Shown here piece by piece: positions 1-64,000 of a stretch of DNA of 64,000 nt (positions are counted from its first letter, which is position 1; each line of letters begins with the position of its first letter). Source of the DNA: Clostridium sp. GTDB lineage: Bacteria > Bacillota > Clostridia > Oscillospirales > Ruminococcaceae. Both the position numbers and the translations under genes were made by a program. Location: positions 1 to 64,000 of the forward strand of contig JAMPFN010000005.1 of the NCBI GenBank assembly GCA_023664445.1, in the 5' to 3' direction. The notes beneath the pieces are model-generated. The model was not told where the DNA came from. It did not search any database and was given only the letters and a program-made list of their open reading frames with translations.

Positions 1-83
1 ATTATATATCTTTTTGAATGACTTAGGGCTGCACGGATGTTGCATGAATGCTGCACAAAAATCATAAAAAAACCAACCATAAA

Positions 84-97
84 GAACTTATAAGTTC
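84..97. repeat. 14-bp perfect palindrome upstream of hsdM
   Basis: GAACTTATAAGTTC is a perfect palindrome ending 35 bp before the -35 box of the hsdM promoter. Its position would suit a dimeric regulator, but no regulator gene lies beside it, so an operator role is only a guess. The preceding bases also carry repeated TGCAC/TGCAT words. Confidence 0.35.
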
Positions 98-132
98 ATG
101 ATGAAAAATGAAGAAAAAAGTCAATAAAATGA

Positions 133-161
133 TTGACAAACTGTGAAATCTGTGGCATAAT
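133..161 (+). promoter_or_regulatory. Sigma-A type promoter of the type I R-M operon
   Basis: TTGACA at 133-138, a 17-bp spacer, then CATAAT at 156-161. The match to the housekeeping consensus is close and it lies about 48 bp upstream of the chosen hsdM start. No other promoter this good was noticed before hsdR, which fits a single transcript for the whole defence operon. Confidence 0.75.
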
Positions 162-208
162 AAAATGGATAGTACATAGCTATATGCGAGATGCCGGAGG
201 TTGTAAAA

Positions 209-1714
209 ATGGCTGAAAAAAACAATGCCAACATTGGCTTTGAAAAGCAGATCTGGGACGCTGCCTGCGTTCTTTGGGGACATATCCCTGCTGCTGAATA
301 CAGAAAAGTTATAGTGGGACTTATTTTCCTGCGCTACATATCAAGCGCATTTGAACAGCGTTATAATGAGCTTGTGGTTGACGGTGATGGCTTTGAAAAC
401 GAGCCTGATGCTTATCTTATGGATAATATTTTCTTTGTTCCTGAAAAATCTCGCTGGTCTGTTGTATCTGCGGCGGCTCATACCCCCGAAATTGGAGCAG
501 TAATTGACAACGCTATGAGAGCGATTGAAGATGAAAATAAAACTCTGAAAAATGTACTTCCTAAAAATTATGCAAGTCCTGACCTTGACAAGCGGGTTCT
601 CGGCGATGTTGTTGACTTGTTTACTAACATGGACATGACGGATACTGGCGACAACAAAGACTTGCTTGGTCGTACCTATGAATACTGTATCGCTCAGTTT
701 GCTGCTTATGAGGGTGTCAAAGGCGGTGAATTTTACACGCCGTCAAGTATCGTTAAAACGATTGTTGCGATACTCAATCCATTTGAAAATTGCCGTGTGT
801 ATGACCCATGCTGTGGTTCAGGCGGTATGTTTGTACAGAGTGCAAAATTCATTCAGGCACATAGCGGAAACAGAGGCAATATTTCGGTTTACGGGCAGGA
901 ATCCAACGCCGACACATGGAAAATGGCTAAAATGAATATGGCTATACGTGGTATTGATGCTGACTTTGGAGCATATCACGCTGATACGTTTTTCAATGAT
1001 CTGCATAAGACCTTGAAAGCAGATTTTATAATGGCAAATCCGCCGTTCAACCTCTCAAACTGGGGACAGGACAAGCTTAAAGACGATATTCGTTGGAAAT
1101 ACGGTACACCGCCTGCCGGAAATGCTAACTATGCGTGGATTCAGCACATGATACATCATCTTGCACTAAACGGCAAAATCGGTCTAGTGCTTGCTAACGG
1201 TGCGCTGTCTACTCAGTCAAGCGGCGAGGGAGAAATCTGTAAAAATATAATTGAGGCGGATTTAGTTGAGGGGATAGTAGCTATGCCAACTCAGCTTTTT
1301 TACAGCGTGACTATACCTGTAACTCTGTGGTTTATCAGTAAAAATAAAAAACAAAAGGGCAAAACTCTATTTATTGATGCTCGCAAAATGGGCTATATGG
1401 TTGACCGCAAGCATCGTGATTTCACGGACGATGACATTCAGAAGCTTGCTGATACTTTCAGAGATTTTCAGAACGGTTCTCTTGAAGAAGTCAAAGGTTT
1501 CTGTGCTGCTGCAACCATTGAGGAAATTGAAATGCAGGATTATATTCTTACACCTGGACGATATGTCGGCATTGAAGAACAGGATGATAACGGCGAACCT
1601 TTCAACGAAAAAATGAAACGTCTGACCTCTGAGCTTTCGGAGATGTTTAAAAAGTCACACGAGCTTGAAAATGAAATTCGTGAGAAACTGGGGGCGATTG
1701 GCTATGAAGTATAA
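209..1714 (+). CDS. hsdM: Type I restriction-modification DNA methyltransferase subunit HsdM
   Basis: N6-adenine methyltransferase subunit of a type I restriction-modification enzyme; with HsdS it methylates the two half-sites of a bipartite target. The N-terminal helical domain (residues about 1-140) is followed by the Rossmann methyltransferase domain with SAM motif I (DPCCGSGGMF) and catalytic motif IV (NPPF, in ANPPFNLSNW). At about 501 residues it has normal length. The ATG at 209 is preferred to the one at 191 because GGAGG at 196-200 lies 8 nt before it. The 3' end overlaps the next gene by 11 bp. Unusually, hsdS does not follow directly: three small genes sit between. Confidence 0.95.
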   Translation: MAEKNNANIGFEKQIWDAACVLWGHIPAAEYRKVIVGLIFLRYISSAFEQRYNELVVDGDGFENEPDAYLMDNIFFVPEKSRWSVVSAAAHTPEIGAVIDNAMRAIEDENKTLKNVLPKNYASPDLDKRVLGDVVDLFTNMDMTDTGDNKDLLGRTYEYCIAQFAAYEGVKGGEFYTPSSIVKTIVAILNPFENCRVYDPCCGSGGMFVQSAKFIQAHSGNRGNISVYGQESNADTWKMAKMNMAIRGIDADFGAYHADTFFNDLHKTLKADFIMANPPFNLSNWGQDKLKDDIRWKYGTPPAGNANYAWIQHMIHHLALNGKIGLVLANGALSTQSSGEGEICKNIIEADLVEGIVAMPTQLFYSVTIPVTLWFISKNKKQKGKTLFIDARKMGYMVDRKHRDFTDDDIQKLADTFRDFQNGSLEEVKGFCAAATIEEIEMQDYILTPGRYVGIEEQDDNGEPFNEKMKRLTSELSEMFKKSHELENEIREKLGAIGYEV

Positions 1715-1994
1715 TCTCCCTGAAAGAGTTGAGAGGGATATTATTAAAATCGCAAAGAAGAATAGTGTTAAAAAAGTAATTTTGTTCGGTTCGAGGGCAA
1801 GAGGCACTAATTCTGAAAGAAGTGACATTGACCTTGCAATAAGCGGCGGAAATGCACTTGATTTTTATTTTGATATTGAAGAAAAAGCATGGACTTTGCT
1901 GATGTTCGATGTCGTGGAACTTGACAGAGGAATTTCCGAGGAATTACAGACCGAAATAAACAGGGACGGGGTGATTTTATATGAAGAAATATGA
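1704..1994 (+). CDS. MNT-type nucleotidyltransferase (MNT/HEPN pair)
   Basis: A 96-residue minimal nucleotidyltransferase of the MNT family. The diagnostic motif GSRARGTNSERSDIDLAI gives the GS signature and the first two metal-binding aspartates; a third acidic residue is likely in FDVVELD. In characterised MNT/HEPN toxin-antitoxin pairs the MNT protein adenylylates the HEPN partner and so neutralises it. The ATG at 1704 overlaps the end of hsdM by 11 bp, and the stop overlaps the HEPN-type gene by 14 bp, so all three are probably translationally coupled. Being inside the hsdM-hsdS interval suggests defence cargo. The family is certain; the biological target is inferred. Confidence 0.85.
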   Translation: MKYNLPERVERDIIKIAKKNSVKKVILFGSRARGTNSERSDIDLAISGGNALDFYFDIEEKAWTLLMFDVVELDRGISEELQTEINRDGVILYEEI

Positions 1995-2376
1995 TACTTT
2001 CTGCAAAGCGCTTGCCAATCTGAAAGAGGGCTCGACGCTTGAAGAACCCTACACAATTGTGGAACAGACCGGCATTGCCGGACTTTTTGAAATCTGTTTT
2101 GAGCAGTCATGGAAACTTATGAAAGAAATACTCGGGGAACACGGAAGGTTTGAAGAAAAAATCGGTTCGCCAAGAGCTATTATCAAGATTGCCTATCAGT
2201 GCGGAATGATAAACGACTGTGAGGGCTGGCTTGAACTTCTGGAATCAAGAAATATTCTTGCTCGCACATACAGCGATGAACAGGCATTATACGTCATAAG
2301 AAAGCTGAAATCCGATTATATTTCTTTGTTTGAAACGCTTAAAAATGAAATTGACAATAGATGGATGGATTTTTAA
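1981..2376 (+). CDS. HI0074-family HEPN-like nucleotidyltransferase partner
   Basis: A 131-residue all-helical protein resembling the HI0074 family (nucleotidyltransferase substrate-binding protein), the usual partner of MNT proteins. The stretch EQTGIAGLFEICFEQSWKLM and the SPRAIIKIAYQCGMI region are typical. I do not see a clean R-x4-6-H HEPN RNase motif, so it may belong to the branch lacking that catalytic site. It overlaps the upstream MNT gene by 14 bp, so the two form a unit. Whether it is a toxin, or a carrier acted on by the nucleotidyltransferase, cannot be decided from sequence alone. Confidence 0.85.
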   Translation: MKKYDTFCKALANLKEGSTLEEPYTIVEQTGIAGLFEICFEQSWKLMKEILGEHGRFEEKIGSPRAIIKIAYQCGMINDCEGWLELLESRNILARTYSDEQALYVIRKLKSDYISLFETLKNEIDNRWMDF

Positions 2377-2391
2377 TGGGGGAGATTGGGC

Positions 2392-2796
2392 ATGAAATGT
2401 AATTTGAATTTAAACGATTTTATGAAAGAATCTGGTTTTCAACAATTTAATATACCTAAAGTATTTACACCTACTTATGTATTGGCAACACTAAATGAAA
2501 AAAATATTACAGTTTCAGATATGCTAAGTGCGATTGAAAGAGCTGTAAAATTTATTAAGTCAAACTTTAATGTTGATCAAGAAAAATATGCTGAAACATT
2601 GAAATTTTTGAAAATATGCAGATTAAGATTTGAAAACAAAAATACCAAACAGCCAAAGAAAAAAACAGCACATTTTGTGGCAGATGTATTCCATGAAATG
2701 CACGATATGGTTGCGCTTAATGATGAAGAAAAGAGAAAAAATGAGAACTATTTTATGAAATTAGATTTTTTGATCGATATGTTTATTCATGAATAA
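2392..2796 (+). CDS. Unknown AT-rich protein inside the R-M operon
   Basis: A 134-residue soluble, mostly helical protein that I do not recognise. ATG 2392 is chosen because a GGGGGAG ribosome binding site lies 7 nt upstream; the in-frame TTG at 2386 would be too close to it. The middle is lysine-rich (NKNTKQPKKKTAHF), followed by an acidic/histidine stretch (FHEMHDMVALNDEE). By eye it is more AT-rich than hsdM and hsdR, as is the TIR gene, which suggests it arrived separately. Lying between the MNT/HEPN pair and hsdS, it is a candidate accessory defence protein; nothing in the sequence shows its activity. Confidence 0.7.
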   Translation: MKCNLNLNDFMKESGFQQFNIPKVFTPTYVLATLNEKNITVSDMLSAIERAVKFIKSNFNVDQEKYAETLKFLKICRLRFENKNTKQPKKKTAHFVADVFHEMHDMVALNDEEKRKNENYFMKLDFLIDMFIHE

Positions 2797-2858
2797 CAAT
2801 TGAATTAACATAATAAAACTGGCGCATAGGAAATATATTGGATAGGACGGTGACTCTT

Positions 2859-3983
2859 TTGAGTGAATGGAAAGACTGTATACTGAGTGATATAATTATT
2901 TTCAAAAACGGTAAAAAGAAACCGAGTAACGAAGGAATGTACCCCGTATATGGTGGGAATGGAATTCTTGGGTATGTCGATGATTATAATCTAAAGCACG
3001 GGATAGCAATCGGTCGAGTAGGTGTGTATTGTGGTAGCGTTTTTTATTCATCAAAAGAATGTTGGATATCAGATAATGCAATACAAGCTACTAATAAAGA
3101 TAGTTCAGACCTAATTTATGACTATTATCTGTTAAAATCTTTAAAGCTAAATGAAAGACGTATTGGAACAAGCCAGCCGCTTTTAACACAGGAAATACTT
3201 AATCGAATCGAAATTAAATGTCCACCATTACATACTCAAAGAAAGATTGCATCTGTTTTATCTGATATTGATAATAAAATCTCCCTAAACACAGCGATAA
3301 ATGAAAATTTAGAGCAGCAGGCACAGGCGATTTTTAAATCATGGTTTGTTGATTTTGAGCCATTCGGTGGGGTTATGCCTGCTGATTGGACTGAATGTGA
3401 GCTTGATTCAATATGTTCCTTGATAATCAAGGGTATAACGCCTAAATATGCAGAACAAACAGACCAACTTGTAATCAATCAGAAGTGCGTAAGGAATCAT
3501 CAGATAGACCTTTCTTTAGCTCGTTACCACGTTCCTAAAAAAATCAATGAAAAATGGCTTCGCTATGGTGACATTATCATTAATTCTACAGGAACAGGTA
3601 CATTAGGCAGAGCTGCGCAAGTATTATTTGAACCAAATAATTTGACGGTAGATTCTCATGTTACAATTATCAGACCTACAAAGGCGATTTATCAACATTA
3701 TCTTGGCTTTTGGGCTACATCGCATGAACATGATTTTGAAATGTTGCAGACAGGTAGTACAGGTCAAACGGACTTACCAAGAGAACGATTGAAACAAATG
3801 CAGGTGATTTTGCCGTCTGATAATGTTCTCGGTAGATTTATGGAGCTTGTAAAACCAATCTGTGATATTAGAATGAAGAATCAGCTTGAAAACGAAAGGC
3901 TTTCTACTCTCCGTGACACCCTCCTCCCAAAACTGATGAGCGAGGAAATAGATGTGTCGAAAGTAAAGATTCATGCGAAATAA
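2859..3983 (+). CDS. hsdS: Type I restriction-modification specificity subunit HsdS
   Basis: DNA-recognition subunit that sets the target of the methyltransferase and restriction complexes. It has two target recognition domains, each followed by a conserved helix: the central one around QRKIASVLSDIDNKI and the C-terminal one around LRDTLLPKLMSEEIDV. KSWFVDFEPF after the first helix is typical of the family. Length (about 374) is normal. There is no ATG: the start is probably TTG 2859 (MSEWKDC..., AGGACGG 9 nt upstream), with TTG 2838 as alternative. A weak start may keep HsdS below HsdM. The two target domains differ, implying an asymmetric bipartite target. Confidence 0.92.
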   Translation: MSEWKDCILSDIIIFKNGKKKPSNEGMYPVYGGNGILGYVDDYNLKHGIAIGRVGVYCGSVFYSSKECWISDNAIQATNKDSSDLIYDYYLLKSLKLNERRIGTSQPLLTQEILNRIEIKCPPLHTQRKIASVLSDIDNKISLNTAINENLEQQAQAIFKSWFVDFEPFGGVMPADWTECELDSICSLIIKGITPKYAEQTDQLVINQKCVRNHQIDLSLARYHVPKKINEKWLRYGDIIINSTGTGTLGRAAQVLFEPNNLTVDSHVTIIRPTKAIYQHYLGFWATSHEHDFEMLQTGSTGQTDLPRERLKQMQVILPSDNVLGRFMELVKPICDIRMKNQLENERLSTLRDTLLPKLMSEEIDVSKVKIHAK

Positions 3984-4017
3984 ACAAATACATATTTTAT
4001 AAATTGGAGGTTAAATT

Positions 4018-4686
4018 ATGAAAGTAGATGAAGTTAAAAGAATAATAAAACAAAATGGTTATACCATTGAAAGTGAAAAAAGGAGCGGAAATGACAAAGC
4101 AACTGTACTGACATTGAATAATGGTTGTCTTGTAAACTGTTGGGATAGTGGCAAAATTAATTGCCAAGGAAAAAATGTTAGTGAAGTCTCTCCGTTATTT
4201 GCAAAAGATAATAATACGCATTCTAAATGTCAGAACAATAAAGTGTTTGTGGTGTATGGGCATGACCATAATGCCCGAACACAATTAGAAGCTTTGTTAA
4301 GGCGCTGGGACTTAGAACCATTAATTTTAGATCAACTTGTATCATCTGGTCAAACAATTATTGAAAAACTGGAGGAATATATTTCTCAGGTCAATTTCGC
4401 AATTGTTTTAGCTACTCCCGATGATATTGGATATGCAAAAAATGATGAAGATAACAAAAAATACCGAGTACGTCAAAATGTTATTTTAGAGTTAGGAATG
4501 CTGCTTGCAAAAATTGGCAGAAAAAAAGTTGCTATACTATTATCACAAGCAGAGAATATGGAGTCTCCATCAGATATTCAAGGTTTATTATATATGCCAT
4601 TTAAAAATAATATCGAAGAGGCAAAGCTTTCGTTGGCAAAGGAAATGCAAAACAATGGATACAATTTAGATATACAAAAATTATAA
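4018..4686 (+). CDS. TIR-like nucleotide-binding effector (CAP12/Pycsar-TIR type)
   Basis: A 222-residue protein whose residues about 75-215 match the TIR-like domain of predicted nucleotide-binding proteins (the family that includes TIR effectors of CBASS and Pycsar). Visible marks are the first strand [14 protein letters not shown], the core ATPDDIGY, and [15 protein letters not shown], whose glutamate sits where TIR NADases carry the catalytic Glu. The N-terminal 60 residues form a small separate domain ([14 protein letters not shown]). GGAGG lies 6 nt before ATG 4018. It sits between hsdS and hsdR on the same strand, so it is cargo of the R-M operon. By analogy it would degrade NAD+ on activation; that is inference. 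Confidence 0.85.
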
Positions 4687-4703
4687 AATTCGGAGGTAAT
4701 TCC

Positions 4704-6851
4704 ATGCCCTACACCGAAGCAAGCTACGAAAACGCTATAATACAGCTTTTTGAGGAAATTGGTTATACGCACGTCTGCGGCTATGAGATCGACCGCGATT
4801 ACAAATGCCCGTTGTATATGGACGAGCTTGCTAACGCTCTTTACAAGCTAAACCCTATGCTTCCTGACAATGCGATAAGCGACGCGCTCTTTAAGCTCCA
4901 AAATTTCGAGAACGGCGAGCTTGTGCAGAAAAACGCCGTCTTTATGGACTATTTGCAAAACGGCATACAAGTACGCTATACCGAAAAGGGCGAGGAACGC
5001 TCCGCAATCTGTTACCTTGTGGACTATACGAATACAGACAACAACTCATTTGTTATTGCTAATCAATGGACATTCATTGAAAATGAGGAAAAACGCCCTG
5101 ATGTTTTGATTTTTTTGAACGGCTTGCCTGTTGTTCTTATGGAGCTGAAATCTCCGTCCCGTGAGGAAACGGACACTTCTGAAGCCTACACACAGATACG
5201 GAACTATATGCACTCTATCCCCTCTATGTTCATCTATAATGCAATATGCGTTATGAGCGACCTGTCCGAAAGCAAGGCAGGAACAATCACTTCTGGCGAA
5301 GATAGATATATGGATTGGAAAACCAAAGACGGTAGTTACGAAAATACGCAGTATGCACAGTTTGATACGTTTTTTGAGGGGATTTTTCAAAAAGACCGTC
5401 TGCTTGATATTCTGAAAAATTTTATTCTGTTTTCAAATGAGGGTTTACAGCAGTTTAAGATACTGGCAGGCTATCACCAGTATTTTGCTGTAAGAAAAGC
5501 CATAGAATCAACGAAAAAAGCCGTTATTACGGACGGAAAAGGCGGTGTTTTCTGGCATACTCAGGGCAGCGGAAAGTCGCTGTCTATGGTGTTTTATGCA
5601 CACTTGCTCCAATCAGAACTTGAAAGTCCGACTATTGTTGTTATCACAGACAGAAATGATCTGGACGATCAGCTCTATACTCAATTTGCAAAGTGCAAGG
5701 ATTTCCTTAGACAAGAGCCTTTTCACGCTGAAAGCCGTGAACATCTTAAAATGCTTCTTGACGGCAGAAAAGCTAATGGTATTATCTTCACCACTATGCA
5801 GAAATTTGAGGAATCCGGAGAGCCTCTGTCCGAACGCAGAAATATTATCGTTATGGCTGACGAGGCACATAGAGGGCAGTATGGTTTGACAGAAAAGATA
5901 AAAATGACAAAAAATGAGGACGGCGAACTTGTTGCAAGAAAAGTAATCGGCACGGCTCGTATTATTCGTAATACGCTCCCGAATGCTACATATATCGGCT
6001 TTACCGGAACGCCTATATCCAGAGAAGATAGAAATACCCGTGAGGTTTTCGGTGATTACATCGACATTTATGATATGACACAAGCTGTTGAGGACGGGGC
6101 AACTCGTCCTGTTTACTATGAAAGCCGTGTTATGAAGCTGAAACTTGACGAAAGCACATTGAAGCTGATAGACACGGAATACGACATTATGGCTATGAAT
6201 GCCGATGCTGATGTGATTGAAAAAAGCAAGCGTGAACTTGGACAAATGGAAGCAATCCTCGGTCATGATGATACCATAAAATCCCTTGTTGATGATATTC
6301 TCGATCATTATGAGAATTACCGTGAGAGCTTGCTGACAGGCAAGGCTATGATCGTTGCCTATTCAAGAGCTATCGCTATGAAGATATACAAGCGTATTCT
6401 TGAAATTCGCCCCGGTTGGGAAGAAAAGGTTGCGGTTGTAATGACAGCTTCTAATAAAGATCCCGAAGAATGGCATAGTATCATCGGCAACAAACGGCAC
6501 AAAGAGGAACTTGCAAAGAAATTCAAAGACAATGACAGTCCACTTAAAATTGCTATCGTAGTCGATATGTGGCTGACAGGTTTTGATGTTCCGTCCCTTG
6601 CGACGATGTATGTCTATAAGCCTATGATGGGCTATAATCTGATGCAGGCTATCGCTCGTGTCAATCGTGTGTTCCGTGACAAGGAGGGTGGTCTTGTAGT
6701 CGATTATGTCGGTATCGCAAGTGCCTTGAAACAGGCTATGATACGCAAACTCCTGAAAGATCATCGCTATCCGCCAGAGGGAATGGACGATGCGGTTACT
6801 ACGGTTATGAATCAGTGCGAGCTTTGGGCAGATAATATTATGAGCGTATAA
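4704..6851 (+). CDS. hsdR: Type I restriction endonuclease subunit HsdR, apparent internal deletion
   Basis: Translocase and nuclease subunit. N-terminal PD-(D/E)XK nuclease region with [20 protein letters not shown] (D...ExK), then a superfamily 2 helicase: Walker A (HTQGSGKS), DEAH box ([10 protein letters not shown]), motif III (GFTGTP) and motif VI ([16 protein letters not shown]). It is only 715 residues against about 950-1080 in the family. After [14 protein letters not shown] the protein passes directly to [19 protein letters not shown]...NQCELWADN, which resembles the extreme C-terminus of full-length HsdR, so about 250 codons seem lost in frame. DNA cleavage may be impaired; the motor domains look intact. 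Confidence 0.9.
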
Positions 6852-6866
6852 ACTAAAATATTTCTT

Positions 6867-6902
6867 ACAGCTTGGAGAAATCTCTGAGCTGTTTTCTTTT
6901 TA
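6867..6902 (+). terminator. Rho-independent terminator after hsdR
   Basis: ACAGCTTGGAGA / TCTCTGAGCTGT form a 12-bp stem with two G-T pairs, followed by TTTTCTTTTT. It starts 16 bp after the hsdR stop and marks the end of the defence operon. Confidence 0.8.
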
Positions 6903-6913
6903 TCGGCATAAAA

Positions 6914-6980
6914 AACAGTGAGCTTTACATAAATAAAAAACTCACTGTTCTATTTATAATCAGTTTATGAATAAACTGAT
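6914..6980. repeat. Two small inverted repeats downstream of hsdR
   Basis: AACAGTGAG (6914-6922) pairs perfectly with CTCACTGTT (6941-6949) over an 18-nt loop. Directly after it, ATCAGTTTAT-GA-ATAAACTGAT (6959-6980) is a perfect palindrome. With the terminator just upstream this makes three hairpins in a row, perhaps the scar of a mobile insertion. Confidence 0.5.
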
Positions 6981-7020
6981 TATCTTTGCCTTTATTATGG
7001 TTTGTACATACTTATTTTTG

Positions 7021-7143
7021 TCATTGCAAATGTTCATAGCCTGCGTTCTTTAGTATTGCCAATTCAGGTATTGGAGACATTTGACATCTCTCTGTAATTA
7101 TTATTATTTGAATCGTTATATCAGAAAATAGCTGCTTGGGCAT
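7021..7143 (-). CDS. Possible 40-residue small protein
   Basis: A short minus-strand frame with ATG at 7143, a GGAG four bases upstream, ending PELAILKNAGYEHLQ. The C-terminal half looks protein-like (mixed charge, a helix ending in a Tyr/His motif), while the middle (ITIQIIIITE) is compositionally simple. It could be a genuine small gene or the 3' remnant of a larger gene in this degraded spacer. I do not recognise the family. Confidence 0.25.
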   Translation of the reverse strand: MPKQLFSDITIQIIIITERCQMSPIPELAILKNAGYEHLQ

Positions 7144-7293
7144 AGGTCTCCATAATAACTACCCAATATACGATTACTTGTTAGGAGAACCTAAGACCCT
7201 AATTTTTTATAAAAGTGAAAGTACAAAACATGAAAAATAATAAAAGATATTATTTTCAAATTCATAGTATAAAAGAGTAAAATTCATACGGAG

Positions 7294-7476
7294 TTGTTAT
7301 CCGTTATTTATCGTGCTGTTATTGCCGTTGCGAGCAATATAAATCAAATTGCTGTGAGGGCAAATACAACTGAAAATCTCTACAAAGAGGACTTGGAAGA
7401 ATTTCAAAAAGAAGTGTATGAAATGATGAGACAACAAGGATATTTTCATTCCGTATTGCTGAAATTAAGGTGGTAA
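7294..7476 (+). pseudogene. MobC-like plasmid mobilisation protein remnant
   Basis: The 60-residue frame contains NINQIAVRANTTENLYKEDLEEFQKEV, very close to the conserved C-terminal NINQIAxxANxTGxIY segment of MobC relaxosome proteins (normally about 100-150 residues). The N-terminal DNA-binding part is missing and no relaxase gene follows, so this is the tail of a lost mobilisable element. The only start is a TTG. It lies between the defence operon and the redox island, marking a likely integration or deletion scar. Confidence 0.55.
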
Positions 7477-7538
7477 ATTTACGCATAAGTATCATAAGCA
7501 AATAGGAGAAAATATTTATTGTAATTATACTCAATAAC

Positions 7539-7575
7539 ATCAAAAGCAGCCGTATTGAATGCGACTGCTTTTGAT
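7539..7575 (-). terminator. Hairpin at the 3' end of the eet/apbE operon
   Basis: ATCAAAAGCAG (7539-7549) pairs perfectly with CTGCTTTTGAT (7565-7575). It lies 43 bp past the stop of the Gx-transporter-like gene on the minus strand. The downstream side is only modestly T-rich (GTTATT), so termination strength is uncertain. Confidence 0.5.
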
Positions 7576-7617
7576 GATTTGCCATTTGTAACGGAGTACG
7601 ATACCCCTAAGATTTAT

Positions 7618-8130
7618 TTACAGCGTTTGCTGAAATATACGGTCGAGTCCGACTCTTTTAATCAGTATCTGCGCACAATTTCCCGTAAATGCTCCGGCAA
7701 TACATCCCGAAATGAGCAGAAAGGGAAAATATGCGATCACGGAAGTTGTTTTCATCATAATTACTGCTACGAAAATCTGCCCGATATTGTGCAGAATCGC
7801 ACCGAGTATACTGCAAATCCAGATGTGCTTTTCGTCAATTACACGTCTGAAAATCAGCATTCCGAATAAACAAAGTACCGCACCGACTAAACTGTAAAAT
7901 ATGGCACTGATATTACCTCCGAAAATTGAACCGAGAAAAATTCTTGTAATTACGACCATAAACGTTTCTTTCGCTGTACAGTGATACATAGCGTAAACAG
8001 TCACAATATTTGCAAGTCCAAGTTTCACTCCGGGGATCGGAACAAGATTCGGGATTCTCAGTTCCACAATAAAAATAATCAATGCAATCGTTGTCAGCAA
8101 TGCAAGCTGCGTGATTCTTTTTACATTCAT
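7618..8130 (-). CDS. Gx transporter family / heptaprenyl diphosphate synthase component I-like membrane protein (EetB-like)
   Basis: A 170-residue integral membrane protein with about five hydrophobic segments, of the Gx transporter (Hpre_diP_synt_I) family; IPGVKLGLANIVTVYAMY and the glycine-rich GSIFGGNISAIFYSLVG stretch are characteristic. Members resemble ECF-transporter S components and occur beside NusG-II and ApbE proteins; in the Listeria flavin-based extracellular electron transfer locus such proteins are called EetB. AGAGGTGA precedes the ATG. It is the last gene of a minus-strand operon after the NusG-II and apbE genes, so a role in moving flavin or quinone-linked electrons across the membrane is more likely here than prenyl synthesis. 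Confidence 0.85.
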   Translation of the reverse strand: MNVKRITQLALLTTIALIIFIVELRIPNLVPIPGVKLGLANIVTVYAMYHCTAKETFMVVITRIFLGSIFGGNISAIFYSLVGAVLCLFGMLIFRRVIDEKHIWICSILGAILHNIGQIFVAVIMMKTTSVIAYFPFLLISGCIAGAFTGNCAQILIKRVGLDRIFQQTL

Positions 8131-8131
8131 A

Positions 8132-8491
8132 TCATTTCACCTCTGCGTCTATATCATCATTTTCTGCGTACTCGATAACAAGCTTATTCGGCAGACACAC
8201 TATCGGATAATTTGAAAGCTTGCCTGTTTTTATGCAGATGCGGTCGGGACAATCGGCTTCCGACATAAAAATTTCATGATTTTCTATACAGATAATATTT
8301 TTTCTGCCCTGATATTCTACTTCAATTGTTTGATTTTCAGCTTGCTGTAAATCAATTGTATACAAAATCTTACCGTCCTGAATTACATTTACTGTCTTTC
8401 CGTGAGGTCTGAAAATTATCCATAAACTTCCGATTATTCCGATTGCAAAAATCAGAATGCAAACTGTAATCCATATTTTCTTATGTTTCAT
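8132..8491 (-). CDS. NusG domain II-containing membrane-anchored protein (EetA-like)
   Basis: A 119-residue protein: short cytoplasmic N-terminus, one membrane segment (residues about 6-28), then an extracytoplasmic NusG-domain-II beta barrel. The signature is the cysteine pair in EADCPDRICIKTG with a further cysteine in YPIVCLPNKLVIE, typical of these secreted NusG-II domains. It overlaps apbE by 4 bp and ends 1 bp before the Gx transporter gene, so the three are one translational unit. Families with this arrangement (EetA in Listeria) are linked to extracellular flavin electron transfer. It has nothing to do with transcription elongation despite the domain name. Confidence 0.85.
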   Translation of the reverse strand: MKHKKIWITVCILIFAIGIIGSLWIIFRPHGKTVNVIQDGKILYTIDLQQAENQTIEVEYQGRKNIICIENHEIFMSEADCPDRICIKTGKLSNYPIVCLPNKLVIEYAENDDIDAEVK

Positions 8492-9522
8492 TTCTGCACC
8501 ACATTTACTTTCAGATTGCCATATATTTCACTTAGCGAAAAACTGCTTTCAAGACCCTCTGTAATATAAATTTCACCGTCATCTGTCACAAGAATCATTT
8601 CAAAATTGTCACGCTGTTTCCACAGATTTTCAGCCTTTTCAAGTCCCATGACAAACAGCGACGTAGAAAGTGCATCGCAGAGCCGTCCCTCTTTTCCGAC
8701 AACTGTTACGGATACAAGTCCGCTATGCACTGGCTTTCCCGTTTTCGGATCGAGAATATGCCAGTATGTTTCACCGTCATCGCCGACAAAATACCGTTCA
8801 TAACCTCCCGAAGTGATAACTGCACAATCTGAAACTTCCAGCGTTGCAAAATTGCCCTCATCAAAAGGACTTCGCAGACCAAGCTTCCAATCTGTACCAT
8901 CAGGTTTTGTACCGATAGTCTGAATGTTTCCGCCCAAGTCAAGCAATGCAGATTCAATACCGTTTTCTTTCAACACTTCCGTTACTAAATCTCCCGTACA
9001 GCCTTTGCCGACTGCTCCTAAATCAATCTGCATATTTTTGGGAATAACAACATTATTGCCATTCAGATTTATTTTTTCGTAACCCGTATTGTCAAGCAGT
9101 TCACTTATTTTTTCATCAGTCGGGATTTTATACTCGCTTGTTGTAAAACCCCACTCCGTCAAAATCGGATAAATTGTACAATCCAAAGCTCCGTCCGTCA
9201 ATTCAGAGATATTCAATGAAAAATCAAGAAGTTCGGCTGTTTCAAGACTTACGGAAACGCTCTGACCGTTGCTGTGATTTATGGAATATATTTCACTATT
9301 TTCGTCTGTAACAGACCACAGATTCTCCAGTTCCGAAACTTTTTCCTCCGCCTGTTTTAACGCTGTTTCTGAATTTTCACCGTAGGCAGTAATCGTCATG
9401 TATGTATCCATTGCGAAAAATGATTTGCTTTGGGATTCAGTTACAGATTTTGATAATTGCTTTTCACATGAGGTAAAACATAATAGAATGGCTATCATTA
9501 TAAAGGAAAATATTTTTTTCAT
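8488..9522 (-). CDS. apbE: FAD:protein FMN transferase ApbE, lipoprotein
   Basis: Attaches FMN covalently to threonine of extracytoplasmic flavoproteins using FAD and Mg2+. The N-terminus (MKKIFSFIMIAILLCFTSC) is a lipoprotein signal with lipobox cysteine. FFAMDTYMTITAYG opens the ApbE domain; DLGAVGKGCTGDLV, ALLDLGGNIQTIG and YWHILDPKTGKPV carry the conserved binding residues. About 344 residues, normal. ATG 9522 is chosen because GGAGG lies just upstream. No FMN-acceptor protein with an obvious flavinylation site was found in the window, so its substrate must be encoded elsewhere or be unusual. Confidence 0.93.
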   Translation of the reverse strand: MKKIFSFIMIAILLCFTSCEKQLSKSVTESQSKSFFAMDTYMTITAYGENSETALKQAEEKVSELENLWSVTDENSEIYSINHSNGQSVSVSLETAELLDFSLNISELTDGALDCTIYPILTEWGFTTSEYKIPTDEKISELLDNTGYEKINLNGNNVVIPKNMQIDLGAVGKGCTGDLVTEVLKENGIESALLDLGGNIQTIGTKPDGTDWKLGLRSPFDEGNFATLEVSDCAVITSGGYERYFVGDDGETYWHILDPKTGKPVHSGLVSVTVVGKEGRLCDALSTSLFVMGLEKAENLWKQRDNFEMILVTDDGEIYITEGLESSFSLSEIYGNLKVNVVQK

Positions 9523-9564
9523 GCTTTTACCTCCATACATTCAGAATGTGAATTGATTTACTTC

Positions 9565-10752
9565 TTACTCAACAGAAAAAGTAATATTTTCCCTGCTGCC
9601 CAGTGTATCAAATACCGATAAATCAGAAGTCACCCTTCCAATCGGAATTACTTCCATTGTCAGATTCGGACGGCTTGTCTGTGCGTAGAAAATAGCCAAA
9701 GTATTATTGGTCGGGCAATAAGTAATATCGCCGTTTTCAAAATTCAGCTGACCGTCACCGCTGTTTTCAGGTGTTTTTGGCATACTTCCGTAATATTCAC
9801 GTCCGCCGTAGCCTAACATAGATACTGTGAGAGGCATCATTTCCATGATTTCCTTTGCAAGCGGCGTATCATAAATCACACCGTTCAGTTTATACTCACC
9901 GACAGAAATACTAATTGCTGTTTCTTCCTTTTTCAGCATTCCGATATTGTCAAGCCATTTTTCTACCGTTTCCTGTGAAGAAAGAATATTTCTTGAATCA
10001 ATTGCTGTACCTTCCGGTACATCTGACTGCGGACAGAGTTCAGTAATTACTCTTTCGCTGTTTCCTTTTCCATAGCCGTTGTGTGTACAGAATGGTATCA
10101 CCGTTTTTCCCGACAAATCATACTGATTCAGAAATGTATGAATTGCTCTCGGTATAGTTGTTGCCCATACAGGATAACCGATATATACAGTATCATACTG
10201 AGACATATCCAAAGATCCGCCAATAAGTTCAGGGAAAGCATTCTCTGCCATTTCTGCATGATTCCGGTCAACCACTTCATCAAAATCCTGTGAATACGGT
10301 TTGGCAACCTCAATGGAATACAAATCGCCGCCGACCTGTTTCTGAATCAGATTTGCAATATATTCCGTTGCACCGTATCTGTTATTATTTTCAACAACAA
10401 TGCTTGCAGACGTTGTTGCATCAGCTGTTTCAAAATTGCCTGAATTACGTCCGAGTGAAAAATAAGCAATCAGAGTTTTTCCCTCATTTTGCTGCTTAAT
10501 GTACTGTCTTTTCATCATACACAAATCAAATACATTCCATACTCCGTCTTTGCACAGATCATAATCTTTGCCGCTTAAATCAGGCGTTTCTTTACCAACC
10601 AGAAAATCCTGCAAGTTTTTGATATCCTCTATGGTATATTGTTTGTTTTCTGCGGCTTCTGCCAAATCTGATTGATTGTGAACCGATTCTGAAAGTGAAA
10701 ATGCAGAAACAGACAAAACAGCTGCCGCAGCAATAGACAGTATTTTTTTCAT
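9565..10752 (-). CDS. Secreted dockerin-like / flavodoxin / cyclophilin-like fusion protein
   Basis: Domain order: signal peptide (about 1-35), a half dockerin (TIEDIKNLQDFLVGK...DLCKDGVWNVFDLCMMKR, about 40-90) with one recognisable calcium loop, a flavodoxin domain (LIAYFSLGRNSGN...IGYPVWATTIPRAIHTFL, about 95-265), and a C-terminal cyclophilin-like beta domain (about 275-395). A flavodoxin outside the cell is unusual. It is transcribed with apbE and the eet-like genes or just ahead of them, pointing to extracellular redox work, perhaps quinone or flavin reduction. The dockerin suggests docking to a cohesin, though the first calcium repeat is missing. AGGAG lies 8 nt before ATG 10752; the GTG at 10761 is less likely. 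Confidence 0.88.
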   Translation of the reverse strand: MKKILSIAAAAVLSVSAFSLSESVHNQSDLAEAAENKQYTIEDIKNLQDFLVGKETPDLSGKDYDLCKDGVWNVFDLCMMKRQYIKQQNEGKTLIAYFSLGRNSGNFETADATTSASIVVENNNRYGATEYIANLIQKQVGGDLYSIEVAKPYSQDFDEVVDRNHAEMAENAFPELIGGSLDMSQYDTVYIGYPVWATTIPRAIHTFLNQYDLSGKTVIPFCTHNGYGKGNSERVITELCPQSDVPEGTAIDSRNILSSQETVEKWLDNIGMLKKEETAISISVGEYKLNGVIYDTPLAKEIMEMMPLTVSMLGYGGREYYGSMPKTPENSGDGQLNFENGDITYCPTNNTLAIFYAQTSRPNLTMEVIPIGRVTSDLSVFDTLGSRENITFSVE

Positions 10753-10792
10753 AAAAATCACTCCTGTTATTTGTAATTGATCTTATAAATAT

Positions 10793-10821
10793 ATTATAAG
10801 CCTATCTTGACTATATGTCAA
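10793..10821 (-). promoter_or_regulatory. Promoter of the dockerin-flavodoxin gene
   Basis: On the minus strand TTGACA (10821-10816), a 17-bp spacer, then TATAAT (10798-10793): a perfect consensus pair about 40 bp upstream of the start codon. Such a strong core promoter probably needs a repressor or an overlapping regulator site; the shared element at 10816-10852 overlaps its -35 box. Confidence 0.8.
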
Positions 10822-10852
10822 ATACTTATATTTTATGTCAAACCAATGCCTG
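10816..10852. promoter_or_regulatory. Shared operator-like element, copy 1
   Basis: This 37-bp stretch matches 13670-13705 closely, with identical blocks AATACTTATATT and AATGCCTG and a similar TATG block between them. It covers the -35 box of the dockerin-flavodoxin promoter and lies in the divergent interval shared with the LysR-type gene. Repetition at two related promoters, with little similarity in the spacers downstream, suggests a binding site for that regulator. Confidence 0.6.
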
Positions 10853-10890
10853 AAAAGCATATATCAGCTTGGGCATATTAAAAGCCAAGC

Positions 10891-10919
10891 TTGCTTTTTG
10901 AGCATGGATATGATATAAT
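10891..10919 (+). promoter_or_regulatory. Promoter of the LysR-type gene
   Basis: TTGCTT (10891-10896), 17-bp spacer, TATAAT (10914-10919), 31 bp before the start codon. It runs divergently from the flavodoxin promoter, the usual arrangement for LysR-type regulators and their targets. Confidence 0.65.
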
Positions 10920-10950
10920 AAATATATCATTAAAAAGAAAGGGCTATATT

Positions 10951-11835
10951 ATGGAATTGAGAGTATTGCGGTATTTCCTTACGGTAGTCAATGAAGAAAG
11001 CATAACCAAAGCGGCAGACGCACTGCATATCACACAGCCTACACTCAGCCGACAGCTTTCACAAATGGAAGAAGAAATGGGCATTAAGCTGTTTAAGAGA
11101 GGTTCAAGAAAAATCACGCTTACCAATGAGGGAATACTTCTTCGAAGACGTGCAGAGGAAATTTTACAGCTTGTGGAAAAAACTGAAAAGGAAATGACAG
11201 AACAAGAAAAGCTTGTTGACGGTGAGATTTCCATTGGCTGCGGCGAGCTTGCATCAGTTCATGTTGTAGCAGAATTGATAAAATCGTTTCAGGAACGATA
11301 TCCTCTTGTTCGCTATGATATTCACACAGCAAATGCCGATCATATTCGTGAACGTCTGGATAAAGGACTTACAGATATTGGCTTGTTATTAGAACCGGTG
11401 GATATTGAAAAATATGAGTTCATACGAATGAATGTCAAAGAAAAATGGGTCGTGCTTATGCGTCCCGACGATCCGCTTGCTGAAAAAGAATCCGTTACCC
11501 CGAAAGAGCTGTCAAAGCTGCCTGTATGTCTTGTTAAGCGTCCTCTTGTAAAAAATGAACTTGCAAGCTGGTTCGGGAATTATTTCAAAAAATTGCATAT
11601 TCAGTTTACAAGCAATATGAGTACAAACGCCGCTATCATGGTGAAAAACGGACTTACCTATGCGTTGGTATTAGAAGGCTCTTTGCCGTACTTGAGTACG
11701 GAACAGATCTGCTATCGTCCGCTTTCTCCCGAACTCACAGCAACAAGTGTTATTGCATGGAAACGTAATCAGCCACAAAGTCTTGCCGCTGCAAAATTTA
11801 TTGAGCATATACGCCATCATCTGTCACATAACTAA
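10951..11835 (+). CDS. LysR family transcriptional regulator
   Basis: 294 residues: N-terminal winged helix-turn-helix (LRYFLTVVNEESITKAADALHITQPTLSRQLSQMEEEMGIKLF) and a C-terminal periplasmic-binding-like effector domain. ATG 10951, preceded by AGAAAGGG, gives the canonical MELRVLRYF start; upstream in-frame codons are ignored. It is divergent from the dockerin-flavodoxin gene and convergent with the aldo/keto reductase gene, and the two dockerin-flavodoxin promoters share a sequence element, so this is the likely regulator of both redox units. The inducer is unknown. Confidence 0.93.
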   Translation: MELRVLRYFLTVVNEESITKAADALHITQPTLSRQLSQMEEEMGIKLFKRGSRKITLTNEGILLRRRAEEILQLVEKTEKEMTEQEKLVDGEISIGCGELASVHVVAELIKSFQERYPLVRYDIHTANADHIRERLDKGLTDIGLLLEPVDIEKYEFIRMNVKEKWVVLMRPDDPLAEKESVTPKELSKLPVCLVKRPLVKNELASWFGNYFKKLHIQFTSNMSTNAAIMVKNGLTYALVLEGSLPYLSTEQICYRPLSPELTATSVIAWKRNQPQSLAAAKFIEHIRHHLSHN

Positions 11836-11837
11836 AA

Positions 11838-11877
11838 AATACCGTTTGCCGAATATACGCAAACGGTATTTTGCTTT
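11838..11877. terminator. Bidirectional terminator between LysR and aldo/keto reductase genes
   Basis: AATACCGTTTGC (11838-11849) pairs perfectly with GCAAACGGTATT (11859-11870) over a 9-nt loop; TTTTGCTTT follows on the plus strand and a T-run (ATTTTTTAG) follows on the minus strand. It serves the two convergent genes. Confidence 0.85.
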
Positions 11878-12874
11878 AAGCGTGATTGAATTCCATTACG
11901 CCTACAAGCTTATGAGGAATGTAACATTCTTCAAGATACGCTGTTTCCTGTTCAGTCAGAGTTATGCCGACAGCTTTGACCGCTTCTTCAATATGACTGA
12001 TTTTGGTTGCGCCAACGATTGGCGACGTTACTTTTGTCAGAAGCCAGCCTAATGCGATTTGAGTTCGTGTCAGACCTTTTTTCTCAGCAAGTTCCTGTAC
12101 ACGCTGAATAATAACCCTATCCTGTTCGGAAGTCGCATCATACTTGCTTTTCTGCATATCGTCCAGTTCAATACGCTTGCTTAATTCATCAGTATCCTTT
12201 ACCAAGCGTCCCGATGCAAGCGGACTGTATGGTGTAAGCGCTATACCGCTGTCCTCACAGAAAGGCTTCATTTCACGTTCTTCTTCACGGAATATGAGAT
12301 TATAATGTCCCTGAACAGATACAAATTTAGCCCAGCCGTTTTTTTCAGCAATATTGTTTGCCTTTGCAAGCTGCCAAGCATAGCAGTTGGAAATGCCGAT
12401 AGCACGAACCTTTCCGGACTTCACGGCTTCATTTAACGCTTCCATAATTTCTTCAATGGACGTATGGTAATCCCACATATGACAGATATATAAATCAATG
12501 TAATCCATACCGAGATTTTTCAGGCTCGCATCAAGAGAATTGTTAATATGCTGTTTACCAGTAATTCCGTCTGCAATTTCTTCTGCACTCCGTGGAAGAA
12601 ATTTTGTCGCAATAACAATATCACTGCGGTTTGCAAGTGATTTCAGCGCCTTGCCTGTATGCTGTTCGCTTGTTCCGTTCTGATAGCCTATTGCTGTATC
12701 AAAAAAGTTAACGCCAAGCTCCAACGCTCTTTTTATAATATTATAACTGCTTGTTTCGTCTATCGCCCATTTATGGCTGCCTTCGTTGGCATTTCCGAAC
12801 CCCATACAGCCAAGGCAGATTCTCGATACATTCAGCTCTGAATTTCCTAATTTTGTATACTCCATTTTATTCAT
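11876..12874 (-). CDS. Aldo/keto reductase
   Basis: A 332-residue NADPH-dependent TIM-barrel oxidoreductase. Catalytic tetrad residues are visible: Asp in NFFDTAIGYQNG with its Tyr, Lys in IATKFLPR, and His in YICHMWDYHT. GCMGFGNANEGSH at the N-terminus and GWLLTKVTSPIVGATK near the C-terminus are typical of the group that acts on small aldehydes and ketones. ATG 12874 is chosen because AGGAGGA lies a few bases upstream; it starts 11 bp after the split flavodoxin gene and is cotranscribed with it. LysR regulator, flavodoxin and aldo/keto reductase sets are common in Firmicutes and suggest electrophile or quinone detoxification. Confidence 0.92.
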   Translation of the reverse strand: MNKMEYTKLGNSELNVSRICLGCMGFGNANEGSHKWAIDETSSYNIIKRALELGVNFFDTAIGYQNGTSEQHTGKALKSLANRSDIVIATKFLPRSAEEIADGITGKQHINNSLDASLKNLGMDYIDLYICHMWDYHTSIEEIMEALNEAVKSGKVRAIGISNCYAWQLAKANNIAEKNGWAKFVSVQGHYNLIFREEEREMKPFCEDSGIALTPYSPLASGRLVKDTDELSKRIELDDMQKSKYDATSEQDRVIIQRVQELAEKKGLTRTQIALGWLLTKVTSPIVGATKISHIEEAVKAVGITLTEQETAYLEECYIPHKLVGVMEFNHA

Positions 12875-12885
12875 AATAGATCCTC

Positions 12886-13356
12886 CTAATATAATTTTAA
12901 TTCTGAAAGCCATTCTGCAATCATATCTTCACAATTGGAAATATCTGACCGTGATATTCCAATCGGTTTAAGTATTGTGCAGTCCTTCGGCAATATCTCT
13001 GTAATATCGGATACTGTACCGGCAAGTCCGCCTGTCCCATGTGTGCAGAATGGAATTACCGTTTTTCCTGAAAAATCATAGCTTTCAAGGAACGTATCAA
13101 TAATACGGGGTTCTTCTCCCCACCAGATCGGATAGCCTAAGTATATAATATCATAATTTTCAATAGTGTTTGAAATTTCAGGTCTTGCCGTTTTGTCATT
13201 CTGCTCACGGTTCGCACGGCAATCAGTGTTGTAATTTAAATCTTCCGCCGTATATGGAACAGCAGGGATAATTTCAAATGTATCACTGCCGGTTTCTGTT
13301 TTCAGACGAGAAGCAATTGTTTCTGTATTTCCTGTGCATGAAAAATAAGCAATCAA
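12886..13356 (-). CDS. Flavodoxin, downstream half of a frameshifted dockerin-flavodoxin gene
   Basis: 156 residues of flavodoxin: FMN phosphate loop IAYFSCTGNTETIA, then YLGYPIWWGEEPRIIDTFL and GKTVIPFCTHGTGG, closely matching the flavodoxin domain of the intact dockerin-flavodoxin protein. No ATG or ribosome binding site precedes it: the frame begins at a TTG in a TTGA overlap with the stop of the dockerin half. It may be made only by translational coupling, or not at all. The flavodoxin domain itself looks complete and would be cytoplasmic if started here. Unlike the intact paralogue it lacks the cyclophilin-like tail. It is followed 11 bp later by the aldo/keto reductase gene. Confidence 0.75.
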   Translation of the reverse strand: MIAYFSCTGNTETIASRLKTETGSDTFEIIPAVPYTAEDLNYNTDCRANREQNDKTARPEISNTIENYDIIYLGYPIWWGEEPRIIDTFLESYDFSGKTVIPFCTHGTGGLAGTVSDITEILPKDCTILKPIGISRSDISNCEDMIAEWLSELKLY

Positions 13357-13619
13357 AATATCGCTCTTAGCTGAGGATTGTTCACCCCGTCTTTGTATAA
13401 ATCATAATCCTTGTCGCTTAAATCAACTGTTTCTCTGCCAACCAGAAAATCCTGTAAATTTTTGATGTCCTCTATCGTATAGACAGTTTCGCTGTCTGCG
13501 TGTACAGATTCAGACGTATTTGTAAAAACAGGAATAAATACCAAACAAAATGTAAGTATAATTCCCATAAAAACCGCAGAAATTCGTTTCATATTTATAA
13601 ATCTATTTAATTTTTTCAT
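13353..13619 (-). pseudogene. Dockerin leader of the split flavodoxin gene
   Basis: 88 residues: signal peptide (ISAVFMGIILTFCLVFIPVF region) and a half dockerin (YTIEDIKNLQDFLVGRETVDLSDKDYDLYKDG) almost identical to that of the intact paralogue. At KDGV the frame diverges (NNPQLRAIF, stop): the codons for the rest of the calcium loop and helix are deleted, and the downstream flavodoxin is in another frame. AGGAGG lies 8 nt before ATG 13619, and the promoter is intact, so the lesion looks recent. A sequencing error alone would not explain the missing codons. Confidence 0.7.
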
Positions 13620-13646
13620 AATGCAGACCTCCTTGTGTATTTTTTT

Positions 13647-13675
13647 ATTATATCAGGATTTTAATACAATGTCCA
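13647..13675 (-). promoter_or_regulatory. Promoter of the split dockerin-flavodoxin gene
   Basis: On the minus strand TGGACA (13675-13670), 17-bp spacer, TATAAT (13652-13647), 27 bp before the start. Layout matches the promoter of the intact paralogue, with the shared element over its -35 box. Confidence 0.7.
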
Positions 13676-13705
13676 ATACTTATATTGTATGCACTTCAAT
13701 GCCTG
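13670..13705. promoter_or_regulatory. Shared operator-like element, copy 2
   Basis: A 36-bp match to 10816-10852: AATACTTATATT and AATGCCTG are identical and spacing differs by one base. It is far from the LysR gene, so conservation here supports binding by a trans-acting regulator rather than simple overlap with the regulator's own promoter. Confidence 0.6.
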
Positions 13706-13719
13706 TAAAGCATGGACTT

Positions 13720-14421
13720 TTATTGCGTATTCATGCACCTTTTCGCTTTTAAAGAAGATATTTTCATCATTCCTTTGGAGAGGTAAAAACCGATAAATAA
13801 CCAGAATCCCATCATGGCAATGTACCTAGCTAAAACAGATACTGCACCTTGTTCAAAATCAAAAAACACAAACTGATTTCTTAGAAACATATAAGATACA
13901 ATATCGTTTTTATGAAAACAAACCGCCCCATATCCGGCAATAAGAACTGCTGTCAAACGCATCAGCCATATCAGAACAAACGGCATTTTCTTTACCTTAC
14001 ATAGTTTTCTGAATATACCAAGCACCATAGACCAATGGAATCCAAGATGAACGCTCATCAGAACAAATCCCCAGTAGGAAGCAGATAAATGTATTTTTCT
14101 TGCCTCTGATATCGAACCGAAGTCAAATGCATCAAATACATAATGCGTCATTGTCATACCGCTGAATCCAAGATACAACATAGAAATTAGAACGCTGAAA
14201 TTGAGTATCGTTTGTAAAATCCGTAACGGCTTATATCTTCCTTTGAACAGATTCCTATACCATTTGAAATTCAGAATGTTATGAAATATGAACAGCAAAA
14301 GCATTCCAAGCCCAAGCCATTCATGTAGTTTCTGACCGGTAATCTGGTATGACATCAGAAGCAAAAGCAATATTGTCATCAGAGTATCAATGCAAATTTT
14401 TATTATCATTTTTGATTTCAT
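13720..14421 (-). CDS. DUF4405-family membrane protein, possible b-type cytochrome
   Basis: A 233-residue protein with about six membrane segments resembling DUF4405 proteins. Histidines fall in membrane helices in a haem-ligand-like pattern: KLHEWLGL, LFIFHNILN, MTHYVF, then KIHLSASYW and MSVHLGFHW. This suggests a membrane haem protein passing electrons from the quinone pool. ATG 14421 is chosen from the AGGTGAT eight bases upstream. Its neighbours are flavodoxin genes and fragments, which fits a redox role. Haem binding is inferred from histidine placement only; the family has no firm function known to me. Confidence 0.75.
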   Translation of the reverse strand: MKSKMIIKICIDTLMTILLLLLMSYQITGQKLHEWLGLGMLLLFIFHNILNFKWYRNLFKGRYKPLRILQTILNFSVLISMLYLGFSGMTMTHYVFDAFDFGSISEARKIHLSASYWGFVLMSVHLGFHWSMVLGIFRKLCKVKKMPFVLIWLMRLTAVLIAGYGAVCFHKNDIVSYMFLRNQFVFFDFEQGAVSVLARYIAMMGFWLFIGFYLSKGMMKISSLKAKRCMNTQ

Positions 14422-14443
14422 ATTCGCATCACCTACATAAACT

Positions 14444-14580
14444 TCATTCTGCAAGAGAGAATGTTTCAATTCTATGCAGATCACCGCCGACTTCCTCAGC
14501 TATCATATCAGCAATATATTCCGTTGTGCCATAACAACTGTTTCCAACATCTACAATACTTGCCGATGCGGAAGCATCTA
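14444..14580 (-). pseudogene. Third flavodoxin fragment
   Basis: About 45 codons (ASIVDVGNSCYGTTEYIADMI...VGGDLHRIETFSLAE) match residues about 115-155 of the intact dockerin-flavodoxin protein. The 5' part is replaced by a serine-recombinase fragment and the 3' part ends abruptly before the DUF4405 gene. It has no start or promoter. This shows that the locus once held at least three flavodoxin genes. Confidence 0.7.
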
Positions 14581-15172
14581 TTATGACAGCACTGTATACA
14601 AGGCAAAGCTTAAAAAGTATGGCGTGCGTGTTCTGTCTGCAAGAGAAAATATAAGCGATGACGCAAGCGGAATTCTTATGGAAAGTGTACTTGAGGGCAT
14701 GGCTGAGTACTATTCTGCTGAATTGGCGCAAAAAGTAAAACGTGGTATGGACTTAAATGCTAAAAGGTGTCTTTCAACAGGCGGAAATGTAGCTTTAGGT
14801 TATAAAGTTGATAAAGACAAGCATTTTCAGATCGATACAAACTATTCTCATCTTGTAGAATACATATTTGAAAGTTATGCAAGCGGCAGTACGGTTACTG
14901 AAATAGTCAATTATCTGAATGACAAAGGTTACAAGACAGCAAAAGGCGCTAAGTTTCACAGAAGTACTGTAACACAAATTCTGCAAAACAAGCGCTATAT
15001 AGGTATCTACACCTACAAAGGTACTGAAACGCCTGACGGCATACCAAGGATAATTTCAGATGAGCTTTTCGACAAATCTGCTGAAAGAATGAGTAAAAAC
15101 AGAAAAGCCCTTGCCCATTCAAAGGCTCATTCAGCAACTATGATTTGCAATTTTGAGGGCTTTATCTCCTGA
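14579..15172 (+). pseudogene. Serine recombinase fragment (lacks catalytic N-terminus and C-terminus)
   Basis: From YYDSTVYKAKLKKYGVRV onward the frame matches large serine recombinases of the resolvase/invertase group: ENISDDASGILMESVLEGMAEYYSAELAQKVKRG closes the catalytic domain, and the following recombinase domain ends near SKNRKALAHSKAHSA. The N-terminal half with the nucleophilic serine is absent and replaced by antisense flavodoxin sequence; the zinc-ribbon and coiled-coil C-terminus are also gone. It cannot be active and marks a decayed integrative element next to the redox island. Confidence 0.8.
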
Positions 15173-15207
15173 TTCTTGACAAGAATGTTTTGTATGGCTC
15201 CCACATT

Positions 15208-15285
15208 TTTGGAAATACCGTCCAAAGGAAATCATTCCCTTTGGCAGGGGAGCTTGGGGACAGAGTCCCCCATAAGCTTCTAAAA
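15208..15285. repeat. Short hairpin repeats downstream of the recombinase remnant
   Basis: CCAAAGG...CCTTTGG and GGGGAC-AGA-GTCCCC (15256-15270) form two small hairpins; similar CCAAAGGC/GCCTTTGG arms occur at 19112-19130. These look like dispersed intergenic hairpins of this genome rather than terminators. Confidence 0.4.
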
Positions 15286-15367
15286 AATTTTTAAAAAATG
15301 TCACATATCCATTTGTTCAATCGTTTTATTAGTGAAGTACTTCAAAATGCAGATAAGGAGGTGCGTT

Positions 15368-15847
15368 ATGGAAAAGGCGGAAATGGAAGAAAAATACGAC
15401 AAATATATCGGAATGGTATACCGAACTGCTTTTACATACTTTGGCAACAAGTATGACGCGGAAGATGTTGTTTCTGACGTTTTCATCAAATACTTTACCC
15501 GTAAACAGGTATTTGACAGCGAAGAGCATGAAAAAGCATGGCTTATGCGTGTAACTGTCAATAGATGCAAGGATATTCTGAAATCGTTCAGAGTGAAAAA
15601 GAGCGTTCCTCTTGAAGAAGCGGACGTCATATCCGCAAACGATAATAACGACGACGATTTGCTGTGCAGCGCAGTTATGAGGCTGCCTAAAAATTACAGG
15701 CTTGCGATACACCTGTATTACTATGAGGGTTATACCACCAAGGAAATTTCTCAAATAACAGGCAAGAGCGACCAGACAATAAGAACCAGGCTTTCCAGAG
15801 CGAGAAAAATGCTCAGGGAAAAATTAGGAAAGGAGTTATACGTATGA
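15368..15847 (+). CDS. ECF-type RNA polymerase sigma factor
   Basis: 159 residues with region 2 (AFTYFGNKYDAEDVVSDVFIKYF) and region 4 (YYYEGYTTKEISQITGKSDQTIRTRLSRARKML). AAGGAGGT lies just before ATG 15368. It overlaps the next gene, a membrane protein with an anti-sigma layout, by 4 bp (ATGA), so they form an expression pair. Its targets are not visible in the window. ECF genes of this group in Firmicutes commonly control envelope-stress responses. Confidence 0.93.
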   Translation: MEKAEMEEKYDKYIGMVYRTAFTYFGNKYDAEDVVSDVFIKYFTRKQVFDSEEHEKAWLMRVTVNRCKDILKSFRVKKSVPLEEADVISANDNNDDDLLCSAVMRLPKNYRLAIHLYYYEGYTTKEISQITGKSDQTIRTRLSRARKMLREKLGKELYV

Positions 15848-17085
15848 ATATAAACGATTATAACAACCTTATGGAGCATGTAACAATCGATCCGAAATTA
15901 AAAGAAAGAGTTTTCGACAGGTACGAAAAGAAAGTTTGCCGTCACGGAGTCAGCAAAAAGAAATTTATTCCCATACTTGCTGCGGCGGCTGTCGGCTGCA
16001 CCTGCATAACCGCAGCTTTTGCAGATGATTTTATGGGTATTTTCAAAAAAGATATGAACTTTGAAATGAACATCAGCGAAATAGAAAAGCCGGATAACGT
16101 GGCAGAAATACAGTCAGATACCGAAGTTTACGAAAATCTGCCGATATACAACGCTGAATTCAAGATATGGGACGAGAACGTTATAGACGAACTGTTTGCA
16201 AATGATAAAAAACAGATCGACGGCTATGAAATGGAAAGCGATACATGCCCCGGATACAAGTGGAAATCCCGTGAATTCGATGACAATACAAGTATCGCAT
16301 ACGAGCCGGGATATATCATCTTTAGGCGCAGTTCTGACGCTAATTACAGCTACCCCTCGGACGTCGTACATTATAAATCCTACGGCTTGGCAGATATCGA
16401 ACTCACGGACAAAGACCTTAAAGGCGTTGACAAGAAAAAAGCCATAGAGCAGACGGATCAGATCATAAGCAAGCTGGGGATCTCCGTATCGCCCGAGAAA
16501 ACAATATATTCTCTTGACAAGGAGTTGCTTATAAAAACGGATCTTGGACGAGATGAAAACGGCAACAGAACATATAAGCATGGAGAAATACTCCCCGAAT
16601 GGACCGAGGAACAGGAGGCTTACCTCATAATTTACAATATGGAATTTGACGGTATGCCGCTTGGAACAGAAGATCTGCATCACGGAAAAAATTATCAAGT
16701 CAACGAGTGGTGGACTAAAGGTTCTGTAATTACCGCTATTGTGGACAAATACGGCATTGTTGAATTTTGGGCAGACCGTATCTACGATAGTCTGGGAACG
16801 GATAGATCGGTAAACATCTGTACTGCGGAACAGGCGGCGGATATAATCAGCGAAAAGTTTGACAAGGATATCCCGAGTTACCCTATGCTCATCGACAATT
16901 GCCGTCTTATATATCATGCGGCTAAAAACGGCGATGAATACGAAATGCGCCCTTATTGGGAATTCAAATCTACAATATTCGCTCAGCACTACACGCTTTA
17001 TCCCGAAAAGGAAACCTACGAATATTATGAAACATATTATATAGACGCCGAAACAATTGAATTTTTCACCGAAAAAGGCGTTTAA
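15844..17085 (+). CDS. Probable membrane anti-sigma factor
   Basis: 413 residues. The cytoplasmic N-terminus (about 1-40: YNNLMEHVTIDPKLKERVFDRYEKK) resembles anti-sigma segments paired with ECF factors. One membrane segment follows (FIPILAAAAVGCTCITAAFA, about 41-60), then about 350 extracytoplasmic residues of unknown fold, rich in Tyr, Asp and Glu. Direct 4-bp overlap with the sigma gene supports the assignment. The outer domain may sense an envelope signal. No zinc-binding HxxxCxxC motif is seen, so it is not a ZAS-type anti-sigma factor. Confidence 0.75.
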   Translation: MNINDYNNLMEHVTIDPKLKERVFDRYEKKVCRHGVSKKKFIPILAAAAVGCTCITAAFADDFMGIFKKDMNFEMNISEIEKPDNVAEIQSDTEVYENLPIYNAEFKIWDENVIDELFANDKKQIDGYEMESDTCPGYKWKSREFDDNTSIAYEPGYIIFRRSSDANYSYPSDVVHYKSYGLADIELTDKDLKGVDKKKAIEQTDQIISKLGISVSPEKTIYSLDKELLIKTDLGRDENGNRTYKHGEILPEWTEEQEAYLIIYNMEFDGMPLGTEDLHHGKNYQVNEWWTKGSVITAIVDKYGIVEFWADRIYDSLGTDRSVNICTAEQAADIISEKFDKDIPSYPMLIDNCRLIYHAAKNGDEYEMRPYWEFKSTIFAQHYTLYPEKETYEYYETYYIDAETIEFFTEKGV

Positions 17086-17108
17086 AATATTATGAGGTAT
17101 TACCTCAA

Positions 17109-17145
17109 AGCCCGTGTTCAAACTTTATGAACACGGGCTATTTTA
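17109..17145 (+). terminator. Terminator after the sigma/anti-sigma operon
   Basis: AGCCCGTGTTCA (17109-17120) and TGAACACGGGCT (17128-17139) form a perfect 12-bp stem with a 7-nt loop, followed by ATTTTAT. Confidence 0.85.
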
Positions 17146-17304
17146 TATAAAAGTTTAGGTCAAGCCTTTCGCAATATTTTTCATGAAACCTTTTAAAATT
17201 TCAAATAGTCTAATAAACAGAAAGGTACTCCCTCAAAAAAATTCAAAAAATTGATAGAAACGACATATAAATTTTGTAATAATAAGTGAAAGGAATGATG
17301 ACAA

Positions 17305-18402
17305 ATGTTTGAATTTTTAGATAAGAGATGCGTGGAAAAATGCGCTGAATATGAGAATTTTGTTGCCAATCATCCTAACGGTAATTTTATGCAGTCGCTC
17401 AAATGGACAGGCGTAAAAATAAATTGGGATTATGACGCCGTCATTGTCAGAAACAGAGAAAATCAGATAACGGGAACGGCTCTTATTCTTATAAAAAAGA
17501 TCCCGTTTCTCAACAGGACCTTTCTCTATTCTCCGCATGGATTTGTATGCGATTACAATTGTACGGAAATTATCTCGGAGCTTATGCGGGGCATAGAAAT
17601 ATTGCGGAAAAAATACAAAGCGTATCAATTCATTGCCGACCCGTGTATTACCGAAAATGATACCGATGAAATAAATAATTTTAAAAATCTCGGATTTACA
17701 CATATCGAAAATCCCCCGGAGCTTTCAACCATACAGGCAAGAAATAATTATGTGCTGAAATTAAACGGAAGAAGTAAGGACGAGCTTTTCGCCTCATTCC
17801 ATAAAAAGTGGAGATATAACATAAGGATCGCGATCAAAAAGGGAGTCGAATGCAGAGTTTGCGGAAAAGAATCTTTAGGCGACTTTTACGAGCTTATGCT
17901 CGAAACGGGAAAACGCGACGGATTCTGCGTAAGAAGCTACGAGTACTTCGAGCGTATGCTCGACAATCTCGGAGAGCACTGCCGTCTGTATATGTGCTAT
18001 TATAACGGCGTTCCGCTCTCAGGCGCGGTCGCTGTTCAATATGCAGGTAAAACTTGCTATGTATACGGCGCGTCAACATGCCGCCACAGAAACGTTATGC
18101 CCAATTACCTCATGCAATGGAACATGATATGCTGGGCGGCAGAAAGCGGCTGCTGGCTTTACGACTTTCAGGGAATACCGTTTTACAAAGATGAAACTCA
18201 CCCGAATTACGGCGTGTACAGATTTAAAAAGGGATTTAACGGCGAAGTTATGACCTATGCCGGAGAGTTCTGTTTATGCTATAACCGTCCCGTAAAATTT
18301 ATAGTGAAATATACCGGAAGATTTTACAGAAAAATCACAAACAAAAACCCTGCGGAGCTTCTTAATACTTATCCGCACAGACCGAAGCCTATTCACATAT
18401 AA
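17305..18402 (+). CDS. FemABX-family peptidyltransferase
   Basis: A 365-residue protein of the FemABX family, which adds amino acids from aminoacyl-tRNA to the peptidoglycan stem peptide or to related acceptors. It has two GNAT-like halves: the N-terminal half includes NGNFMQSLKWTGVK and TFLYSPHGFV; the C-terminal half includes FHKKWRYNIRIAIKKGVECR, GVPLSGAVAVQYAGKTCYVYGAS, LMQWNMICWAAESGCWLYDFQGIP and GVYRFKKGFNGEV, the usual family signatures. The coiled-coil arm found in staphylococcal FemA is not evident. It is a single gene with its own upstream AT-rich promoter region and stands alone between two terminator-like hairpins. Confidence 0.9.
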   Translation: MFEFLDKRCVEKCAEYENFVANHPNGNFMQSLKWTGVKINWDYDAVIVRNRENQITGTALILIKKIPFLNRTFLYSPHGFVCDYNCTEIISELMRGIEILRKKYKAYQFIADPCITENDTDEINNFKNLGFTHIENPPELSTIQARNNYVLKLNGRSKDELFASFHKKWRYNIRIAIKKGVECRVCGKESLGDFYELMLETGKRDGFCVRSYEYFERMLDNLGEHCRLYMCYYNGVPLSGAVAVQYAGKTCYVYGASTCRHRNVMPNYLMQWNMICWAAESGCWLYDFQGIPFYKDETHPNYGVYRFKKGFNGEVMTYAGEFCLCYNRPVKFIVKYTGRFYRKITNKNPAELLNTYPHRPKPIHI

Positions 18403-18419
18403 GAACCTGTCTTCACAGC

Positions 18420-18860
18420 TTAAAAGAAATATTTCACAAACGCTTTTTCCTTATCCTCGCTGTAACCCATTGACTTGTAAAATTGCTGCGCCTTACGATT
18501 ATCATGCAGACAGGTAAAATAAATTATTTCGCAGTTATTATCCTTTGCGATATTCTCTATTTCCTCAAAAAGCCTGCGTCCTATCCCCATTCTGCGGCGC
18601 GATTCGTCTACGCATACATACCAAAGAGTCGCTATCGGTCTTTTTCCGTCAAACAGGTTGTGGAAAATATTCATAGAGGTATATGCAACGATCTTTCCGT
18701 CAAGCTTTCCGACAATAAAATGATAATGCGGATCGTTTCTGCACATTTTATAGGTTTCCTCTATATCGGAAAACGCAAAGTCCTCATTAAAGCTTTTCAT
18801 GCAAAGATCGTAGCATTCCTTCAAATCACATTCTTGAAGCTCTTCAAATTCTATATTCAT
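18420..18860 (-). CDS. GNAT family N-acetyltransferase
   Basis: 146 residues with a GNAT fold. The acetyl-CoA loop is visible in VDESRRRMGIGRRLFEEIENIA (Q/RxxGxG/A type), with strands ATLWYVCV before it and CEIIYFTCLHDNRKAQQFYKSMGYSE after it. ATG 18860 is chosen for the AAGGAG six bases upstream; the longer open frame runs into a repeat-like intergenic region. It converges on the FemABX gene. The substrate is unknown. Confidence 0.88.
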   Translation of the reverse strand: MNIEFEELQECDLKECYDLCMKSFNEDFAFSDIEETYKMCRNDPHYHFIVGKLDGKIVAYTSMNIFHNLFDGKRPIATLWYVCVDESRRRMGIGRRLFEEIENIAKDNNCEIIYFTCLHDNRKAQQFYKSMGYSEDKEKAFVKYFF

Positions 18861-19186
18861 ATATTTACTCCTTTTTGATTCCGTAAAGCTTGACCGACAC
18901 TCTATAGTGTCGGTCAAGCTTGTATAAAAACCTGTTTTTAAATATTTTAAGGGGACGCTTTCACTTGCAAAGCGGTCGGTGACCCGACAGGACAAGTCGC
19001 GCCTCCTCTTTACTTGAAACGGCAGTAAATGGCTCGCGAATATAAAATCACGCGGAGTTTTTTGTAAATTCATATAGATCTTACCGCGATACGTCGTGTG
19101 CGGTCACGCACCCAAAGGCTCTGCCTTTGGAATCCGCAAGCCTTTGAAAAGGCTTGACCTAAATTGAAAAACTTTTTCAACACGCC
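18861..19186. other. 326-bp intergenic stretch with strong hairpins
   Basis: No gene seen. It holds a very strong hairpin: AAGCTTGACCGACACT (18886-18901) and its exact reverse complement (18906-18921) with a 4-nt loop, sited 25 bp before the GNAT start. Two more hairpins, CCAAAGGC-TCT-GCCTTTGG (19112-19130) and CAAGCCTTT-GA-AAAGGCTTG (19137-19156), sit next to the metY stop and probably end that transcript. The middle part looks like dispersed non-coding repeat sequence. Confidence 0.6.
18886..18921. repeat. Perfect 16-bp inverted repeat
   Basis: Sixteen perfectly paired bases with a CTAT loop. Neither side has a T-run, so it is not a simple terminator. On the minus strand it would lie in the 5' leader of the GNAT mRNA, where it could stabilise the message; an operator or a repeat element are alternatives. 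Confidence 0.7.
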
Positions 19187-20455
19187 CTAATCAACATGCG
19201 TAAACGCCTGATCTATATCTGCAATAATATCCTCTATATTTTCAAGACCGCACGAAAAACGTATCATTCCGCCGTCAATACCGGCAGCAACAAGCTGTTC
19301 GTCTGTCAGCTGTCTGTGAGTTGCACTTGCGGGATGGAGTACGCAGGTTCTGATATCGGCAACATGTACGACATTTGACGCAAGCTTTAAGTTGTCCATA
19401 AACTTGACCGCATTGTTTCTGCCACCCTTTATGGAGAAAGTGATAACGCCGCTGCATCCGTCGGGGAGATATTTTTTACCAAGCTCGTAATACTTATTGC
19501 TTTCGAGTCCCGGATAGCTGACCGATATTACCTTATCGGACGCTTCAAGATGCTTTGCGACTTTCAAAGCGTTTTCACAATGCTGCTTCATTCTGACCGA
19601 AAGCGTTTCAAGTCCCAGATTCAGCAGAAATGCAGAATTTGCAGCAGGATAACAGCCGAAATCTCTCATAAGCTGCATTCTCGCCTTGACAATATATGCC
19701 ATTTTACCGTATGTTCCCGAATAAGTAATACCATGATAACTGTCGTCAGGTTCAACAAAATCGGGGAATTTACCGTTTGTCCAGTCGAATTTTCCCGAAT
19801 CAACGATAACTCCTCCCACCTGAACCGCATGTCCGTCCATATATTTTGACGTGGAATGAACGACTATATCTGCTCCGTGCTCGATAGGACGGCAAAGAAC
19901 AGGCGTCGGGAAAGTATTATCTATGATAAGTGGAATATTATTACTGTGCGCAAGTTCCGCAAACTTCTCTATATCCAAAACAGCAAGCGCAGGATTTGCG
20001 AGAGTTTCGCCGAAAACCGCTTTCGTATTCGGCTTCACGGCTTTTTGCAGTTCCTCGATAGGAGCGTCTGCGTCAACAAATATGCATTCTATGCCCAGAC
20101 GCTTGAATGTCACAGCGAAGAGGTTTACCGTTCCGCCGTAAATAGTCGAAGTAGAGATAAAGCTGTCCCCTGCGCTGCATATATTAAGTATCGAGCAGAG
20201 CGAAGCGGCTTGTCCGCTCGATGTTGCCATTGCTCCGATACCGCCCTCCAAAGCGGCGATCTTTTCCTCAACCGCCATAACAGTAGGATTTTCAAATCTT
20301 GAATAGATAAGGCTCTTTGTCGGGTCGTCAAATACAGCCGCAACGTCGTCTGTAGAATCATATACATAAGTCGTGCTCTGAACGATAGGAAGCTGCCTCG
20401 GTTCAGTATTTTTAGGCGTGTAGCCCGCATGCAGGCATTTTGTTTCAATATTCAT
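19187..20455 (-). CDS. metY: O-acetylhomoserine sulfhydrylase MetY
   Basis: 422-residue PLP enzyme of the Cys/Met metabolism family that makes homocysteine from O-acetylhomoserine and sulfide. Visible: N-terminal TKCLHAGYTP, SSGQAASLCSILNI, the aspartate region LIIDNTFPTPVL, and the PLP lysine in HSTSKYMDGH. The C-terminal HPASATHRQL and GLENIEDIIADIDQAF are typical of MetY and set it apart from cystathionine gamma-synthase. AGGT precedes the ATG at normal spacing. No S-box or T-box leader is recognisable in the 75 bp upstream. The gene stands alone. Confidence 0.95.
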   Translation of the reverse strand: MNIETKCLHAGYTPKNTEPRQLPIVQSTTYVYDSTDDVAAVFDDPTKSLIYSRFENPTVMAVEEKIAALEGGIGAMATSSGQAASLCSILNICSAGDSFISTSTIYGGTVNLFAVTFKRLGIECIFVDADAPIEELQKAVKPNTKAVFGETLANPALAVLDIEKFAELAHSNNIPLIIDNTFPTPVLCRPIEHGADIVVHSTSKYMDGHAVQVGGVIVDSGKFDWTNGKFPDFVEPDDSYHGITYSGTYGKMAYIVKARMQLMRDFGCYPAANSAFLLNLGLETLSVRMKQHCENALKVAKHLEASDKVISVSYPGLESNKYYELGKKYLPDGCSGVITFSIKGGRNNAVKFMDNLKLASNVVHVADIRTCVLHPASATHRQLTDEQLVAAGIDGGMIRFSCGLENIEDIIADIDQAFTHVD

Positions 20456-20469
20456 TATTTACCTCCGTA

Positions 20470-20505
20470 TTTTTAGGCAATACCGCACAATCTTTATGCA
20501 GTATT
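20470..20505 (-). terminator. Hairpin between the unknown gene and metY
   Basis: CAATACTGCA and TGCGGTATTG pair over a short loop on the minus strand downstream of the 20528-20947 gene. The T-run after it is weak (CCTAAAAAT), so it may be an attenuator or simple mRNA end. Confidence 0.35.
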
Positions 20506-20527
20506 GACTTTATTTGGTTTTTATAAT

Positions 20528-20947
20528 TCACTCAAAAAACCGCCATTTAAGAGTTTCTGCAATAATATAAGTAGTATCTACAGTCTCATCTTTCGTAAAT
20601 TCTTCAATGGATGCCCAAACGATCAGATTGTCGTCTTTGGTCTTTCCAAGCATATCGTTACGAAATTCAAGGTCAGCTCCATATATATTGCAAAAATGAT
20701 TATCTCTCCAACCGACAATACTGCACTTTCTTACCCCTTCAAAAATCATTTCTATCGGAGGACAAAATTGACTGTGCAGGATCATTGTAACCTTATGCTC
20801 GAGCAGATCTCCGCTGCCCATTGCATGATCGCTGTCAACAAAATTTCCGCTTTCATAGTTGACAGATACGATACAACTGTCATGAAATCCGCCGAATTCC
20901 TCCATAAGTTTACTTATATCATCATCAGATTTTACTGTAATATACAT
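20528..20947 (-). CDS. Unknown protein, 139 residues
   Basis: Soluble beta-rich protein, no signal peptide or membrane segment. The beginning (EEFGGFHDSCIVSVNYESG) resembles small orphan proteins with a conserved FHD motif that are often found singly in Firmicutes; some immunity-like proteins have this layout, but I cannot name a family. It has a plain start at 20947 and lies between metY and the transglutaminase operon, all on the minus strand. Confidence 0.7.
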   Translation of the reverse strand: MYITVKSDDDISKLMEEFGGFHDSCIVSVNYESGNFVDSDHAMGSGDLLEHKVTMILHSQFCPPIEMIFEGVRKCSIVGWRDNHFCNIYGADLEFRNDMLGKTKDDNLIVWASIEEFTKDETVDTTYIIAETLKWRFFE

Positions 20948-21005
20948 CGATTTTCTCCATATTCTCCATATATTTTACCACAATTTTCCGATTCAGTCAA
21001 TATCA

Positions 21006-23528
21006 TCAGCAGAGATTCCTTATAAATTTCATATAAAGCTTTCTGAATCCTTTCTGCTTTTTGAAGATCGTATTCGCCGTTTTATATGAAAACAGAGTAA
21101 CCCTTTGCGCTTTTGTACGGCTAAGCTCACGTCCGCTCATAACAGCTTCGAGAACTATATCGGTAATTGCGGCAAACTCTCCCGATTTAAAAATACGCAT
21201 TTCATGGGTTTCGGCAAACTCGGCAAATTCAAGATGCTGCATATTATCGTTTTTGATATCGCAGTATTCAAGAAGCTTGATTATATAATTATAGGCGTTT
21301 ACCGCGTTTTTAGAGCCGTTGCCCGTATTGAAGCTTTTTTCACGCAGCTTCACCGTAACAATATGCGTGATAATTACGGCAAGTACCGCCAGCAAAAGCA
21401 GTACCGCTGCTCCTATCGCAGTCTTTGCTTCCGTTGAAAGATGTGAAAAATAATTTTTTCCGCTGCCTCCGGAAGAAACAGAACCGCCTTTTTTTACAGT
21501 TGTGGTCTGTTCCTTTACCATAGTCGACGTTCCTGCGGCAGACATAGACATACTGCTCCCGGTTTGTACGTTGTCGGGGCGTATGCGTGTGACGGTCACT
21601 CTTGCGTCAGTTGCTTTATCTTCTTTATCGGAATGTACAAGCGCGGCGGCAGATGCGGGAGTAAATTCGTAAGGCGCCCAGCCATAGCCGTCAATATAAA
21701 TTTCAGCCCATGCATGCGCCTGATTATCCTTGACCTCGATATTGTAATTTCCGTCCTTTATATTGTCTGTGTTGAAGTCGTCCTTAAGTACGACATATCC
21801 CTCAACATATCTCGCAGGTATGCCGTACATTCTCGCGAGAATAACGCCTGCCGTTGCAAAATGAACACAGTAGCCCTTATGATTTTCCGTCAGAAAATAG
21901 CTTGCAAAATCTTTTCCCGAAGGAGTTCTTCCCGGTTCAAGAGTGTATTCGGCGTTATCCGAAAGCACTTTCTTTATATATTTAAGCTTCTGATACCTGT
22001 ACTGATGTTCCTTTCCGTCAATAAACATGTCGTATAGTTTTTGAGTATCGGCATTATTTGGTACGTCAAGATAATTTTCATAGACAAAATCGCGGTACTT
22101 ATCCGAGCCGTCATACGCTTCATAGTGAAAAAGACCTGAAAAATCCTGATAAGGCGAAACTCTGAACGAATACTCATTTTTATCGGGAAGATCGATAACG
22201 GTATCGTTTACATACTTCAGATCTTCTTTATAAGCGTTTGATTCGCTGTTATACGGCGTATATACATACTTGTCATTGATAAGCGACGATTCTATTTTCA
22301 TATCGTTTATAAATGTATCCGTATCTGTGACAAGATACATTTGCAATCCAAAGTTTTCAAACAGCATGTCCTGAGGATAAAGAAGGTTCTCCGCCAAGGA
22401 AGAAAAAAGCTCCTCGTTGTTTTTATAGACGTCGTCGCTTAGCTCTTCCCAGCTTTTACCGTCATATACCGAGCCGACATAACCTTTAAGATAAATATTT
22501 TCATCCGGCGAAGAAGATGCGTTTGCCGTTATTTTCAGATCGGTGCCGCCGTTATATGAGATCGAATTCATATTTCCAAGACGGTGATCGTATACTTTAA
22601 GCTTACCAAGTCCGAAAGACGCCGAAAGTCTTTGCAGACTTCCTCCGATATCGTCAAAGCTGAATTCCGTTACTGCCGTTTTAACATTGCTTCGCATGAC
22701 GTCAAGCTTTTCGGGTCGTGAAAAGCCCGCGATCTCAACTGCCGCAAAGATACCCGTCACAATAACAGCCGACATCAGAAGCATAACTGCGCCCGACTGT
22801 CCTGCCGAATACAGCTTCACATCGGGCTTTGCGGTAAAGGTATTTCCACGCCTTATAAAACCTGTTTTATTACCGCGTTTTCCCGTTCTGTAATAGCCGG
22901 AATTGTCTATAGCAAGCAGAGCCGACCAGTATACCATAAGCAGAAACGCAGGGATAATATCTGGAGTTTTACCGTTGAAAAGTCCGATTTCCAAAAACAG
23001 AAATGTAAATACGAAGCCAAATAAAAAATCCGGTTTGATAATAGAAACACAGCATATTACCGCCGTTATAAGAAAAATCGCCAGAACGATAAAAAATTTT
23101 ATATCCGAATCGGGATCGATATCCGTCATATCTATTCGGAAATACTCTCCCCTATACGGCTTTATAACGCTGTATACCTGATTGCACACAAGCTGAAGTC
23201 CCCTGAAAAATTTCTCCGACTTTCTGAAAATCAATAATTCATAGATCAATATGACCGTTATTATGGGAACGGTTATGCTTTTGCGGTTTATAAATATAGC
23301 GGAAAAAAATATAAAAAACAGTACGGTATAAAAATTAAGCACAGCAGCCGCAATATCTATTTCAAACATTGAAGCAAAGGAATTCACAATTCCAAGACAG
23401 CCGCACAAAGCAATGAGGCAAAGAGGGATACAGTCCAAAAAGCTGTTGCTTTTAGGGATAGTGAACGATATATTATCCTTAACTTTTATTCCGCTGTAAA
23501 TATTTCGTAAGTTTCTTTTTTCTTTCAT
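21006..23528 (-). CDS. Membrane transglutaminase-like protein (TgpA type)
   Basis: About 840 residues. N-terminal membrane domain of six or so helices (to about residue 250), then a large extracytoplasmic region with the transglutaminase core: catalytic Cys in HKGYCVHFATAGVILARMYGIPARYVEGYV, His in NQAHAWAEIYIDGYGWAPYEFTP with the Asp after it. A serine/threonine-rich linker, one more membrane helix (AVLLLLAVLAVIITHIV) and a cytoplasmic tail follow. ATG 23528 is preferred to TTG 23537. It is the third gene of a MoxR, DUF58, transglutaminase operon, a conserved set thought to act in envelope protein handling. Confidence 0.92.
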   Translation of the reverse strand: MKEKRNLRNIYSGIKVKDNISFTIPKSNSFLDCIPLCLIALCGCLGIVNSFASMFEIDIAAAVLNFYTVLFFIFFSAIFINRKSITVPIITVILIYELLIFRKSEKFFRGLQLVCNQVYSVIKPYRGEYFRIDMTDIDPDSDIKFFIVLAIFLITAVICCVSIIKPDFLFGFVFTFLFLEIGLFNGKTPDIIPAFLLMVYWSALLAIDNSGYYRTGKRGNKTGFIRRGNTFTAKPDVKLYSAGQSGAVMLLMSAVIVTGIFAAVEIAGFSRPEKLDVMRSNVKTAVTEFSFDDIGGSLQRLSASFGLGKLKVYDHRLGNMNSISYNGGTDLKITANASSSPDENIYLKGYVGSVYDGKSWEELSDDVYKNNEELFSSLAENLLYPQDMLFENFGLQMYLVTDTDTFINDMKIESSLINDKYVYTPYNSESNAYKEDLKYVNDTVIDLPDKNEYSFRVSPYQDFSGLFHYEAYDGSDKYRDFVYENYLDVPNNADTQKLYDMFIDGKEHQYRYQKLKYIKKVLSDNAEYTLEPGRTPSGKDFASYFLTENHKGYCVHFATAGVILARMYGIPARYVEGYVVLKDDFNTDNIKDGNYNIEVKDNQAHAWAEIYIDGYGWAPYEFTPASAAALVHSDKEDKATDARVTVTRIRPDNVQTGSSMSMSAAGTSTMVKEQTTTVKKGGSVSSGGSGKNYFSHLSTEAKTAIGAAVLLLLAVLAVIITHIVTVKLREKSFNTGNGSKNAVNAYNYIIKLLEYCDIKNDNMQHLEFAEFAETHEMRIFKSGEFAAITDIVLEAVMSGRELSRTKAQRVTLFSYKTANTIFKKQKGFRKLYMKFIRNLC

Positions 23529-23539
23529 TTTTAACAACC

Positions 23540-24697
23540 TTAAATAAGAATATCGGAAATAAACCTGCTTGAATTTCCTGCCGGAATCACGGTTATATCA
23601 TTATAACGCTCGAATTTACTCACAGAGCTGTTTCCGCTTTCAATAAATATCGGACGCAGTCCCCCACCGTCCGCAAGACTAAGCGCGTTAAAAAGATTTT
23701 CCTGTGATGTTGTCACAAAAAATATCCCCGAATGTTCTCTTGCCGTTTCATCGAGAGCAAAAGACGTACTTACGCACGAACCCTTTTTAAAAATATCTTT
23801 TATAACATGAGAGATATCCTTTTCGTCCGAAATTTCCGCGGAAATCTCACCGCCTGCCGACTGACTGTAGTATATAAATTTAAAGGGAATGCCGTTGTCG
23901 ATAAAGAAAAACGCTATGGAAAATACCGTATCAGCCGCTGTGTCAAGCGCCTTGGCGTCTATTCCGGGTACTCCGCAGAAATCAAATACGACAGCTATTG
24001 ATGAATTTACCGGCTGACTGTAATGTCTTACTATTATATCGTCATGCTTTAAACTCAGATTCCAATGTATTCTATTGGGTCGGTCGCCCGGAATATAATC
24101 CTTGAGCGCAAATATTTCAGAAGGGTCATCGCCGCTTTTATGCTTTGAGAATATTTCGCTTTCATCAGAATTCATAAGGCTGAAGCTATTCATCGAGCTT
24201 ACCGGACAGATTTCGGGAAGTATCGTTATACTGCGCTCTTTTTTCGGACAGATACGGCATGAAAAAAGCTTTATGGGGTCATATACCCGTATCGACTTTA
24301 TCTTCATATTCAGTATTCCGCAGTAATCGGAGCTTAGCGATATATATATCTTTTCGGAACACATCGCATGAATAGGAACGGAAACGGTGATTATATCCTT
24401 AACGCCGACAAGAGAATTGTAATATTCGATGCTTATTGTACTGTTTGTAAACGGGACAATAAGCCTGTTTTTTATATTTACGCTAATGTCTATCTTCTCG
24501 TTTTTTACAGCCGTATCAGACCCGACTTCTATATCCGCTTTTATCATTCTTTTTGCCAAAAGGATAACGACAAATAAAAAAACGGGGATAGCCGCAATAA
24601 ACAGCATCAGATACAGCGAATACGGCTTTGTATATAAAATAAAAAATATAACGGAAACGACGAATATCAGCGTATACATTATTTTTGAACCTATCAT
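23540..24697 (-). CDS. DUF58 domain-containing membrane protein
   Basis: 385 residues. Two adjoining N-terminal membrane segments (about 5-45), a beta-rich extracytoplasmic-type region, then the DUF58 core with the family hallmark LKDYIPGDRPNRIHWNLSLKHDDIIVRHY and a von-Willebrand-like segment (IAVVFDFCG). DUF58 proteins work with MoxR ATPases, whose gene is immediately upstream, and are nearly always next to transglutaminase-like proteins as here. GGAG lies before ATG 24697. The exact function is unknown. Confidence 0.92.
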   Translation of the reverse strand: MIGSKIMYTLIFVVSVIFFILYTKPYSLYLMLFIAAIPVFLFVVILLAKRMIKADIEVGSDTAVKNEKIDISVNIKNRLIVPFTNSTISIEYYNSLVGVKDIITVSVPIHAMCSEKIYISLSSDYCGILNMKIKSIRVYDPIKLFSCRICPKKERSITILPEICPVSSMNSFSLMNSDESEIFSKHKSGDDPSEIFALKDYIPGDRPNRIHWNLSLKHDDIIVRHYSQPVNSSIAVVFDFCGVPGIDAKALDTAADTVFSIAFFFIDNGIPFKFIYYSQSAGGEISAEISDEKDISHVIKDIFKKGSCVSTSFALDETAREHSGIFFVTTSQENLFNALSLADGGGLRPIFIESGNSSVSKFERYNDITVIPAGNSSRFISDILI

Positions 24698-24709
24698 ATC
24701 AATGCTCCG

Positions 24710-25672
24710 TCAATCATTAAGTTCAGGAACACTAACGTTTCTGAGGATCTCGTCCAAAACATTTTTTTCATTCATATCGCTAAGGACCGCTTTTCTTTCA
24801 AGCATTATCCTATGCTGTGCCACATCATGAAAAACAACCGCCACATCATCGGGAATAACATAATCTCTGCCGATGAACACAGCGACAGCTCTTGACATCG
24901 AGGCAAGACTCAACGTGCCCCTCGGACTAAGTCCGAGCGATATCATAGGGTGACGTCTTGTAGCGTCGGCAAGCCGAGCGATATAGGAAAATATTTTGTC
25001 GTCTATGTATATTTTGCTGACTGTATCACGAAGCGTTACCATGTCGGAAGCAGCCGCAACCGGCTTTATGCTTATCCGTTCTTCGGGAGAAGACGCAAGC
25101 TTTGTTTTAAGTATATCTATTTCCCTTTCAACATCAGGATAGCCCATATTTACCTTTATCATAAACCTGTCAAGCTGAGATTCGGGCAGCATCTGAGTAC
25201 CGATAGAGCCTACGGGATTCTGCGTTGCAATGACAACAAACGGATCAGGAAGCGGAACTGTTTTTCCGTCTACCGTAATACTGCCTTCTTCCATAATTTC
25301 AAGGAGCGCGGACTGCGTCTTGCTTGATGTACGGTTTATTTCGTCCGCTAAAAAGAGATTGCATACCGCAACGCCCGGCTTAAAATCAAATTTTCCCGTA
25401 TCCTTATTATAAAGTGAGAAACCGGTTATATCAGTCGGCAGAACATCGGGGGTAAACTGCATTCTGTTATAGTTAAGCGACATTGCCTTTGAAAACGCGA
25501 GAGCCATAGTTGTTTTTCCGACGCCCGGTATATCTTCTATAAGAATGTGTCCACCGGCAGCCATTGCAAGCAGTACCTTTGTAATAACGTCGTCCTTTCC
25601 GATAACGGATTTCTTTACTTCGGATATGATCATTTTTATTCTCGTATGAGCATTTTTAACTTCGATGTTCAT
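24710..25672 (-). CDS. MoxR family AAA+ ATPase
   Basis: 320 residues. Walker A (GVGKTTMA), Walker B (LFLADEINRTSSKTQSALLEIMEE), sensor (VIATQNPVGSIGTQMLPESQLDRFMI) and a C-terminal lid domain with LSPRGTLSLASMSRAVA. MoxR ATPases act as chaperones that activate protein partners, usually with a DUF58 or VWA protein, which follows 12 bp downstream. AAAGGAA precedes the ATG. First gene of the operon; the promoter lies in the 165 bp to its right. Confidence 0.95.
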   Translation of the reverse strand: MNIEVKNAHTRIKMIISEVKKSVIGKDDVITKVLLAMAAGGHILIEDIPGVGKTTMALAFSKAMSLNYNRMQFTPDVLPTDITGFSLYNKDTGKFDFKPGVAVCNLFLADEINRTSSKTQSALLEIMEEGSITVDGKTVPLPDPFVVIATQNPVGSIGTQMLPESQLDRFMIKVNMGYPDVEREIDILKTKLASSPEERISIKPVAAASDMVTLRDTVSKIYIDDKIFSYIARLADATRRHPMISLGLSPRGTLSLASMSRAVAVFIGRDYVIPDDVAVVFHDVAQHRIMLERKAVLSDMNEKNVLDEILRNVSVPELND

Positions 25673-25837
25673 TATAACGTTTCCTTTCTGTTCCGTCGAT
25701 CTATAATATCATTAAAAATTACGGCAAAGAATTTCAAGCCGCTTAACGAGATTCCTGACTTCACATAGATAATTCAGCTTTTTTACTCATATTTTTAAGA
25801 AAAAACAATTTTAAATATTTGTTGTTCTTATAATAAA

Positions 25838-26476
25838 TCAGGATAGTTCAATGACTTCTGTTACTTCCTCATCGTTTGGTTTTATCCAATACGTTATTTT
25901 CAATTTGCCGTTATCCTCTAAAAACTCGGCAGAGCATTGCTTTTTTATAACAAAATCTGAAAAGTTTCTTCTGATTTCCGTATGGTAAATTGCAGGATCA
26001 AACATATTTTGAATAATTAAAACGATTTCATCATTAATATAAGTGAAATACGCAACAAGTTCATTAGAAATTTGTATCGGATTCTGAAAAAATCTGGAAA
26101 CTCTTCCGCTTTCAACATCATAATAACGCTGCTGCCATTGAGAACCGCCAAAACCATAATTTAATACTAACATATCGTTGATTTCTTCAAAACTAAAACT
26201 TCCGCGCCAATCGTGATATCCCTCATCAATTGTAGATCCGATATTATCTAAAACCCGATAATAAAAACAAGTCTTATCGTCGTCTGTAAATATCTCATAA
26301 TTAGCGCCCGATTCATATATTACATTCAGCGTATCAAGATAATTCCATATAAATCCTTCTTCGCTGTAATTATATCTGTCTTGTGATTCTTTTGCCGATA
26401 TATTTTCACTCGAACCGCAACCGGGTATTATCAACAAAATTGTAAAAATTATTAATATAATATGTTTGTTTCTCAT
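25838..26476 (-). CDS. Unknown lipoprotein
   Basis: 212 residues. MRNKHIILIIFTILLIIPGCGSS is a lipoprotein signal with lipobox IPGC. The mature part is beta-rich and aromatic (YHDWRGSFSFEEINDMLVLNYGFGGSQWQQRYY), suggesting a small extracytoplasmic beta fold. ATG 26476 is favoured because the signal peptide then starts properly. It sits between the MacB-like operon and the MoxR operon on the same strand, so it could be read from the former. No family recognised. Confidence 0.75.
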   Translation of the reverse strand: MRNKHIILIIFTILLIIPGCGSSENISAKESQDRYNYSEEGFIWNYLDTLNVIYESGANYEIFTDDDKTCFYYRVLDNIGSTIDEGYHDWRGSFSFEEINDMLVLNYGFGGSQWQQRYYDVESGRVSRFFQNPIQISNELVAYFTYINDEIVLIIQNMFDPAIYHTEIRRNFSDFVIKKQCSAEFLEDNGKLKITYWIKPNDEEVTEVIELS

Positions 26477-26598
26477 AACATAAAATCCCAATCCCACTAT
26501 TTTTGAGCCTATTACCTAAAGTTAAATCTATTGTACACATTTTTTATAACCGCAATTTTTTCTGACGATTATGCGGCATTTCGTCTTTCCAATACAAA

Positions 26599-27855
26599 TC
26601 ATTCATATCTAAGCGCATCTATAGGATTCAGATTTGCCGCCTTGACCGACGGTATCAATCCAAAAACGATACCGACAGCCATAGAAAATACGACTGAAAC
26701 AACAATAGAAATTCCGCTTATGGATACGGGAACGTCCGCAAATTTAGAAATGACCTGAGCCAATATAATTCCGGAAATAACCCCTATGATTCCGCCTATG
26801 CTTGTAAGCACGGAAGCCTCTGTAAGAAATTGAATGAGAATACGTTTTTTTCTTGCTCCCAACGCTTTTTTAAGACCGATCTCTCTGGTTCTTTCGGTTA
26901 CAGAAACAAGCATTATATTCATGACCCCTATACCGCCGACAAGCAGAGAAATGCTCGCTATCCACACCAGCATTTTGTTGGTCGAATTACTAAGCTCCTG
27001 CATGGATTTCGCCTGTTCCAAAAGGCTTTCGCCCTTGTATTTTACGTTGATGTCCTCGCTTACATAAAGAGTATCGTTTAGAATATCCGCAGCCTTTTTA
27101 CCCGCCTCTGTCATACCGTCGGTATTCACCGCCTTAACGATACAGTTCTGCGGTTCGTCAAACTTAAAAGCAATAGGCCATGAACGTTCGGGGATAAATA
27201 TTTTGCCGCTGGCGTCGGTCTTGTAGGTATGATAATCCTCTACGGTTTCTATAACAGGCTCGAAGCTGCTGCTTTTTACCGCAACTCCTATTACCTTGAA
27301 AGGCTCTCCGCATATGTCGATAACCTTTCCGACAGGTTCTTCCCCTTCAAAAAGATTTTTTGCGGCGGTGGAGTCTATAACGGCAGTTTTCTGATTATTT
27401 TTATAGTCGTTTTCAGAAAAGCCCTTGCCTGATTTTATACGATAGCTCATAATGTCAAAATAGTTTTCGTCTATGCCAGTAACGTTTCCTCCTGCGAGTT
27501 GTTTATTAAGATAATAAATACTGTCCAGATATTGCCTTTGTCTATACAGAGATACTCTCTCAACCTCGTCAATATTTTCAATTTTCTCCTTTGTTTCCAA
27601 GGAAACAGACGGTATACCGTAGGGTACCGGCTGATACTGGAAATCCATTGAAGCGTCGCCCTGAAAAAGCTGGATATTGACCGTATTATTTCCCGAACCT
27701 ATAAGATTATTTTTTATCTGCTCGTTTGTACCTTTTATAGTTGAAACAATGGCTATAATGGAAGCTATTCCTATAATGATACCAAGCATAGTCAGCAGAG
27801 AACGTATCTTATGTGAAAGCATTCCCTTAAATGACAAGGATATATTTTCAATCAT
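26599..27855 (-). CDS. MacB-like ABC transporter permease
   Basis: 418 residues. An N-terminal helix (MLSHKIRSLLTMLGIIIGIASIIAIVS), a large extracytoplasmic MacB periplasmic-core domain (about 45-270), then three C-terminal FtsX-type helices ending NPIDALRYE. MNIMLVSVTERTREIGLKKALGARKKRI is the classic MacB signature between helices. GGAGG precedes ATG 27855. With the ATPase and two adaptors it forms a mechanotransmission-type exporter, probably for a peptide, lipid or antibiotic. It ends the operon. Confidence 0.93.
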   Translation of the reverse strand: MIENISLSFKGMLSHKIRSLLTMLGIIIGIASIIAIVSTIKGTNEQIKNNLIGSGNNTVNIQLFQGDASMDFQYQPVPYGIPSVSLETKEKIENIDEVERVSLYRQRQYLDSIYYLNKQLAGGNVTGIDENYFDIMSYRIKSGKGFSENDYKNNQKTAVIDSTAAKNLFEGEEPVGKVIDICGEPFKVIGVAVKSSSFEPVIETVEDYHTYKTDASGKIFIPERSWPIAFKFDEPQNCIVKAVNTDGMTEAGKKAADILNDTLYVSEDINVKYKGESLLEQAKSMQELSNSTNKMLVWIASISLLVGGIGVMNIMLVSVTERTREIGLKKALGARKKRILIQFLTEASVLTSIGGIIGVISGIILAQVISKFADVPVSISGISIVVSVVFSMAVGIVFGLIPSVKAANLNPIDALRYE

Positions 27856-27867
27856 TTTACAGCCTCC

Positions 27868-29469
27868 TTACCATTCTACCTTATCGGTTTCCTGTGTTTT
27901 TATGCCTTCTTCAATATTCTTTCCATAAGGAAAGCATATTTTATCATCTAAGGACAATCCGCCCTTTATCTCGATACTGCCGTATATTATCGCTCCCGTT
28001 TTTATATACTGCTTTTCAAGCTTACCGTCCTTACCCTCCTTGAAAACGTAATATCTGTCGTTTTCTTCACGGGTATAATGAACGGGGATATATAAAGCGT
28101 CCTCCGACTGCTCCTCGATAAGATTTATTCCTACCCACTGATCCACGTTAAAGCCCTCGACGTCATCTGTTATATCAGCGGTAAAGCTATATCCGCTGCT
28201 GTTGGGATTTTCATTCCATGCGTAATAATCTTCTACGGGAGTCATGTCGATAGATCTGACCTCCGCCGAAGCCATTGCTCCTGTTTCATATGAGGTGACC
28301 GATACGATAGTACCCTCGGATATTTTGTCTAAATTATACTCTCCTATAGACGCGGTTATGCTAAGCCCTGAATTCCCCTGTACTACCAGCACGTCAGAAT
28401 CGGTATTTTCGGGATCGCTCCCGTCGTTTACCTTTGTGACGATCCCGTCGATACTGCTTTTCAAAACGCCGTCCTTGCTCTGCGCCTGAGCCTTTCGGTA
28501 TTCCACATCGGCAGATTTTCTTTCGATCTCAAGAGTTTTTATTTCCTCCTGCTTTTGAGAAACCATTCGGGCAAGCTCTGCTCTTGAATACATATAATCA
28601 TCGGCATATGAGCTTATATTTTGAAGATATTCGTCAAAGGACATTTGCGGTATATCGTCAATTTCCGGTTCGTCCTCCGAAGCGGAAAAGGCTTTAAACG
28701 AACCGAAACAAACCGTTGAAAAATCAACCGAAACGTTGCCCGTTCCGTCCGTTTCAACGCCTGTGCCGACCACCCATTCAGCCGCTTCTTCGGGAATATC
28801 CGCTCCCGAAACGCTCCACATGTAAGAAAGCGAATTATCCGCATACACGTTAAAGCTTGCAAAAAGTCCGTTATCCGCCAGATACTGCAAAAATTCTGCC
28901 GATACCGCAGTATTTGCCGAGCAGTTGAATACATAAGGTTCGTTCTGCGCTCCTCTGCCCGAAACGGCTGTGGAAAGGTCGTCTATGCGGTCGGCAACGG
29001 ATACCTGCGGCTTTTCAGGCACAGGAGGCATAGTAGGCTCGGGCATAGGCGGCATTGACTCCGAGGACTTTAGATTCTGAAGCCTTGTTATTTCATTTTT
29101 GGCATGCTTGATGTTATCCTCTATTACCGCCAAATTATTTTTCTTTTCTTTCAATTCCAATTCCAAAAGAGTCACGTCGTATTCTATAAGAGGATCGCCT
29201 TTTTTTACCGCGTCGCCCTCGCTTACCATAATTTTATTGATAAGCAGATCACTGTCCTGCTTGACCGTCTGAACGTTTCCCGACGTAATAACTCCTTCAA
29301 TCTGAAGCTCGTTTCCCCAATATCCTCCGTTTAAATAGCTTACCGGAACAACGTCGGCTATCGCTCCGCTTTTTTTTCTTGCTTCGTTTATTTTATATCC
29401 GCCGAAAACTCCGCCTGCGACGACGACAACGCTTACGGCTGAAATAATAATTTTCTTTTTCGTTGTCAT
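27868..29469 (-). CDS. HlyD/MacA-like adaptor with a large insertion
   Basis: 533 residues: signal-anchor (about 5-25), barrel-sandwich half, coiled-coil hairpin, second half (GVLKSSIDGIVTKVNDGSD), beta-barrel and membrane-proximal domains. The coiled coil is interrupted after RLQNLKSS by a proline-rich linker (MPPMPEPTMPPVPEKP) and about 130 residues with their own fold (VFNCSANTAVSAEF...STVCFGSFKAFSASEDE). MacA-type adaptors normally have an uninterrupted hairpin. It overlaps the ATPase gene by 4 bp. In a monoderm cell it would connect the permease to the wall or substrate rather than to an outer-membrane channel. Confidence 0.9.
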   Translation of the reverse strand: MTTKKKIIISAVSVVVVAGGVFGGYKINEARKKSGAIADVVPVSYLNGGYWGNELQIEGVITSGNVQTVKQDSDLLINKIMVSEGDAVKKGDPLIEYDVTLLELELKEKKNNLAVIEDNIKHAKNEITRLQNLKSSESMPPMPEPTMPPVPEKPQVSVADRIDDLSTAVSGRGAQNEPYVFNCSANTAVSAEFLQYLADNGLFASFNVYADNSLSYMWSVSGADIPEEAAEWVVGTGVETDGTGNVSVDFSTVCFGSFKAFSASEDEPEIDDIPQMSFDEYLQNISSYADDYMYSRAELARMVSQKQEEIKTLEIERKSADVEYRKAQAQSKDGVLKSSIDGIVTKVNDGSDPENTDSDVLVVQGNSGLSITASIGEYNLDKISEGTIVSVTSYETGAMASAEVRSIDMTPVEDYYAWNENPNSSGYSFTADITDDVEGFNVDQWVGINLIEEQSEDALYIPVHYTREENDRYYVFKEGKDGKLEKQYIKTGAIIYGSIEIKGGLSLDDKICFPYGKNIEEGIKTQETDKVEW

Positions 29470-30152
29470 TGCTCCGCACCTCCGCCGCAGTCTGATATTT
29501 CGCCGTCTCTTATAAGCATTATTTTTTTCGCGTATTCGGCGATCTCTCTTTCATGAGTTATCATTACAATGGTAACTCCCTCGCTGTTAAGCTCGTAAAA
29601 AAGCTTCATTATCTGCTCGCCTGATTTTGTATCCAAAGCTCCGGTAGGCTCGTCCGCCAACAGCATTTTGGGGTTGTTTATCATTGCTCTTGCGATCGCT
29701 ACTCTCTGCTTCTGTCCGCCGGAAAGCTGCGTCGGCTTAAAGCTTATTCTTTCCTCCAGTCCGACCTTTATAAGAGCCTGCTTCGCCATTTCACGGCGTT
29801 CTTTTTTGCTTACTCCCGCGTAAAGCAAAGGAAGCTCAACATTTTCCAGTACCGACTGACGAGGAAGAAGATTAAAATTTTGGAATACGAATCCGATTTT
29901 GCGGTTTCTTATATCAGAAAGCTCCTTATCGCTGCACTGCGAAATATCCATACCGTCGAAAGTAAAGCTTCCCGACGTCTGTTTATCAAGACAGCCTATA
30001 ATATTCATAAGCGTAGATTTACCCGAACCGGAGGGACCCATTATGGCAATATAATCCCCGTCGTCAACCTGTAAATTTATGTCCTTTAGTACGGGAACAG
30101 ACTCTTTTCCAAGAAGGTAATCCTTGTAAATACCTTTCATATCGAGGATCAT
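29466..30152 (-). CDS. MacB-like ABC transporter ATP-binding protein
   Basis: 228 residues. Walker A (GPSGSGKST), Q-loop (FVFQNFNLLPRQS), signature (LSGGQKQRVAIARA), Walker B (LLADEPTGALD) and H-loop (VTHEREIA). Belongs to the MacB/LolD group. It lies between the two adaptor genes with 4-bp ATGA overlaps on both sides, so all are translated together, and it must energise the permease at 26599-27855. Confidence 0.95.
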   Translation of the reverse strand: MILDMKGIYKDYLLGKESVPVLKDINLQVDDGDYIAIMGPSGSGKSTLMNIIGCLDKQTSGSFTFDGMDISQCSDKELSDIRNRKIGFVFQNFNLLPRQSVLENVELPLLYAGVSKKERREMAKQALIKVGLEERISFKPTQLSGGQKQRVAIARAMINNPKMLLADEPTGALDTKSGEQIMKLFYELNSEGVTIVMITHEREIAEYAKKIMLIRDGEISDCGGGAEQ

Positions 30153-31603
30153 TCGACCACCGCCTTTGTTTCGGCATCCGCGTCCGCATCGTCTTCGGGC
30201 GCAGCGTCGTCAATAGCGCCGCCGTTCTCGTCTATGATCATATCGCCCGTAGCGTCCATAAGATCCTCGGGAATTCCCTCTATATCTCCTTCGGGAAATT
30301 CGTCATAATTAAACTCATCGTCAATTATATCCCCGTCCTCGGGAAGCATATCAGCATCGTCGTAAGATTTTACCTCCACATCCTCGATATTATCCGAAGC
30401 CTTCATGCCCTCCTGATAATCGTCGGCAGGATAAGCGATCATATCGTCTTCTTTGAGTCCCGATAAAATTTCGCTGTCAAAATTATCTTCATCCTTTTGT
30501 CCGATCTCAACATATCTTTTTTCAAGGCGGTTATCGTCGTTTGCCGCCCAGACAAAGAATCTTTCTCCGTCGGCAACAAGATAATCGTCATAAAGCCAGA
30601 TACCCTCTTTTTCTATGACGCTGCGACCGAAATCGGGCGAAATAAGCACATGCTGACCCAAACGGAGTCCTTCTATATTATCAGGTTCTATATAGAAAGA
30701 ATAGTTTGACGAACTGCTGTCCGAGTCGCCGTCCATATAATACATCATATCGTTGTTATTCGCTTCGGGTTCGTTGCTTATTTCGGAAACAACGCCGTTC
30801 CATGAGATATCATCGTCAACTCTTGAATTGATTATCATCGGCTGTCCCTCGGTTATCATGCCGATATTCTGTTCGTTTATTTTTCCTTTTATTCTGTAGC
30901 TGCTGTTTGTGACAATGGTCATAATAACGTCCGCGCTTGTTTCGCCTCCGTACATATCCATGTCTGTTTCCGACGTTTGACCGTCCGATTTAAGATTTTT
31001 TACAGTGCCGGAAATTTCAGCCGTCACGGAAGAATTTTTTATAGCGCTTTCCAGCTTATCGAGAGAAACCTGTTTTACTTTTATATTGTATTCCGTTTTG
31101 TCGTTTTCGGTTTTCAAGGCTTGTATCTGATTATTGTATGAAATTTGCGCGTCGCTTCCGGCTGATTTTTTCTCTGACTCCAGTTCCTTTATCTGAGATT
31201 CATTCGACTCTATGCTGTTTTTCATACTCTCTATTTCGATCTTACCCGCTTCGAGATCCAAATTCATTGATTCAACGTCATATATAAAAAGCAGATCGCC
31301 TTCCTTTACCTCGTCGCCCTCCCGGACTTTTATTTCCTTGATCGCCTTGTCGGAATCCGCCTTGACCTCAAACGCCTTTTGAGATTCCACAACACCCGAA
31401 TAAACATTACCCGACATATTCACGGCGGCGGTGTTTATATCCGAAACAGGAGTTACAAAAGCAGTACCCAAACTATCGTCGTATTTATCTCTGAATATCC
31501 ATATCAATAAGCCGACGATCAGCGCCAGAACAGCTGCCGCAGCGGAACATATAATTATCAGTTTTTTTCGTGTCATAGGCTGAAAAATTTTTTTTATATT
31601 CAT
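30149..31603 (-). CDS. Second HlyD/MacA-like adaptor with an acidic tail
   Basis: 484 residues: N-terminal membrane anchor (LIIICSAAAAVLALIVGLLIWIF), barrel-sandwich halves around a short coiled coil (ESMKNSIESNESQIKELESEKK), beta-barrel, and an unusual C-terminal tail of about 80 residues packed with Asp and Glu. The acidic tail may bind calcium or cationic substrates; this is a guess. AAAGGAG precedes the ATG; it is the first gene of the exporter operon. Its presence along with a second adaptor of different size suggests a hetero-oligomeric adaptor ring. Confidence 0.9.
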   Translation of the reverse strand: MNIKKIFQPMTRKKLIIICSAAAAVLALIVGLLIWIFRDKYDDSLGTAFVTPVSDINTAAVNMSGNVYSGVVESQKAFEVKADSDKAIKEIKVREGDEVKEGDLLFIYDVESMNLDLEAGKIEIESMKNSIESNESQIKELESEKKSAGSDAQISYNNQIQALKTENDKTEYNIKVKQVSLDKLESAIKNSSVTAEISGTVKNLKSDGQTSETDMDMYGGETSADVIMTIVTNSSYRIKGKINEQNIGMITEGQPMIINSRVDDDISWNGVVSEISNEPEANNNDMMYYMDGDSDSSSSNYSFYIEPDNIEGLRLGQHVLISPDFGRSVIEKEGIWLYDDYLVADGERFFVWAANDDNRLEKRYVEIGQKDEDNFDSEILSGLKEDDMIAYPADDYQEGMKASDNIEDVEVKSYDDADMLPEDGDIIDDEFNYDEFPEGDIEGIPEDLMDATGDMIIDENGGAIDDAAPEDDADADAETKAVVE

Positions 31604-31648
31604 ATTTATCCGTCTCCTTTTTCGTTTTCAAGTAAGTTGGCTACGTTA

Positions 31649-31809
31649 GAGCCTGTTCACATAAAATATATCACACGTCTTTTGGGCTGGTTTTGTCACT
31701 AATTGCGTTAAAATTTCTTGCCGTACACCAGTATGCCTGCAAAATTTTGCCTTATTATTGATAAAATCATGCTCAAAAATCCGCATAATTATTTTATGTG
31801 AACAGACTC
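31649..31809. repeat. Hairpin-ended repeat, copy A
   Basis: GAGCCTGTTCACATAAAAT (31649-31667) is inverted at 31791-31809 with one mismatch, bounding 161 bp without a gene. Inside are GCGTTAAAATTTCTTGCCGTAC (positions 31705-31726) and ATGCTCAAAAATCC (31769-31782), both matched in the repeat at 50544-50755. It resembles a miniature inverted-repeat element, but no target-site duplication is evident. Confidence 0.65.
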
Positions 31810-32113
31810 CGGCACTTTCTTAATTATACCACTTCACACAAAACCGTTCAATAATTTCACTATGAAAAACCTGTGAAAATTATGTGAAATTTTGAAAAAA
31901 TATAATTTGTCATTAAAAGACTTAAGGTTTCAGCTTGAGAAGACAGGTTCTTACTTCAAGCGATCGTTTTTTCATTGTGGTATAATATTATACTTTATCT
32001 AAAGTCCTTGCACATTCGTAAATCAAAGATTTACTTCGTGCATATCGGACGATTATACCATAAATAAAATTATGGTATAATGAGATTGGAGATTGTTTTT
32101 CATCAAACAATAT
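31810..32113. other. Intergenic region between exporter and glycan operons
   Basis: About 300 bp, AT-rich, no gene. Contains GTAAATC-AAA-GATTTAC and the 12-bp perfect hairpin ATTATACCATAA / TTATGGTATAAT (32052-32081), which lies 33 bp beyond the end of the glycan operon on the minus strand and may end it, though without a T-run. TAAGAACCTGTCTTC, also found just after the FemABX gene, occurs here in reverse near 31934-31952. Confidence 0.5.
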
Positions 32114-34402
32114 TTACATTCCCAATATCTTTTCAAATAATTTTACAGCCTCATAAACATTCTTAACATCAAATTCCGACGCATCTAAAGTTAAACCTCC
32201 ATTTGGTGAAAACCCAACTTTATAATATCTTGGATAGTTTTGATTCTCAGTATTTTCAACAGCCGGCTTTTGAATAACTACAGATGAATATAAATCATTA
32301 TGTTTATTTTTAAATTCTGACAATAGAGAATCGCTTATTTGAGAGATACTATACATATACATCTTTATATATTCGTCATACATATCATATTCTTTATTTA
32401 TTAATGCAATTTGATTATCGAAAACATATAAATTATTAAGCATTGACATCATAAGATCTTTAGGCAATATTCCTCTTGAAGCAACTCGAAGTACAGCGCT
32501 ATACAAGTTTTGTATATCTATACCTATAGGCGGTATTAAATTTTCATAGATTGAAAATGTTATTATATTTGGATATGATGCACTCGGGTCAATATCAGTA
32601 AGAACTCCGGGCTGAGAATTTGCATGCATTCCCAATGAATGCCCTGACATTCCTGCTACCGTCAGCGGATATGAAATAGTGGCTATATTTTTATTTATAC
32701 TCAAATTTAAAACGCCCATATATATATCTTGGCTGGGGCCATCCCATAATCTTCCGCTTTTTTCAAGAAGAGTATTCAGATAACTTCTTCTTATTCCCGA
32801 ATTTATATACAAAAGCGGCATTACATACATACTTTGAGGATTAACTAAAATCTGACCCAAAAGTTCGATACTGTCTTTTAAATCAACATTTATCGAATCC
32901 CCTGAATAATTTTGAGGTATTATAAATTGATTTTGCTGACCACGGTTAAATCCCGGCCAACAATAAAAGCCTCTGTCCCAATGGAAAAGCTCAGTATCCG
33001 GCATTTGCTTAAGAACCATATCTAATATATCTAACGCCCAGGGTAATACTCCGTCGTCAGCGCCGATGGAAAAAATAAAATTACCCTTAGCATTTAAAAA
33101 AGCATACTCAAAATTCTTGGTAAGCGATAGCGGAAACGGAGGCTTATAATAATTTATTCTGCTGTCATCTATCGATTTTATATAATCATAAACGTTGGTA
33201 TTTCCATCTGTTGAATTATCACTTACTAAAATTTCATACTTACCCTTATACCGTAATTCAAGGCAGCTTTTCAATGTATATTTAAAAGTGTCTATACTGT
33301 TTCTAACAGGAATAACTATTGAAAAGTCATATTCGGTATCTTGATTTAACAACTTTTTCACATCAAAACCGTAAAACTCGCTCATATAAGATGTATATTC
33401 GCCGCTCCAGCATAAATTCAAATTATCTTCAAAATATTCTGCTCTATAGACGCTCAGCCTTTCTATGTTTTTTCTCAGCAATGACGATTCGCATAATTTA
33501 TTTGCAAATTTTCCGCTGCTTAAAAGCATGGTCAAATTATCATCAGTTATATTTTGATTGATAAAATATACTATATACTCTATATTATCTCCATATACTT
33601 CCCCATTGCAGAAAAGCCTTACCGGATGAAAAATAGTACGATCGGATCTTTTTTCAATATTCTCTGCGCTTATAGCCAAAGTATCAATGATGTTTACTTT
33701 ATTCTGCGTTTCTACATCAAGCATCTCATCAATATAAAAAACATTATTGTTTAATTCGTTTAACGCTTTGATTACTCCATTGCAATTAAAAGAATCTTCA
33801 TCTGAATACAGTACTATATAATTTTTAGGAGTTTTAGATCTTAGCCGCTTGATAAAAGTTTCAATATTTGAAGTCTTTGATACCCAATAGTTTATATTTA
33901 TTGAAGTATTGAATCTTTTTTCATAAACTATGCAAAAAAGCACATATTGTATATAATCGTTTCTTACAAAACAATTATCTATCAGCTTCAAAAATTCATC
34001 CTGCGTTAAATCCTCATTTATGTACTTTTCTATCAAAATGTCATATTCCTGAATTACAGCAGTAACCTCTTCCGATAAATTTTCTTTTTTAGCAATATGA
34101 TATGCAAGACGCCTGTTTTCTACAGCATCTTCATCATTAAGCTCCATCAAGCATTCGGCAACTTCCCGCAGCTCATTTTCATTATACAAAAGATTATATT
34201 TTTTAAAAAGTGTTTCATATATTTTTGAAGTATCTTTCTTTAATAGTTTGGTTGTCCTTGCTTTTAATATAAACCATTTCAAAAGAACCGGTTTTGTTTG
34301 ATATAAATCGTCAAGAAGTTCATCAACTTTTTTAGAACTCTCCTCATTTAATATTTTTTCTAATCTATTTAAAGATTCAATATATTTTTCATTTATGCAC
34401 AT
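32114..34402 (-). CDS. Large multidomain GT2 glycosyltransferase
   Basis: About 762 residues. Residues about 360-600 form a GT-A family 2 glycosyltransferase (FSIVIPVRNSIDTFKYTL, ILVSDNSTDGNT, FIFSIGADDGVLP with the metal-binding acidic motif). The first 350 residues are helical repeats followed by a Rossmann-like segment (NYIVLYSDEDSFNCNGVIKALNELN) that I cannot name; such extensions occur in glycosyltransferases that modify flagellin or other surface proteins. AGGTG lies 6 nt before ATG 34402. It ends the sugar operon, so it probably transfers one of the sugars made by the upstream genes. Acceptor unknown. Confidence 0.85.
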   Translation of the reverse strand: MCINEKYIESLNRLEKILNEESSKKVDELLDDLYQTKPVLLKWFILKARTTKLLKKDTSKIYETLFKKYNLLYNENELREVAECLMELNDEDAVENRRLAYHIAKKENLSEEVTAVIQEYDILIEKYINEDLTQDEFLKLIDNCFVRNDYIQYVLFCIVYEKRFNTSININYWVSKTSNIETFIKRLRSKTPKNYIVLYSDEDSFNCNGVIKALNELNNNVFYIDEMLDVETQNKVNIIDTLAISAENIEKRSDRTIFHPVRLFCNGEVYGDNIEYIVYFINQNITDDNLTMLLSSGKFANKLCESSLLRKNIERLSVYRAEYFEDNLNLCWSGEYTSYMSEFYGFDVKKLLNQDTEYDFSIVIPVRNSIDTFKYTLKSCLELRYKGKYEILVSDNSTDGNTNVYDYIKSIDDSRINYYKPPFPLSLTKNFEYAFLNAKGNFIFSIGADDGVLPWALDILDMVLKQMPDTELFHWDRGFYCWPGFNRGQQNQFIIPQNYSGDSINVDLKDSIELLGQILVNPQSMYVMPLLYINSGIRRSYLNTLLEKSGRLWDGPSQDIYMGVLNLSINKNIATISYPLTVAGMSGHSLGMHANSQPGVLTDIDPSASYPNIITFSIYENLIPPIGIDIQNLYSAVLRVASRGILPKDLMMSMLNNLYVFDNQIALINKEYDMYDEYIKMYMYSISQISDSLLSEFKNKHNDLYSSVVIQKPAVENTENQNYPRYYKVGFSPNGGLTLDASEFDVKNVYEAVKLFEKILGM

Positions 34403-34417
34403 GTTTTTCACCTATTT

Positions 34418-35455
34418 TCATTTATCCTGTGAAGGCTGCTTTAATCTTTTTAATATTTCATTTGAAACCTGATCAATATTATCTCCGCCTTGGTAAGTAC
34501 AATGGGAGCAAAATTCAAAAGCTTCTCTCCCCTGTTCAACAAGTTTTATCTGTAATTGCCTTAATTTATCCGAATGCCAAATATCCCTAAGGCTTTCTTC
34601 ATTGACATTCCCATATACGACTGCAAATTTCCAATCAACGCAGCATCCGCTTACTGCGCCGTTGCTGTGTATTGTCATCTGATACAACGGCATTGAACAT
34701 AAATTTCCACTTCCGACAACTCTTTCATAATCCCATTTATCTGACGATTTTGCATTATTGTCTACTTTAAATTCGCTCCAGATTTCTTTGACATTTTCTA
34801 TAATACAACTGTCAGAGCAATTTTTAAACATATCAAAATAAGCTTTCTTTCTATCAGCTGTATTAAGCATAGTGTTTACAGCCTTGATCTGTATTATCAT
34901 ATTTTTATTTTTAGCAGTTTTTTTATTATAGAGATCTCTTATATTTTCAACAATGGTATTTATGTCAACATCTGCTCCGCATAAATTTTTATAATCGTTA
35001 TTATCTATTCCCTCAATAGATACTTTCAATACGTCAAGACCGCTATCGACAAGCTTATCATTAAGTTCCGGAGATAATAGCGATCCGTTGGTAACTGTTC
35101 TGATTTTACCTACAACATTATTATCCTTTAAATATTTTATCATTTCTATAAAGTTTTTGTTAAGCAGCGGTTCTCCGAAAGCATATAAATCAGCAACATG
35201 AATTTTTTGTTTAAATTCTTTCATATCGCCAACGATTTTTTTAAACAGCTCAAACGACATCATTTTATGTCGTTCTTCATTCATAAAATCCGAATTATTG
35301 CATGGACAAAATGAACACTTAAAATTACAAGCGCCGCAAGGATCAATATTAACAATAAAAGGCGCCTCTAATGGAACGACAGTTTCAAGGCGCGTTCTTG
35401 TGTTGGTATATTCCTTCACCTGCATATCTTTTATTAAGTCTTTATTTTCCGGCAT
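34418..35455 (-). CDS. Radical SAM/SPASM domain enzyme
   Basis: 345 residues. The [4Fe-4S] radical SAM motif is CNFKCSFC within DPCGACNFKCSFCPCNN; the core continues with YAFGEPLLNKNFIEMI and VTNGSLLSPE. A C-terminal SPASM cluster region has LCSMPLYQMTIHSNGAVSGCC and FEFCSHCTYQGG. GGAGG lies 5 nt before ATG 35455. It overlaps neuC by 14 bp and sits between the legionaminic genes and the glycosyltransferase, so it may deoxygenate, epimerise or otherwise modify the nonulosonic acid, or act on the acceptor. Substrate unknown. Confidence 0.88.
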   Translation of the reverse strand: MPENKDLIKDMQVKEYTNTRTRLETVVPLEAPFIVNIDPCGACNFKCSFCPCNNSDFMNEERHKMMSFELFKKIVGDMKEFKQKIHVADLYAFGEPLLNKNFIEMIKYLKDNNVVGKIRTVTNGSLLSPELNDKLVDSGLDVLKVSIEGIDNNDYKNLCGADVDINTIVENIRDLYNKKTAKNKNMIIQIKAVNTMLNTADRKKAYFDMFKNCSDSCIIENVKEIWSEFKVDNNAKSSDKWDYERVVGSGNLCSMPLYQMTIHSNGAVSGCCVDWKFAVVYGNVNEESLRDIWHSDKLRQLQIKLVEQGREAFEFCSHCTYQGGDNIDQVSNEILKRLKQPSQDK

Positions 35456-36608
35456 GATTACCTCCATTTTTTATATCATAAAAATTTTTTTTCAAATCAA
35501 CATTCTCCTTAAACGTTTCCTTTATGACCGAAAGAATTTGTTCTGATGTGTTACCGCTTCCATACAGAACAGATTTTTTATGTTCCATATTTAAAGCCGT
35601 TTTTATAGCTCCTTGTATTTCGCTGACTTTATTTCCACAGTTGATAATCGTTTCAGTCATCAATCTCCCCTTTTGTCTGTCACCTATATTAACCGTTGGC
35701 GTTCCTATTATAGGCGCCTCAATAATTCCGCTTGAAGAATTACCTAAAACAAATTCTGCATATCTTACTGCATTCAAATAGTTTTTCATTCCCAGTGATG
35801 AAACAAATTTTATATGATCATTTTTGACCGCATAGCTTTCAATTTTTTTATTGATTATTTCTCCGCCTGCATCCGAATTGGCTTTGGAAACAATAAAATA
35901 TAAATCTTCAAAAGAATTCATTGCTTCAAAAAGACAATCCACTTGTTCTTCGGCAGTATTGCATTCAAGGGTTACAGGATGAAATGTTACCATTGCATAC
36001 TTGCAGTTTTCAGGCAATTCCAATTCAGATAACAAATTATCTTTTTCGATCGCATCTATATTCAGAATATTTTCCGCTGCCAATGCTCCAAAATTAAAAA
36101 CTCTCGAGGGAGATTCGCCCAATTGAATTATTCGGTTTTTATATACTTCCGTAGATGCAAAATGAAGATAGCTCATTTTTGTTATTGCATGACGAATGCA
36201 ATCATCTACCGCGCCTTCGGACAATTCCCCTCCATGAATATGACATATCGGTATTCTTTCATTTAATGCCGCACAGGCTATTGCCAACATTTCGGTGCGA
36301 TCACCTAAAATAAAAACCAAGTCCGCTCGATCATCTCTGAAGTATTCCGCAAAAGCTTCAAGAGTCTTTGCCATTGAAACTGAAATATCATAAGAACTGT
36401 TGCCATCTGAATGTATCGGAATTTTCTTGTTTATGGGATAGCCGTCACTTATTATCTCATTTATTGTATATCCGTATTTTTCAGACAGATGTGTTCCGGT
36501 AACAATTAATTTCAATTCTATGTCCGAATCGTTATTCAATCTTTTTATCAGCGGATTCAATATACCATATTCCGCACGGGTTGCAGTAACAACAGCAGCT
36601 TTTATCAT
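35442..36608 (-). CDS. neuC: Hydrolysing UDP/GDP-N-acetyl-hexosamine 2-epimerase (NeuC/LegG)
   Basis: 388 residues, GT-B fold. TGTHLSEKYGYTINEI, FILGDRTEMLAIACAALNERIPICHIHGGELSEGAVDDCIRHAITK and LGNSSSGIIEAPIIGTPTVNIGDRQKGR are hallmarks of the hydrolysing 2-epimerases. In the legionaminic pathway the enzyme (LegG) removes the nucleotide from NDP-2,4-diacetamido-2,4,6-trideoxyglucose and gives the 6-deoxymannose derivative. It overlaps the synthase gene by 4 bp, and the whole set of neighbours argues for legionaminic rather than sialic acid. Confidence 0.93.
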   Translation of the reverse strand: MIKAAVVTATRAEYGILNPLIKRLNNDSDIELKLIVTGTHLSEKYGYTINEIISDGYPINKKIPIHSDGNSSYDISVSMAKTLEAFAEYFRDDRADLVFILGDRTEMLAIACAALNERIPICHIHGGELSEGAVDDCIRHAITKMSYLHFASTEVYKNRIIQLGESPSRVFNFGALAAENILNIDAIEKDNLLSELELPENCKYAMVTFHPVTLECNTAEEQVDCLFEAMNSFEDLYFIVSKANSDAGGEIINKKIESYAVKNDHIKFVSSLGMKNYLNAVRYAEFVLGNSSSGIIEAPIIGTPTVNIGDRQKGRLMTETIINCGNKVSEIQGAIKTALNMEHKKSVLYGSGNTSEQILSVIKETFKENVDLKKNFYDIKNGGNHAGK

Positions 36609-37612
36609 ACTTCCACCTCGGCAATTATAAGTTCGTCTTCTTCAAAATCTTTTACTGCTTTTGTTCCAATTACATCATACCACTTCATGGGACTCAAACC
36701 AATCCCGGGTCTTTTAACCGTAAGATTTTCTGCTGTAAATACTTCGCCCTTTTTTATATTTCTTTTAGCAACTATGCTTTTTCTTGCAGCTGATATATTC
36801 TTCAGTTCAGATTCCGTAGGTTTCTTTTGACCGTTACCTAAAGCCAATTCAATATTTCTGATAGAATCGACCATAGCTTTCAGTTCATCCGGCTCAAGAC
36901 TTGCCATATGATCCGGACCTTTCATTCTTCTATCCAATGTAAAATGTTTTTCAATGACTTCTGCTCCTAATGCAGCTGCGGCAATGGGGACATCTATACC
37001 TTTTGTATGATCTGAATAACCTACTGGAATCTTAAATAATCTTTCCATATGTTTCATCGCAAGAAGATTTACATCATTTAGCATTGTAGGATATTCCGTA
37101 TTGCAGTGCAGTAATGTTATATCAGTTGCGCCATTTTTTTTCAATATTTCAATTGTATCTTCTATTTCTGCAATTTCGCTCATTCCTGTAGACAAAACCA
37201 CCTTTTTTTTAGTTTTTCCGATTCTTTCAAGAAATGGCAAATTTGTTATTTCTCCTGATGGAATCTTCCAAAAATCCATGCCCAGACTGTCAAGAAAATC
37301 TATACTGACCAAGTCAAAAGGAGTAGAAATAAAACCTATTTCCTTTTCGTCGCAATATTGTTTAAGCTCTCTGAAATCTTCCTGAGTCAGCGCAAGCCTT
37401 TCTAACATTTGCAGCTGTGTTTCATTTTTATTTGTCGTATTGTTTTGATATTCAGCTTTCTGCGCATATTTAGATACGAGATTTTCAGGAACAAAGGTTT
37501 GAAATTTAATATAATCGACTCCCGCTTCTTTAGCCTTTATAACCATTTTTTTTGCAGTATTAATATCTCCATTATGATTAACGCCTGCTTCTGCTATAAT
37601 TATTCTATGCAT
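36605..37612 (-). CDS. neuB: Nonulosonic acid synthase (NeuB/LegI)
   Basis: 335 residues. TIM barrel condensing phosphoenolpyruvate with a 6-carbon sugar: AEAGVNHNGDINTAKKMVIKAKEAGVDYIKFQTF, LSTGMSE, YSDHTKG and EKHFTLDRRMKGPDH are conserved. A C-terminal SAF antifreeze-like domain follows (GEVFTAENLTVKRPGIGLSPMKW). The context (legB, legC, acetyltransferase, hydrolysing epimerase) points to legionaminic acid synthase LegI. No CMP-nonulosonate synthetase gene is found in the window. Confidence 0.95.
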   Translation of the reverse strand: MHRIIIAEAGVNHNGDINTAKKMVIKAKEAGVDYIKFQTFVPENLVSKYAQKAEYQNNTTNKNETQLQMLERLALTQEDFRELKQYCDEKEIGFISTPFDLVSIDFLDSLGMDFWKIPSGEITNLPFLERIGKTKKKVVLSTGMSEIAEIEDTIEILKKNGATDITLLHCNTEYPTMLNDVNLLAMKHMERLFKIPVGYSDHTKGIDVPIAAAALGAEVIEKHFTLDRRMKGPDHMASLEPDELKAMVDSIRNIELALGNGQKKPTESELKNISAARKSIVAKRNIKKGEVFTAENLTVKRPGIGLSPMKWYDVIGTKAVKDFEEDELIIAEVEV

Positions 37613-37613
37613 A

Positions 37614-38240
37614 TTAATTTATTTTCCTTCCCGGAACCCCAACAATAGCATCTCCGTTTTCAACATTTCTGATTATTGAGGAACCTGCGCCTATTGTCGC
37701 AAAGCTGCCTATCTTTATTCCCTGGATAACCGTTGATCCTGCACCGATAAAAGAATGATCTCCTACATAAACATTTCCGCATAATATAGCTCCGACAGCA
37801 ACATGACTAAAATCGCCTATTATACATTCATGTTCAACTATAGCGCCGGTATTGATAATTGACATTTTTCCTACAAAAGCATAAGCGTTAACGACAGCTT
37901 TTTTTCCTATGAAAACTCCCTGTCCTATTTTTGCATTTCTCGAAATAACAGCCGACGGATCAATTATAGTTGGAACATCAAAACCAATATCAATCAATTG
38001 GCTGTATATATTATCTCTTAATCTGCTGTTTCCCATAAATCCTATGCCAATAGCAGCATTTTTAATGCCGTTTTTAAATAGATTATTCAAAACCTCATCT
38101 GTTCCAAGATAAGGCAATCGGCTTTCATTATTCTCTTTTATATCAACATATCCGACAATATTATATCTATTCATGGATATTATTGTGTCCTCAACGCTTT
38201 TTCCGTTTCCACCATAACCTATAAGGATAATATCATCCAT
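37614..38240 (-). CDS. NeuD/PglD-type sugar O/N-acetyltransferase (LegH-like)
   Basis: 208 residues: N-terminal Rossmann-like sugar-binding domain (DDIILIGYGGNGKSV) and a left-handed beta helix of hexapeptide repeats (ISRNAKIGQGVFIGKKAVVNAYAFVG... IGAGSTVIQGIKIG). EHECIIGDFSHVAVGA carries the conserved catalytic histidine found in PglD. In the legionaminic pathway LegH acetylates the 4-amino group made by LegC, whose gene ends 3 bp upstream. Its start is at 38240 and it is followed after one base by the synthase gene. Confidence 0.9.
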   Translation of the reverse strand: MDDIILIGYGGNGKSVEDTIISMNRYNIVGYVDIKENNESRLPYLGTDEVLNNLFKNGIKNAAIGIGFMGNSRLRDNIYSQLIDIGFDVPTIIDPSAVISRNAKIGQGVFIGKKAVVNAYAFVGKMSIINTGAIVEHECIIGDFSHVAVGAILCGNVYVGDHSFIGAGSTVIQGIKIGSFATIGAGSSIIRNVENGDAIVGVPGRKIN

Positions 38241-38243
38241 TTA

Positions 38244-39440
38244 TTACTCTCCTGTGTTTTTACAAGAATACTTATTCAATATTTCTATTAGATTTTCAGC
38301 TGTATATTTTATATCGGCTTCAGTTAAATTAGTGCTGCATGGAATATTAATAATACGCTCACTATAGTATAATGCCGTTTCGATTTTATATGCTCCGGAT
38401 TCCATATATGGTTTTTGCAGATGAATAAGACCCCATACAGGTCGTGTTTGTATTCCTCTTTTATTTAATTCTCCAATTAATTCTTTTGTTGATATATTTA
38501 TATGTTTTTTATCTATGTCCAAGGAATAAAACCACTGATTAGAATAAGTATTTTCTCTGAATTCCAATAGCTTTGCATATTCAAAATCTTTTAACAGCTC
38601 TTTGTATAAATTCCAATTTTTATGTTTACGTTCTATAAACTTCGGCAAATATTCTAATTGTGCAACACCTATAGCTGCCTGAAGATTGGTCATTCTATAA
38701 TTAAATCCTATTTCATTATGTATATAAAACAGTACATCGTCTTTACATTGAGTGGATTTATAACGAATGTGCCGTACCGAATCGGCGTCCAAAGCAGTAA
38801 CCGCTCCACCTCCGCCTGTAGTAATAATCTTATTTCCGTTAAATGAAAAAGTGCCGAAATCTCCGATAGTTCCTGCAAATTTTCCTTTATACTTTCCTTC
38901 TGTATAACGGCTTCCCAAAGCTTCTGTTGCGTCCTCTATGACCTTGAGATTATATTTTTCCGCAATTTCCATTATAGCTTCCATATCGGCTAAATTGCCA
39001 AATACATGAACTACTACAATCGCCTTTACATGACTGCCATTTTTTTTCAGATGAAGTTCGTTGTTTTCAAATATGCATTCTTGTTCACAAAATTGCCTTA
39101 GTTTAATAGGATCTATGCAAAGGCTATCATCACAATCCATAAAATAAGGATCTGCAAATTGATATTTAACCGGATTTACTGCTGCAATAAATGTAAGTGT
39201 CGGAACAATTACCGTATCGCCCGGCAAAACATTGCACTCCATTAATGATAAATGAATTGCACTTGTTCCGCTTTGACATGCGCATACATCCGAGACGTTT
39301 ATATATTCTGCCAATTTATCTTCCAGTTCGGTAATATAAGCGCCGCCTGTTGAAACCCAGCCCTGTTTAACAGCTGAATTAACATATTTAAGTTCATTTC
39401 CTTCAAAATTAGGCACAGACAACGGTATGTAATGATCCAT
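38244..39440 (-). CDS. legC: LegC-type PLP aminotransferase
   Basis: About 398 residues, DegT/DnrJ/EryC1/StrS family. IPLSVPNFEGNELKYVNSAVKQGWVSTGG is characteristic of the LegC branch; the PLP site shows IEDATEALGS, and the Schiff-base lysine in FSFNGNKIITTGGGG. Installs the 4-amino group on the 4-keto sugar produced by LegB. ATG 39440 gives a standard start; a TTG codon lies 12 bp further out. Confidence 0.93.
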   Translation of the reverse strand: MDHYIPLSVPNFEGNELKYVNSAVKQGWVSTGGAYITELEDKLAEYINVSDVCACQSGTSAIHLSLMECNVLPGDTVIVPTLTFIAAVNPVKYQFADPYFMDCDDSLCIDPIKLRQFCEQECIFENNELHLKKNGSHVKAIVVVHVFGNLADMEAIMEIAEKYNLKVIEDATEALGSRYTEGKYKGKFAGTIGDFGTFSFNGNKIITTGGGGAVTALDADSVRHIRYKSTQCKDDVLFYIHNEIGFNYRMTNLQAAIGVAQLEYLPKFIERKHKNWNLYKELLKDFEYAKLLEFRENTYSNQWFYSLDIDKKHINISTKELIGELNKRGIQTRPVWGLIHLQKPYMESGAYKIETALYYSERIINIPCSTNLTEADIKYTAENLIEILNKYSCKNTGE

Positions 39441-39480
39441 TTTTTCACCCAAAGCCTTTCTTTTAATACGATACTATTTT

Positions 39481-40689
39481 TTACATTTTACTGTCCAATG
39501 ATTTTCCTGTTTCTATATGTTCAAAATTAGAGATATATTTTGACAATAAATCTACAACGTCTTTTTTTGTTAAATTATTTTTTTCAAATATTAAATAAAG
39601 TTCATTATATAACGAGTTGATTTTTTCCTTATCGGGAATTTCTTTGTTTATTATAACTCCCAGTGAATTAAATCGTCCCATATCCAATTGCTCGCTATCG
39701 ATATAAAATTCCTCATAAAGTTTCTCTCCCGAAGTATCGGATTCAGAATAAATTACAGGATATTTTTTACAGTTATTCTTTAGATTTACCGATTGATCAA
39801 TTGCCTCCTGCTCAGTACTGCATCTCAAAACCTCATAACCGCTTTCATTAAGAAGATTAGTTGCTATACGATCAAAAGACATCATCTGTGCTTCCTTAAG
39901 CTTCGGGAAAAAGATTTCCCTATTATTACCAAGTATTGCAGAAAGCATACAAATCTGACCGCTTTCCTCTGGAGATACAAAATATCTTTTCACATCAAAC
40001 GGCGCTGATATTGGCTGACGCTTTTGCATTCGTTCCAAAAATCCTGCCGGAAGCGAACCGTTTGAAAATGCAACATTAGCAAAACGTGCCGTTTTTACAG
40101 GGTATACATCTGAGTAGGAAAATATAACATCCTCCATAATCCTCTTGCTTGCACCCATTATATTTACAGGATTTGCTGCTTTATCTGTAGATACGCAAAA
40201 ATATTCTTCCGGTTTATACTCTGATAACAAATCCAATAATTTTTTTGCATTTAAAATATTATTTCTGATAAGAGCTTCAACTGAAAAAATATCCTTTTCT
40301 GAACGAACGTGTTTATGTGCCGAAAAGTTTGCAACTATATCAAACCCCTTTCTGCTGCGAAACATTTTTTCAAATACTTCTGAAGCAAAATTTATAGGAT
40401 ACGGAATATAATCATCCGGAATAAATAAGCCTTTGGTAGAACGTAAATCTCTTGTAAGTTCAGCCAAGCCGTTTTCATTTATATCCACCACTACCAACGA
40501 TTTGGGTTTAAAAGGAAGTATGGCTTTTATAAAAGAACTGCCGATTGACCCTGCGCCGCCAACAACCAAAATCGTTTTTCCGTTTATCTTTTCATTTAAT
40601 TTTTCCGTATTTTCATTAATATCAGAAAGAAACATAGATTCCGGTCTTTGAGTAACATACTTACTTATAAAACTGTTTAAATCTAACAT
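39481..40689 (-). CDS. legB: LegB-type NDP-N-acetylglucosamine 4,6-dehydratase
   Basis: 402 residues, extended SDR. NAD-binding GGAGSIGSSF; active-site region FSAHKHVRSEKD and the later VSTDKAANPVNIMGASKR (Y-to-M type YxxxK variation seen in this group: MGASK). FANVAFSNGSLPAGFLERMQKRQPISAP is typical of the polysaccharide dehydratase family. The C-terminal extension to 400 residues is the LegB form. Works on the nucleotide sugar made by the PtmE-like enzyme upstream. Confidence 0.9.
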   Translation of the reverse strand: MLDLNSFISKYVTQRPESMFLSDINENTEKLNEKINGKTILVVGGAGSIGSSFIKAILPFKPKSLVVVDINENGLAELTRDLRSTKGLFIPDDYIPYPINFASEVFEKMFRSRKGFDIVANFSAHKHVRSEKDIFSVEALIRNNILNAKKLLDLLSEYKPEEYFCVSTDKAANPVNIMGASKRIMEDVIFSYSDVYPVKTARFANVAFSNGSLPAGFLERMQKRQPISAPFDVKRYFVSPEESGQICMLSAILGNNREIFFPKLKEAQMMSFDRIATNLLNESGYEVLRCSTEQEAIDQSVNLKNNCKKYPVIYSESDTSGEKLYEEFYIDSEQLDMGRFNSLGVIINKEIPDKEKINSLYNELYLIFEKNNLTKKDVVDLLSKYISNFEHIETGKSLDSKM

Positions 40690-40828
40690 TATTTTAATTA
40701 CTCCTCTTAATTTCTATTATGATCGCCTGTAAATATCTATGGATTCATCACTATGAAATTCAGGCGGTCTGTCTTTTTGGTTCTCTGTAGCCTGAAAATT
40801 AAATTTGCCATTCTTGTTTACATCATTA

Positions 40829-41884
40829 TTAATTATCGGGCTTTAAACCAAGATTTTTTTTCATTTCATCCAGCTTGCCAAGCTGTCCCATATCCATCCA
40901 TGATTTTTCTGAAATCGGAAAAACTCCCACTTTTCCATTTGAATCCATAATTCTTTTCGCCAAATCAGGAAGATGTATAAATTCATCTTGTTCTATATAA
41001 TCCATAACTTCCGGTTCGATCATATACAAACCTGTATTGATCATAAAAGAAAAATCCGGTTTTTCTTTTAAACTTATTACAGTCCCATTACTATCTGTTT
41101 CAACAACGCCATAAGGTATTACAATATTTCTTACAGAACACACAAATGTAATAAGATTATTTTGTTTTTTGTGCGTCTTATAAATGCACTCAAAATCTGC
41201 GTCTATCAAAACGTCACAGTTGGTAAGAAAAAATGTGGATTTTAATCTATCCCGCAGCAGTTTTAAACCGCCGGCTGTTCCCTGAAATTTATTTTCCTGA
41301 AAAAAATCAATATTATAATCCTTATCTATATCCTTCATATATGCTTTTATAATATTTGATTTATAGTTTAAAATCATTACTATATCATTACATCCATATC
41401 TCTCAAAAGAATGGATTATTCGTTCGGTAATAGTTTTATCTCCGATAGGAATAAGCGGTTTTGGCAATATTTCAGTATAAGGATATAATCTTGTTCCCTT
41501 TCCTCCTGCCATAATTACCAAAGGAATATCACAAAGTGAATCGTTAACTTTTTCGCAGGAGTTTATTTGATTGTAATCAACAACGTCTATCAAATGCATT
41601 TGTTCATCAACAATAGGATAGACAACACGAAGAAAATTTTTTCGTTCTTCATCTATCTCATCCTGAGAAAAATAGAGCTTTGGGGTTTTATTCATGGCTT
41701 CTGATATGTTTGCGGACAAAATTCCGCCCTTTAAAAAAAATCTTCTCATATCTCCATTTGAAAATAAACCTATAACCCTATTATCATCATCAACAATAAC
41801 AACCGCCTTAATAAATTCATTTTCCATTTTTTCAATAGCAGATTTTACAGTATTATCTAATGATATTTTATATTTTTTTAACAT
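40829..41884 (-). CDS. ptmE: PtmE-like nucleotidyltransferase with CBS pair
   Basis: 351 residues. Two N-terminal CBS domains (about 1-110: AVVIVDDDNRVIGLFSNGDMRRF) followed by a sugar-phosphate nucleotidyltransferase (AGGKGTRLYPYTEILPKPLIPIGDKTI, TNCDVLIDADFECI). The CBS-nucleotidyltransferase fusion matches PtmE, the GlcN-1-phosphate guanylyltransferase opening the GDP-linked legionaminic pathway in Campylobacter. This makes the pathway GDP-based. The gene starts 17 bp after the thiamine-diphosphate enzyme gene, joining the two sugar branches into one operon. Confidence 0.88.
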   Translation of the reverse strand: MLKKYKISLDNTVKSAIEKMENEFIKAVVIVDDDNRVIGLFSNGDMRRFFLKGGILSANISEAMNKTPKLYFSQDEIDEERKNFLRVVYPIVDEQMHLIDVVDYNQINSCEKVNDSLCDIPLVIMAGGKGTRLYPYTEILPKPLIPIGDKTITERIIHSFERYGCNDIVMILNYKSNIIKAYMKDIDKDYNIDFFQENKFQGTAGGLKLLRDRLKSTFFLTNCDVLIDADFECIYKTHKKQNNLITFVCSVRNIVIPYGVVETDSNGTVISLKEKPDFSFMINTGLYMIEPEVMDYIEQDEFIHLPDLAKRIMDSNGKVGVFPISEKSWMDMGQLGKLDEMKKNLGLKPDN

Positions 41885-41900
41885 AGCATTTTTCCCTATT

Positions 41901-43673
41901 TTATTGAATCATTAAAGATTTTATTTCTTCTTCCGAAAGAAACGGGCTCATGTCGTGCAAAGCAGGAGTTAACATATTTCCGTTTTCATCTGTACGGGAC
42001 ATAACCTTAGGAATAACAGGATTATTCAGCATCTGCTCGACTTCCAACAATACCCTTTCCTTAAAATCAAAAATTTCTTTTATTTTATTTTCAAGCTCTG
42101 CATTTGAAGAGCATTTTATATATTTAAAACCAAAAGTTTCGGCAACACTTTTAAAATCCGGAAAACTAACACCTGTTTCCTTATTGCATCCAATATAAAC
42201 GCCGTTAAAAAAGTTTTCACTTGTCTGTCTGATAGCCGCATATCCATCATTTGAAAAAACAACGACATTTATCGGAAGATTATAATGCCGTATTGTCTGA
42301 AGCTCTTGAAGATTCATCATTATGCTTCCATCGCCTGTAACGCATACAACATTTTTACCTGACGCAACAGCGCCTCCTATAGCTGCCGGCAAATCATATC
42401 CCATTGAACCGCAGGTATAATTTGTCAATACTCTTTGTTCCTTTTCATTTATTCCGATTTGCAGTTTTGCAGTATTTGCCGTATTGTTTCCAAGAGCTAC
42501 TATACTGTCCTTAGGTTCATTTTCCTCAAATTTTTTCCAGAAGTAATAAGAATTTACCCTTCCATCCATTTCCAGTTCACTTAAGGCTTCAAAAGCGTTA
42601 AATCTGACTTTTAAATTGCTGCAATATTCCCTCCAGGATTCAGAAATTTCAGTATCTATTTTATGTCCCTCTAATATGCTGAAAAAATTTTTCAAGTCCG
42701 AATGAATAAATAATTCTATATTTAATCCGGGCTTTTTGGCCTCATTTTCATCAGCATCTACCATTATTATTTTAGCCTTGGGCGCAAACTCGTCTTGATT
42801 GAATCCTGTCTGCCTAAATCCCAGGCTATTGCCTAAAACCAAAATAACATCTGAATTCTGAAGGATAAAGTTTCCGGTGCGAGGTCCCACATTACCTGAA
42901 GCGCCGTAATACAGCGGATGATTCATATACATCACATCTGCAACCCATGCTCCTCCTATTACGGGAATCTGCTGATTCTGAACAAAATTCAAAAATTCGT
43001 TCATTACATTTCCGCTCCGTATTCCGGAACCCGCCAAAATACATGGTCTGACAGCATTTTTCATTATTTTATTCAAAGCGCTGACATCAATACTTTTATA
43101 ATAGTTTTTATCTTCTTCAATCGGATATAAATCAGCTTCCTCTACAACAGCGCTTTGAATATCCTGAGGCACGTCGAGCCATACCGGTCCGCGTCGTCCG
43201 TCCATAGCAATTTTAAGAGCTTTATAAATCTCTTTTTTTATTGAAAGAGGATCTGTTATCATAACCGCATATTTAGTCATATTTTTTACAGTTGGAACAA
43301 TGTCAAATTCCTGAATTCCACGGTATCTCAAAGGAAGCCCCGATTTTTTTACAGAGATCTGATACCTTACCTGTCCGGAAAGAATTATCATCGGCAAGCT
43401 GTCCTGCCAAGCTCCCATTACTCCGGTCAAAGTGTTTGTTGCACCCGGTCCCGATGTGACACAAACAGCCGCGATTTTTCCGCTTAGTCTTGCATATGCT
43501 TCCGCTGCCATGCTGCATGCCTGCTCGTTATGATTAAATATTTTTTTTATTTTTTTATTTAAAGCCAAAGCATTGTCCAAATGCATTGCGCCTCCGCCTA
43601 CAACAGCAAAGCAATCGGTAATATTATTTTCCACCAAAATATCCATAATAATATCTGCAACTCTACGCTTCAT
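41901..43673 (-). CDS. Acetohydroxyacid synthase-like ThDP enzyme, candidate sugar two-carbon transferase (YerE-like)
   Basis: 590 residues with the three domains of the pyruvate-oxidase/AHAS family: N-terminal PYR domain with catalytic Glu (IFNHNEQACSMAAEAYAR) and SGPGATNTLTG; central domain (VLGNSLGFRQTG); C-terminal ThDP motif GDGSIMMNLQELQTIRH...NDG. Sitting between CDP-3,6-dideoxyhexose genes and not beside ilv genes, it is better read as a YerE-like enzyme that adds an acetyl unit from pyruvate to a 4-keto sugar, the step that gives yersiniose, than as a biosynthetic acetolactate synthase. Domain identity is firm; sugar role is inferred. Confidence 0.88.
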   Translation of the reverse strand: MKRRVADIIMDILVENNITDCFAVVGGGAMHLDNALALNKKIKKIFNHNEQACSMAAEAYARLSGKIAAVCVTSGPGATNTLTGVMGAWQDSLPMIILSGQVRYQISVKKSGLPLRYRGIQEFDIVPTVKNMTKYAVMITDPLSIKKEIYKALKIAMDGRRGPVWLDVPQDIQSAVVEEADLYPIEEDKNYYKSIDVSALNKIMKNAVRPCILAGSGIRSGNVMNEFLNFVQNQQIPVIGGAWVADVMYMNHPLYYGASGNVGPRTGNFILQNSDVILVLGNSLGFRQTGFNQDEFAPKAKIIMVDADENEAKKPGLNIELFIHSDLKNFFSILEGHKIDTEISESWREYCSNLKVRFNAFEALSELEMDGRVNSYYFWKKFEENEPKDSIVALGNNTANTAKLQIGINEKEQRVLTNYTCGSMGYDLPAAIGGAVASGKNVVCVTGDGSIMMNLQELQTIRHYNLPINVVVFSNDGYAAIRQTSENFFNGVYIGCNKETGVSFPDFKSVAETFGFKYIKCSSNAELENKIKEIFDFKERVLLEVEQMLNNPVIPKVMSRTDENGNMLTPALHDMSPFLSEEEIKSLMIQ

Positions 43674-43674
43674 G

Positions 43675-44523
43675 TTATTTCCCTCTCAGAATTTCACTTT
43701 CTATCTGCATTTTTATACCATCATCAAGACTAATAAAACTGTAATTTCCCATTTCATTTATAAGCCTGCTGTTTGAACCGGTATACTCATGATTAAAGCC
43801 GTCTTCAAGTATTACTACAGGCTGTTCGGAATTCATTATTTTTTTAACTTTATTTGCTATTTCCGAAAGATAAAAATGACAATCGGCAGTTGCATTATAC
43901 ATAAAATGCCGAAGTGTATTTTGCCCCATCCATATCATTATTTTTGCAAGATCATAAACATGAATATAATTAAACCTGCAATCGCGTCTTATAGTTATAG
44001 GTTTATTACTCATACAGCATTGTATACAGTGAGTAATAAATTTTGAACTATGATCCCCGGGTCCATAACAGCCAAAAACACATAAGTTATGTATATTTTT
44101 GCTTTTGCAGGATACATGATTAATTATATATTTTGCAAATCCGTAGGAATCCTTTGGTATGGAACGAAAACATTCTGTTTCGCTGATATTTGAAATATCC
44201 ATAGTTTTATCATATTCAGCCCCTGAACCCAGATATATCATTTTGCCATACATATCCCTGCATTCGTATAGATTCATAAATATTCTTAATGAATCCTCAA
44301 ACATGTTTTCTTGAATATCAGCTGCATTTTTTACAGGATTGGGATTTGCACAATGAAATAATATATCGATATTGTTATTTCTTATATATGATCTGACAGA
44401 ATCGCTGTCCTTTAAATCAAGCTCATTTCTCAAGGGCGATAACAATTCATATTCTTCTTCTAAAATACTCTTAATATTTCTTCCTATAAAACCGCTTACC
44501 CCTGTAAGTAATGCTCTTTTCAT
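43675..44523 (-). CDS. NAD-dependent sugar epimerase/reductase (SDR)
   Basis: 282 residues, extended SDR: TGVSGFIGRNI nucleotide motif, IDILFHCANPNPVKNA, catalytic Y-x3-K in SYGFAKYIINH, and FGCYGPGDHSSKFI. It is flanked by the acetyltransferase and the ThDP enzyme, so the likely job is reduction of the CDP-linked 4-keto or branched keto sugar (the YerF-like or tyvelose/abequose-type reductase step). Substrate is inferred. Confidence 0.85.
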   Translation of the reverse strand: MKRALLTGVSGFIGRNIKSILEEEYELLSPLRNELDLKDSDSVRSYIRNNNIDILFHCANPNPVKNAADIQENMFEDSLRIFMNLYECRDMYGKMIYLGSGAEYDKTMDISNISETECFRSIPKDSYGFAKYIINHVSCKSKNIHNLCVFGCYGPGDHSSKFITHCIQCCMSNKPITIRRDCRFNYIHVYDLAKIMIWMGQNTLRHFMYNATADCHFYLSEIANKVKKIMNSEQPVVILEDGFNHEYTGSNSRLINEMGNYSFISLDDGIKMQIESEILRGK

Positions 44524-44539
44524 TTATAACTCCAAATCA

Positions 44540-45232
44540 TTATATTTTTACATTAAAATATTGCTGCGCCTTACATTGCTCTTTTTTTCGAGTTGATATT
44601 TCGCAGAATTTTCCGTTTTTTCCTTGCGTAACTACTGAATTATCAGGAATTTCCCGTTGATAAATCATTGTATTTACTCCTATTGAAACATAGTTTCCAA
44701 TAGGTTGATTTCCTATAATTTGAGCGTTAGCGGCAAGAAAAAGCCCCCTGCCTAAAACAGGTGCAGGATCGCCGTTGTCATATGATGAAGTGTTTACCGT
44801 TACACCCTGTGACACAAATAAATAATCACCGTAAACAGCATTCCCCAAAACAGTTCCCAAAGGATGAGATAATACAAAATGATCTGTCATATTATTTTTA
44901 TATGAAATAAAAATAGAATGCAAAGTTTTATTTAAATATAATAATTTATCACAAAGTACAGCATTCTGAGAATATCTCCACAATGAATTACTTAGAAAAT
45001 ACAAAAAAGAGGCATATTGATCTCCATGAAGATGAGAAAACATAGTATTCCCGTTTTTATCATTATAACCTTTAACGGCAATTACCCTAAAGCATTCTTC
45101 CGTACGTTCAAGCGCCGTATCAAAAGCTGCCTTTACATCATTTCCGCAAAAGTCATATTTATCAGGAAAAAAATGATTTAACTGCGTTCTTACAAATTCC
45201 AGTAATTCATCTGCGCTAAGTGATATTATCAT
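44540..45232 (-). CDS. Serine-acetyltransferase-like sugar acyltransferase
   Basis: 230 residues. An N-terminal helical region (about 1-115) with HLHGDQYASFLYFLSNSLWRY, then a left-handed beta helix (GTVLGNAVYGDYLFVSQGVTVNTSS...GRGLFLAANAQIIGNQPIGNYVSIGVNTMI). The helical-plus-hexapeptide layout resembles serine acetyltransferases used in surface-glycan clusters. Its place between rfbH and the reductase suggests it acetylates the dideoxy sugar or its product. Not the cysteine-biosynthesis enzyme judging by context. Confidence 0.82.
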   Translation of the reverse strand: MIISLSADELLEFVRTQLNHFFPDKYDFCGNDVKAAFDTALERTEECFRVIAVKGYNDKNGNTMFSHLHGDQYASFLYFLSNSLWRYSQNAVLCDKLLYLNKTLHSIFISYKNNMTDHFVLSHPLGTVLGNAVYGDYLFVSQGVTVNTSSYDNGDPAPVLGRGLFLAANAQIIGNQPIGNYVSIGVNTMIYQREIPDNSVVTQGKNGKFCEISTRKKEQCKAQQYFNVKI

Positions 45233-45250
45233 TTTGCCGCTCCTTAAAGA

Positions 45251-46591
45251 CTACTTTACAGCTTCGGTTATAACCTCTGCCATATAATCGATCATTTGGT
45301 CTGTCATTCCCGGATATACTCCTACCCAGAAAGAATTATTCATTATAAAATCAGTATTTTCCAAAGAACCCGAAACGCGGTATTCGTCCGTATTTCTAAT
45401 ATTATCAAAGCAAGGCTGTTTTACGATATTTCCGCTAAACAACAGTCTTGTCTGAACGTTTTTGTTTTCAATATATCTTGTGATTTTATTTCGATCAAGA
45501 CCGTTATCGGGTCTGACTGAAATCAAAAATCCAAACCATGAGGGACGGCTGTTTTCAGCAGGCTCCGGCAAAATCAGTTTGTCAGAACAAGATTTTAAGC
45601 AATTATGTAATCTTTCCCAATTGTGACGTCTTTTTTCTATAAACGACGGAAACTTTTTCAGCTGTTCACAGCCTATGGCAGCCTGCATGTCCGTTACTTT
45701 AAGATTATATCCCAAATGGCTGTATACATATTTATGGTCATACCCGTCGGGCAATTCTCCGTAATGTCCGTCAAATCTATGACCGCAAATGTTATCATGA
45801 CCGGAGGGACATACACAGTCGCGACCCCAGTCACGAAAACTTTTTATTATTTTATCCAACAACGGATTATCGGTATATACGCATCCGCCCTCTCCCATCG
45901 TTATATGATGAGGGGGATAAAAGCTTGATGTTCCGATATCTCCCCATGTACCCGTATATTTTGTAACACCATTGATAGTATACTCGCTTCCCAATGCATC
46001 GCAGTTATCTTCAATAAGCCAAAGCTCATGTTTATTACAAAAATCTTTAACTGCCTCGATATCAAAAGGATTACCTAGCGTATGAGCTATCATTACAGCT
46101 TTGGTTTTATCGCTTAATGCATCGTCAAGCTTTTTTACATCTATATTATACTGCGGAACAGTAACATCAACAAAAACAGGTACGGCGCCGTATTGAAGGA
46201 TCGGCGTTATAGTTGTAGGAAATCCGCAAGAAACGGTTATTACTTCATCGCCTCTTTTGATCTGACGGTTTCCAAGCTTCGGAGATGTCAGAGCCATAAA
46301 TGCAATCAGGTTTGCGGAGGATCCGCTGTTTACCAAATTTGCATATTTTACTCCTATCCAATCGGCAAAATCCTGTTCAAACTGTTTTGAAAATCTTCCT
46401 GTTGTAAGCCAGAAATCAAGCGCCGAATCTGTAAGAGCGCACATTTCCTTTTCATCAAATACTCTTGACGCATAGGAAATACGATCTCCCGGTTCAAATT
46501 GTTTTATTTCCGACTTGAAATCTTTATAATAATCAGAAACCATTTCTTTTATCTGTTCACGTGCTTCCTGTTCGCTTTTCCATTTCGGCAT
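45251..46591 (-). CDS. rfbH: CDP-6-deoxy-4-hexulose 3-dehydrase RfbH (DdhC/E1)
   Basis: 446 residues, PMP-dependent DegT-family dehydrase removing the 3-hydroxyl of CDP-4-keto-6-deoxyglucose. The usual PLP lysine is replaced by histidine (FYPPHHITMGEGG), and an iron-sulfur cluster motif is present: C in EDNCDALGS, then C-V-C-P-S-G-H-D-N-I-C (spacing C-x61-C-x-C-x7-C; Yersinia has x57 by my recollection). The reductase partner DdhD/E3 is not in the window, so electrons must come from another protein. It starts 3 bp after rfbG. Confidence 0.95.
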   Translation of the reverse strand: MPKWKSEQEAREQIKEMVSDYYKDFKSEIKQFEPGDRISYASRVFDEKEMCALTDSALDFWLTTGRFSKQFEQDFADWIGVKYANLVNSGSSANLIAFMALTSPKLGNRQIKRGDEVITVSCGFPTTITPILQYGAVPVFVDVTVPQYNIDVKKLDDALSDKTKAVMIAHTLGNPFDIEAVKDFCNKHELWLIEDNCDALGSEYTINGVTKYTGTWGDIGTSSFYPPHHITMGEGGCVYTDNPLLDKIIKSFRDWGRDCVCPSGHDNICGHRFDGHYGELPDGYDHKYVYSHLGYNLKVTDMQAAIGCEQLKKFPSFIEKRRHNWERLHNCLKSCSDKLILPEPAENSRPSWFGFLISVRPDNGLDRNKITRYIENKNVQTRLLFSGNIVKQPCFDNIRNTDEYRVSGSLENTDFIMNNSFWVGVYPGMTDQMIDYMAEVITEAVK

Positions 46592-46594
46592 ATA

Positions 46595-47650
46595 TTATTC
46601 CTCCATATATTCTTTGATTTCTCTGTCCATTTCTTCGGGAATATCTGCTGAATCTGAAAGCTTTTTGCTAAAACGGCATATCATTTTAACGCTTTGCTCA
46701 ATATTCCATACAGGTTTCCAGTCAAAAACTTTTTTAAGCTTGCTACAGTCCAGCTTCAAAAAATTCGCTTCATGAGGAGCGTTCTTTTCGGTAACTATTT
46801 CAAATCCTATGTTTTCTCCCCAATGGCTGCAAAACAGCTTTACAAGCTCCTCGACCGTAATACAGTCATTTTCATCGGGTCCGATATTATAAGAATCTGC
46901 ATACTTTATATTTTCATATTGCTTCTGAGCTATCATAAGATAAACCGCCAAAGGTTCTATTACATGCTGAAACGGTCTTATAGCAAAAGGGTTTCTAACG
47001 ATTATTTTTTTATTGTTCAGCGCAGAACGAACGCAATCGGGAATTATTCTGTCCTCCGCAAAATCGCCGCCGCCAATAACATTGCCTGCACGAGCAGTCG
47101 ACAAGGCGATACCTCCGGGTTTAAAAAAGCATCTGTTATAACTGTGCGTTACAAGTTCCGAACAGCTTTTACTGTTTGAATAAGGATCATAACCATCAAG
47201 AAAATCGCTTTCACAATACCCTTCTGACTGCTCGTTGTTTCTATAAACCTTATCGGTAGTAATATTAACAACACTTCTAACGGTATTACATTTTAAAGCG
47301 CATTCAAGTATATTAACCGTTCCCATTACGTTGGTTTCATATGTATAAGCGGGGCTTGCATAACTTTTTCTGACAATAGGCTGTGCTGCCAGATGAAAAA
47401 CAATTTCCGGCTTTGCCTTTTCCAAAGAATCTCTAAGGCTTTCCCTGTTTCTTATATCCCCGATCATACTGTTAATATTATTTTTGATATCAGCAATATC
47501 AAAAAGATTCAAAGGATTTTCCGGTTCTAAAGCATACCCTGTCACATTTGCTCCCGCATTAATAAGCATTCGGCAAAGCCATGAGCCTTTAAAGCCGGTA
47601 TGTCCCGTTACAAATACATTTTTTCCATTATAAAAATCAAAATTTTTCAT
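46595..47650 (-). CDS. rfbG: CDP-glucose 4,6-dehydratase RfbG
   Basis: 351 residues, extended SDR. NAD motif VTGHTGFKGSWL, FHLAAQPIVRKSY, catalytic YDPYSNSKSCSE (Y-x3-K), and NVIGGGDFAEDRIIPD are diagnostic for RfbG. Converts CDP-glucose to CDP-4-keto-6-deoxyglucose. ATG 47650 is 4 bp after the rfbF stop. The longer upstream frame is rejected because it overlaps rfbF in a different frame. Confidence 0.95.
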   Translation of the reverse strand: MKNFDFYNGKNVFVTGHTGFKGSWLCRMLINAGANVTGYALEPENPLNLFDIADIKNNINSMIGDIRNRESLRDSLEKAKPEIVFHLAAQPIVRKSYASPAYTYETNVMGTVNILECALKCNTVRSVVNITTDKVYRNNEQSEGYCESDFLDGYDPYSNSKSCSELVTHSYNRCFFKPGGIALSTARAGNVIGGGDFAEDRIIPDCVRSALNNKKIIVRNPFAIRPFQHVIEPLAVYLMIAQKQYENIKYADSYNIGPDENDCITVEELVKLFCSHWGENIGFEIVTEKNAPHEANFLKLDCSKLKKVFDWKPVWNIEQSVKMICRFSKKLSDSADIPEEMDREIKEYMEE

Positions 47651-47654
47651 CAGT

Positions 47655-48431
47655 CTACCAAACCTTCCAAGGCGCTTTATTTCGTGCCAAGTAACTTTCA
47701 AGAATAGATTTTTCACGCTGTGTATCCATACATTGCCAAAATCCATTGTGTATATAAGACATTAACTGATTATTTTCCACCAACATCTGAAACGGTCTTT
47801 GTTCAAAAACGGTATGGTCGTCTTCAAGATAATCAAATATATCCGGCTTAAGCACCATATAACCGGCATTAATCATAGCGCCGTCTGCCAAACTTTTTTC
47901 ACGGAACGAACGGACCGAATAATCCTCTCCGATATCAAGCACTCCTTTTTGCTGTTTCTGTACCACGGAGGTAATAGTAGCGATTTTTCCATGCGAGCTA
48001 TGAAACTTTACCAATTCGGAAATATTAACGTCGCAAAGTCCATCGCCATATGTCATCATAAAATCCTCGTCTCCGACATATTTTTGTATTCGCTTGATCC
48101 TCCCGCCTGTCATAGTATCCAATCCGGTATCTATAACCGTAACCTTCCAGGGCTCGCAGTTGTTATCATGAACAATCATTTCATTTTTCCCGTTTGTATA
48201 ATCATAAGTAATATCGCTGCTGATTATAAAATAATCGGCAAACCATTTTTTTATAATATGCTGTTTATATCCTGCACAAACAATAAATTCATTAAAACCA
48301 TAATAAGAATAACACTTCATTATATGCCAGAGTATAGGCATACCGCCTAATTCTATCATTGGCTTGGGCTTATATTGAGATTCTTCGGATATTCTTGTAC
48401 CGTAACCGCCCGCTAATAATACGACTTTCAT
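47655..48431 (-). CDS. rfbF: Glucose-1-phosphate cytidylyltransferase RfbF
   Basis: 258 residues. VVLLAGGYGTRISEESQYKPKPMIELGG, DFMMTYGDGLCDVNISELVKFH and FEQRPFQMLVENNQLMSYIHNGFWQCMDT are signature segments. First committed enzyme of the CDP-3,6-dideoxyhexose route and first gene of the glycan operon. AAAGG lies 7 nt before ATG 48431. The promoter should lie in the AT-rich 48440-48530 stretch. Confidence 0.95.
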   Translation of the reverse strand: MKVVLLAGGYGTRISEESQYKPKPMIELGGMPILWHIMKCYSYYGFNEFIVCAGYKQHIIKKWFADYFIISSDITYDYTNGKNEMIVHDNNCEPWKVTVIDTGLDTMTGGRIKRIQKYVGDEDFMMTYGDGLCDVNISELVKFHSSHGKIATITSVVQKQQKGVLDIGEDYSVRSFREKSLADGAMINAGYMVLKPDIFDYLEDDHTVFEQRPFQMLVENNQLMSYIHNGFWQCMDTQREKSILESYLARNKAPWKVW

Positions 48432-48529
48432 TTTTTTGCCTTTCAATTTATTTATACTAATTAATTTAATGGTCAAAACAAAGAGTATATCTAAAAATAA
48501 TACTTACAATTATTATATCGACACTTTTT

Positions 48530-48700
48530 TTAATAAATCAAGGTTATATAAAAAATTAATGCAAAGCAAATCTTTTCCAATTCATCAAGAGAGTGCGAGT
48601 TCAGCTTATTGGTTTTTACATAAAGTTCCAAAATACAGGTACGAATATAGCGATTTACCTTTTCTCGGCTGATTTCCTGACGATTACAAAATGTTCGCAT
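48530..48700 (-). CDS. Possible 56-residue small protein upstream of rfbF
   Basis: ATG 48700 opens a frame with charged, helix-forming composition (NRQEISREKVNRYIR, NSHSLDELEKICFALIFY). It has no clear ribosome binding site, so it may be the degraded 3' end of an older gene; another fragment reading LTREYLQKLESSFPNKATLK lies on the same strand near 48776-48850. I do not recognise the family. Confidence 0.25.
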   Translation of the reverse strand: MRTFCNRQEISREKVNRYIRTCILELYVKTNKLNSHSLDELEKICFALIFYITLIY

Positions 48701-49218
48701 AAAACAAGCGGATCATTACCAAAAATTCAAATGCGCCAAATTAACATACGCTAACAGATCCGTTTATTTTAAGGTAGCTTTGTTTGGAAAAGAGGATTCA
48801 AGTTTTTGAAGATATTCACGCGTCAGGTAACGATATATGGTAAGTTATTCCATGTTTCTTTATCAAATCGTATGTAGTATTTAAAATTTCAAACGCATAT
48901 CATCACGTTTTTGCGGCGTGTTTTTAGGCGGCGTATTCAAAATCCTTTATACTTATTATTCATTGCGACTGTTTTTCAAAAACGGTCGCAATTGTGAATT
49001 TTAAAAAGAATAATATTCGAGTGATCTTTGCTATATCAAGCCTTTCGAGCTTTTAAAATTTTGTGCAAAACGACCAAAAAAAAAAAACGCCTTATTAAAA
49101 GGCTTTAATATATATATTATATCCCGATATATTATATAGATCGCCATTTTTCCCGACATCAAGGCGGCAGCCGAAAAATACGGCAAATATACAGTACATA
49201 ACAAAAGGAGTATAATCT
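48701..49218. other. 518-bp intergenic stretch with hairpins
   Basis: No convincing gene. It holds a protein-like fragment on the minus strand (see the small ORF entry), the near-perfect 31-bp palindrome ATTGCGACTGTTTTT-C-AAAAACGGTCGCAAT (48962-48992), and GCCTT-ATTAA-AAGGC followed on the minus strand by a run of about 12 T (49078-49106), a good minus-strand terminator with no obvious gene before it. The promoter for the 49219 gene should lie at about 49120-49180. Confidence 0.5.
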
Positions 49219-49818
49219 ATGGATATCAGAGTTAATAATTCGATGCGGTCTTTTTCAACCAAAAATGATACCGCAAAACGTCCTGACGGTTATAAGAATG
49301 ACCTTGAAGCGTTTCTTGCAGGACACCGTAAAAACAGTTACGGCGATTCTGTTTCACATAAGCTGCTTGACGAAATTTTTGCAGACGAAAAAATCACATC
49401 TATCCTAAACGGTAAGTCTGATACGGTCAAAAGTTCAGGTCAGGACAGCATAGAAATATCCCCTGAATATAAATTATGGTTAGAGGAAAATAGTAAACAG
49501 TCTCAGGAAACAGCCGAAAATATACCGGAAACCTCCGAACGTGAGGGCGGTAAGGTTGCCGTAAATGTGGGAAAGCGTATGCGCCAGATAGCCGCCGCTG
49601 CCGACCGCAGCCAGTTGCAGCAGGTCATGGAAATGCTGAAAGTCGATATGGCAGACTGCAAAGCGGGTCTTGAAAAGGGCTGGTGCGACGAAGCTGAAAT
49701 AGCCAAAGTAGAATCGCTTATCGCAAGAGTAAAAGAAAAGATGAGCCAAGTCCCGAAAGAATCCGATAATGAAAATACGGGCGGTATGGACGCTTTCGCT
49801 ATGGCTTCGCTCATGTAA
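49219..49818 (+). CDS. Unknown protein sharing an N-terminal motif with its neighbour
   Basis: 199 residues, no signal peptide or membrane helix. It starts MDIRVNNSMRSFSTKNDT; the neighbour starts MKIKTNNYVNSFNNSADK, giving a shared M-x-I-[RK]-x-NN-x3-SF pattern. A linker rich in Ser, Glu and Gln follows, then a helical C-terminal part (GKRMRQIAAAADRSQLQQVMEMLKVDMADCKAGLEKG) with coiled-coil character. AAAGGAG precedes ATG 49219. The shared leader could be a targeting signal for a non-Sec export route such as the flagellar apparatus; speculative. No family recognised. Confidence 0.75.
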   Translation: MDIRVNNSMRSFSTKNDTAKRPDGYKNDLEAFLAGHRKNSYGDSVSHKLLDEIFADEKITSILNGKSDTVKSSGQDSIEISPEYKLWLEENSKQSQETAENIPETSEREGGKVAVNVGKRMRQIAAAADRSQLQQVMEMLKVDMADCKAGLEKGWCDEAEIAKVESLIARVKEKMSQVPKESDNENTGGMDAFAMASLM

Positions 49819-49843
49819 AAAATTCATCGAGGAGCATACAATT

Positions 49844-50545
49844 ATGAAAATTAAAACAAATAACTATGTAAATTCATTTAATAATTCTGCCGATAAATCC
49901 TTGCCGCAAGCGTCAAATAAGGAGAACAATAAATCAGAAACAAAGCCCGCAAGCAATAGAACTGATACTATAACTATATCGGTTGCAGGAAAGGAATTTA
50001 CGGCACGGAAAAAGGAATCGGATTCGGAAATGTTTGCAGCAGAGATTGATGATCTTGATTCATTCAGAAGTGCGCTGAAGTCAATGAGCAATCTTGAGGT
50101 AAATTGGAACGCTGTGGTTGACCCGTATGGAACATTTGCAGGTGCGGCACGGGTGGAGGCAATTTATAATCTGTATCAAGACCCAAATGCTCCCAAAAAT
50201 ATAGAGGATAGGGATAAACTTGCCGACCAATATGTGCAGAACAGAATAAACAGCCTTATCGAAAAGAAAAAAGCTTATATTGCCTCCCAGCCTGAGAATT
50301 ACATGGCAAGTGAAGCGGAAGAATATAAAATCGCTTATGACGCATATCATTCGGAAAACGGCAGCAGCCTTATCGCGAATATGGCCGGCGATACAAAAAA
50401 AGCCTATAACATATATAAAAGCATTTTAGACGGAGATAAAGCCTCGCTTGATGATCAGGAATTTCTTATGCTGTACAACAATACTATGTATCGCGGTGCA
50501 AAAGGAGAATACTACCAAAAACCGGAAGAAATGCATAACAAATAA
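49844..50545 (+). CDS. Unknown protein with the same N-terminal motif
   Basis: 233 residues, soluble. After the NN...SF leader comes a Lys/Ser/Asn-rich linker (to about residue 40), a short beta segment (TITISVAGKEFTARKK), then a helical domain with VDPYGTFAGAARVEAIYNLYQDPNAP and a long Tyr/Asn-rich tail. GAGGAG precedes ATG 49844, 25 bp after the previous gene, so both are in one transcript ended by the hairpin at 50773. The stop codon overlaps the left arm of a repeat element, so the end of the gene may have been altered by it. No family recognised. Confidence 0.75.
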   Translation: MKIKTNNYVNSFNNSADKSLPQASNKENNKSETKPASNRTDTITISVAGKEFTARKKESDSEMFAAEIDDLDSFRSALKSMSNLEVNWNAVVDPYGTFAGAARVEAIYNLYQDPNAPKNIEDRDKLADQYVQNRINSLIEKKKAYIASQPENYMASEAEEYKIAYDAYHSENGSSLIANMAGDTKKAYNIYKSILDGDKASLDDQEFLMLYNNTMYRGAKGEYYQKPEEMHNK

Positions 50546-50755
50546 GAACTTGTACCGATAGGCTATTGCATATGTATTTTCGGCAAATTTTCATGATAAA
50601 CTGCGTTGATTTTCCTTGCCATACGTGGTCTCCCCGCTGGGGAGGTGTCACGAAGCAACAGAGGGGCTGACCGACAGACCAGTCAAAAAGTCGCCTTGTT
50701 TTCAGAAAAATTATGCTCAAAAATCCACACACAAATCCTATCGGTATAAATTCTT
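50544..50755. repeat. Hairpin-ended repeat, copy B
   Basis: AAGAACTTGTACCGATAGG (50544-50562) is inverted at 50737-50755 with one mismatch and one G-T pair. Interior GCGTTGATTTTCCTTGCCATAC (50603-50624) and ATGCTCAAAAATCC (50713-50726) match the interior of the copy at 31649-31809, although the terminal arms differ completely. An extra segment (50625-50700, with CTCCCCGCTGGGGAG) looks like a second repeat nested inside. Confidence 0.65.
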
Positions 50756-50772
50756 AAATTTTGACAAGTTAA

Positions 50773-50797
50773 CGCCGCACTTTCGTGCGGCGTTTTT
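50773..50797 (+). terminator. Terminator of the 49219-50545 unit
   Basis: CGCCGCAC-TTTC-GTGCGGCG (perfect 8-bp GC-rich stem) followed by TTTTT. It abuts the MazF-like stop on the other strand, so the two units converge here. Confidence 0.9.
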
Positions 50798-51140
50798 ACG
50801 ACAGTCCAAAGCTTATGGAAAGAGCGTTGTTGACCCTGTTCATATCCCCTATTTCAAGTTCTCCCATGCGCTCCTTAAGCCTTTTTTTGTCGATAGTCCT
50901 TATCTGCTCGAGCAGAACGACACTATCCTTCGCAAGGCCGCAGTCGGAAGCGTTAAGTTCAATATGTGTCGGGAGCTTTGCTTTTTCACGCTGACTTGTT
51001 ATCGCAGCCGCTATGACTGTCGGGCTGTGCCTGTTTCCAACATCGTTCTGGACTATAAGTACCGGTCTGATCCCGCCCTGTTCCGAACCGACAACGGGGC
51101 TTAGATCAGCATAATAGATTTCGCCTCTTTTTACTGACAT
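50796..51140 (-). CDS. PemK/MazF-family mRNA interferase
   Basis: 114 residues, CcdB/PemK barrel: [48 protein letters not shown] and [13 protein letters not shown] are classic for the MazF/NdoA group of Firmicutes, which cleave single-stranded mRNA at short sites. AGGAG lies 8 nt before ATG 51140. No antitoxin gene is immediately upstream: the next gene on the strand is spoVT, 470 bp away. The partner may be elsewhere or missing. Confidence 0.9.
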
Positions 51141-51491
51141 GATATGCACTCCTAAGTCTGTTTTAGAAGCTGTTCTCACAGGAAAAGAGTACGGATTTTC
51201 GGACATGATTTTTCCGAGAACAACTTCTTTATACTTAAACGACAAAAATAATTTGACGTTTACTATATATGTAATTATGATTGACATTTTTATTTAATTT
51301 AATACATTCAAATTATAACAGAAAAGATTTTTTCTGCATTATGCCGTTTACAATATATTATATTCACAGGCAGTATTATTGTGAAATCGGAGGGCAGCAA
51401 CGCTAAGAGCCTGTGATTTCTTGATTATTTTTGTATAATATCACCCACGAAAATCGATTTTTGAGAGGTTTGTGCGCTATCCGACAGCCTC

Positions 51492-51520
51492 TTGACACGT
51501 TTTTACGATTATGATATCAT
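51492..51520 (+). promoter_or_regulatory. Isolated sigma-A promoter antisense to spoVT
   Basis: TTGACA (51492-51497), 17-bp spacer, TATCAT (51515-51520). Transcription would start near 51527 and meet the 51546 hairpin at once, giving a very short RNA, or run on as antisense to spoVT. No coding region lies ahead on the plus strand. Confidence 0.5.
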
Positions 51521-51545
51521 TATTTTGTAAGCATATAAATAAAAA

Positions 51546-51578
51546 GCCCGTTCTCACATATATGAGAACAGGCATTTT
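51546..51578 (-). terminator. Terminator of spoVT (possibly bidirectional)
   Basis: GCCCGTTCTCA and TGAGAACAGGC pair with one mismatch over a 6-nt loop. On the minus strand TTTTTATTTA follows; on the plus strand ATTTT follows. Confidence 0.8.
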
Positions 51579-51610
51579 ACAGTAACGGCATAAATGACAA
51601 TCGTTTTCAA

Positions 51611-52156
51611 TTATCCTTCGATCTGTTTTCCAAGAAACATTGCCGCCGCGCTTATCAGGCTTTTCTGAAGCTCTGTCGCATGCGATGCCTTTTCGCCTTC
51701 TAAAAACGCGACTGCTCCGGTGACATCTCCCGAGCTTAATATAGGCAAGCAGGCTATAGCCGCCTTTTCGACGCCTTCTGCCGGATAAAAACCGTTTACC
51801 TTGTCCGTTTCCGAAACAAAATAACTCTTGCGGCGTTCCATAAGCTCTTCAAGAAGCGGAGAAACTCTGCGCTCGTTAAATTCCTTTTTAGAAACGCCGG
51901 AAACGGCTACGACATGATCCCTGTCAAAAATAACAACGGGACATGCGGCAAGCTTGCACATAATGTCCGCTACCTGCGCGGCATTCTCGCCCATTTCGCT
52001 TATCGCGGAATATTTCTTAAAAATAACCTCGCCGTCGTTGCTGGTATAGATCTCCAAGGGATCTCCTTCGCGTATACGCATAGTACGCCTTATTTCCTTT
52101 GGGATAACTACCCTTCCAAGATCGTCAATACGTCTTACAATACCTGTAGCTTTCAT
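51611..52156 (-). CDS. spoVT: Stage V sporulation protein T (AbrB-GAF regulator)
   Basis: 181 residues. The N-terminal swapped-hairpin AbrB domain (IVRRIDDLGRVVIPKEIRRTMRIREGDPLEIYT) is followed by a GAF-like sensor domain (CPVVIFDRDHVVAVSGVSKKEFNERRVSPLLEELMERRKSY). This two-domain layout and length are those of SpoVT, a DNA-binding regulator of late sporulation and germination under sigma-G in Bacillus. Its presence suggests, but does not prove, that the organism forms spores. The start is ATG 52156 with a GGAGG about 12 nt upstream, slightly long spacing. Confidence 0.93.
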   Translation of the reverse strand: MKATGIVRRIDDLGRVVIPKEIRRTMRIREGDPLEIYTSNDGEVIFKKYSAISEMGENAAQVADIMCKLAACPVVIFDRDHVVAVSGVSKKEFNERRVSPLLEELMERRKSYFVSETDKVNGFYPAEGVEKAAIACLPILSSGDVTGAVAFLEGEKASHATELQKSLISAAAMFLGKQIEG

Positions 52157-52314
52157 ATTTATATATTTCCTCCATATATCTGTATTGCTCCTGCTGTAGC
52201 TTAGCATAATCTATTATTTGTTAAATATGAGGAAATATTCAAATATTGCCGAATAACAATTTTTAGGCAATTTGAGAACATGTTCACACAGGCTCTAAGA
52301 AAAGGAGATCAAAA

Positions 52315-53052
52315 ATGAACGAAACGTCAAAAAACGGTCTGCTGTCCGAAAAAATAAAAATACTTAGCGGAAGCTCCTTAAAGCTCATAGCCGTCATAAC
52401 TATGCTTATAGATCATATCGGCGCATTCATGCTTGTCGATTATGAACCTGCATTAAAAATATATTTTTACATAGGCGGGAATCCGGTATCCATATATTGG
52501 ATCATGAGATATATCGGGCGAATATCGTTTCCAATATTTACATTCCTGCTTACAGAAGGATTCGCATATACAAAAAGCCGTAAAAAATACGGACTTAGTC
52601 TGATGCTTTTTGCGTTTCTTTCAGAGCTGCCGTATAATCTCATAAATGCCGATACTTGGCATTACAAAAATCAGAATATATTTTTCACTTTATTTTTAGG
52701 TTATCTGGGAATGTGCGCTATAGAATATTTTTCCGATAATATAAAAAAACAGACGGTATCTCTTGTAATATTGTTTTTAATATCGATATTTCTTAATGCG
52801 GACTACGGGACCGTCGGTTTCGGATTTATAATACTGACGTATGCTTTAAGAGATAAAAAACTGCTCCAAGCGATAGTCGGCAGCAGCCTTATGCCATATA
52901 CATATATTACGGGAATAGCGTTTATTCCTATAAATTTATATAATGGGAAGCGCGGATTTATTAACGGCGTTATCAGTAAATATGCTTTTTATTATTTTTA
53001 TCCGGTACATCTTCTCATATTGTGCATTTTAAAAAGGATCATATTCGAGTAG
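52315..53052 (+). CDS. TraX family membrane protein
   Basis: 245 residues with about eight membrane helices. SSLKLIAVITMLIDHIGAFML, RYIGRISFPIFTFLLTEGFAYT and LSELPYNLI are typical of TraX, the F-plasmid pilin acetylase family; chromosomal members are common in Firmicutes and may acetylate surface structures. AAAAGGAG precedes the ATG. It stands alone and converges on the AraC regulator. No conjugation genes are near, so a plasmid-transfer role is unlikely. Confidence 0.9.
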   Translation: MNETSKNGLLSEKIKILSGSSLKLIAVITMLIDHIGAFMLVDYEPALKIYFYIGGNPVSIYWIMRYIGRISFPIFTFLLTEGFAYTKSRKKYGLSLMLFAFLSELPYNLINADTWHYKNQNIFFTLFLGYLGMCAIEYFSDNIKKQTVSLVILFLISIFLNADYGTVGFGFIILTYALRDKKLLQAIVGSSLMPYTYITGIAFIPINLYNGKRGFINGVISKYAFYYFYPVHLLILCILKRIIFE

Positions 53053-53078
53053 CCTTTAATATATATTTTAAAAGTAAA

Positions 53079-53121
53079 AACAAATCTTCTTTTCCAATGC
53101 ATGGAAAATAGGATTTGTTTA
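53079..53121. terminator. Bidirectional terminator between TraX and AraC genes
   Basis: AACAAATC...GGATTTGTT encloses TTTTCCA-ATGCA-TGGAAAA, with T-rich flanks on both strands, between the two convergent genes. Confidence 0.75.
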
Positions 53122-53859
53122 TTTGCGTATCCTGTAATACTTTTCTCGATATACTTTTGGTGTGATACCGGCGACTTCCTTGAAAACGACAATAAAAGCG
53201 CTTTGCGTTGAAAAGCCAAGTGATGTGGAAATTGCAAGATACGATAAATCAGAATAACGAAGCAGATTTTTTGCAGTATCTATTTTTGCTTCTTTGACAT
53301 ATTTTTTAAGTGGTATACCTACCTCCTGCCGGAACAATCTCGAAAGGTAGGCAGGGTTTAAATCTATTGCTGCTGCAAGCGCCTTTATTGAAAGATCATC
53401 GCCTAAATTTTCATAGATATGATCAATGCATTTACGGATATGCAGAGAAACAGCCGTTTCCTTGCGGATTTCCTGCATACGCTCTGTAAAATCCAGACAC
53501 ATATCTTTGTATAGCCGACAAATACCGTCTAATGTTTTACATTCATCTGCTTTAAGCGTATAAAGATCGGACAATGTATATGCTTCTGTCTGCCCCATAC
53601 CGTTTTCCATACACGCTTCCGAAATGGCAGCCGCTGAGAGTACAAAGTGATATACCGCATTTTTAATATTATTTTTTGACAATATTCTTTCATCTGAAAT
53701 AAGAGTAAGTTCTCCTTGATTTAACTGCGTATTGACTGCTTCAATATTACCGTTACATATAGATGTGAAATTTGAATACTGTGAAAGATGCTCTGTAAAT
53801 CTGATACCTTTCATTTTTTTCATATAAAGAATAGCATTAAGCTCATTTCTGACTTTCAC
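53119..53859 (-). CDS. AraC family transcriptional regulator
   Basis: About 246 residues. C-terminal double helix-turn-helix: LSIKALAAAIDLNPAYLSRLFRQEVGIPLKKYVKEAKIDTAKNLL and YLAISTSLGFSTQSAFIVVFKEVAGITPKVYREKYY. The N-terminal region (about 1-145) is an effector domain without a cupin signature that I can see. There is no ATG; GTG 53859 has AGGTGG 5 nt upstream, GTG 53868 is the alternative. Divergent from the MATE pump gene, which it probably controls. Confidence 0.9.
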   Translation of the reverse strand: MKVRNELNAILYMKKMKGIRFTEHLSQYSNFTSICNGNIEAVNTQLNQGELTLISDERILSKNNIKNAVYHFVLSAAAISEACMENGMGQTEAYTLSDLYTLKADECKTLDGICRLYKDMCLDFTERMQEIRKETAVSLHIRKCIDHIYENLGDDLSIKALAAAIDLNPAYLSRLFRQEVGIPLKKYVKEAKIDTAKNLLRYSDLSYLAISTSLGFSTQSAFIVVFKEVAGITPKVYREKYYRIRK

Positions 53860-53996
53860 TATGACCACCTGCCTTTATATTAAATTATATCACTTTTCAA
53901 ATATAAATACAAGTTTTCAGATATACATTTTGATTGTAATATGTTATATTAATAAAAATTCTTTTTTGTATGAGAATAGGAGTGAAGCGTAAATAT

Positions 53997-55313
53997 ATGA
54001 ATTATATTGATTTTACTGACGGTTCAATCAAAAAATCGGTATTAAAATACTTTTTTCCATTACTGTTTTCAAACATATTACAGCAATTTTATTCGTTTGT
54101 TGATATGGTCATGATCGGCAAGGGTATAGATGATATCGCTGTTGCTGCTGTCGGAAATTTTATGTCCCTTTCTTTTTTGGTTACAGGTTTTATAACGGGG
54201 TTGACAAACGGCTTTTCTGTAAATATTTCTCATGAGTATGGCAGAAAGAATTTTTCCGATTTAAAAAAATATATAGCTTCTTCTATAAAAATGTGCGTGT
54301 ATATTGCAATTGGTTTTTCAATAATCGGGGTGTTACTTTTAAAACCAATGCTGATATTGATGAAAACCGATATTATCCTTATAGACAGCTGCTTGGAATA
54401 TGGTTATGTTATATTTTGCGGACTAATTGTTTCAACGTTTTATAATTTAAGTTCAGCTGTTCTCAGAGTGCTTGGCGACAGCAAAACTCCGTTGATTGCT
54501 GTAAGTGCGGCATCTGTAATAAATATCATACTCGACTTGTTTACAATTTACATATTGAAACTCGGTGTTTTAGGTCCGGCTGTCGCAACTGTTTTTGCAC
54601 AATTTATTTCAACTGCTGTATGCTTTATAAGATTAAAAAAATACAAGCAATTACGTTTATGCCGAGCGGATTTTGCTGCAAACCGTACTATTGCTGCCGG
54701 ACTTTTAAAAAACGGTTTTCCTATGGCGTTAATGAATTCAATTACATCTATCGGTACGATTTTTGTGCAAAGCTGTGTAAATCATTTCGGCGTTATTTAT
54801 ACAACAGCCTATTCGGCAGGCAATAAATATTTGAATTTGTTGATGCTGCCCGGAATAACTCTCGGTTTTACTGCCTCGGCTTTTACAGGACAAAACTATG
54901 GTGTGAAAAAATATGATCGAATTCGCACCGGAGTAAAAATATCTCTTATTATCGGTACAATTTCTGTTTTAATCATTTCACCTTTACTGTTACTATTTCC
55001 ATCTCAATTTGCAAACCTTATAATTACGGAAACAGATGCGGTAAATTATACATCAATTTATTTAAGAATATTATCGGTATCGATCATACTGTTGAATTTT
55101 TTATTTATTTTTCGCAGCTCTGTACAAGGTTTAGGAAAGTCAATTATTCCGATGCTTTCCGGCATATTGGAAATGATGCTTCGTATGGCATTTATATTTT
55201 GGGGACTGCCGGCATTCGGATTTGCAGCGACAATTTATGCTGAAATTATTGCATGGACGGGAGCATTGATACTGAATTTTCTTGCGTATAAATATTATGT
55301 CAGAAAATTATGA
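53997..55313 (+). CDS. MATE family efflux transporter
   Basis: 438 residues, twelve membrane helices in two six-helix halves. DFTDGSIKKSVLKYFFPLLFSNILQQFYSFVDMVMIG and VLGDSKTPLIAVSAASVINIILDLF are typical of the DinF/NorM-like MATE branch. Exports drugs or metabolites with Na+ or H+. The start is set at ATG 53997 to give the usual short N-terminus; GTG 53982 is possible, and the ATG at 53970 precedes the AGGAG. The regulator gene is divergent from it. Confidence 0.93.
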   Translation: MNYIDFTDGSIKKSVLKYFFPLLFSNILQQFYSFVDMVMIGKGIDDIAVAAVGNFMSLSFLVTGFITGLTNGFSVNISHEYGRKNFSDLKKYIASSIKMCVYIAIGFSIIGVLLLKPMLILMKTDIILIDSCLEYGYVIFCGLIVSTFYNLSSAVLRVLGDSKTPLIAVSAASVINIILDLFTIYILKLGVLGPAVATVFAQFISTAVCFIRLKKYKQLRLCRADFAANRTIAAGLLKNGFPMALMNSITSIGTIFVQSCVNHFGVIYTTAYSAGNKYLNLLMLPGITLGFTASAFTGQNYGVKKYDRIRTGVKISLIIGTISVLIISPLLLLFPSQFANLIITETDAVNYTSIYLRILSVSIILLNFLFIFRSSVQGLGKSIIPMLSGILEMMLRMAFIFWGLPAFGFAATIYAEIIAWTGALILNFLAYKYYVRKL

Positions 55314-55394
55314 TAAAAAACATATGAGGTTTCGCCGCATAACAAAACGACTCCGCTTGAATTGCGAAGTCAGTTTATTACCTGATTCAAAAAT

Positions 55395-56669
55395 TCATTT
55401 CAGATCCCCGTTAGCCGGATTATCAAGAACCTTTCCGTCAGCAGAAAAACGTGAACCATGGCAAGCGCAATTCCATTTGAGTGCGCATCCCATATGCGGA
55501 CATCTTTTTGTCGTCGGAGTAAAAAGATTTTTTATAGCTTTTCCGCAGTTTATAAAAAGCTGCGGCTTTATAATATTCCTCGACGGACTGAAAATATCCG
55601 CATAGTCATTTCTCTTTCCCATTACCATATCGCTGAGTATCATTGCAGCCGCCATTGCGCTCGTCATTCCCCATTTATTAAATCCGCTTGCCACATAAAG
55701 ATTCGGCGTATTTCGTGAATATTTTCCTATATACGGTATTCCGTCAAGGCTCATGCAGTCCTGTGCCGACCAGCGGTATAACTCGTGAGCATCAGGATAA
55801 TGCAGCTTTGTAAAATTACGCAGTTTATTCCAGCTTCCGCCCTTTTCGCCCGTCCTGTGACCTCCGCCTCCGACAAACAGTAAGTCGTTGCAATTTCTGA
55901 ACGACATTCCCTTGTGATCCTCATCAACGTACATACCGTTTACGTTCTCAGCATTTTCCAAAGCAACGACGTAGGAACGGTGTTGATGCAATTTAAGAAA
56001 ATAACTTCCATGTTTATTGATAAAAGGAAAATGAGTTGTAACGATAACCTTATCAGCCTTTATTCTGCATTTATCCGTAATTGCCGTAGTACCGACCATT
56101 TCATGTACAAAAGAATTTTCATATATATTTAGCTTGCCTGAAATATATGAAATAAATTTAAGCGGATCAAACTGTGCCTGTTTCGGAAATTTTACCGCTC
56201 CGATTGTCTTTATCGGTATTGGCAGATCCTTGCAAAACTCCGCTTTATATCCGATCCTGCAAAGCGCGTTTATTTCATTTTCAAGCCGGTTCCGATCGTT
56301 TACGGAGTAAACATAATTGTCTTTTATCTCATAATCGCATTCGATATTTCGGCACATTTCCGTATATTGATCAAATGCCGATTTATTCGCATTCAGATAT
56401 TTTTGAGCGGCTTCTGCACCGCTGCTTTTGAAAATTTTCTGATAGATAAGTCCATGCTGAAAAGTGATTTTTGCCGTGGTGTTCTGAGTTATACCGGAAC
56501 ATATTCTGTTCTTTTCCAACAGAATATATTTTACACCGTTTCGATCCATAAAATATGCTGTGAGTATTCCTGCGATTCCGCCGCCGATAATCAGGACGTC
56601 AGTTTTTATATCCTTGTCCGGTTTCGGAAATTCAGGCAATTTTGTATTAGCCTGCCATATTGATTCCAT
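55395..56669 (-). CDS. FAD-dependent oxidoreductase with C-terminal Rieske domain
   Basis: 424 residues. N-terminal DAO fold with FAD motif VLIIGGGIAGILTAYFMDRNGVKYILLEK and SGITQNTTAKITFQHGL; C-terminal Rieske [2Fe-2S] motif with CPHMGCALKWN and CACHGSRFSADGKVLDNPA. The domain combination is common in Firmicutes and of unclear substrate; electrons probably pass between FAD and the cluster. GGAGG lies 5 nt before ATG 56669. A Rieske pair C-x-H and C-x2-H is complete. It stands alone on the minus strand. Confidence 0.9.
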   Translation of the reverse strand: MESIWQANTKLPEFPKPDKDIKTDVLIIGGGIAGILTAYFMDRNGVKYILLEKNRICSGITQNTTAKITFQHGLIYQKIFKSSGAEAAQKYLNANKSAFDQYTEMCRNIECDYEIKDNYVYSVNDRNRLENEINALCRIGYKAEFCKDLPIPIKTIGAVKFPKQAQFDPLKFISYISGKLNIYENSFVHEMVGTTAITDKCRIKADKVIVTTHFPFINKHGSYFLKLHQHRSYVVALENAENVNGMYVDEDHKGMSFRNCNDLLFVGGGGHRTGEKGGSWNKLRNFTKLHYPDAHELYRWSAQDCMSLDGIPYIGKYSRNTPNLYVASGFNKWGMTSAMAAAMILSDMVMGKRNDYADIFSPSRNIIKPQLFINCGKAIKNLFTPTTKRCPHMGCALKWNCACHGSRFSADGKVLDNPANGDLK

Positions 56670-56687
56670 AGTTTCCTCCATTACAGA

Positions 56688-56727
56688 AACGCCGTCTGAA
56701 CTTACTCCAAACGGCGTTATTTTTTTA
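56688..56727. terminator. Hairpin between the small gene and the oxidoreductase
   Basis: AACGCCGT (56688-56695) pairs with ACGGCGTT (56711-56718). The good T-run is on the plus strand (TTTTTTT), while the minus-strand side is weaker (TTTCTGT). It begins at the stop of the 56725-57000 gene, so a role in ending that short message is likely. Confidence 0.55.
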
Positions 56728-57000
56728 CTGATCCTGCAAGTCTGCCGCCGGAATATCGTTTTCCAGGTTATCTCTCGCAATATCGTTATCAATTGTTGAA
56801 TATGCGGAAGAGATCGGAATCTCGTGTGAGTAGGATTTATTATGCCATACCTTTTGCGAGGAGCTTGACGTTCCTGCAATTATCGGATTCGCATGGATCT
56901 TTCCCGATTTAGCTTTTCCCCGGATCTCAGGTACAGGAGATACATCGTTTCTCGGCTGTGGATTAGTATAGTCAGACCTTTTCATTCCTTTTTTTGCCAT
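56725..57000 (-). CDS. Small conserved-looking basic/acidic protein, 91 residues
   Basis: Starts MAKKGMKRSDYTNPQPRNDVSPVPEIRGKAKSGK and ends IDNDIARDNLENDIPAADLQDQ. The first half is basic and proline-rich, the second acidic; no membrane segment. GAGGTGA lies 5 nt before ATG 57000. I believe similar small proteins of unknown function are found in clostridia, but I cannot name a family. The low-complexity, likely disordered composition suggests a spore-, coat- or nucleoprotein-type role, without proof. Confidence 0.7.
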   Translation of the reverse strand: MAKKGMKRSDYTNPQPRNDVSPVPEIRGKAKSGKIHANPIIAGTSSSSQKVWHNKSYSHEIPISSAYSTIDNDIARDNLENDIPAADLQDQ

Positions 57001-57175
57001 GCTTATCACCTCATAGTTAGTGTGTGATAAATGCTGAATTATATTCATTGAAAAGATATGCTAAAAAATCTGCTTTCTGTCTATATCAATCACAACTTTC
57101 ATCATCAAAAAATTCTTTTTGAAAATTTAATTGCGCCGTTATATCCTATTTGGGTTGTGCCGTTTCCCTTGCCCC

Positions 57176-57832
57176 TCACGCCCTCATATACGCCCCATTG
57201 ATCTTCCTGATCGGGTGTCTTATAACTGTTTTTAATTTACTTATATCACATTTTCTTGGGTCACTCAAATATATTTCGTGATGGTATCTTGTATCAGTTA
57301 TATCTAATTCATATCCATTTTCTTTTGCATGCTCGTGCATTAAATTAACTGTTGCCGGCTCGTTATCATAACTGCCAATATGCATACATTGAACGCAGAT
57401 ACCTTCTTCATATGTTAAAAATTCAACTCTTGAAAAATCCTGCTTTTTCTTTTTGGTTGCCTCTTTAGTTGCCCACTCAAGGTCTTCTTTTATAACAAAA
57501 TCCGGCAATCTGATTATTGATATAAATTGCATTGCATCTTTATTGTTATAATCAATAACGCTGTTCATGTCATTTGACCACCAAAATCCCTCCAACGGCG
57601 GAACAACATACTCAAAAAATCCATCTATTTTATGATCGCCTTTATAACTCATTTTTATTGTATAAGCAATACCGTATAATAAACCTATTGTTTTTTTATA
57701 ATCTCCATTTTCATCATTGGGATTCCCTGCCCCTCTTACTGCGATAAAATTCATTTTAGGGATTTCAACGATGCTTGGTTTATTTTTTGGCATATAAAAT
57801 TCTTTATACTCTTTCTTAAAATCAAAAGCCAT
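57176..57832 (-). CDS. GyrI-like small-molecule-binding domain protein
   Basis: 218 residues made of a tandem SHS2/GyrI-like fold: PSIVEIPKMNFIAVRGAGNPND at the start, FSRVEFLTYEEGICVQCMHIGSYDNEPATVNLMHEHAKENGYELD near the end. Proteins of this family bind or hydrolyse small electrophilic or cyclic compounds; the free-standing form here lacks a DNA-binding domain. GGAGATG lies 5 nt before ATG 57832. Neighbours are unrelated small genes. Confidence 0.88.
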   Translation of the reverse strand: MAFDFKKEYKEFYMPKNKPSIVEIPKMNFIAVRGAGNPNDENGDYKKTIGLLYGIAYTIKMSYKGDHKIDGFFEYVVPPLEGFWWSNDMNSVIDYNNKDAMQFISIIRLPDFVIKEDLEWATKEATKKKKQDFSRVEFLTYEEGICVQCMHIGSYDNEPATVNLMHEHAKENGYELDITDTRYHHEIYLSDPRKCDISKLKTVIRHPIRKINGAYMRA

Positions 57833-57980
57833 AGTTACATCTCCAATCTTTTTGTCAAGATAACACACGCAATTGTTCTTTGCTGTAATTATACTACAAT
57901 AGCCATACATTGTCAACGACGATCTGAAAGCTGAACTTGGAAGGATTGTTATACAAATAATTTTTCTACAGATAAGATTA

Positions 57981-58454
57981 TTAGAACCTGCAAATCATTA
58001 TGTATTCTTCTTCATTCTCATCTATGATTTCAAATCCAACATTTCTATACATTTTCACAGCATAGTTTGCCTTTTGAACTGAAAGTGATGCCTGCTTAAA
58101 ATTTTCGGATCTTAGTAAGTCAAGCATTGATTTCATTAACGCTGTTCCTATTCCTTGATTTCTATATTGGGGATATAATGAAATTGCCAAAGAGGGTGTT
58201 TCATTATCAACGTGACCATAGTCATTCATAATGCGAGCCCATACAGCGCCAATAATTTTGCCTTCACATTCTGCAGCCAGACAATAATCACCCTTTTGTT
58301 TTCCAAAATCAGTAATATATATTTGCAGTTCGGGTTGATTAATTATTGTTTTGGGCGGTGCGTCAACACCCTCCGGAATAAAAATTGCTTCATACAAAAA
58401 ATTATCTAACAATATGTATTCCGTTTCTTTTATTTGTCGTATAGTATATTTCAT
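57981..58454 (-). CDS. GNAT family N-acetyltransferase
   Basis: 157 residues. Acetyl-CoA loop in YPQYRNQGIGTALMKSMLDLLR; strand and helix after it in KQASLSVQKANYAVKMYRNVGFEI. N-terminal IRQIKETEYILLDNFLYEAIF is common to a group of unknown-substrate acetyltransferases. AAGGAG lies 7 nt before ATG 58454. Confidence 0.9.
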   Translation of the reverse strand: MKYTIRQIKETEYILLDNFLYEAIFIPEGVDAPPKTIINQPELQIYITDFGKQKGDYCLAAECEGKIIGAVWARIMNDYGHVDNETPSLAISLYPQYRNQGIGTALMKSMLDLLRSENFKQASLSVQKANYAVKMYRNVGFEIIDENEEEYIMICRF

Positions 58455-58556
58455 GGTATTTCTCCTTATTTTCCGATTTGTTGAGGAAATATCCTCTGCT
58501 TTCAATTAACAGTATATCATAAAAATATATGACTTGAATAACGGAAAGGAACATTT

Positions 58557-58814
58557 CTAAATATTGTTCTTTACCTTATGTGCAGTAATGATCGTATAAC
58601 TATGCGCATTTACAGTTAAGATACAATTATCCGCATTAACGTACCAATTTTTTCCGTTTCGTGTAATAACAGCATTATCGGAGCGTATTTTAGTTCTGCA
58701 CCATCCGACTACATCATCTGTATCTAAAGACAGATTTCTTTTAATACGTTCTATACCTAATTTGGTTGTGTGCAATTTATCCTGATTTTTTAATAATTCA
58801 TTCTCTGCTTTCAT
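58557..58814 (-). CDS. DUF3781 domain-containing protein
   Basis: 85 residues. TTKLGIERIKRNLSLDTDDVVGWCRTKI followed by VITRNGKNWYVNADNCILTVNAHSYTIITAHKV matches the small DUF3781 family of Firmicutes, function unknown. AAAGGT lies about 11 nt before the ATG. It may share a transcript with the GNAT gene. Confidence 0.85.
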   Translation of the reverse strand: MKAENELLKNQDKLHTTKLGIERIKRNLSLDTDDVVGWCRTKIRSDNAVITRNGKNWYVNADNCILTVNAHSYTIITAHKVKNNI

Positions 58815-58930
58815 CTTACAATTATACCTTTCGCTTTAAAAGCCCCCGATTTATCAAACAATCAATTTGTCTTATATAAATAGTATACCATATTGAACGG
58901 AAGATTTCAATGCATAAATTGAAGTGATGA

Positions 58931-59047
58931 TTCCAATTCGGCAAAAAAGTCAGGGAACAGCTTGAAAATAAAAGCGTTATTCCTATAGCAGAGGATACTT
59001 TTAGGAAAGATTTTTTTACTTATTTACAAAATTTAAGGATTATTTAA
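58931..59047 (+). pseudogene. Possible 3' gene remnant
   Basis: A 38-codon frame without a start, FGKKVREQLENKSVIPIAEDTFRKDFFTYLQNLRII, ends 48 bp before the ABC permease. Its charge pattern is protein-like, and an in-frame stop lies just upstream, so it looks like the tail of a lost gene. Family not recognised. Confidence 0.3.
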
Positions 59048-59095
59048 TAATTTCTATGTTACAATATAAGCACAACAGAGAAAGGCGGTAGGAAT

Positions 59096-61462
59096 ATGTA
59101 TTTTAACATACTGAAAAAAGACCTTAAACGTAAGAAAACAATGAACATAATACTGCTTATGTTTATCATACTTGCGGTGATGTTTGTGGCAAGCGGACTT
59201 AACAATGTCCTGACTGTCATGAACGGCACAGATTACTATCTTGATAAAGCGGGTACGGGAGATTTCGTATTTATCACTATGGGCGACGACGCTACAGGAA
59301 ACGCCGAACCCGTACTTGACAAGACCGAGTGCGCAGAAAGCTATAAAATCGAGAGATGCATTTTCGGCTCGAATGGCAACGTAAAAAGAGATGACGGAAC
59401 GGCTGTTGAGACAAAAAACATGCCTCTGTTCCAATCAATATCGGACGCAAAGATGAAATTCTTTGATGTCAATAACGAACAGATCACGGAAATAAAACAG
59501 GGCGAGGTCATGATCGCAGGAAAGTTCATGCAGAATAATGATCTTGAAACCGGAGATAACATCCGCATAAAGCTTGGCGAAGTTCAAATGGATCTTAAGA
59601 TCGCCGGCAAGGCAAAAGACGCTTTTTTAGGCTCGGACTTCATGGGCAATACAAGATTTCTGCTTAATCAGGCGGACTATGATAAATTCCTGTCAGACGA
59701 AAATATAAAGGCACATTCTCAGGGAGAGCTCGCTTATATCGAAACCGACGACGTTTCGGCAATGACTTCTGCTATTGCAGATATACCGGGAGTAGCCTTT
59801 TCCGGTGCAAGAAGTACTCTTAAGCTATGCTATGTAATGGATATGATCGTTGCATTTATCGTGCTTATATTGAGCGTATGCCTTATTATCGTATCATTTG
59901 TCGTACTGCGTTTCTCAATCGGATTCACCATTGCCGAGGAATACAGAGAGATCGGCGTTATGAAGGCTATCGGTCTTAAAAACGCTAAGATACGCGGTCT
60001 TTACATAGTAAAATATCTGCTCATGTCAATAGTCGGCGGTATTATCGGACTTTTTGCAAGTATTCCTTTCGGCAATATGCTTCTCATGTCGGTAAGCGAA
60101 AACATGGTGCTTGGCAACAATGCCGGTATGCTTATCAATATTGTAAGTACAGTCTGCACTATGGCATTGATACTTCTTTTCGCCTATAGCTGTACGGGCA
60201 AGGTCAAAAAGCTGACTCCTATCGACGCTATCCGTTCGGGACAGAAAGGCGAGCGTTTCCGCAAAAAGAGCTTTTTCAGACTTGGTAAAACAAATGCAAA
60301 GCCTGCATTGTACATGGCGGTAAACGACATTTTAAGCGCACCCAGACGCTTTATGACGGTTATAATCTCATTCTTCATATGCACGCTTTTCGTGCTTATA
60401 CTGGTAAATACTGTTGCCACCATGAAAAGCCCGAATTTAATTACAACATTCGGCACAAAAAGCGATCTTTACATAAATGATACTGACAGTGCTATGAATC
60501 TTTTGACTGCCGGAAATAAAGAGGGTGTTGAAAAAGAATTAAAACGCATTTCCGATGAAATTGCAGCAGAGGCTATGTCGTTCGAAGTAAGCGTTGATAT
60601 TCTGTATAAATATAAAGTTACTTCAAATGAAAAAGATTATTCGGTTTCATGTGCACAGAGCGTCAATATTGCAGCAGATGAGTATGAATATACAGAGGGA
60701 ACTGCACCAGAATACAAAAATGAAATTGCAGTTACACCATTGATTTCTGAAATGCTTGAAGCCAAAATCGGCGACACGGTAACAATAGATTTTGGTACTG
60801 AAAAAATAGATTGTATTATTACCGCATATTTCCAGACAATGAACAATGTAGGCGAACTTATAAGACTTAGCGATGAAGCTCCTGTTGATATGAGCTATGC
60901 AGCAACTTCCAGTCCGTTTCATGTGGATTTTACAGATGACCCATCAGATGAAATAATTGAAAACCGCAAGGAAACAATTAAAAATCTTTACGAGGGCTGC
61001 GATGTAATGAACGCCACTGAATATTGTATTGACAATGTTTCAGTAGTACCTACTATGGAAGCTGTACAGTATCTGCTTCTGGCAATAACTGTAATTGTGG
61101 TAATTCTTGTTACCGTACTTGTTGAGCGTTCGTTTATTTCAGACGAACACAGTCAGATCGCGATCCTTAAAGCGATCGGTTTCAGAAGCGGCACAATAAT
61201 CGAATGGCATACGCTGCGTTTCGGCATAGCCGCGCTTGCGGCGGCGGTTTTGGCGGCAATTGCCTCTATCCCTATGACCAATCTCTGCATATCGCCTATT
61301 TTCGGCATGATGGGCGCAAACGATATTGATTTCAATATTGACCCGTTAAGAGTATTCCTGATCTATCCCCTGATCGTTTTTGCCGTAACGATGGCAACAG
61401 CGTGGCTCACCTCGCTTTACACCAAAACGATAAAGACGTCAGAAGCTACCAACATTGAATAA
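59096..61462 (+). CDS. FtsX-like ABC transporter permease (antimicrobial peptide type)
   Basis: 788 residues. One N-terminal helix (MNIILLMFIILAVMFVASGLN), an extracytoplasmic domain (about 40-250), three helices (to about 380), a second extracytoplasmic domain and three terminal helices: the ten-helix-like BceB/VraG arrangement split in two FtsX halves. FTIAEEYREIGVMKAIGLKNAKIRGLY and EHSQIAILKAIGFRSGTI are the repeated FtsX signatures. AAAGGCGG precedes the ATG. It is followed after 12 bp by its ATPase and then by a two-component system, typical of peptide-antibiotic sensing and resistance. Confidence 0.93.
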   Translation: MYFNILKKDLKRKKTMNIILLMFIILAVMFVASGLNNVLTVMNGTDYYLDKAGTGDFVFITMGDDATGNAEPVLDKTECAESYKIERCIFGSNGNVKRDDGTAVETKNMPLFQSISDAKMKFFDVNNEQITEIKQGEVMIAGKFMQNNDLETGDNIRIKLGEVQMDLKIAGKAKDAFLGSDFMGNTRFLLNQADYDKFLSDENIKAHSQGELAYIETDDVSAMTSAIADIPGVAFSGARSTLKLCYVMDMIVAFIVLILSVCLIIVSFVVLRFSIGFTIAEEYREIGVMKAIGLKNAKIRGLYIVKYLLMSIVGGIIGLFASIPFGNMLLMSVSENMVLGNNAGMLINIVSTVCTMALILLFAYSCTGKVKKLTPIDAIRSGQKGERFRKKSFFRLGKTNAKPALYMAVNDILSAPRRFMTVIISFFICTLFVLILVNTVATMKSPNLITTFGTKSDLYINDTDSAMNLLTAGNKEGVEKELKRISDEIAAEAMSFEVSVDILYKYKVTSNEKDYSVSCAQSVNIAADEYEYTEGTAPEYKNEIAVTPLISEMLEAKIGDTVTIDFGTEKIDCIITAYFQTMNNVGELIRLSDEAPVDMSYAATSSPFHVDFTDDPSDEIIENRKETIKNLYEGCDVMNATEYCIDNVSVVPTMEAVQYLLLAITVIVVILVTVLVERSFISDEHSQIAILKAIGFRSGTIIEWHTLRFGIAALAAAVLAAIASIPMTNLCISPIFGMMGANDIDFNIDPLRVFLIYPLIVFAVTMATAWLTSLYTKTIKTSEATNIE

Positions 61463-61474
61463 AGGAGAATTACT

Positions 61475-62242
61475 ATGAGTAAAGTATTAACTGCAAAGGA
61501 TCTGTGCAAGACATATATTTTAAACAAACGTCAGAACAATGTGCTGAAAAACGTGAATTTCAGTATCGAAGAGGGCGAAATGGTCGCAATAATGGGACCG
61601 TCCGGATCTGGTAAGTCAACGCTCCTGTATGCCGTTTCGGGTATGGACAGCATCACAGCGGGAGAAGTTGATTTCGACGGCAGAAATATTGCCGAAATGG
61701 GTGAAAAGGAACTTGCGGAATTAAGGCTTGATGAAATGGGATTTATCTTCCAGCAGATGTATATGCTTAAAAACCTCAGCGTTTTAGATAATATCATACT
61801 CCCCTCCTGCCAGTCAAAGAAAATAAAGGAAACGCGCAAGGAAACGGTTCAGAGAGGCGAGGCTCTTATGCGCAAGCTTAACATTATCTCTATTGCCGAC
61901 AACGATATTACCGAGGTTTCAGGCGGACAGCTCCAGCGCGCGTGTATCTGCCGCAGTATGATAAACAATCCGAAAATAATTTTCGCAGACGAGCCTACGG
62001 GCGCGCTCAACCGCACATCCTCCGACGAAGTAATGGATGAGCTTACAAAGCTCAACAATGAAGGCACAACTATCATGCTTGTTACTCATGACGTAAAAGT
62101 TGCCTCAAAATGCACAAGAGTGCTTTACATAGTTGACGGAAACATAAAAGGCGAGTATAATATAGGTAAGTGCGAAAACGCTTCGCAGATAAGAGAGCGT
62201 GAACGCGCCTTAAATAACTGGCTTATGGAGATGGGTTGGTAA
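61475..62242 (+). CDS. ABC transporter ATP-binding protein (BceA/LolD type)
   Basis: 255 residues. Walker A (GPSGSGKSTLL), Q-loop (FIFQQMYML), signature (VSGGQLQRACICRSM), Walker B (IIFADEPTGALN) and H-loop (VTHDVKVAS). The C-terminus (REREALNN-type tail) is longer than in the MacB-like ATPase of this window. Couples to the FtsX-like permease upstream. Its stop overlaps the response regulator start (TAATG). Confidence 0.95.
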   Translation: MSKVLTAKDLCKTYILNKRQNNVLKNVNFSIEEGEMVAIMGPSGSGKSTLLYAVSGMDSITAGEVDFDGRNIAEMGEKELAELRLDEMGFIFQQMYMLKNLSVLDNIILPSCQSKKIKETRKETVQRGEALMRKLNIISIADNDITEVSGGQLQRACICRSMINNPKIIFADEPTGALNRTSSDEVMDELTKLNNEGTTIMLVTHDVKVASKCTRVLYIVDGNIKGEYNIGKCENASQIRERERALNNWLMEMGW

Positions 62243-62904
62243 TGACCGATATTCTGATCGTTGAAGATAATAAAGAACTTGCAGACCTGCTGTGCGATTT
62301 TTTGAGTGCGGAAAATTATACGGTATCAGTTGCGGAAAGCGGTGAAAAAGCCTTGTCCCTGTATGAAAAATACGGGGCAAGGCTTATTGTGCTTGATATT
62401 ATGCTGCCGGGTATGGACGGCTTTTCCGTATGCGGTAAAATACGCGAGCAAAGCAACACGCCAATACTTATCGTAAGCGCCAAAACAGAAAAGGACGATA
62501 AGCTGAACGGACTTATTATCGGAGCCGACGATTATATCGAAAAGCCTTATGATATTGATATTTTACTTGCTAAAATCGCAGGTATTTTCAAACGAAGATA
62601 CGCCATTGATGAAATTATCGAGGGCAGTCTGAAAATTAATAAAGAAAGCAAAACAGTCTGCAAAAACGATGTCCCTGTCGATATGACGGCAAAGGAATTC
62701 GAGCTGCTTCTCCTGCTTATCGAAAACAAGGGAAAAACGCTTAATAAGGAATACATTTTCAACACGATATGGGGAAGCGACAGCTTTTCTGAAATGCAGA
62801 CTCTGACGGTACATATAAAATGGCTGCGCCGGAAAATCGAGGACGACCCGAAAAAACCGGAGCATATTCTGACAGTATGGGGTGTGGGGTATAAGTTTTT
62901 ATGA
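62242..62904 (+). CDS. OmpR/PhoB-type response regulator
   Basis: 220 residues. Receiver domain with acidic pocket (ILIVEDNKEL), phosphoacceptor Asp in LIVLDIMLPGMDG, Thr/Ser site (LIVSAKTEKDD) and Lys (DDYIEKPYD); then a winged helix (AKEFELLLLLIENKGKTLNKEYIFNTIWG...VHIKWLRRKIEDDPKKPEHILTVWGVGYKFL). Starts at ATG 62242 and overlaps the kinase gene by 4 bp. Likely activates the ABC transporter operon. Confidence 0.95.
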   Translation: MTDILIVEDNKELADLLCDFLSAENYTVSVAESGEKALSLYEKYGARLIVLDIMLPGMDGFSVCGKIREQSNTPILIVSAKTEKDDKLNGLIIGADDYIEKPYDIDILLAKIAGIFKRRYAIDEIIEGSLKINKESKTVCKNDVPVDMTAKEFELLLLLIENKGKTLNKEYIFNTIWGSDSFSEMQTLTVHIKWLRRKIEDDPKKPEHILTVWGVGYKFL

Positions 62905-64000
62905 AAGCGTTTAACAAGATTTTTATCGGGATAATTCTGCTCATTGCCGCAATTTTTGCAGGAGCAAATATGCTGATCTACAATATTTATAATACCGACA
63001 GCGGAAGACCATATCGTGTGGAGATTGAACGAATGGCAGTACTTATCGAAAGAAACTCTTTTACCGAATCCGTACTGTCTGAATGCAAATATGTGACCAA
63101 GATCGTGAAATATTCAGACAAGCCTGAAAGCTTTTACAATAGCAACAGCGATTATGCAGTCAGAGAAGTCGGCGAAGAGCTTTATAGGTTTGACTATACT
63201 CCCTCCGACGTCAGAATTACTCATACGGCAATTATAGTCAACATGATTCTCGGGGTAATGTCGGCAGTTATGATCGGGGTTATGCTCTATGTACGAGTTA
63301 AAATTCTCATGCCCTTTGAAAAGCTTGCCGACGTTCCCTACGAGCTGTCAAAGGGCAACCTTACCGCCCCTGTCAAGGAAACCAAAAACCGTTTTTTCGG
63401 CAGATTTATATGGGGAGTCGATCTGCTTCGTGAAAATATGGAAGAACAGAAAAAGCGTGAACTTGAACTGCAAAAGGACAAGAAAACCTTGATGCTGTCC
63501 TTATCTCACGACATAAAAACTCCCCTGTCCGCAATAAAGCTTTACTCAAAGGCTCTTTCAAAGGGATTGTATCACGATAAACAAAAGCATTTGGAAATTG
63601 CTGAGAATATCAACGGCAAGGCTGACGAAATAGAAGGCTATATCTCACAGATCATCAAGGCGTCCAGCGAGGATTTTTTGCAGCTTGAAGTAAATAACGG
63701 CGAATTTTATCTGTCGGAACTTGTAAACAGTATCTCCCTTTATTATACTGAAAAGCTGAAGCTGATACATACCGATTTTGAGATCGGCAAATACGGCGAT
63801 TGTCTTATCAAGGGCGATATTGAACGCAGCGTTGAAGCGTTGCAGAATATCATTGAAAACGCTATAAAATACGGCGACGGAAAACGCATAGAGATCCTGT
63901 TCAGCGAAGAAGAGGACCGTCAGCTTATAACGGTAAAAAACAGCGGAAATACTCTGCCCGATGCGGAAATACTGCATATTTTCGAGAGCTTTCACCGCGG
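62901..64000 (+). CDS. Sensor histidine kinase, cut off by the window end
   Basis: At least 366 residues; runs out of the window. A first membrane helix (FIGIILLIAAIFAGANML), about 90 extracytoplasmic residues, a second helix (IIVNMILGVMSAVMIGVMLY), a HAMP-like linker (MPFEKLADVPYELSKGN), then the kinase: H-box SLSHDIKTPLSAIKLYSKA and N-box QNIIENAIKYGDG. The G-boxes lie beyond 64000. The ATGA overlap with the regulator marks a cognate pair. The short extracytoplasmic loop is larger than that of Bce-type kinases, so it may sense a ligand directly. Confidence 0.93.
   Translation, partial: MKAFNKIFIGIILLIAAIFAGANMLIYNIYNTDSGRPYRVEIERMAVLIERNSFTESVLSECKYVTKIVKYSDKPESFYNSNSDYAVREVGEELYRFDYTPSDVRITHTAIIVNMILGVMSAVMIGVMLYVRVKILMPFEKLADVPYELSKGNLTAPVKETKNRFFGRFIWGVDLLRENMEEQKKRELELQKDKKTLMLSLSHDIKTPLSAIKLYSKALSKGLYHDKQKHLEIAENINGKADEIEGYISQIIKASSEDFLQLEVNNGEFYLSELVNSISLYYTEKLKLIHTDFEIGKYGDCLIKGDIERSVEALQNIIENAIKYGDGKRIEILFSEEEDRQLITVKNSGNTLPDAEILHIFESFHR

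Follow-up and report, generated by a model that had tools for sequence, protein, structure and literature searches.

The closest described system to the locus considered here was published by Huang et al. (2024, mSystems; PMC11334425), who reported gene clusters in Oscillospiraceae in which an exported Flavodoxin_4 protein, with an ApbE-type site in an insert that separates strand 1 from helix 1, is encoded together with apbE, a flavin transporter and a DUF4405 gene. That work dealt with proteins of Anaerocolumna xylanovorans and Desulfosporosinus lacus; two Flavodoxin_4 proteins were flavinylated at the insert site by their cognate ApbE, alanine substitution abolished the modification, and heme b was shown in DUF4405 of an Oscillospiraceae member. 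The ApbE site follows the motif D-x-x-[ST]-G-A-[ST], and changing the Gly at position 5 to Ala reduced flavinylation in another protein (PMC12052999). A second relevant system is that of Listeria, in which FAD export by EetB/FmnA and flavinylation by FmnB belong to an extracellular electron transfer (EET) chain (PMC9973259). There, eetB was defined by family PF07456 and EetB was shown to bind FAD; this FAD exporter serves many ApbE systems, eetB also accompanies Rnf and other systems, and deletion of eetA gave no EET phenotype.

Short dockerins are known as well. The group 2 dockerins of Ruminococcus flavefaciens FD-1, found in exported proteins of this cellulosomal organism, have one recognisable Ca2+ repeat (PMC2930009, PMC5301203), and these short 'half' dockerins bind cohesins (PMC5301203). 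Dockerin and cohesin modules outside cellulose breakdown have been reported in ANME archaea, organisms of extracellular electron transfer without scaffoldins; a link to flavodoxin or ApbE is not described in the part of that source considered here (PMC9012536). We compared these systems with a locus in a window of 64,000 nucleotides (contig JAMPFN010000005.1) from Clostridium sp. (Oscillospirales; Ruminococcaceae), a fibre-degrading gut bacterium.

Results and Discussion

The window contains a minus-strand operon (7618-10821) in which the gene for a flavodoxin, P0001, is followed by genes for an ApbE lipoprotein, a NusG_II protein that we take to be EetA-like from its context, and an EetB-like PF07456 protein (Table 1). 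The operon reading is sound because several features agree. The upstream promoter-like sequence is the sole full 12/12 match in a region whose total of promoter-like sites is not above that of shuffles, and ribosome-binding sites stand ahead of both ATG 10752 (flavodoxin) and ATG 9522 (ApbE). The 42 nt between the flavodoxin stop and the ApbE start, on the same strand, hold no terminator-like site, the ApbE and NusG_II genes overlap by 4 nt, and the next spacing is 1 nt. The sequence-only reading had placed four open reading frames here and made the flavodoxin the first gene of a cotranscribed flavin-transfer unit; all four are present at the given coordinates and strand, the flavodoxin is the lead gene of an operon that serves to export and attach flavin, and the sequence favours cotranscription.

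Table 1. Features of the flavodoxin-ApbE locus and its surroundings
Feature	Position	Strand	Basis
EetB-like FAD-export S-component (P0004)	7618..8130	-	PF07456 E 7e-40
NusG_II domain membrane protein, EetA-like (P0003)	8132..8491	-	PF07009 E 1e-25
ApbE flavin transferase, lipoprotein (LLCFTSC) (P0002)	8488..9522	-	PF02424 E 2e-84
Half-dockerin/Flavodoxin_4/cyclophilin-like exported protein (P0001)	9565..10752	-	395 aa from ATG 10752; open frame from GTG 10761
Cyclophilin-like tail (PF18050)	9568..9915	-	Pfam; fold match 1zx8
Flavodoxin_4 domain, insert between strand 1 and helix 1	9934..10479	-	Pfam, alignment, AlphaFold2, Foldseek
DATTSAS, putative ApbE flavinylation site, acceptor Ser117 (codon 10402-10404)	10402..10422	-	Motif likeness; alignment
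Half-dockerin, residues 39-88	10489..10638	-	Profile comparison
Signal peptide and linker (MKKILSIAAAAVLSVSAFSLSESVH...), without lipobox cysteine	10639..10752	-	Sequence; hydropathy/lipobox heuristic
Promoter-like TTGACA-17-TATAAT, upstream of operon	10793..10821	-	12/12 consensus match
LysR-type regulator, divergent from operon	10951..11835	+	Pfam
Cytoplasmic aldo/keto reductase, typical neighbour	11876..12913	-	Pfam
Second half-dockerin flavodoxin, broken into two frames (13353-13619, 12886-13356)	12886..13619	-	Homology
DUF4405 membrane cytochrome b-like protein, His residues kept	13720..14421	-	PF14358 33.3 bits, cut-off 26.7
Remnant of another motif-bearing flavodoxin (DASASAS)	14462..14581	-	80% identity, 40 aa, to L076:8842-9960

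P0001, whose start is corrected to ATG 10752, has a signal peptide, and it matches Flavodoxin_4 (PF12682; E 4e-26) and Cyclophil_like2 (E 2e-18) in Pfam. Its AlphaFold2 model (mean pLDDT 85.9) found as top Foldseek matches the Flavodoxin_4 structures 4ici, 4j8p and 3klb and the atypical cyclophilin TM1367 (1zx8). The signal peptide agrees with the secretion that had been proposed for this flavodoxin, and the proposed cyclophilin-like tail is present.

In the alignment and the model, DATTSAS sits between strand 92-97 and helix 128-140 of P0001. Its D, A and S are invariant in a flavodoxin alignment (A2), and 44 relatives bear the motif. Position 5 is Ser in P0001, not Gly as in the ApbE motif, and Ser is also the commonest residue at that position (27/44). 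By heuristic, 41 of the 44 are exported, compared with 80/121 flavodoxins without the motif (p=3e-4, shared ancestry uncorrected), and a signal peptide or lipobox becomes visible in the other three after correction of the start or of truncation. Since work of 2024 showed that ApbE modifies Flavodoxin_4 proteins with this kind of insert (PMC11334425), we infer that P0001 is flavinylated at Ser117.

The earlier statement that no system of this type had been described therefore does not stand, as the arrangement published in 2024 (PMC11334425) is of just this kind: an exported Flavodoxin_4 protein that receives its flavin from an ApbE encoded nearby, together with DUF4405 and a flavin transporter. 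What sets the present locus apart is the N-terminal half-dockerin, the lack of a lipobox, the cyclophilin-like tail and the position of DUF4405 in a separate unit.

The label of an EET gene set proved too strong. ApbE, NusG_II and PF07456 are common to this locus and that of Listeria, as are FAD export by a PF07456 component, flavin attachment by an ApbE-type transferase and, by context, an EetA-like partner (PMC9973259). However, no PplA-like FMN_bind lipoprotein is present, the substrate being a flavodoxin and RnfG the only FMN_bind protein of the genome, and a genome-wide search for a UbiA-type prenyltransferase (PF01040), for demethylmenaquinone, found none in this 99.95% complete genome, whereas 14/14 controls were positive. 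EetB itself does not point to EET, given its use by Rnf and many ApbE systems (PMC9973259). Because PplA and UbiA are missing and the 2024 clusters match, we assign the core to the flavodoxin system and reject a Listeria-type chain for iron or electrode reduction as highly improbable.

Could the flavodoxin and the ApbE cassette be neighbours by chance, with ApbE serving RnfG/RnfD or other proteins and P0001 holding FMN non-covalently? The genome-wide counts, which rest on searches of the genome collection, give only two ApbE genes: one ApbE-NusG_II-PF07456 set lies in the rnf operon, which provides Rnf with an ApbE of its own, and the other is co-directional with P0001. The collection scan for relatives covered records other than the host's own. 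Within the order, a motif-bearing flavodoxin is near 1/40 of the closest ApbE loci and most of these have no flavodoxin nearby, so the idea that the cassette always travels with such flavodoxins was rejected. Half-dockerin flavodoxins without the motif also exist, some of them in two genomes where no ApbE was found. Against these points stand the same-strand spacing, the motif, the published flavinylation of such proteins (PMC11334425) and the recurrence of the linkage, distant lineages included. In a sister species (L078), a double flavodoxin (DASAGAS) lies 50 nt ahead of ApbE; in Thomasclavelia (L146), a flavodoxin (DALTSAS) accompanies ApbE, NusG_II and PF07456; in Ca. Cryptoclostridium obscurum (L154), the order is flavodoxin, aldo-keto reductase, flavodoxin (DAVASAS), hydrolase, FMNred, DUF4405, ApbE, NusG_II and PF07456; and the linkage is also found at locus L236. 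Across 79 distant loci, motif and ApbE proximity showed no significant association (Fisher test). Of the four loci counted there as having ApbE, L182 owes its place to a spurious match of 19 bits within a flavodoxin; without it, three ApbE loci compare with about 0.4 expected (p about 0.01, a rough count). The expected gene link thus occurs in some relatives, a minority, and we regard chance neighbourhood as very unlikely.

The genes around the operon offer further material. A LysR regulator 60-65% identical to that of Table 1 adjoins motif-bearing flavodoxins at two other loci (L184 and L130). The two frames of the broken flavodoxin are 75% and 68% identical to an intact gene of a sister species (L076:10205-11509), and the genome's single DUF4405 gene lies 3 kb upstream of the operon. 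This gene, the broken copy and the DATTSAS insert were absent from the sequence-only reading.

The dockerin-like half-domain recognized in that reading is real. Although the Pfam Dockerin_1 search of P0001 gave no match, hhalign against 16 canonical dockerins from the host genome aligned 52 columns with 98.2% probability (E 5.5e-14). The alignment begins at canonical column 10; the first helix and a complete second repeat (D-L-C-K-D-G-V-W-N-V-F-D..KR) are kept, and D1, N3 and D5 of loop 1 are missing. A full type I-like dockerin with two complete Ca2+-binding repeats was rejected for this reason, hence the name half-dockerin. CelS dockerins lead a PDB profile search (E 0.004). As supportive findings only, dockerins came out on top in Foldseek of the isolated module (12/14 matches, all E > 1), and VIA-align gave Z <= 4.1.

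About 25 mostly exported proteins of cellulosomal Oscillospirales share this module, among them flavodoxins, aldo-keto reductases, cyclophilin-like proteins, hydrolases and DUF362 proteins. The loss of NADP-binding residues in the exported aldo-keto reductases is a subfamily trait, found in non-exported members too. The half-dockerins occur in cohesin-bearing genomes, and that of the host has 82 dockerin and 6 cohesin matches; anchoring on a cohesin scaffold is plausible. Group 2 of R. flavefaciens FD-1 differs in keeping the first repeat at the C-terminus, whereas the module here keeps the second repeat and helix 1, is mostly N-terminal, and has redox enzymes and hydrolases as partners. Among exported flavodoxins, a lipobox is rarer with the half-dockerin (3/14) than in the others (70/104; p=0.002, shared ancestry uncorrected), which suggests that the module may replace the lipid anchor; the three that are also lipoproteins indicate that it is not always the sole anchor.

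The module might alternatively be a degenerate or repurposed spacer that binds no cohesin and leaves a flavinylated, exported protein free in the cell wall space. The missing start of the first Ca2+ loop, the C or Y at position 3 of the remaining loop (loop 2) in most copies, the score below the Pfam threshold and the lipobox in some carriers would fit such a spacer. Yet the module is 51-76% identical to that of P0001 across quite different partner proteins, NVFDLC.MKR is invariant, and the association with lipobox absence also speaks against it; decay would not preserve the recognition helix. On balance we consider the spacer unlikely.

We think it probable that P0001 carries electrons on a covalently bound flavin and is held on the cellulosome or the cell surface by its half-dockerin. 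Against this reading count the Ser at position 5 of the motif, the few ApbE loci with a flavodoxin nearby, the differences from the group 2 dockerins, and the lack of UbiA, which bears on the electron donor of DUF4405. In such a scheme, the EetB-like protein, together with ECF partners and NusG_II, would bring FAD across the membrane, and the lipoprotein ApbE would transfer FMN from FAD to Ser117 of the insert. The covalent flavin would occupy the flavodoxin pocket and could not be lost outside the cell. Electrons would likely enter from the nearby DUF4405 cytochrome and presumably pass through the carrier to a final acceptor, while the half-dockerin, in place of a lipid anchor, would plug the carrier into a cohesin through its one complete repeat.

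Conclusions

The possibly new part of the system is the half-dockerin tag, nearly invisible to Pfam. Tentatively, a dedicated short dockerin may mark exported redox proteins in cellulosomal Oscillospirales (covalent-FMN flavodoxins, aldo-keto reductases, cyclophilin-like and DUF362 proteins) and mount them on cohesins, so that the cellulosome or cell surface would in part be an electron-transfer complex alongside fibre breakdown. Dockerin counts of such genomes are too low where a single-repeat short dockerin is barely detected by Pfam. Should the half-dockerin bind cohesins, covalently flavinylated redox proteins would lie in or beside a natural cellulosome, many uncharacterised exported flavodoxins would gain a place and a handle, and gut fibre degraders could use their surface to get rid of electrons or to reduce compounds from plants or microbes.

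Gene organization around the flavodoxin

The four minus-strand genes that the sequence-only reading had joined into one unit are all present as it described them (see table). The first encodes P0001, an exported flavodoxin with a half-dockerin (a dockerin-like module without the start of its first Ca2+ loop). A promoter scan gave a perfect 12/12 match upstream, ribosome-binding sites precede ATG 10752 and ATG 9522, and a sequence scan found no terminator-like sites between the operon genes. Upstream, the operon strand also carries an aldo/keto reductase gene, a second half-dockerin flavodoxin gene that is broken, and a gene for a DUF4405 membrane protein. Both this broken copy and a nearby remnant correspond, at 68-80% identity, to intact flavodoxin genes in the array L076 of a sister species, so what the window holds is an eroded array. 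Two further genes of L076 (G008, contig C59) are composite: 5194-7365 fuses a DUF4405 membrane part, a sulfatase-modifying-factor-like stretch and a flavodoxin in one frame, and 1596-3656 encodes a half-dockerin protein in which two flavodoxins flank an FGE-sulfatase domain. Elsewhere the window carries restriction genes and a large sugar-nucleotide cluster, likely for a legionaminic-type acid surface glycan.

Features of the window discussed in the text
Feature	Position	Orientation	Remark
Promoter-like site	10821-10793		
Flavodoxin (P0001)	ATG 10752 to 9565	minus	first gene in transcription order
ApbE	9522-8488	minus	second gene
NusG_II (EetA-like) protein	8491-8132	minus	third gene
PF07456 (EetB-like) protein	8130-7618	minus	fourth gene
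LysR gene	10951-11835	divergent from operon	
Broken half-dockerin flavodoxin	12886-13619		
Flavodoxin remnant	14462-14581		
Type I restriction S-like and R-like genes	2838-6851		
Gene between the S-like and R-like genes	4018-4686		resembles TIR-like nucleotide-binding proteins
Sugar-nucleotide cluster	34418-48476		NeuB-like and NeuC-like genes

Comparison with Listeria-type EET

The sequence-only reading called the operon a flavin electron-transfer gene set; to treat it as an extracellular electron transfer (EET) set is too strong. A Listeria-type chain was rejected because the host genome (99.95% complete) lacks both a PplA-like protein, its sole FMN_bind protein being RnfG, and a UbiA-family prenyltransferase, present in 14/14 control genomes. 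Moreover, eetB is also found alongside Rnf and further ApbE systems (PMC9973259). EetB (PF07456) binds FAD and is required for FAD export, and deletion of eetA gave no EET phenotype (PMC9973259). The host retains one DUF4405 cytochrome-like protein despite the absence of the prenyltransferase.

A putative flavinylation site and its probable ApbE

ApbE acts on the final Ser/Thr of the motif D-x-x-[ST]-G-A-[ST] (PMC12052999). Flavodoxin_4 proteins in which an insert of this kind separates the first strand from the first helix are flavinylated by the linked ApbE, for which the site Ser/Thr is needed, and Oscillospiraceae clusters of apbE, a DUF4405 cytochrome, flavinylated Flavodoxin_4 and a flavin transporter are known (Huang et al. 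2024, PMC11334425). In P0001, DATTSAS occupies residues 111-117, and the insert lies between strand 92-97 and helix 128-140 of the AlphaFold2 model (mean pLDDT 85.9; local pLDDT ~70-80), whose best fold matches are 4ici, 4j8p and 3klb. The motif, mostly D-[AT]-x-[AST]-[SG]-A-S, occurs in 44 relatives. Every one of them looks exported, 41 according to the heuristic and the other 3 once a start or truncation is corrected; among relatives without the motif, 80 of 121 do.

The host encodes two ApbE proteins, and its rnf locus carries its own ApbE-NusG_II-PF07456 set, making that of the window the second. The flavodoxin is the closest candidate substrate of this second set, and the window's ApbE probably serves it. 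The combination recurs in a sister species of the genus and in distant bacteria (Thomasclavelia, locus L236 and Candidatus Cryptoclostridium obscurum, where a nine-gene co-directional run ends in DUF4405-ApbE-NusG_II-PF07456). Within the order, a motif-bearing flavodoxin lies near only 1 of the 40 closest ApbE loci; the linkage is thus recurrent, yet not the rule. Half-dockerin flavodoxins lacking the motif occur in two other genomes, G143 and G147, and no ApbE was found in either.

The half-dockerin and its partners

Pfam does not detect the module (residues 39-88) in P0001; in sister proteins the Pfam dockerin match falls just under threshold and begins at position 8, 14 or 18 of the profile. 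Compared as a profile with the host's canonical dockerins, the module gave 98.2% probability with a start at canonical column 10, so D1, N3 and D5 of the first Ca2+ loop are lost; helix 1 is kept. The second repeat, N-V-F-D-x4-K-R included, is complete except position 3 (C or Y). CelS dockerins head the PDB profile matches, and a Foldseek search with the isolated model gave mainly dockerins, although the matches are weak. The group 2 short dockerins of R. flavefaciens, which bind cohesins with Ka 10^6-10^7 M^-1 (PMC5301203), represent a different half (PMC2930009). The host genome yields 82 matches to dockerin and 6 to cohesin.

Within the family sample, the module is matched at E 1e-8 in 23 of 298 genomes, the weaker matches probably being ordinary dockerins; scores of at least about 57 bits (on ORFs) occur in three genera, and G105 has a weaker-scoring tagged cyclophilin-like protein. 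Cohesins occur in 8/8 genomes checked. In the 28 proteins scoring above 45 bits, the module is joined to flavodoxins, aldo-keto reductases, cyclophilin-like domains, alpha/beta hydrolases or esterases, or DUF362; a few partners are unassigned. The host also encodes an exported half-dockerin aldo-keto reductase (L039:6048-7256, contig C154) and a lipoprotein fusing half-dockerin, flavodoxin and aldo-keto reductase (L041:6716-8335, contig C80). Export is odd for an aldo-keto reductase, since NADPH is unavailable outside the cell. Half-dockerin lipoproteins of ~400 aa adjoin redox genes at L117:4416-5630, which has a Pfam DUF362 domain, and at L120:2050-3246 and L077:3247-4470, which look homologous.

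Of the exported flavodoxins, 3/14 with the half-dockerin have a lipobox vs 70/104 without (p=0.002, with no correction for shared ancestry). Close relatives of P0001 that lack the dockerin (L140, L184 and L076:8842-9960; 53-55% identity) have lipoprotein-like or hydrophobic N-termini in place of the module. Judged from these sequences, the simplest reading would be that a lipid anchor was swapped for a dockerin. The sequence-only reading knew of no described system of this type, but the core is already published (PMC11334425); a search of the open-access literature turned up neither the dockerin version nor the wider set of redox proteins with a half-dockerin. How interesting the dockerin version is will be decided by the predicted cohesin step.
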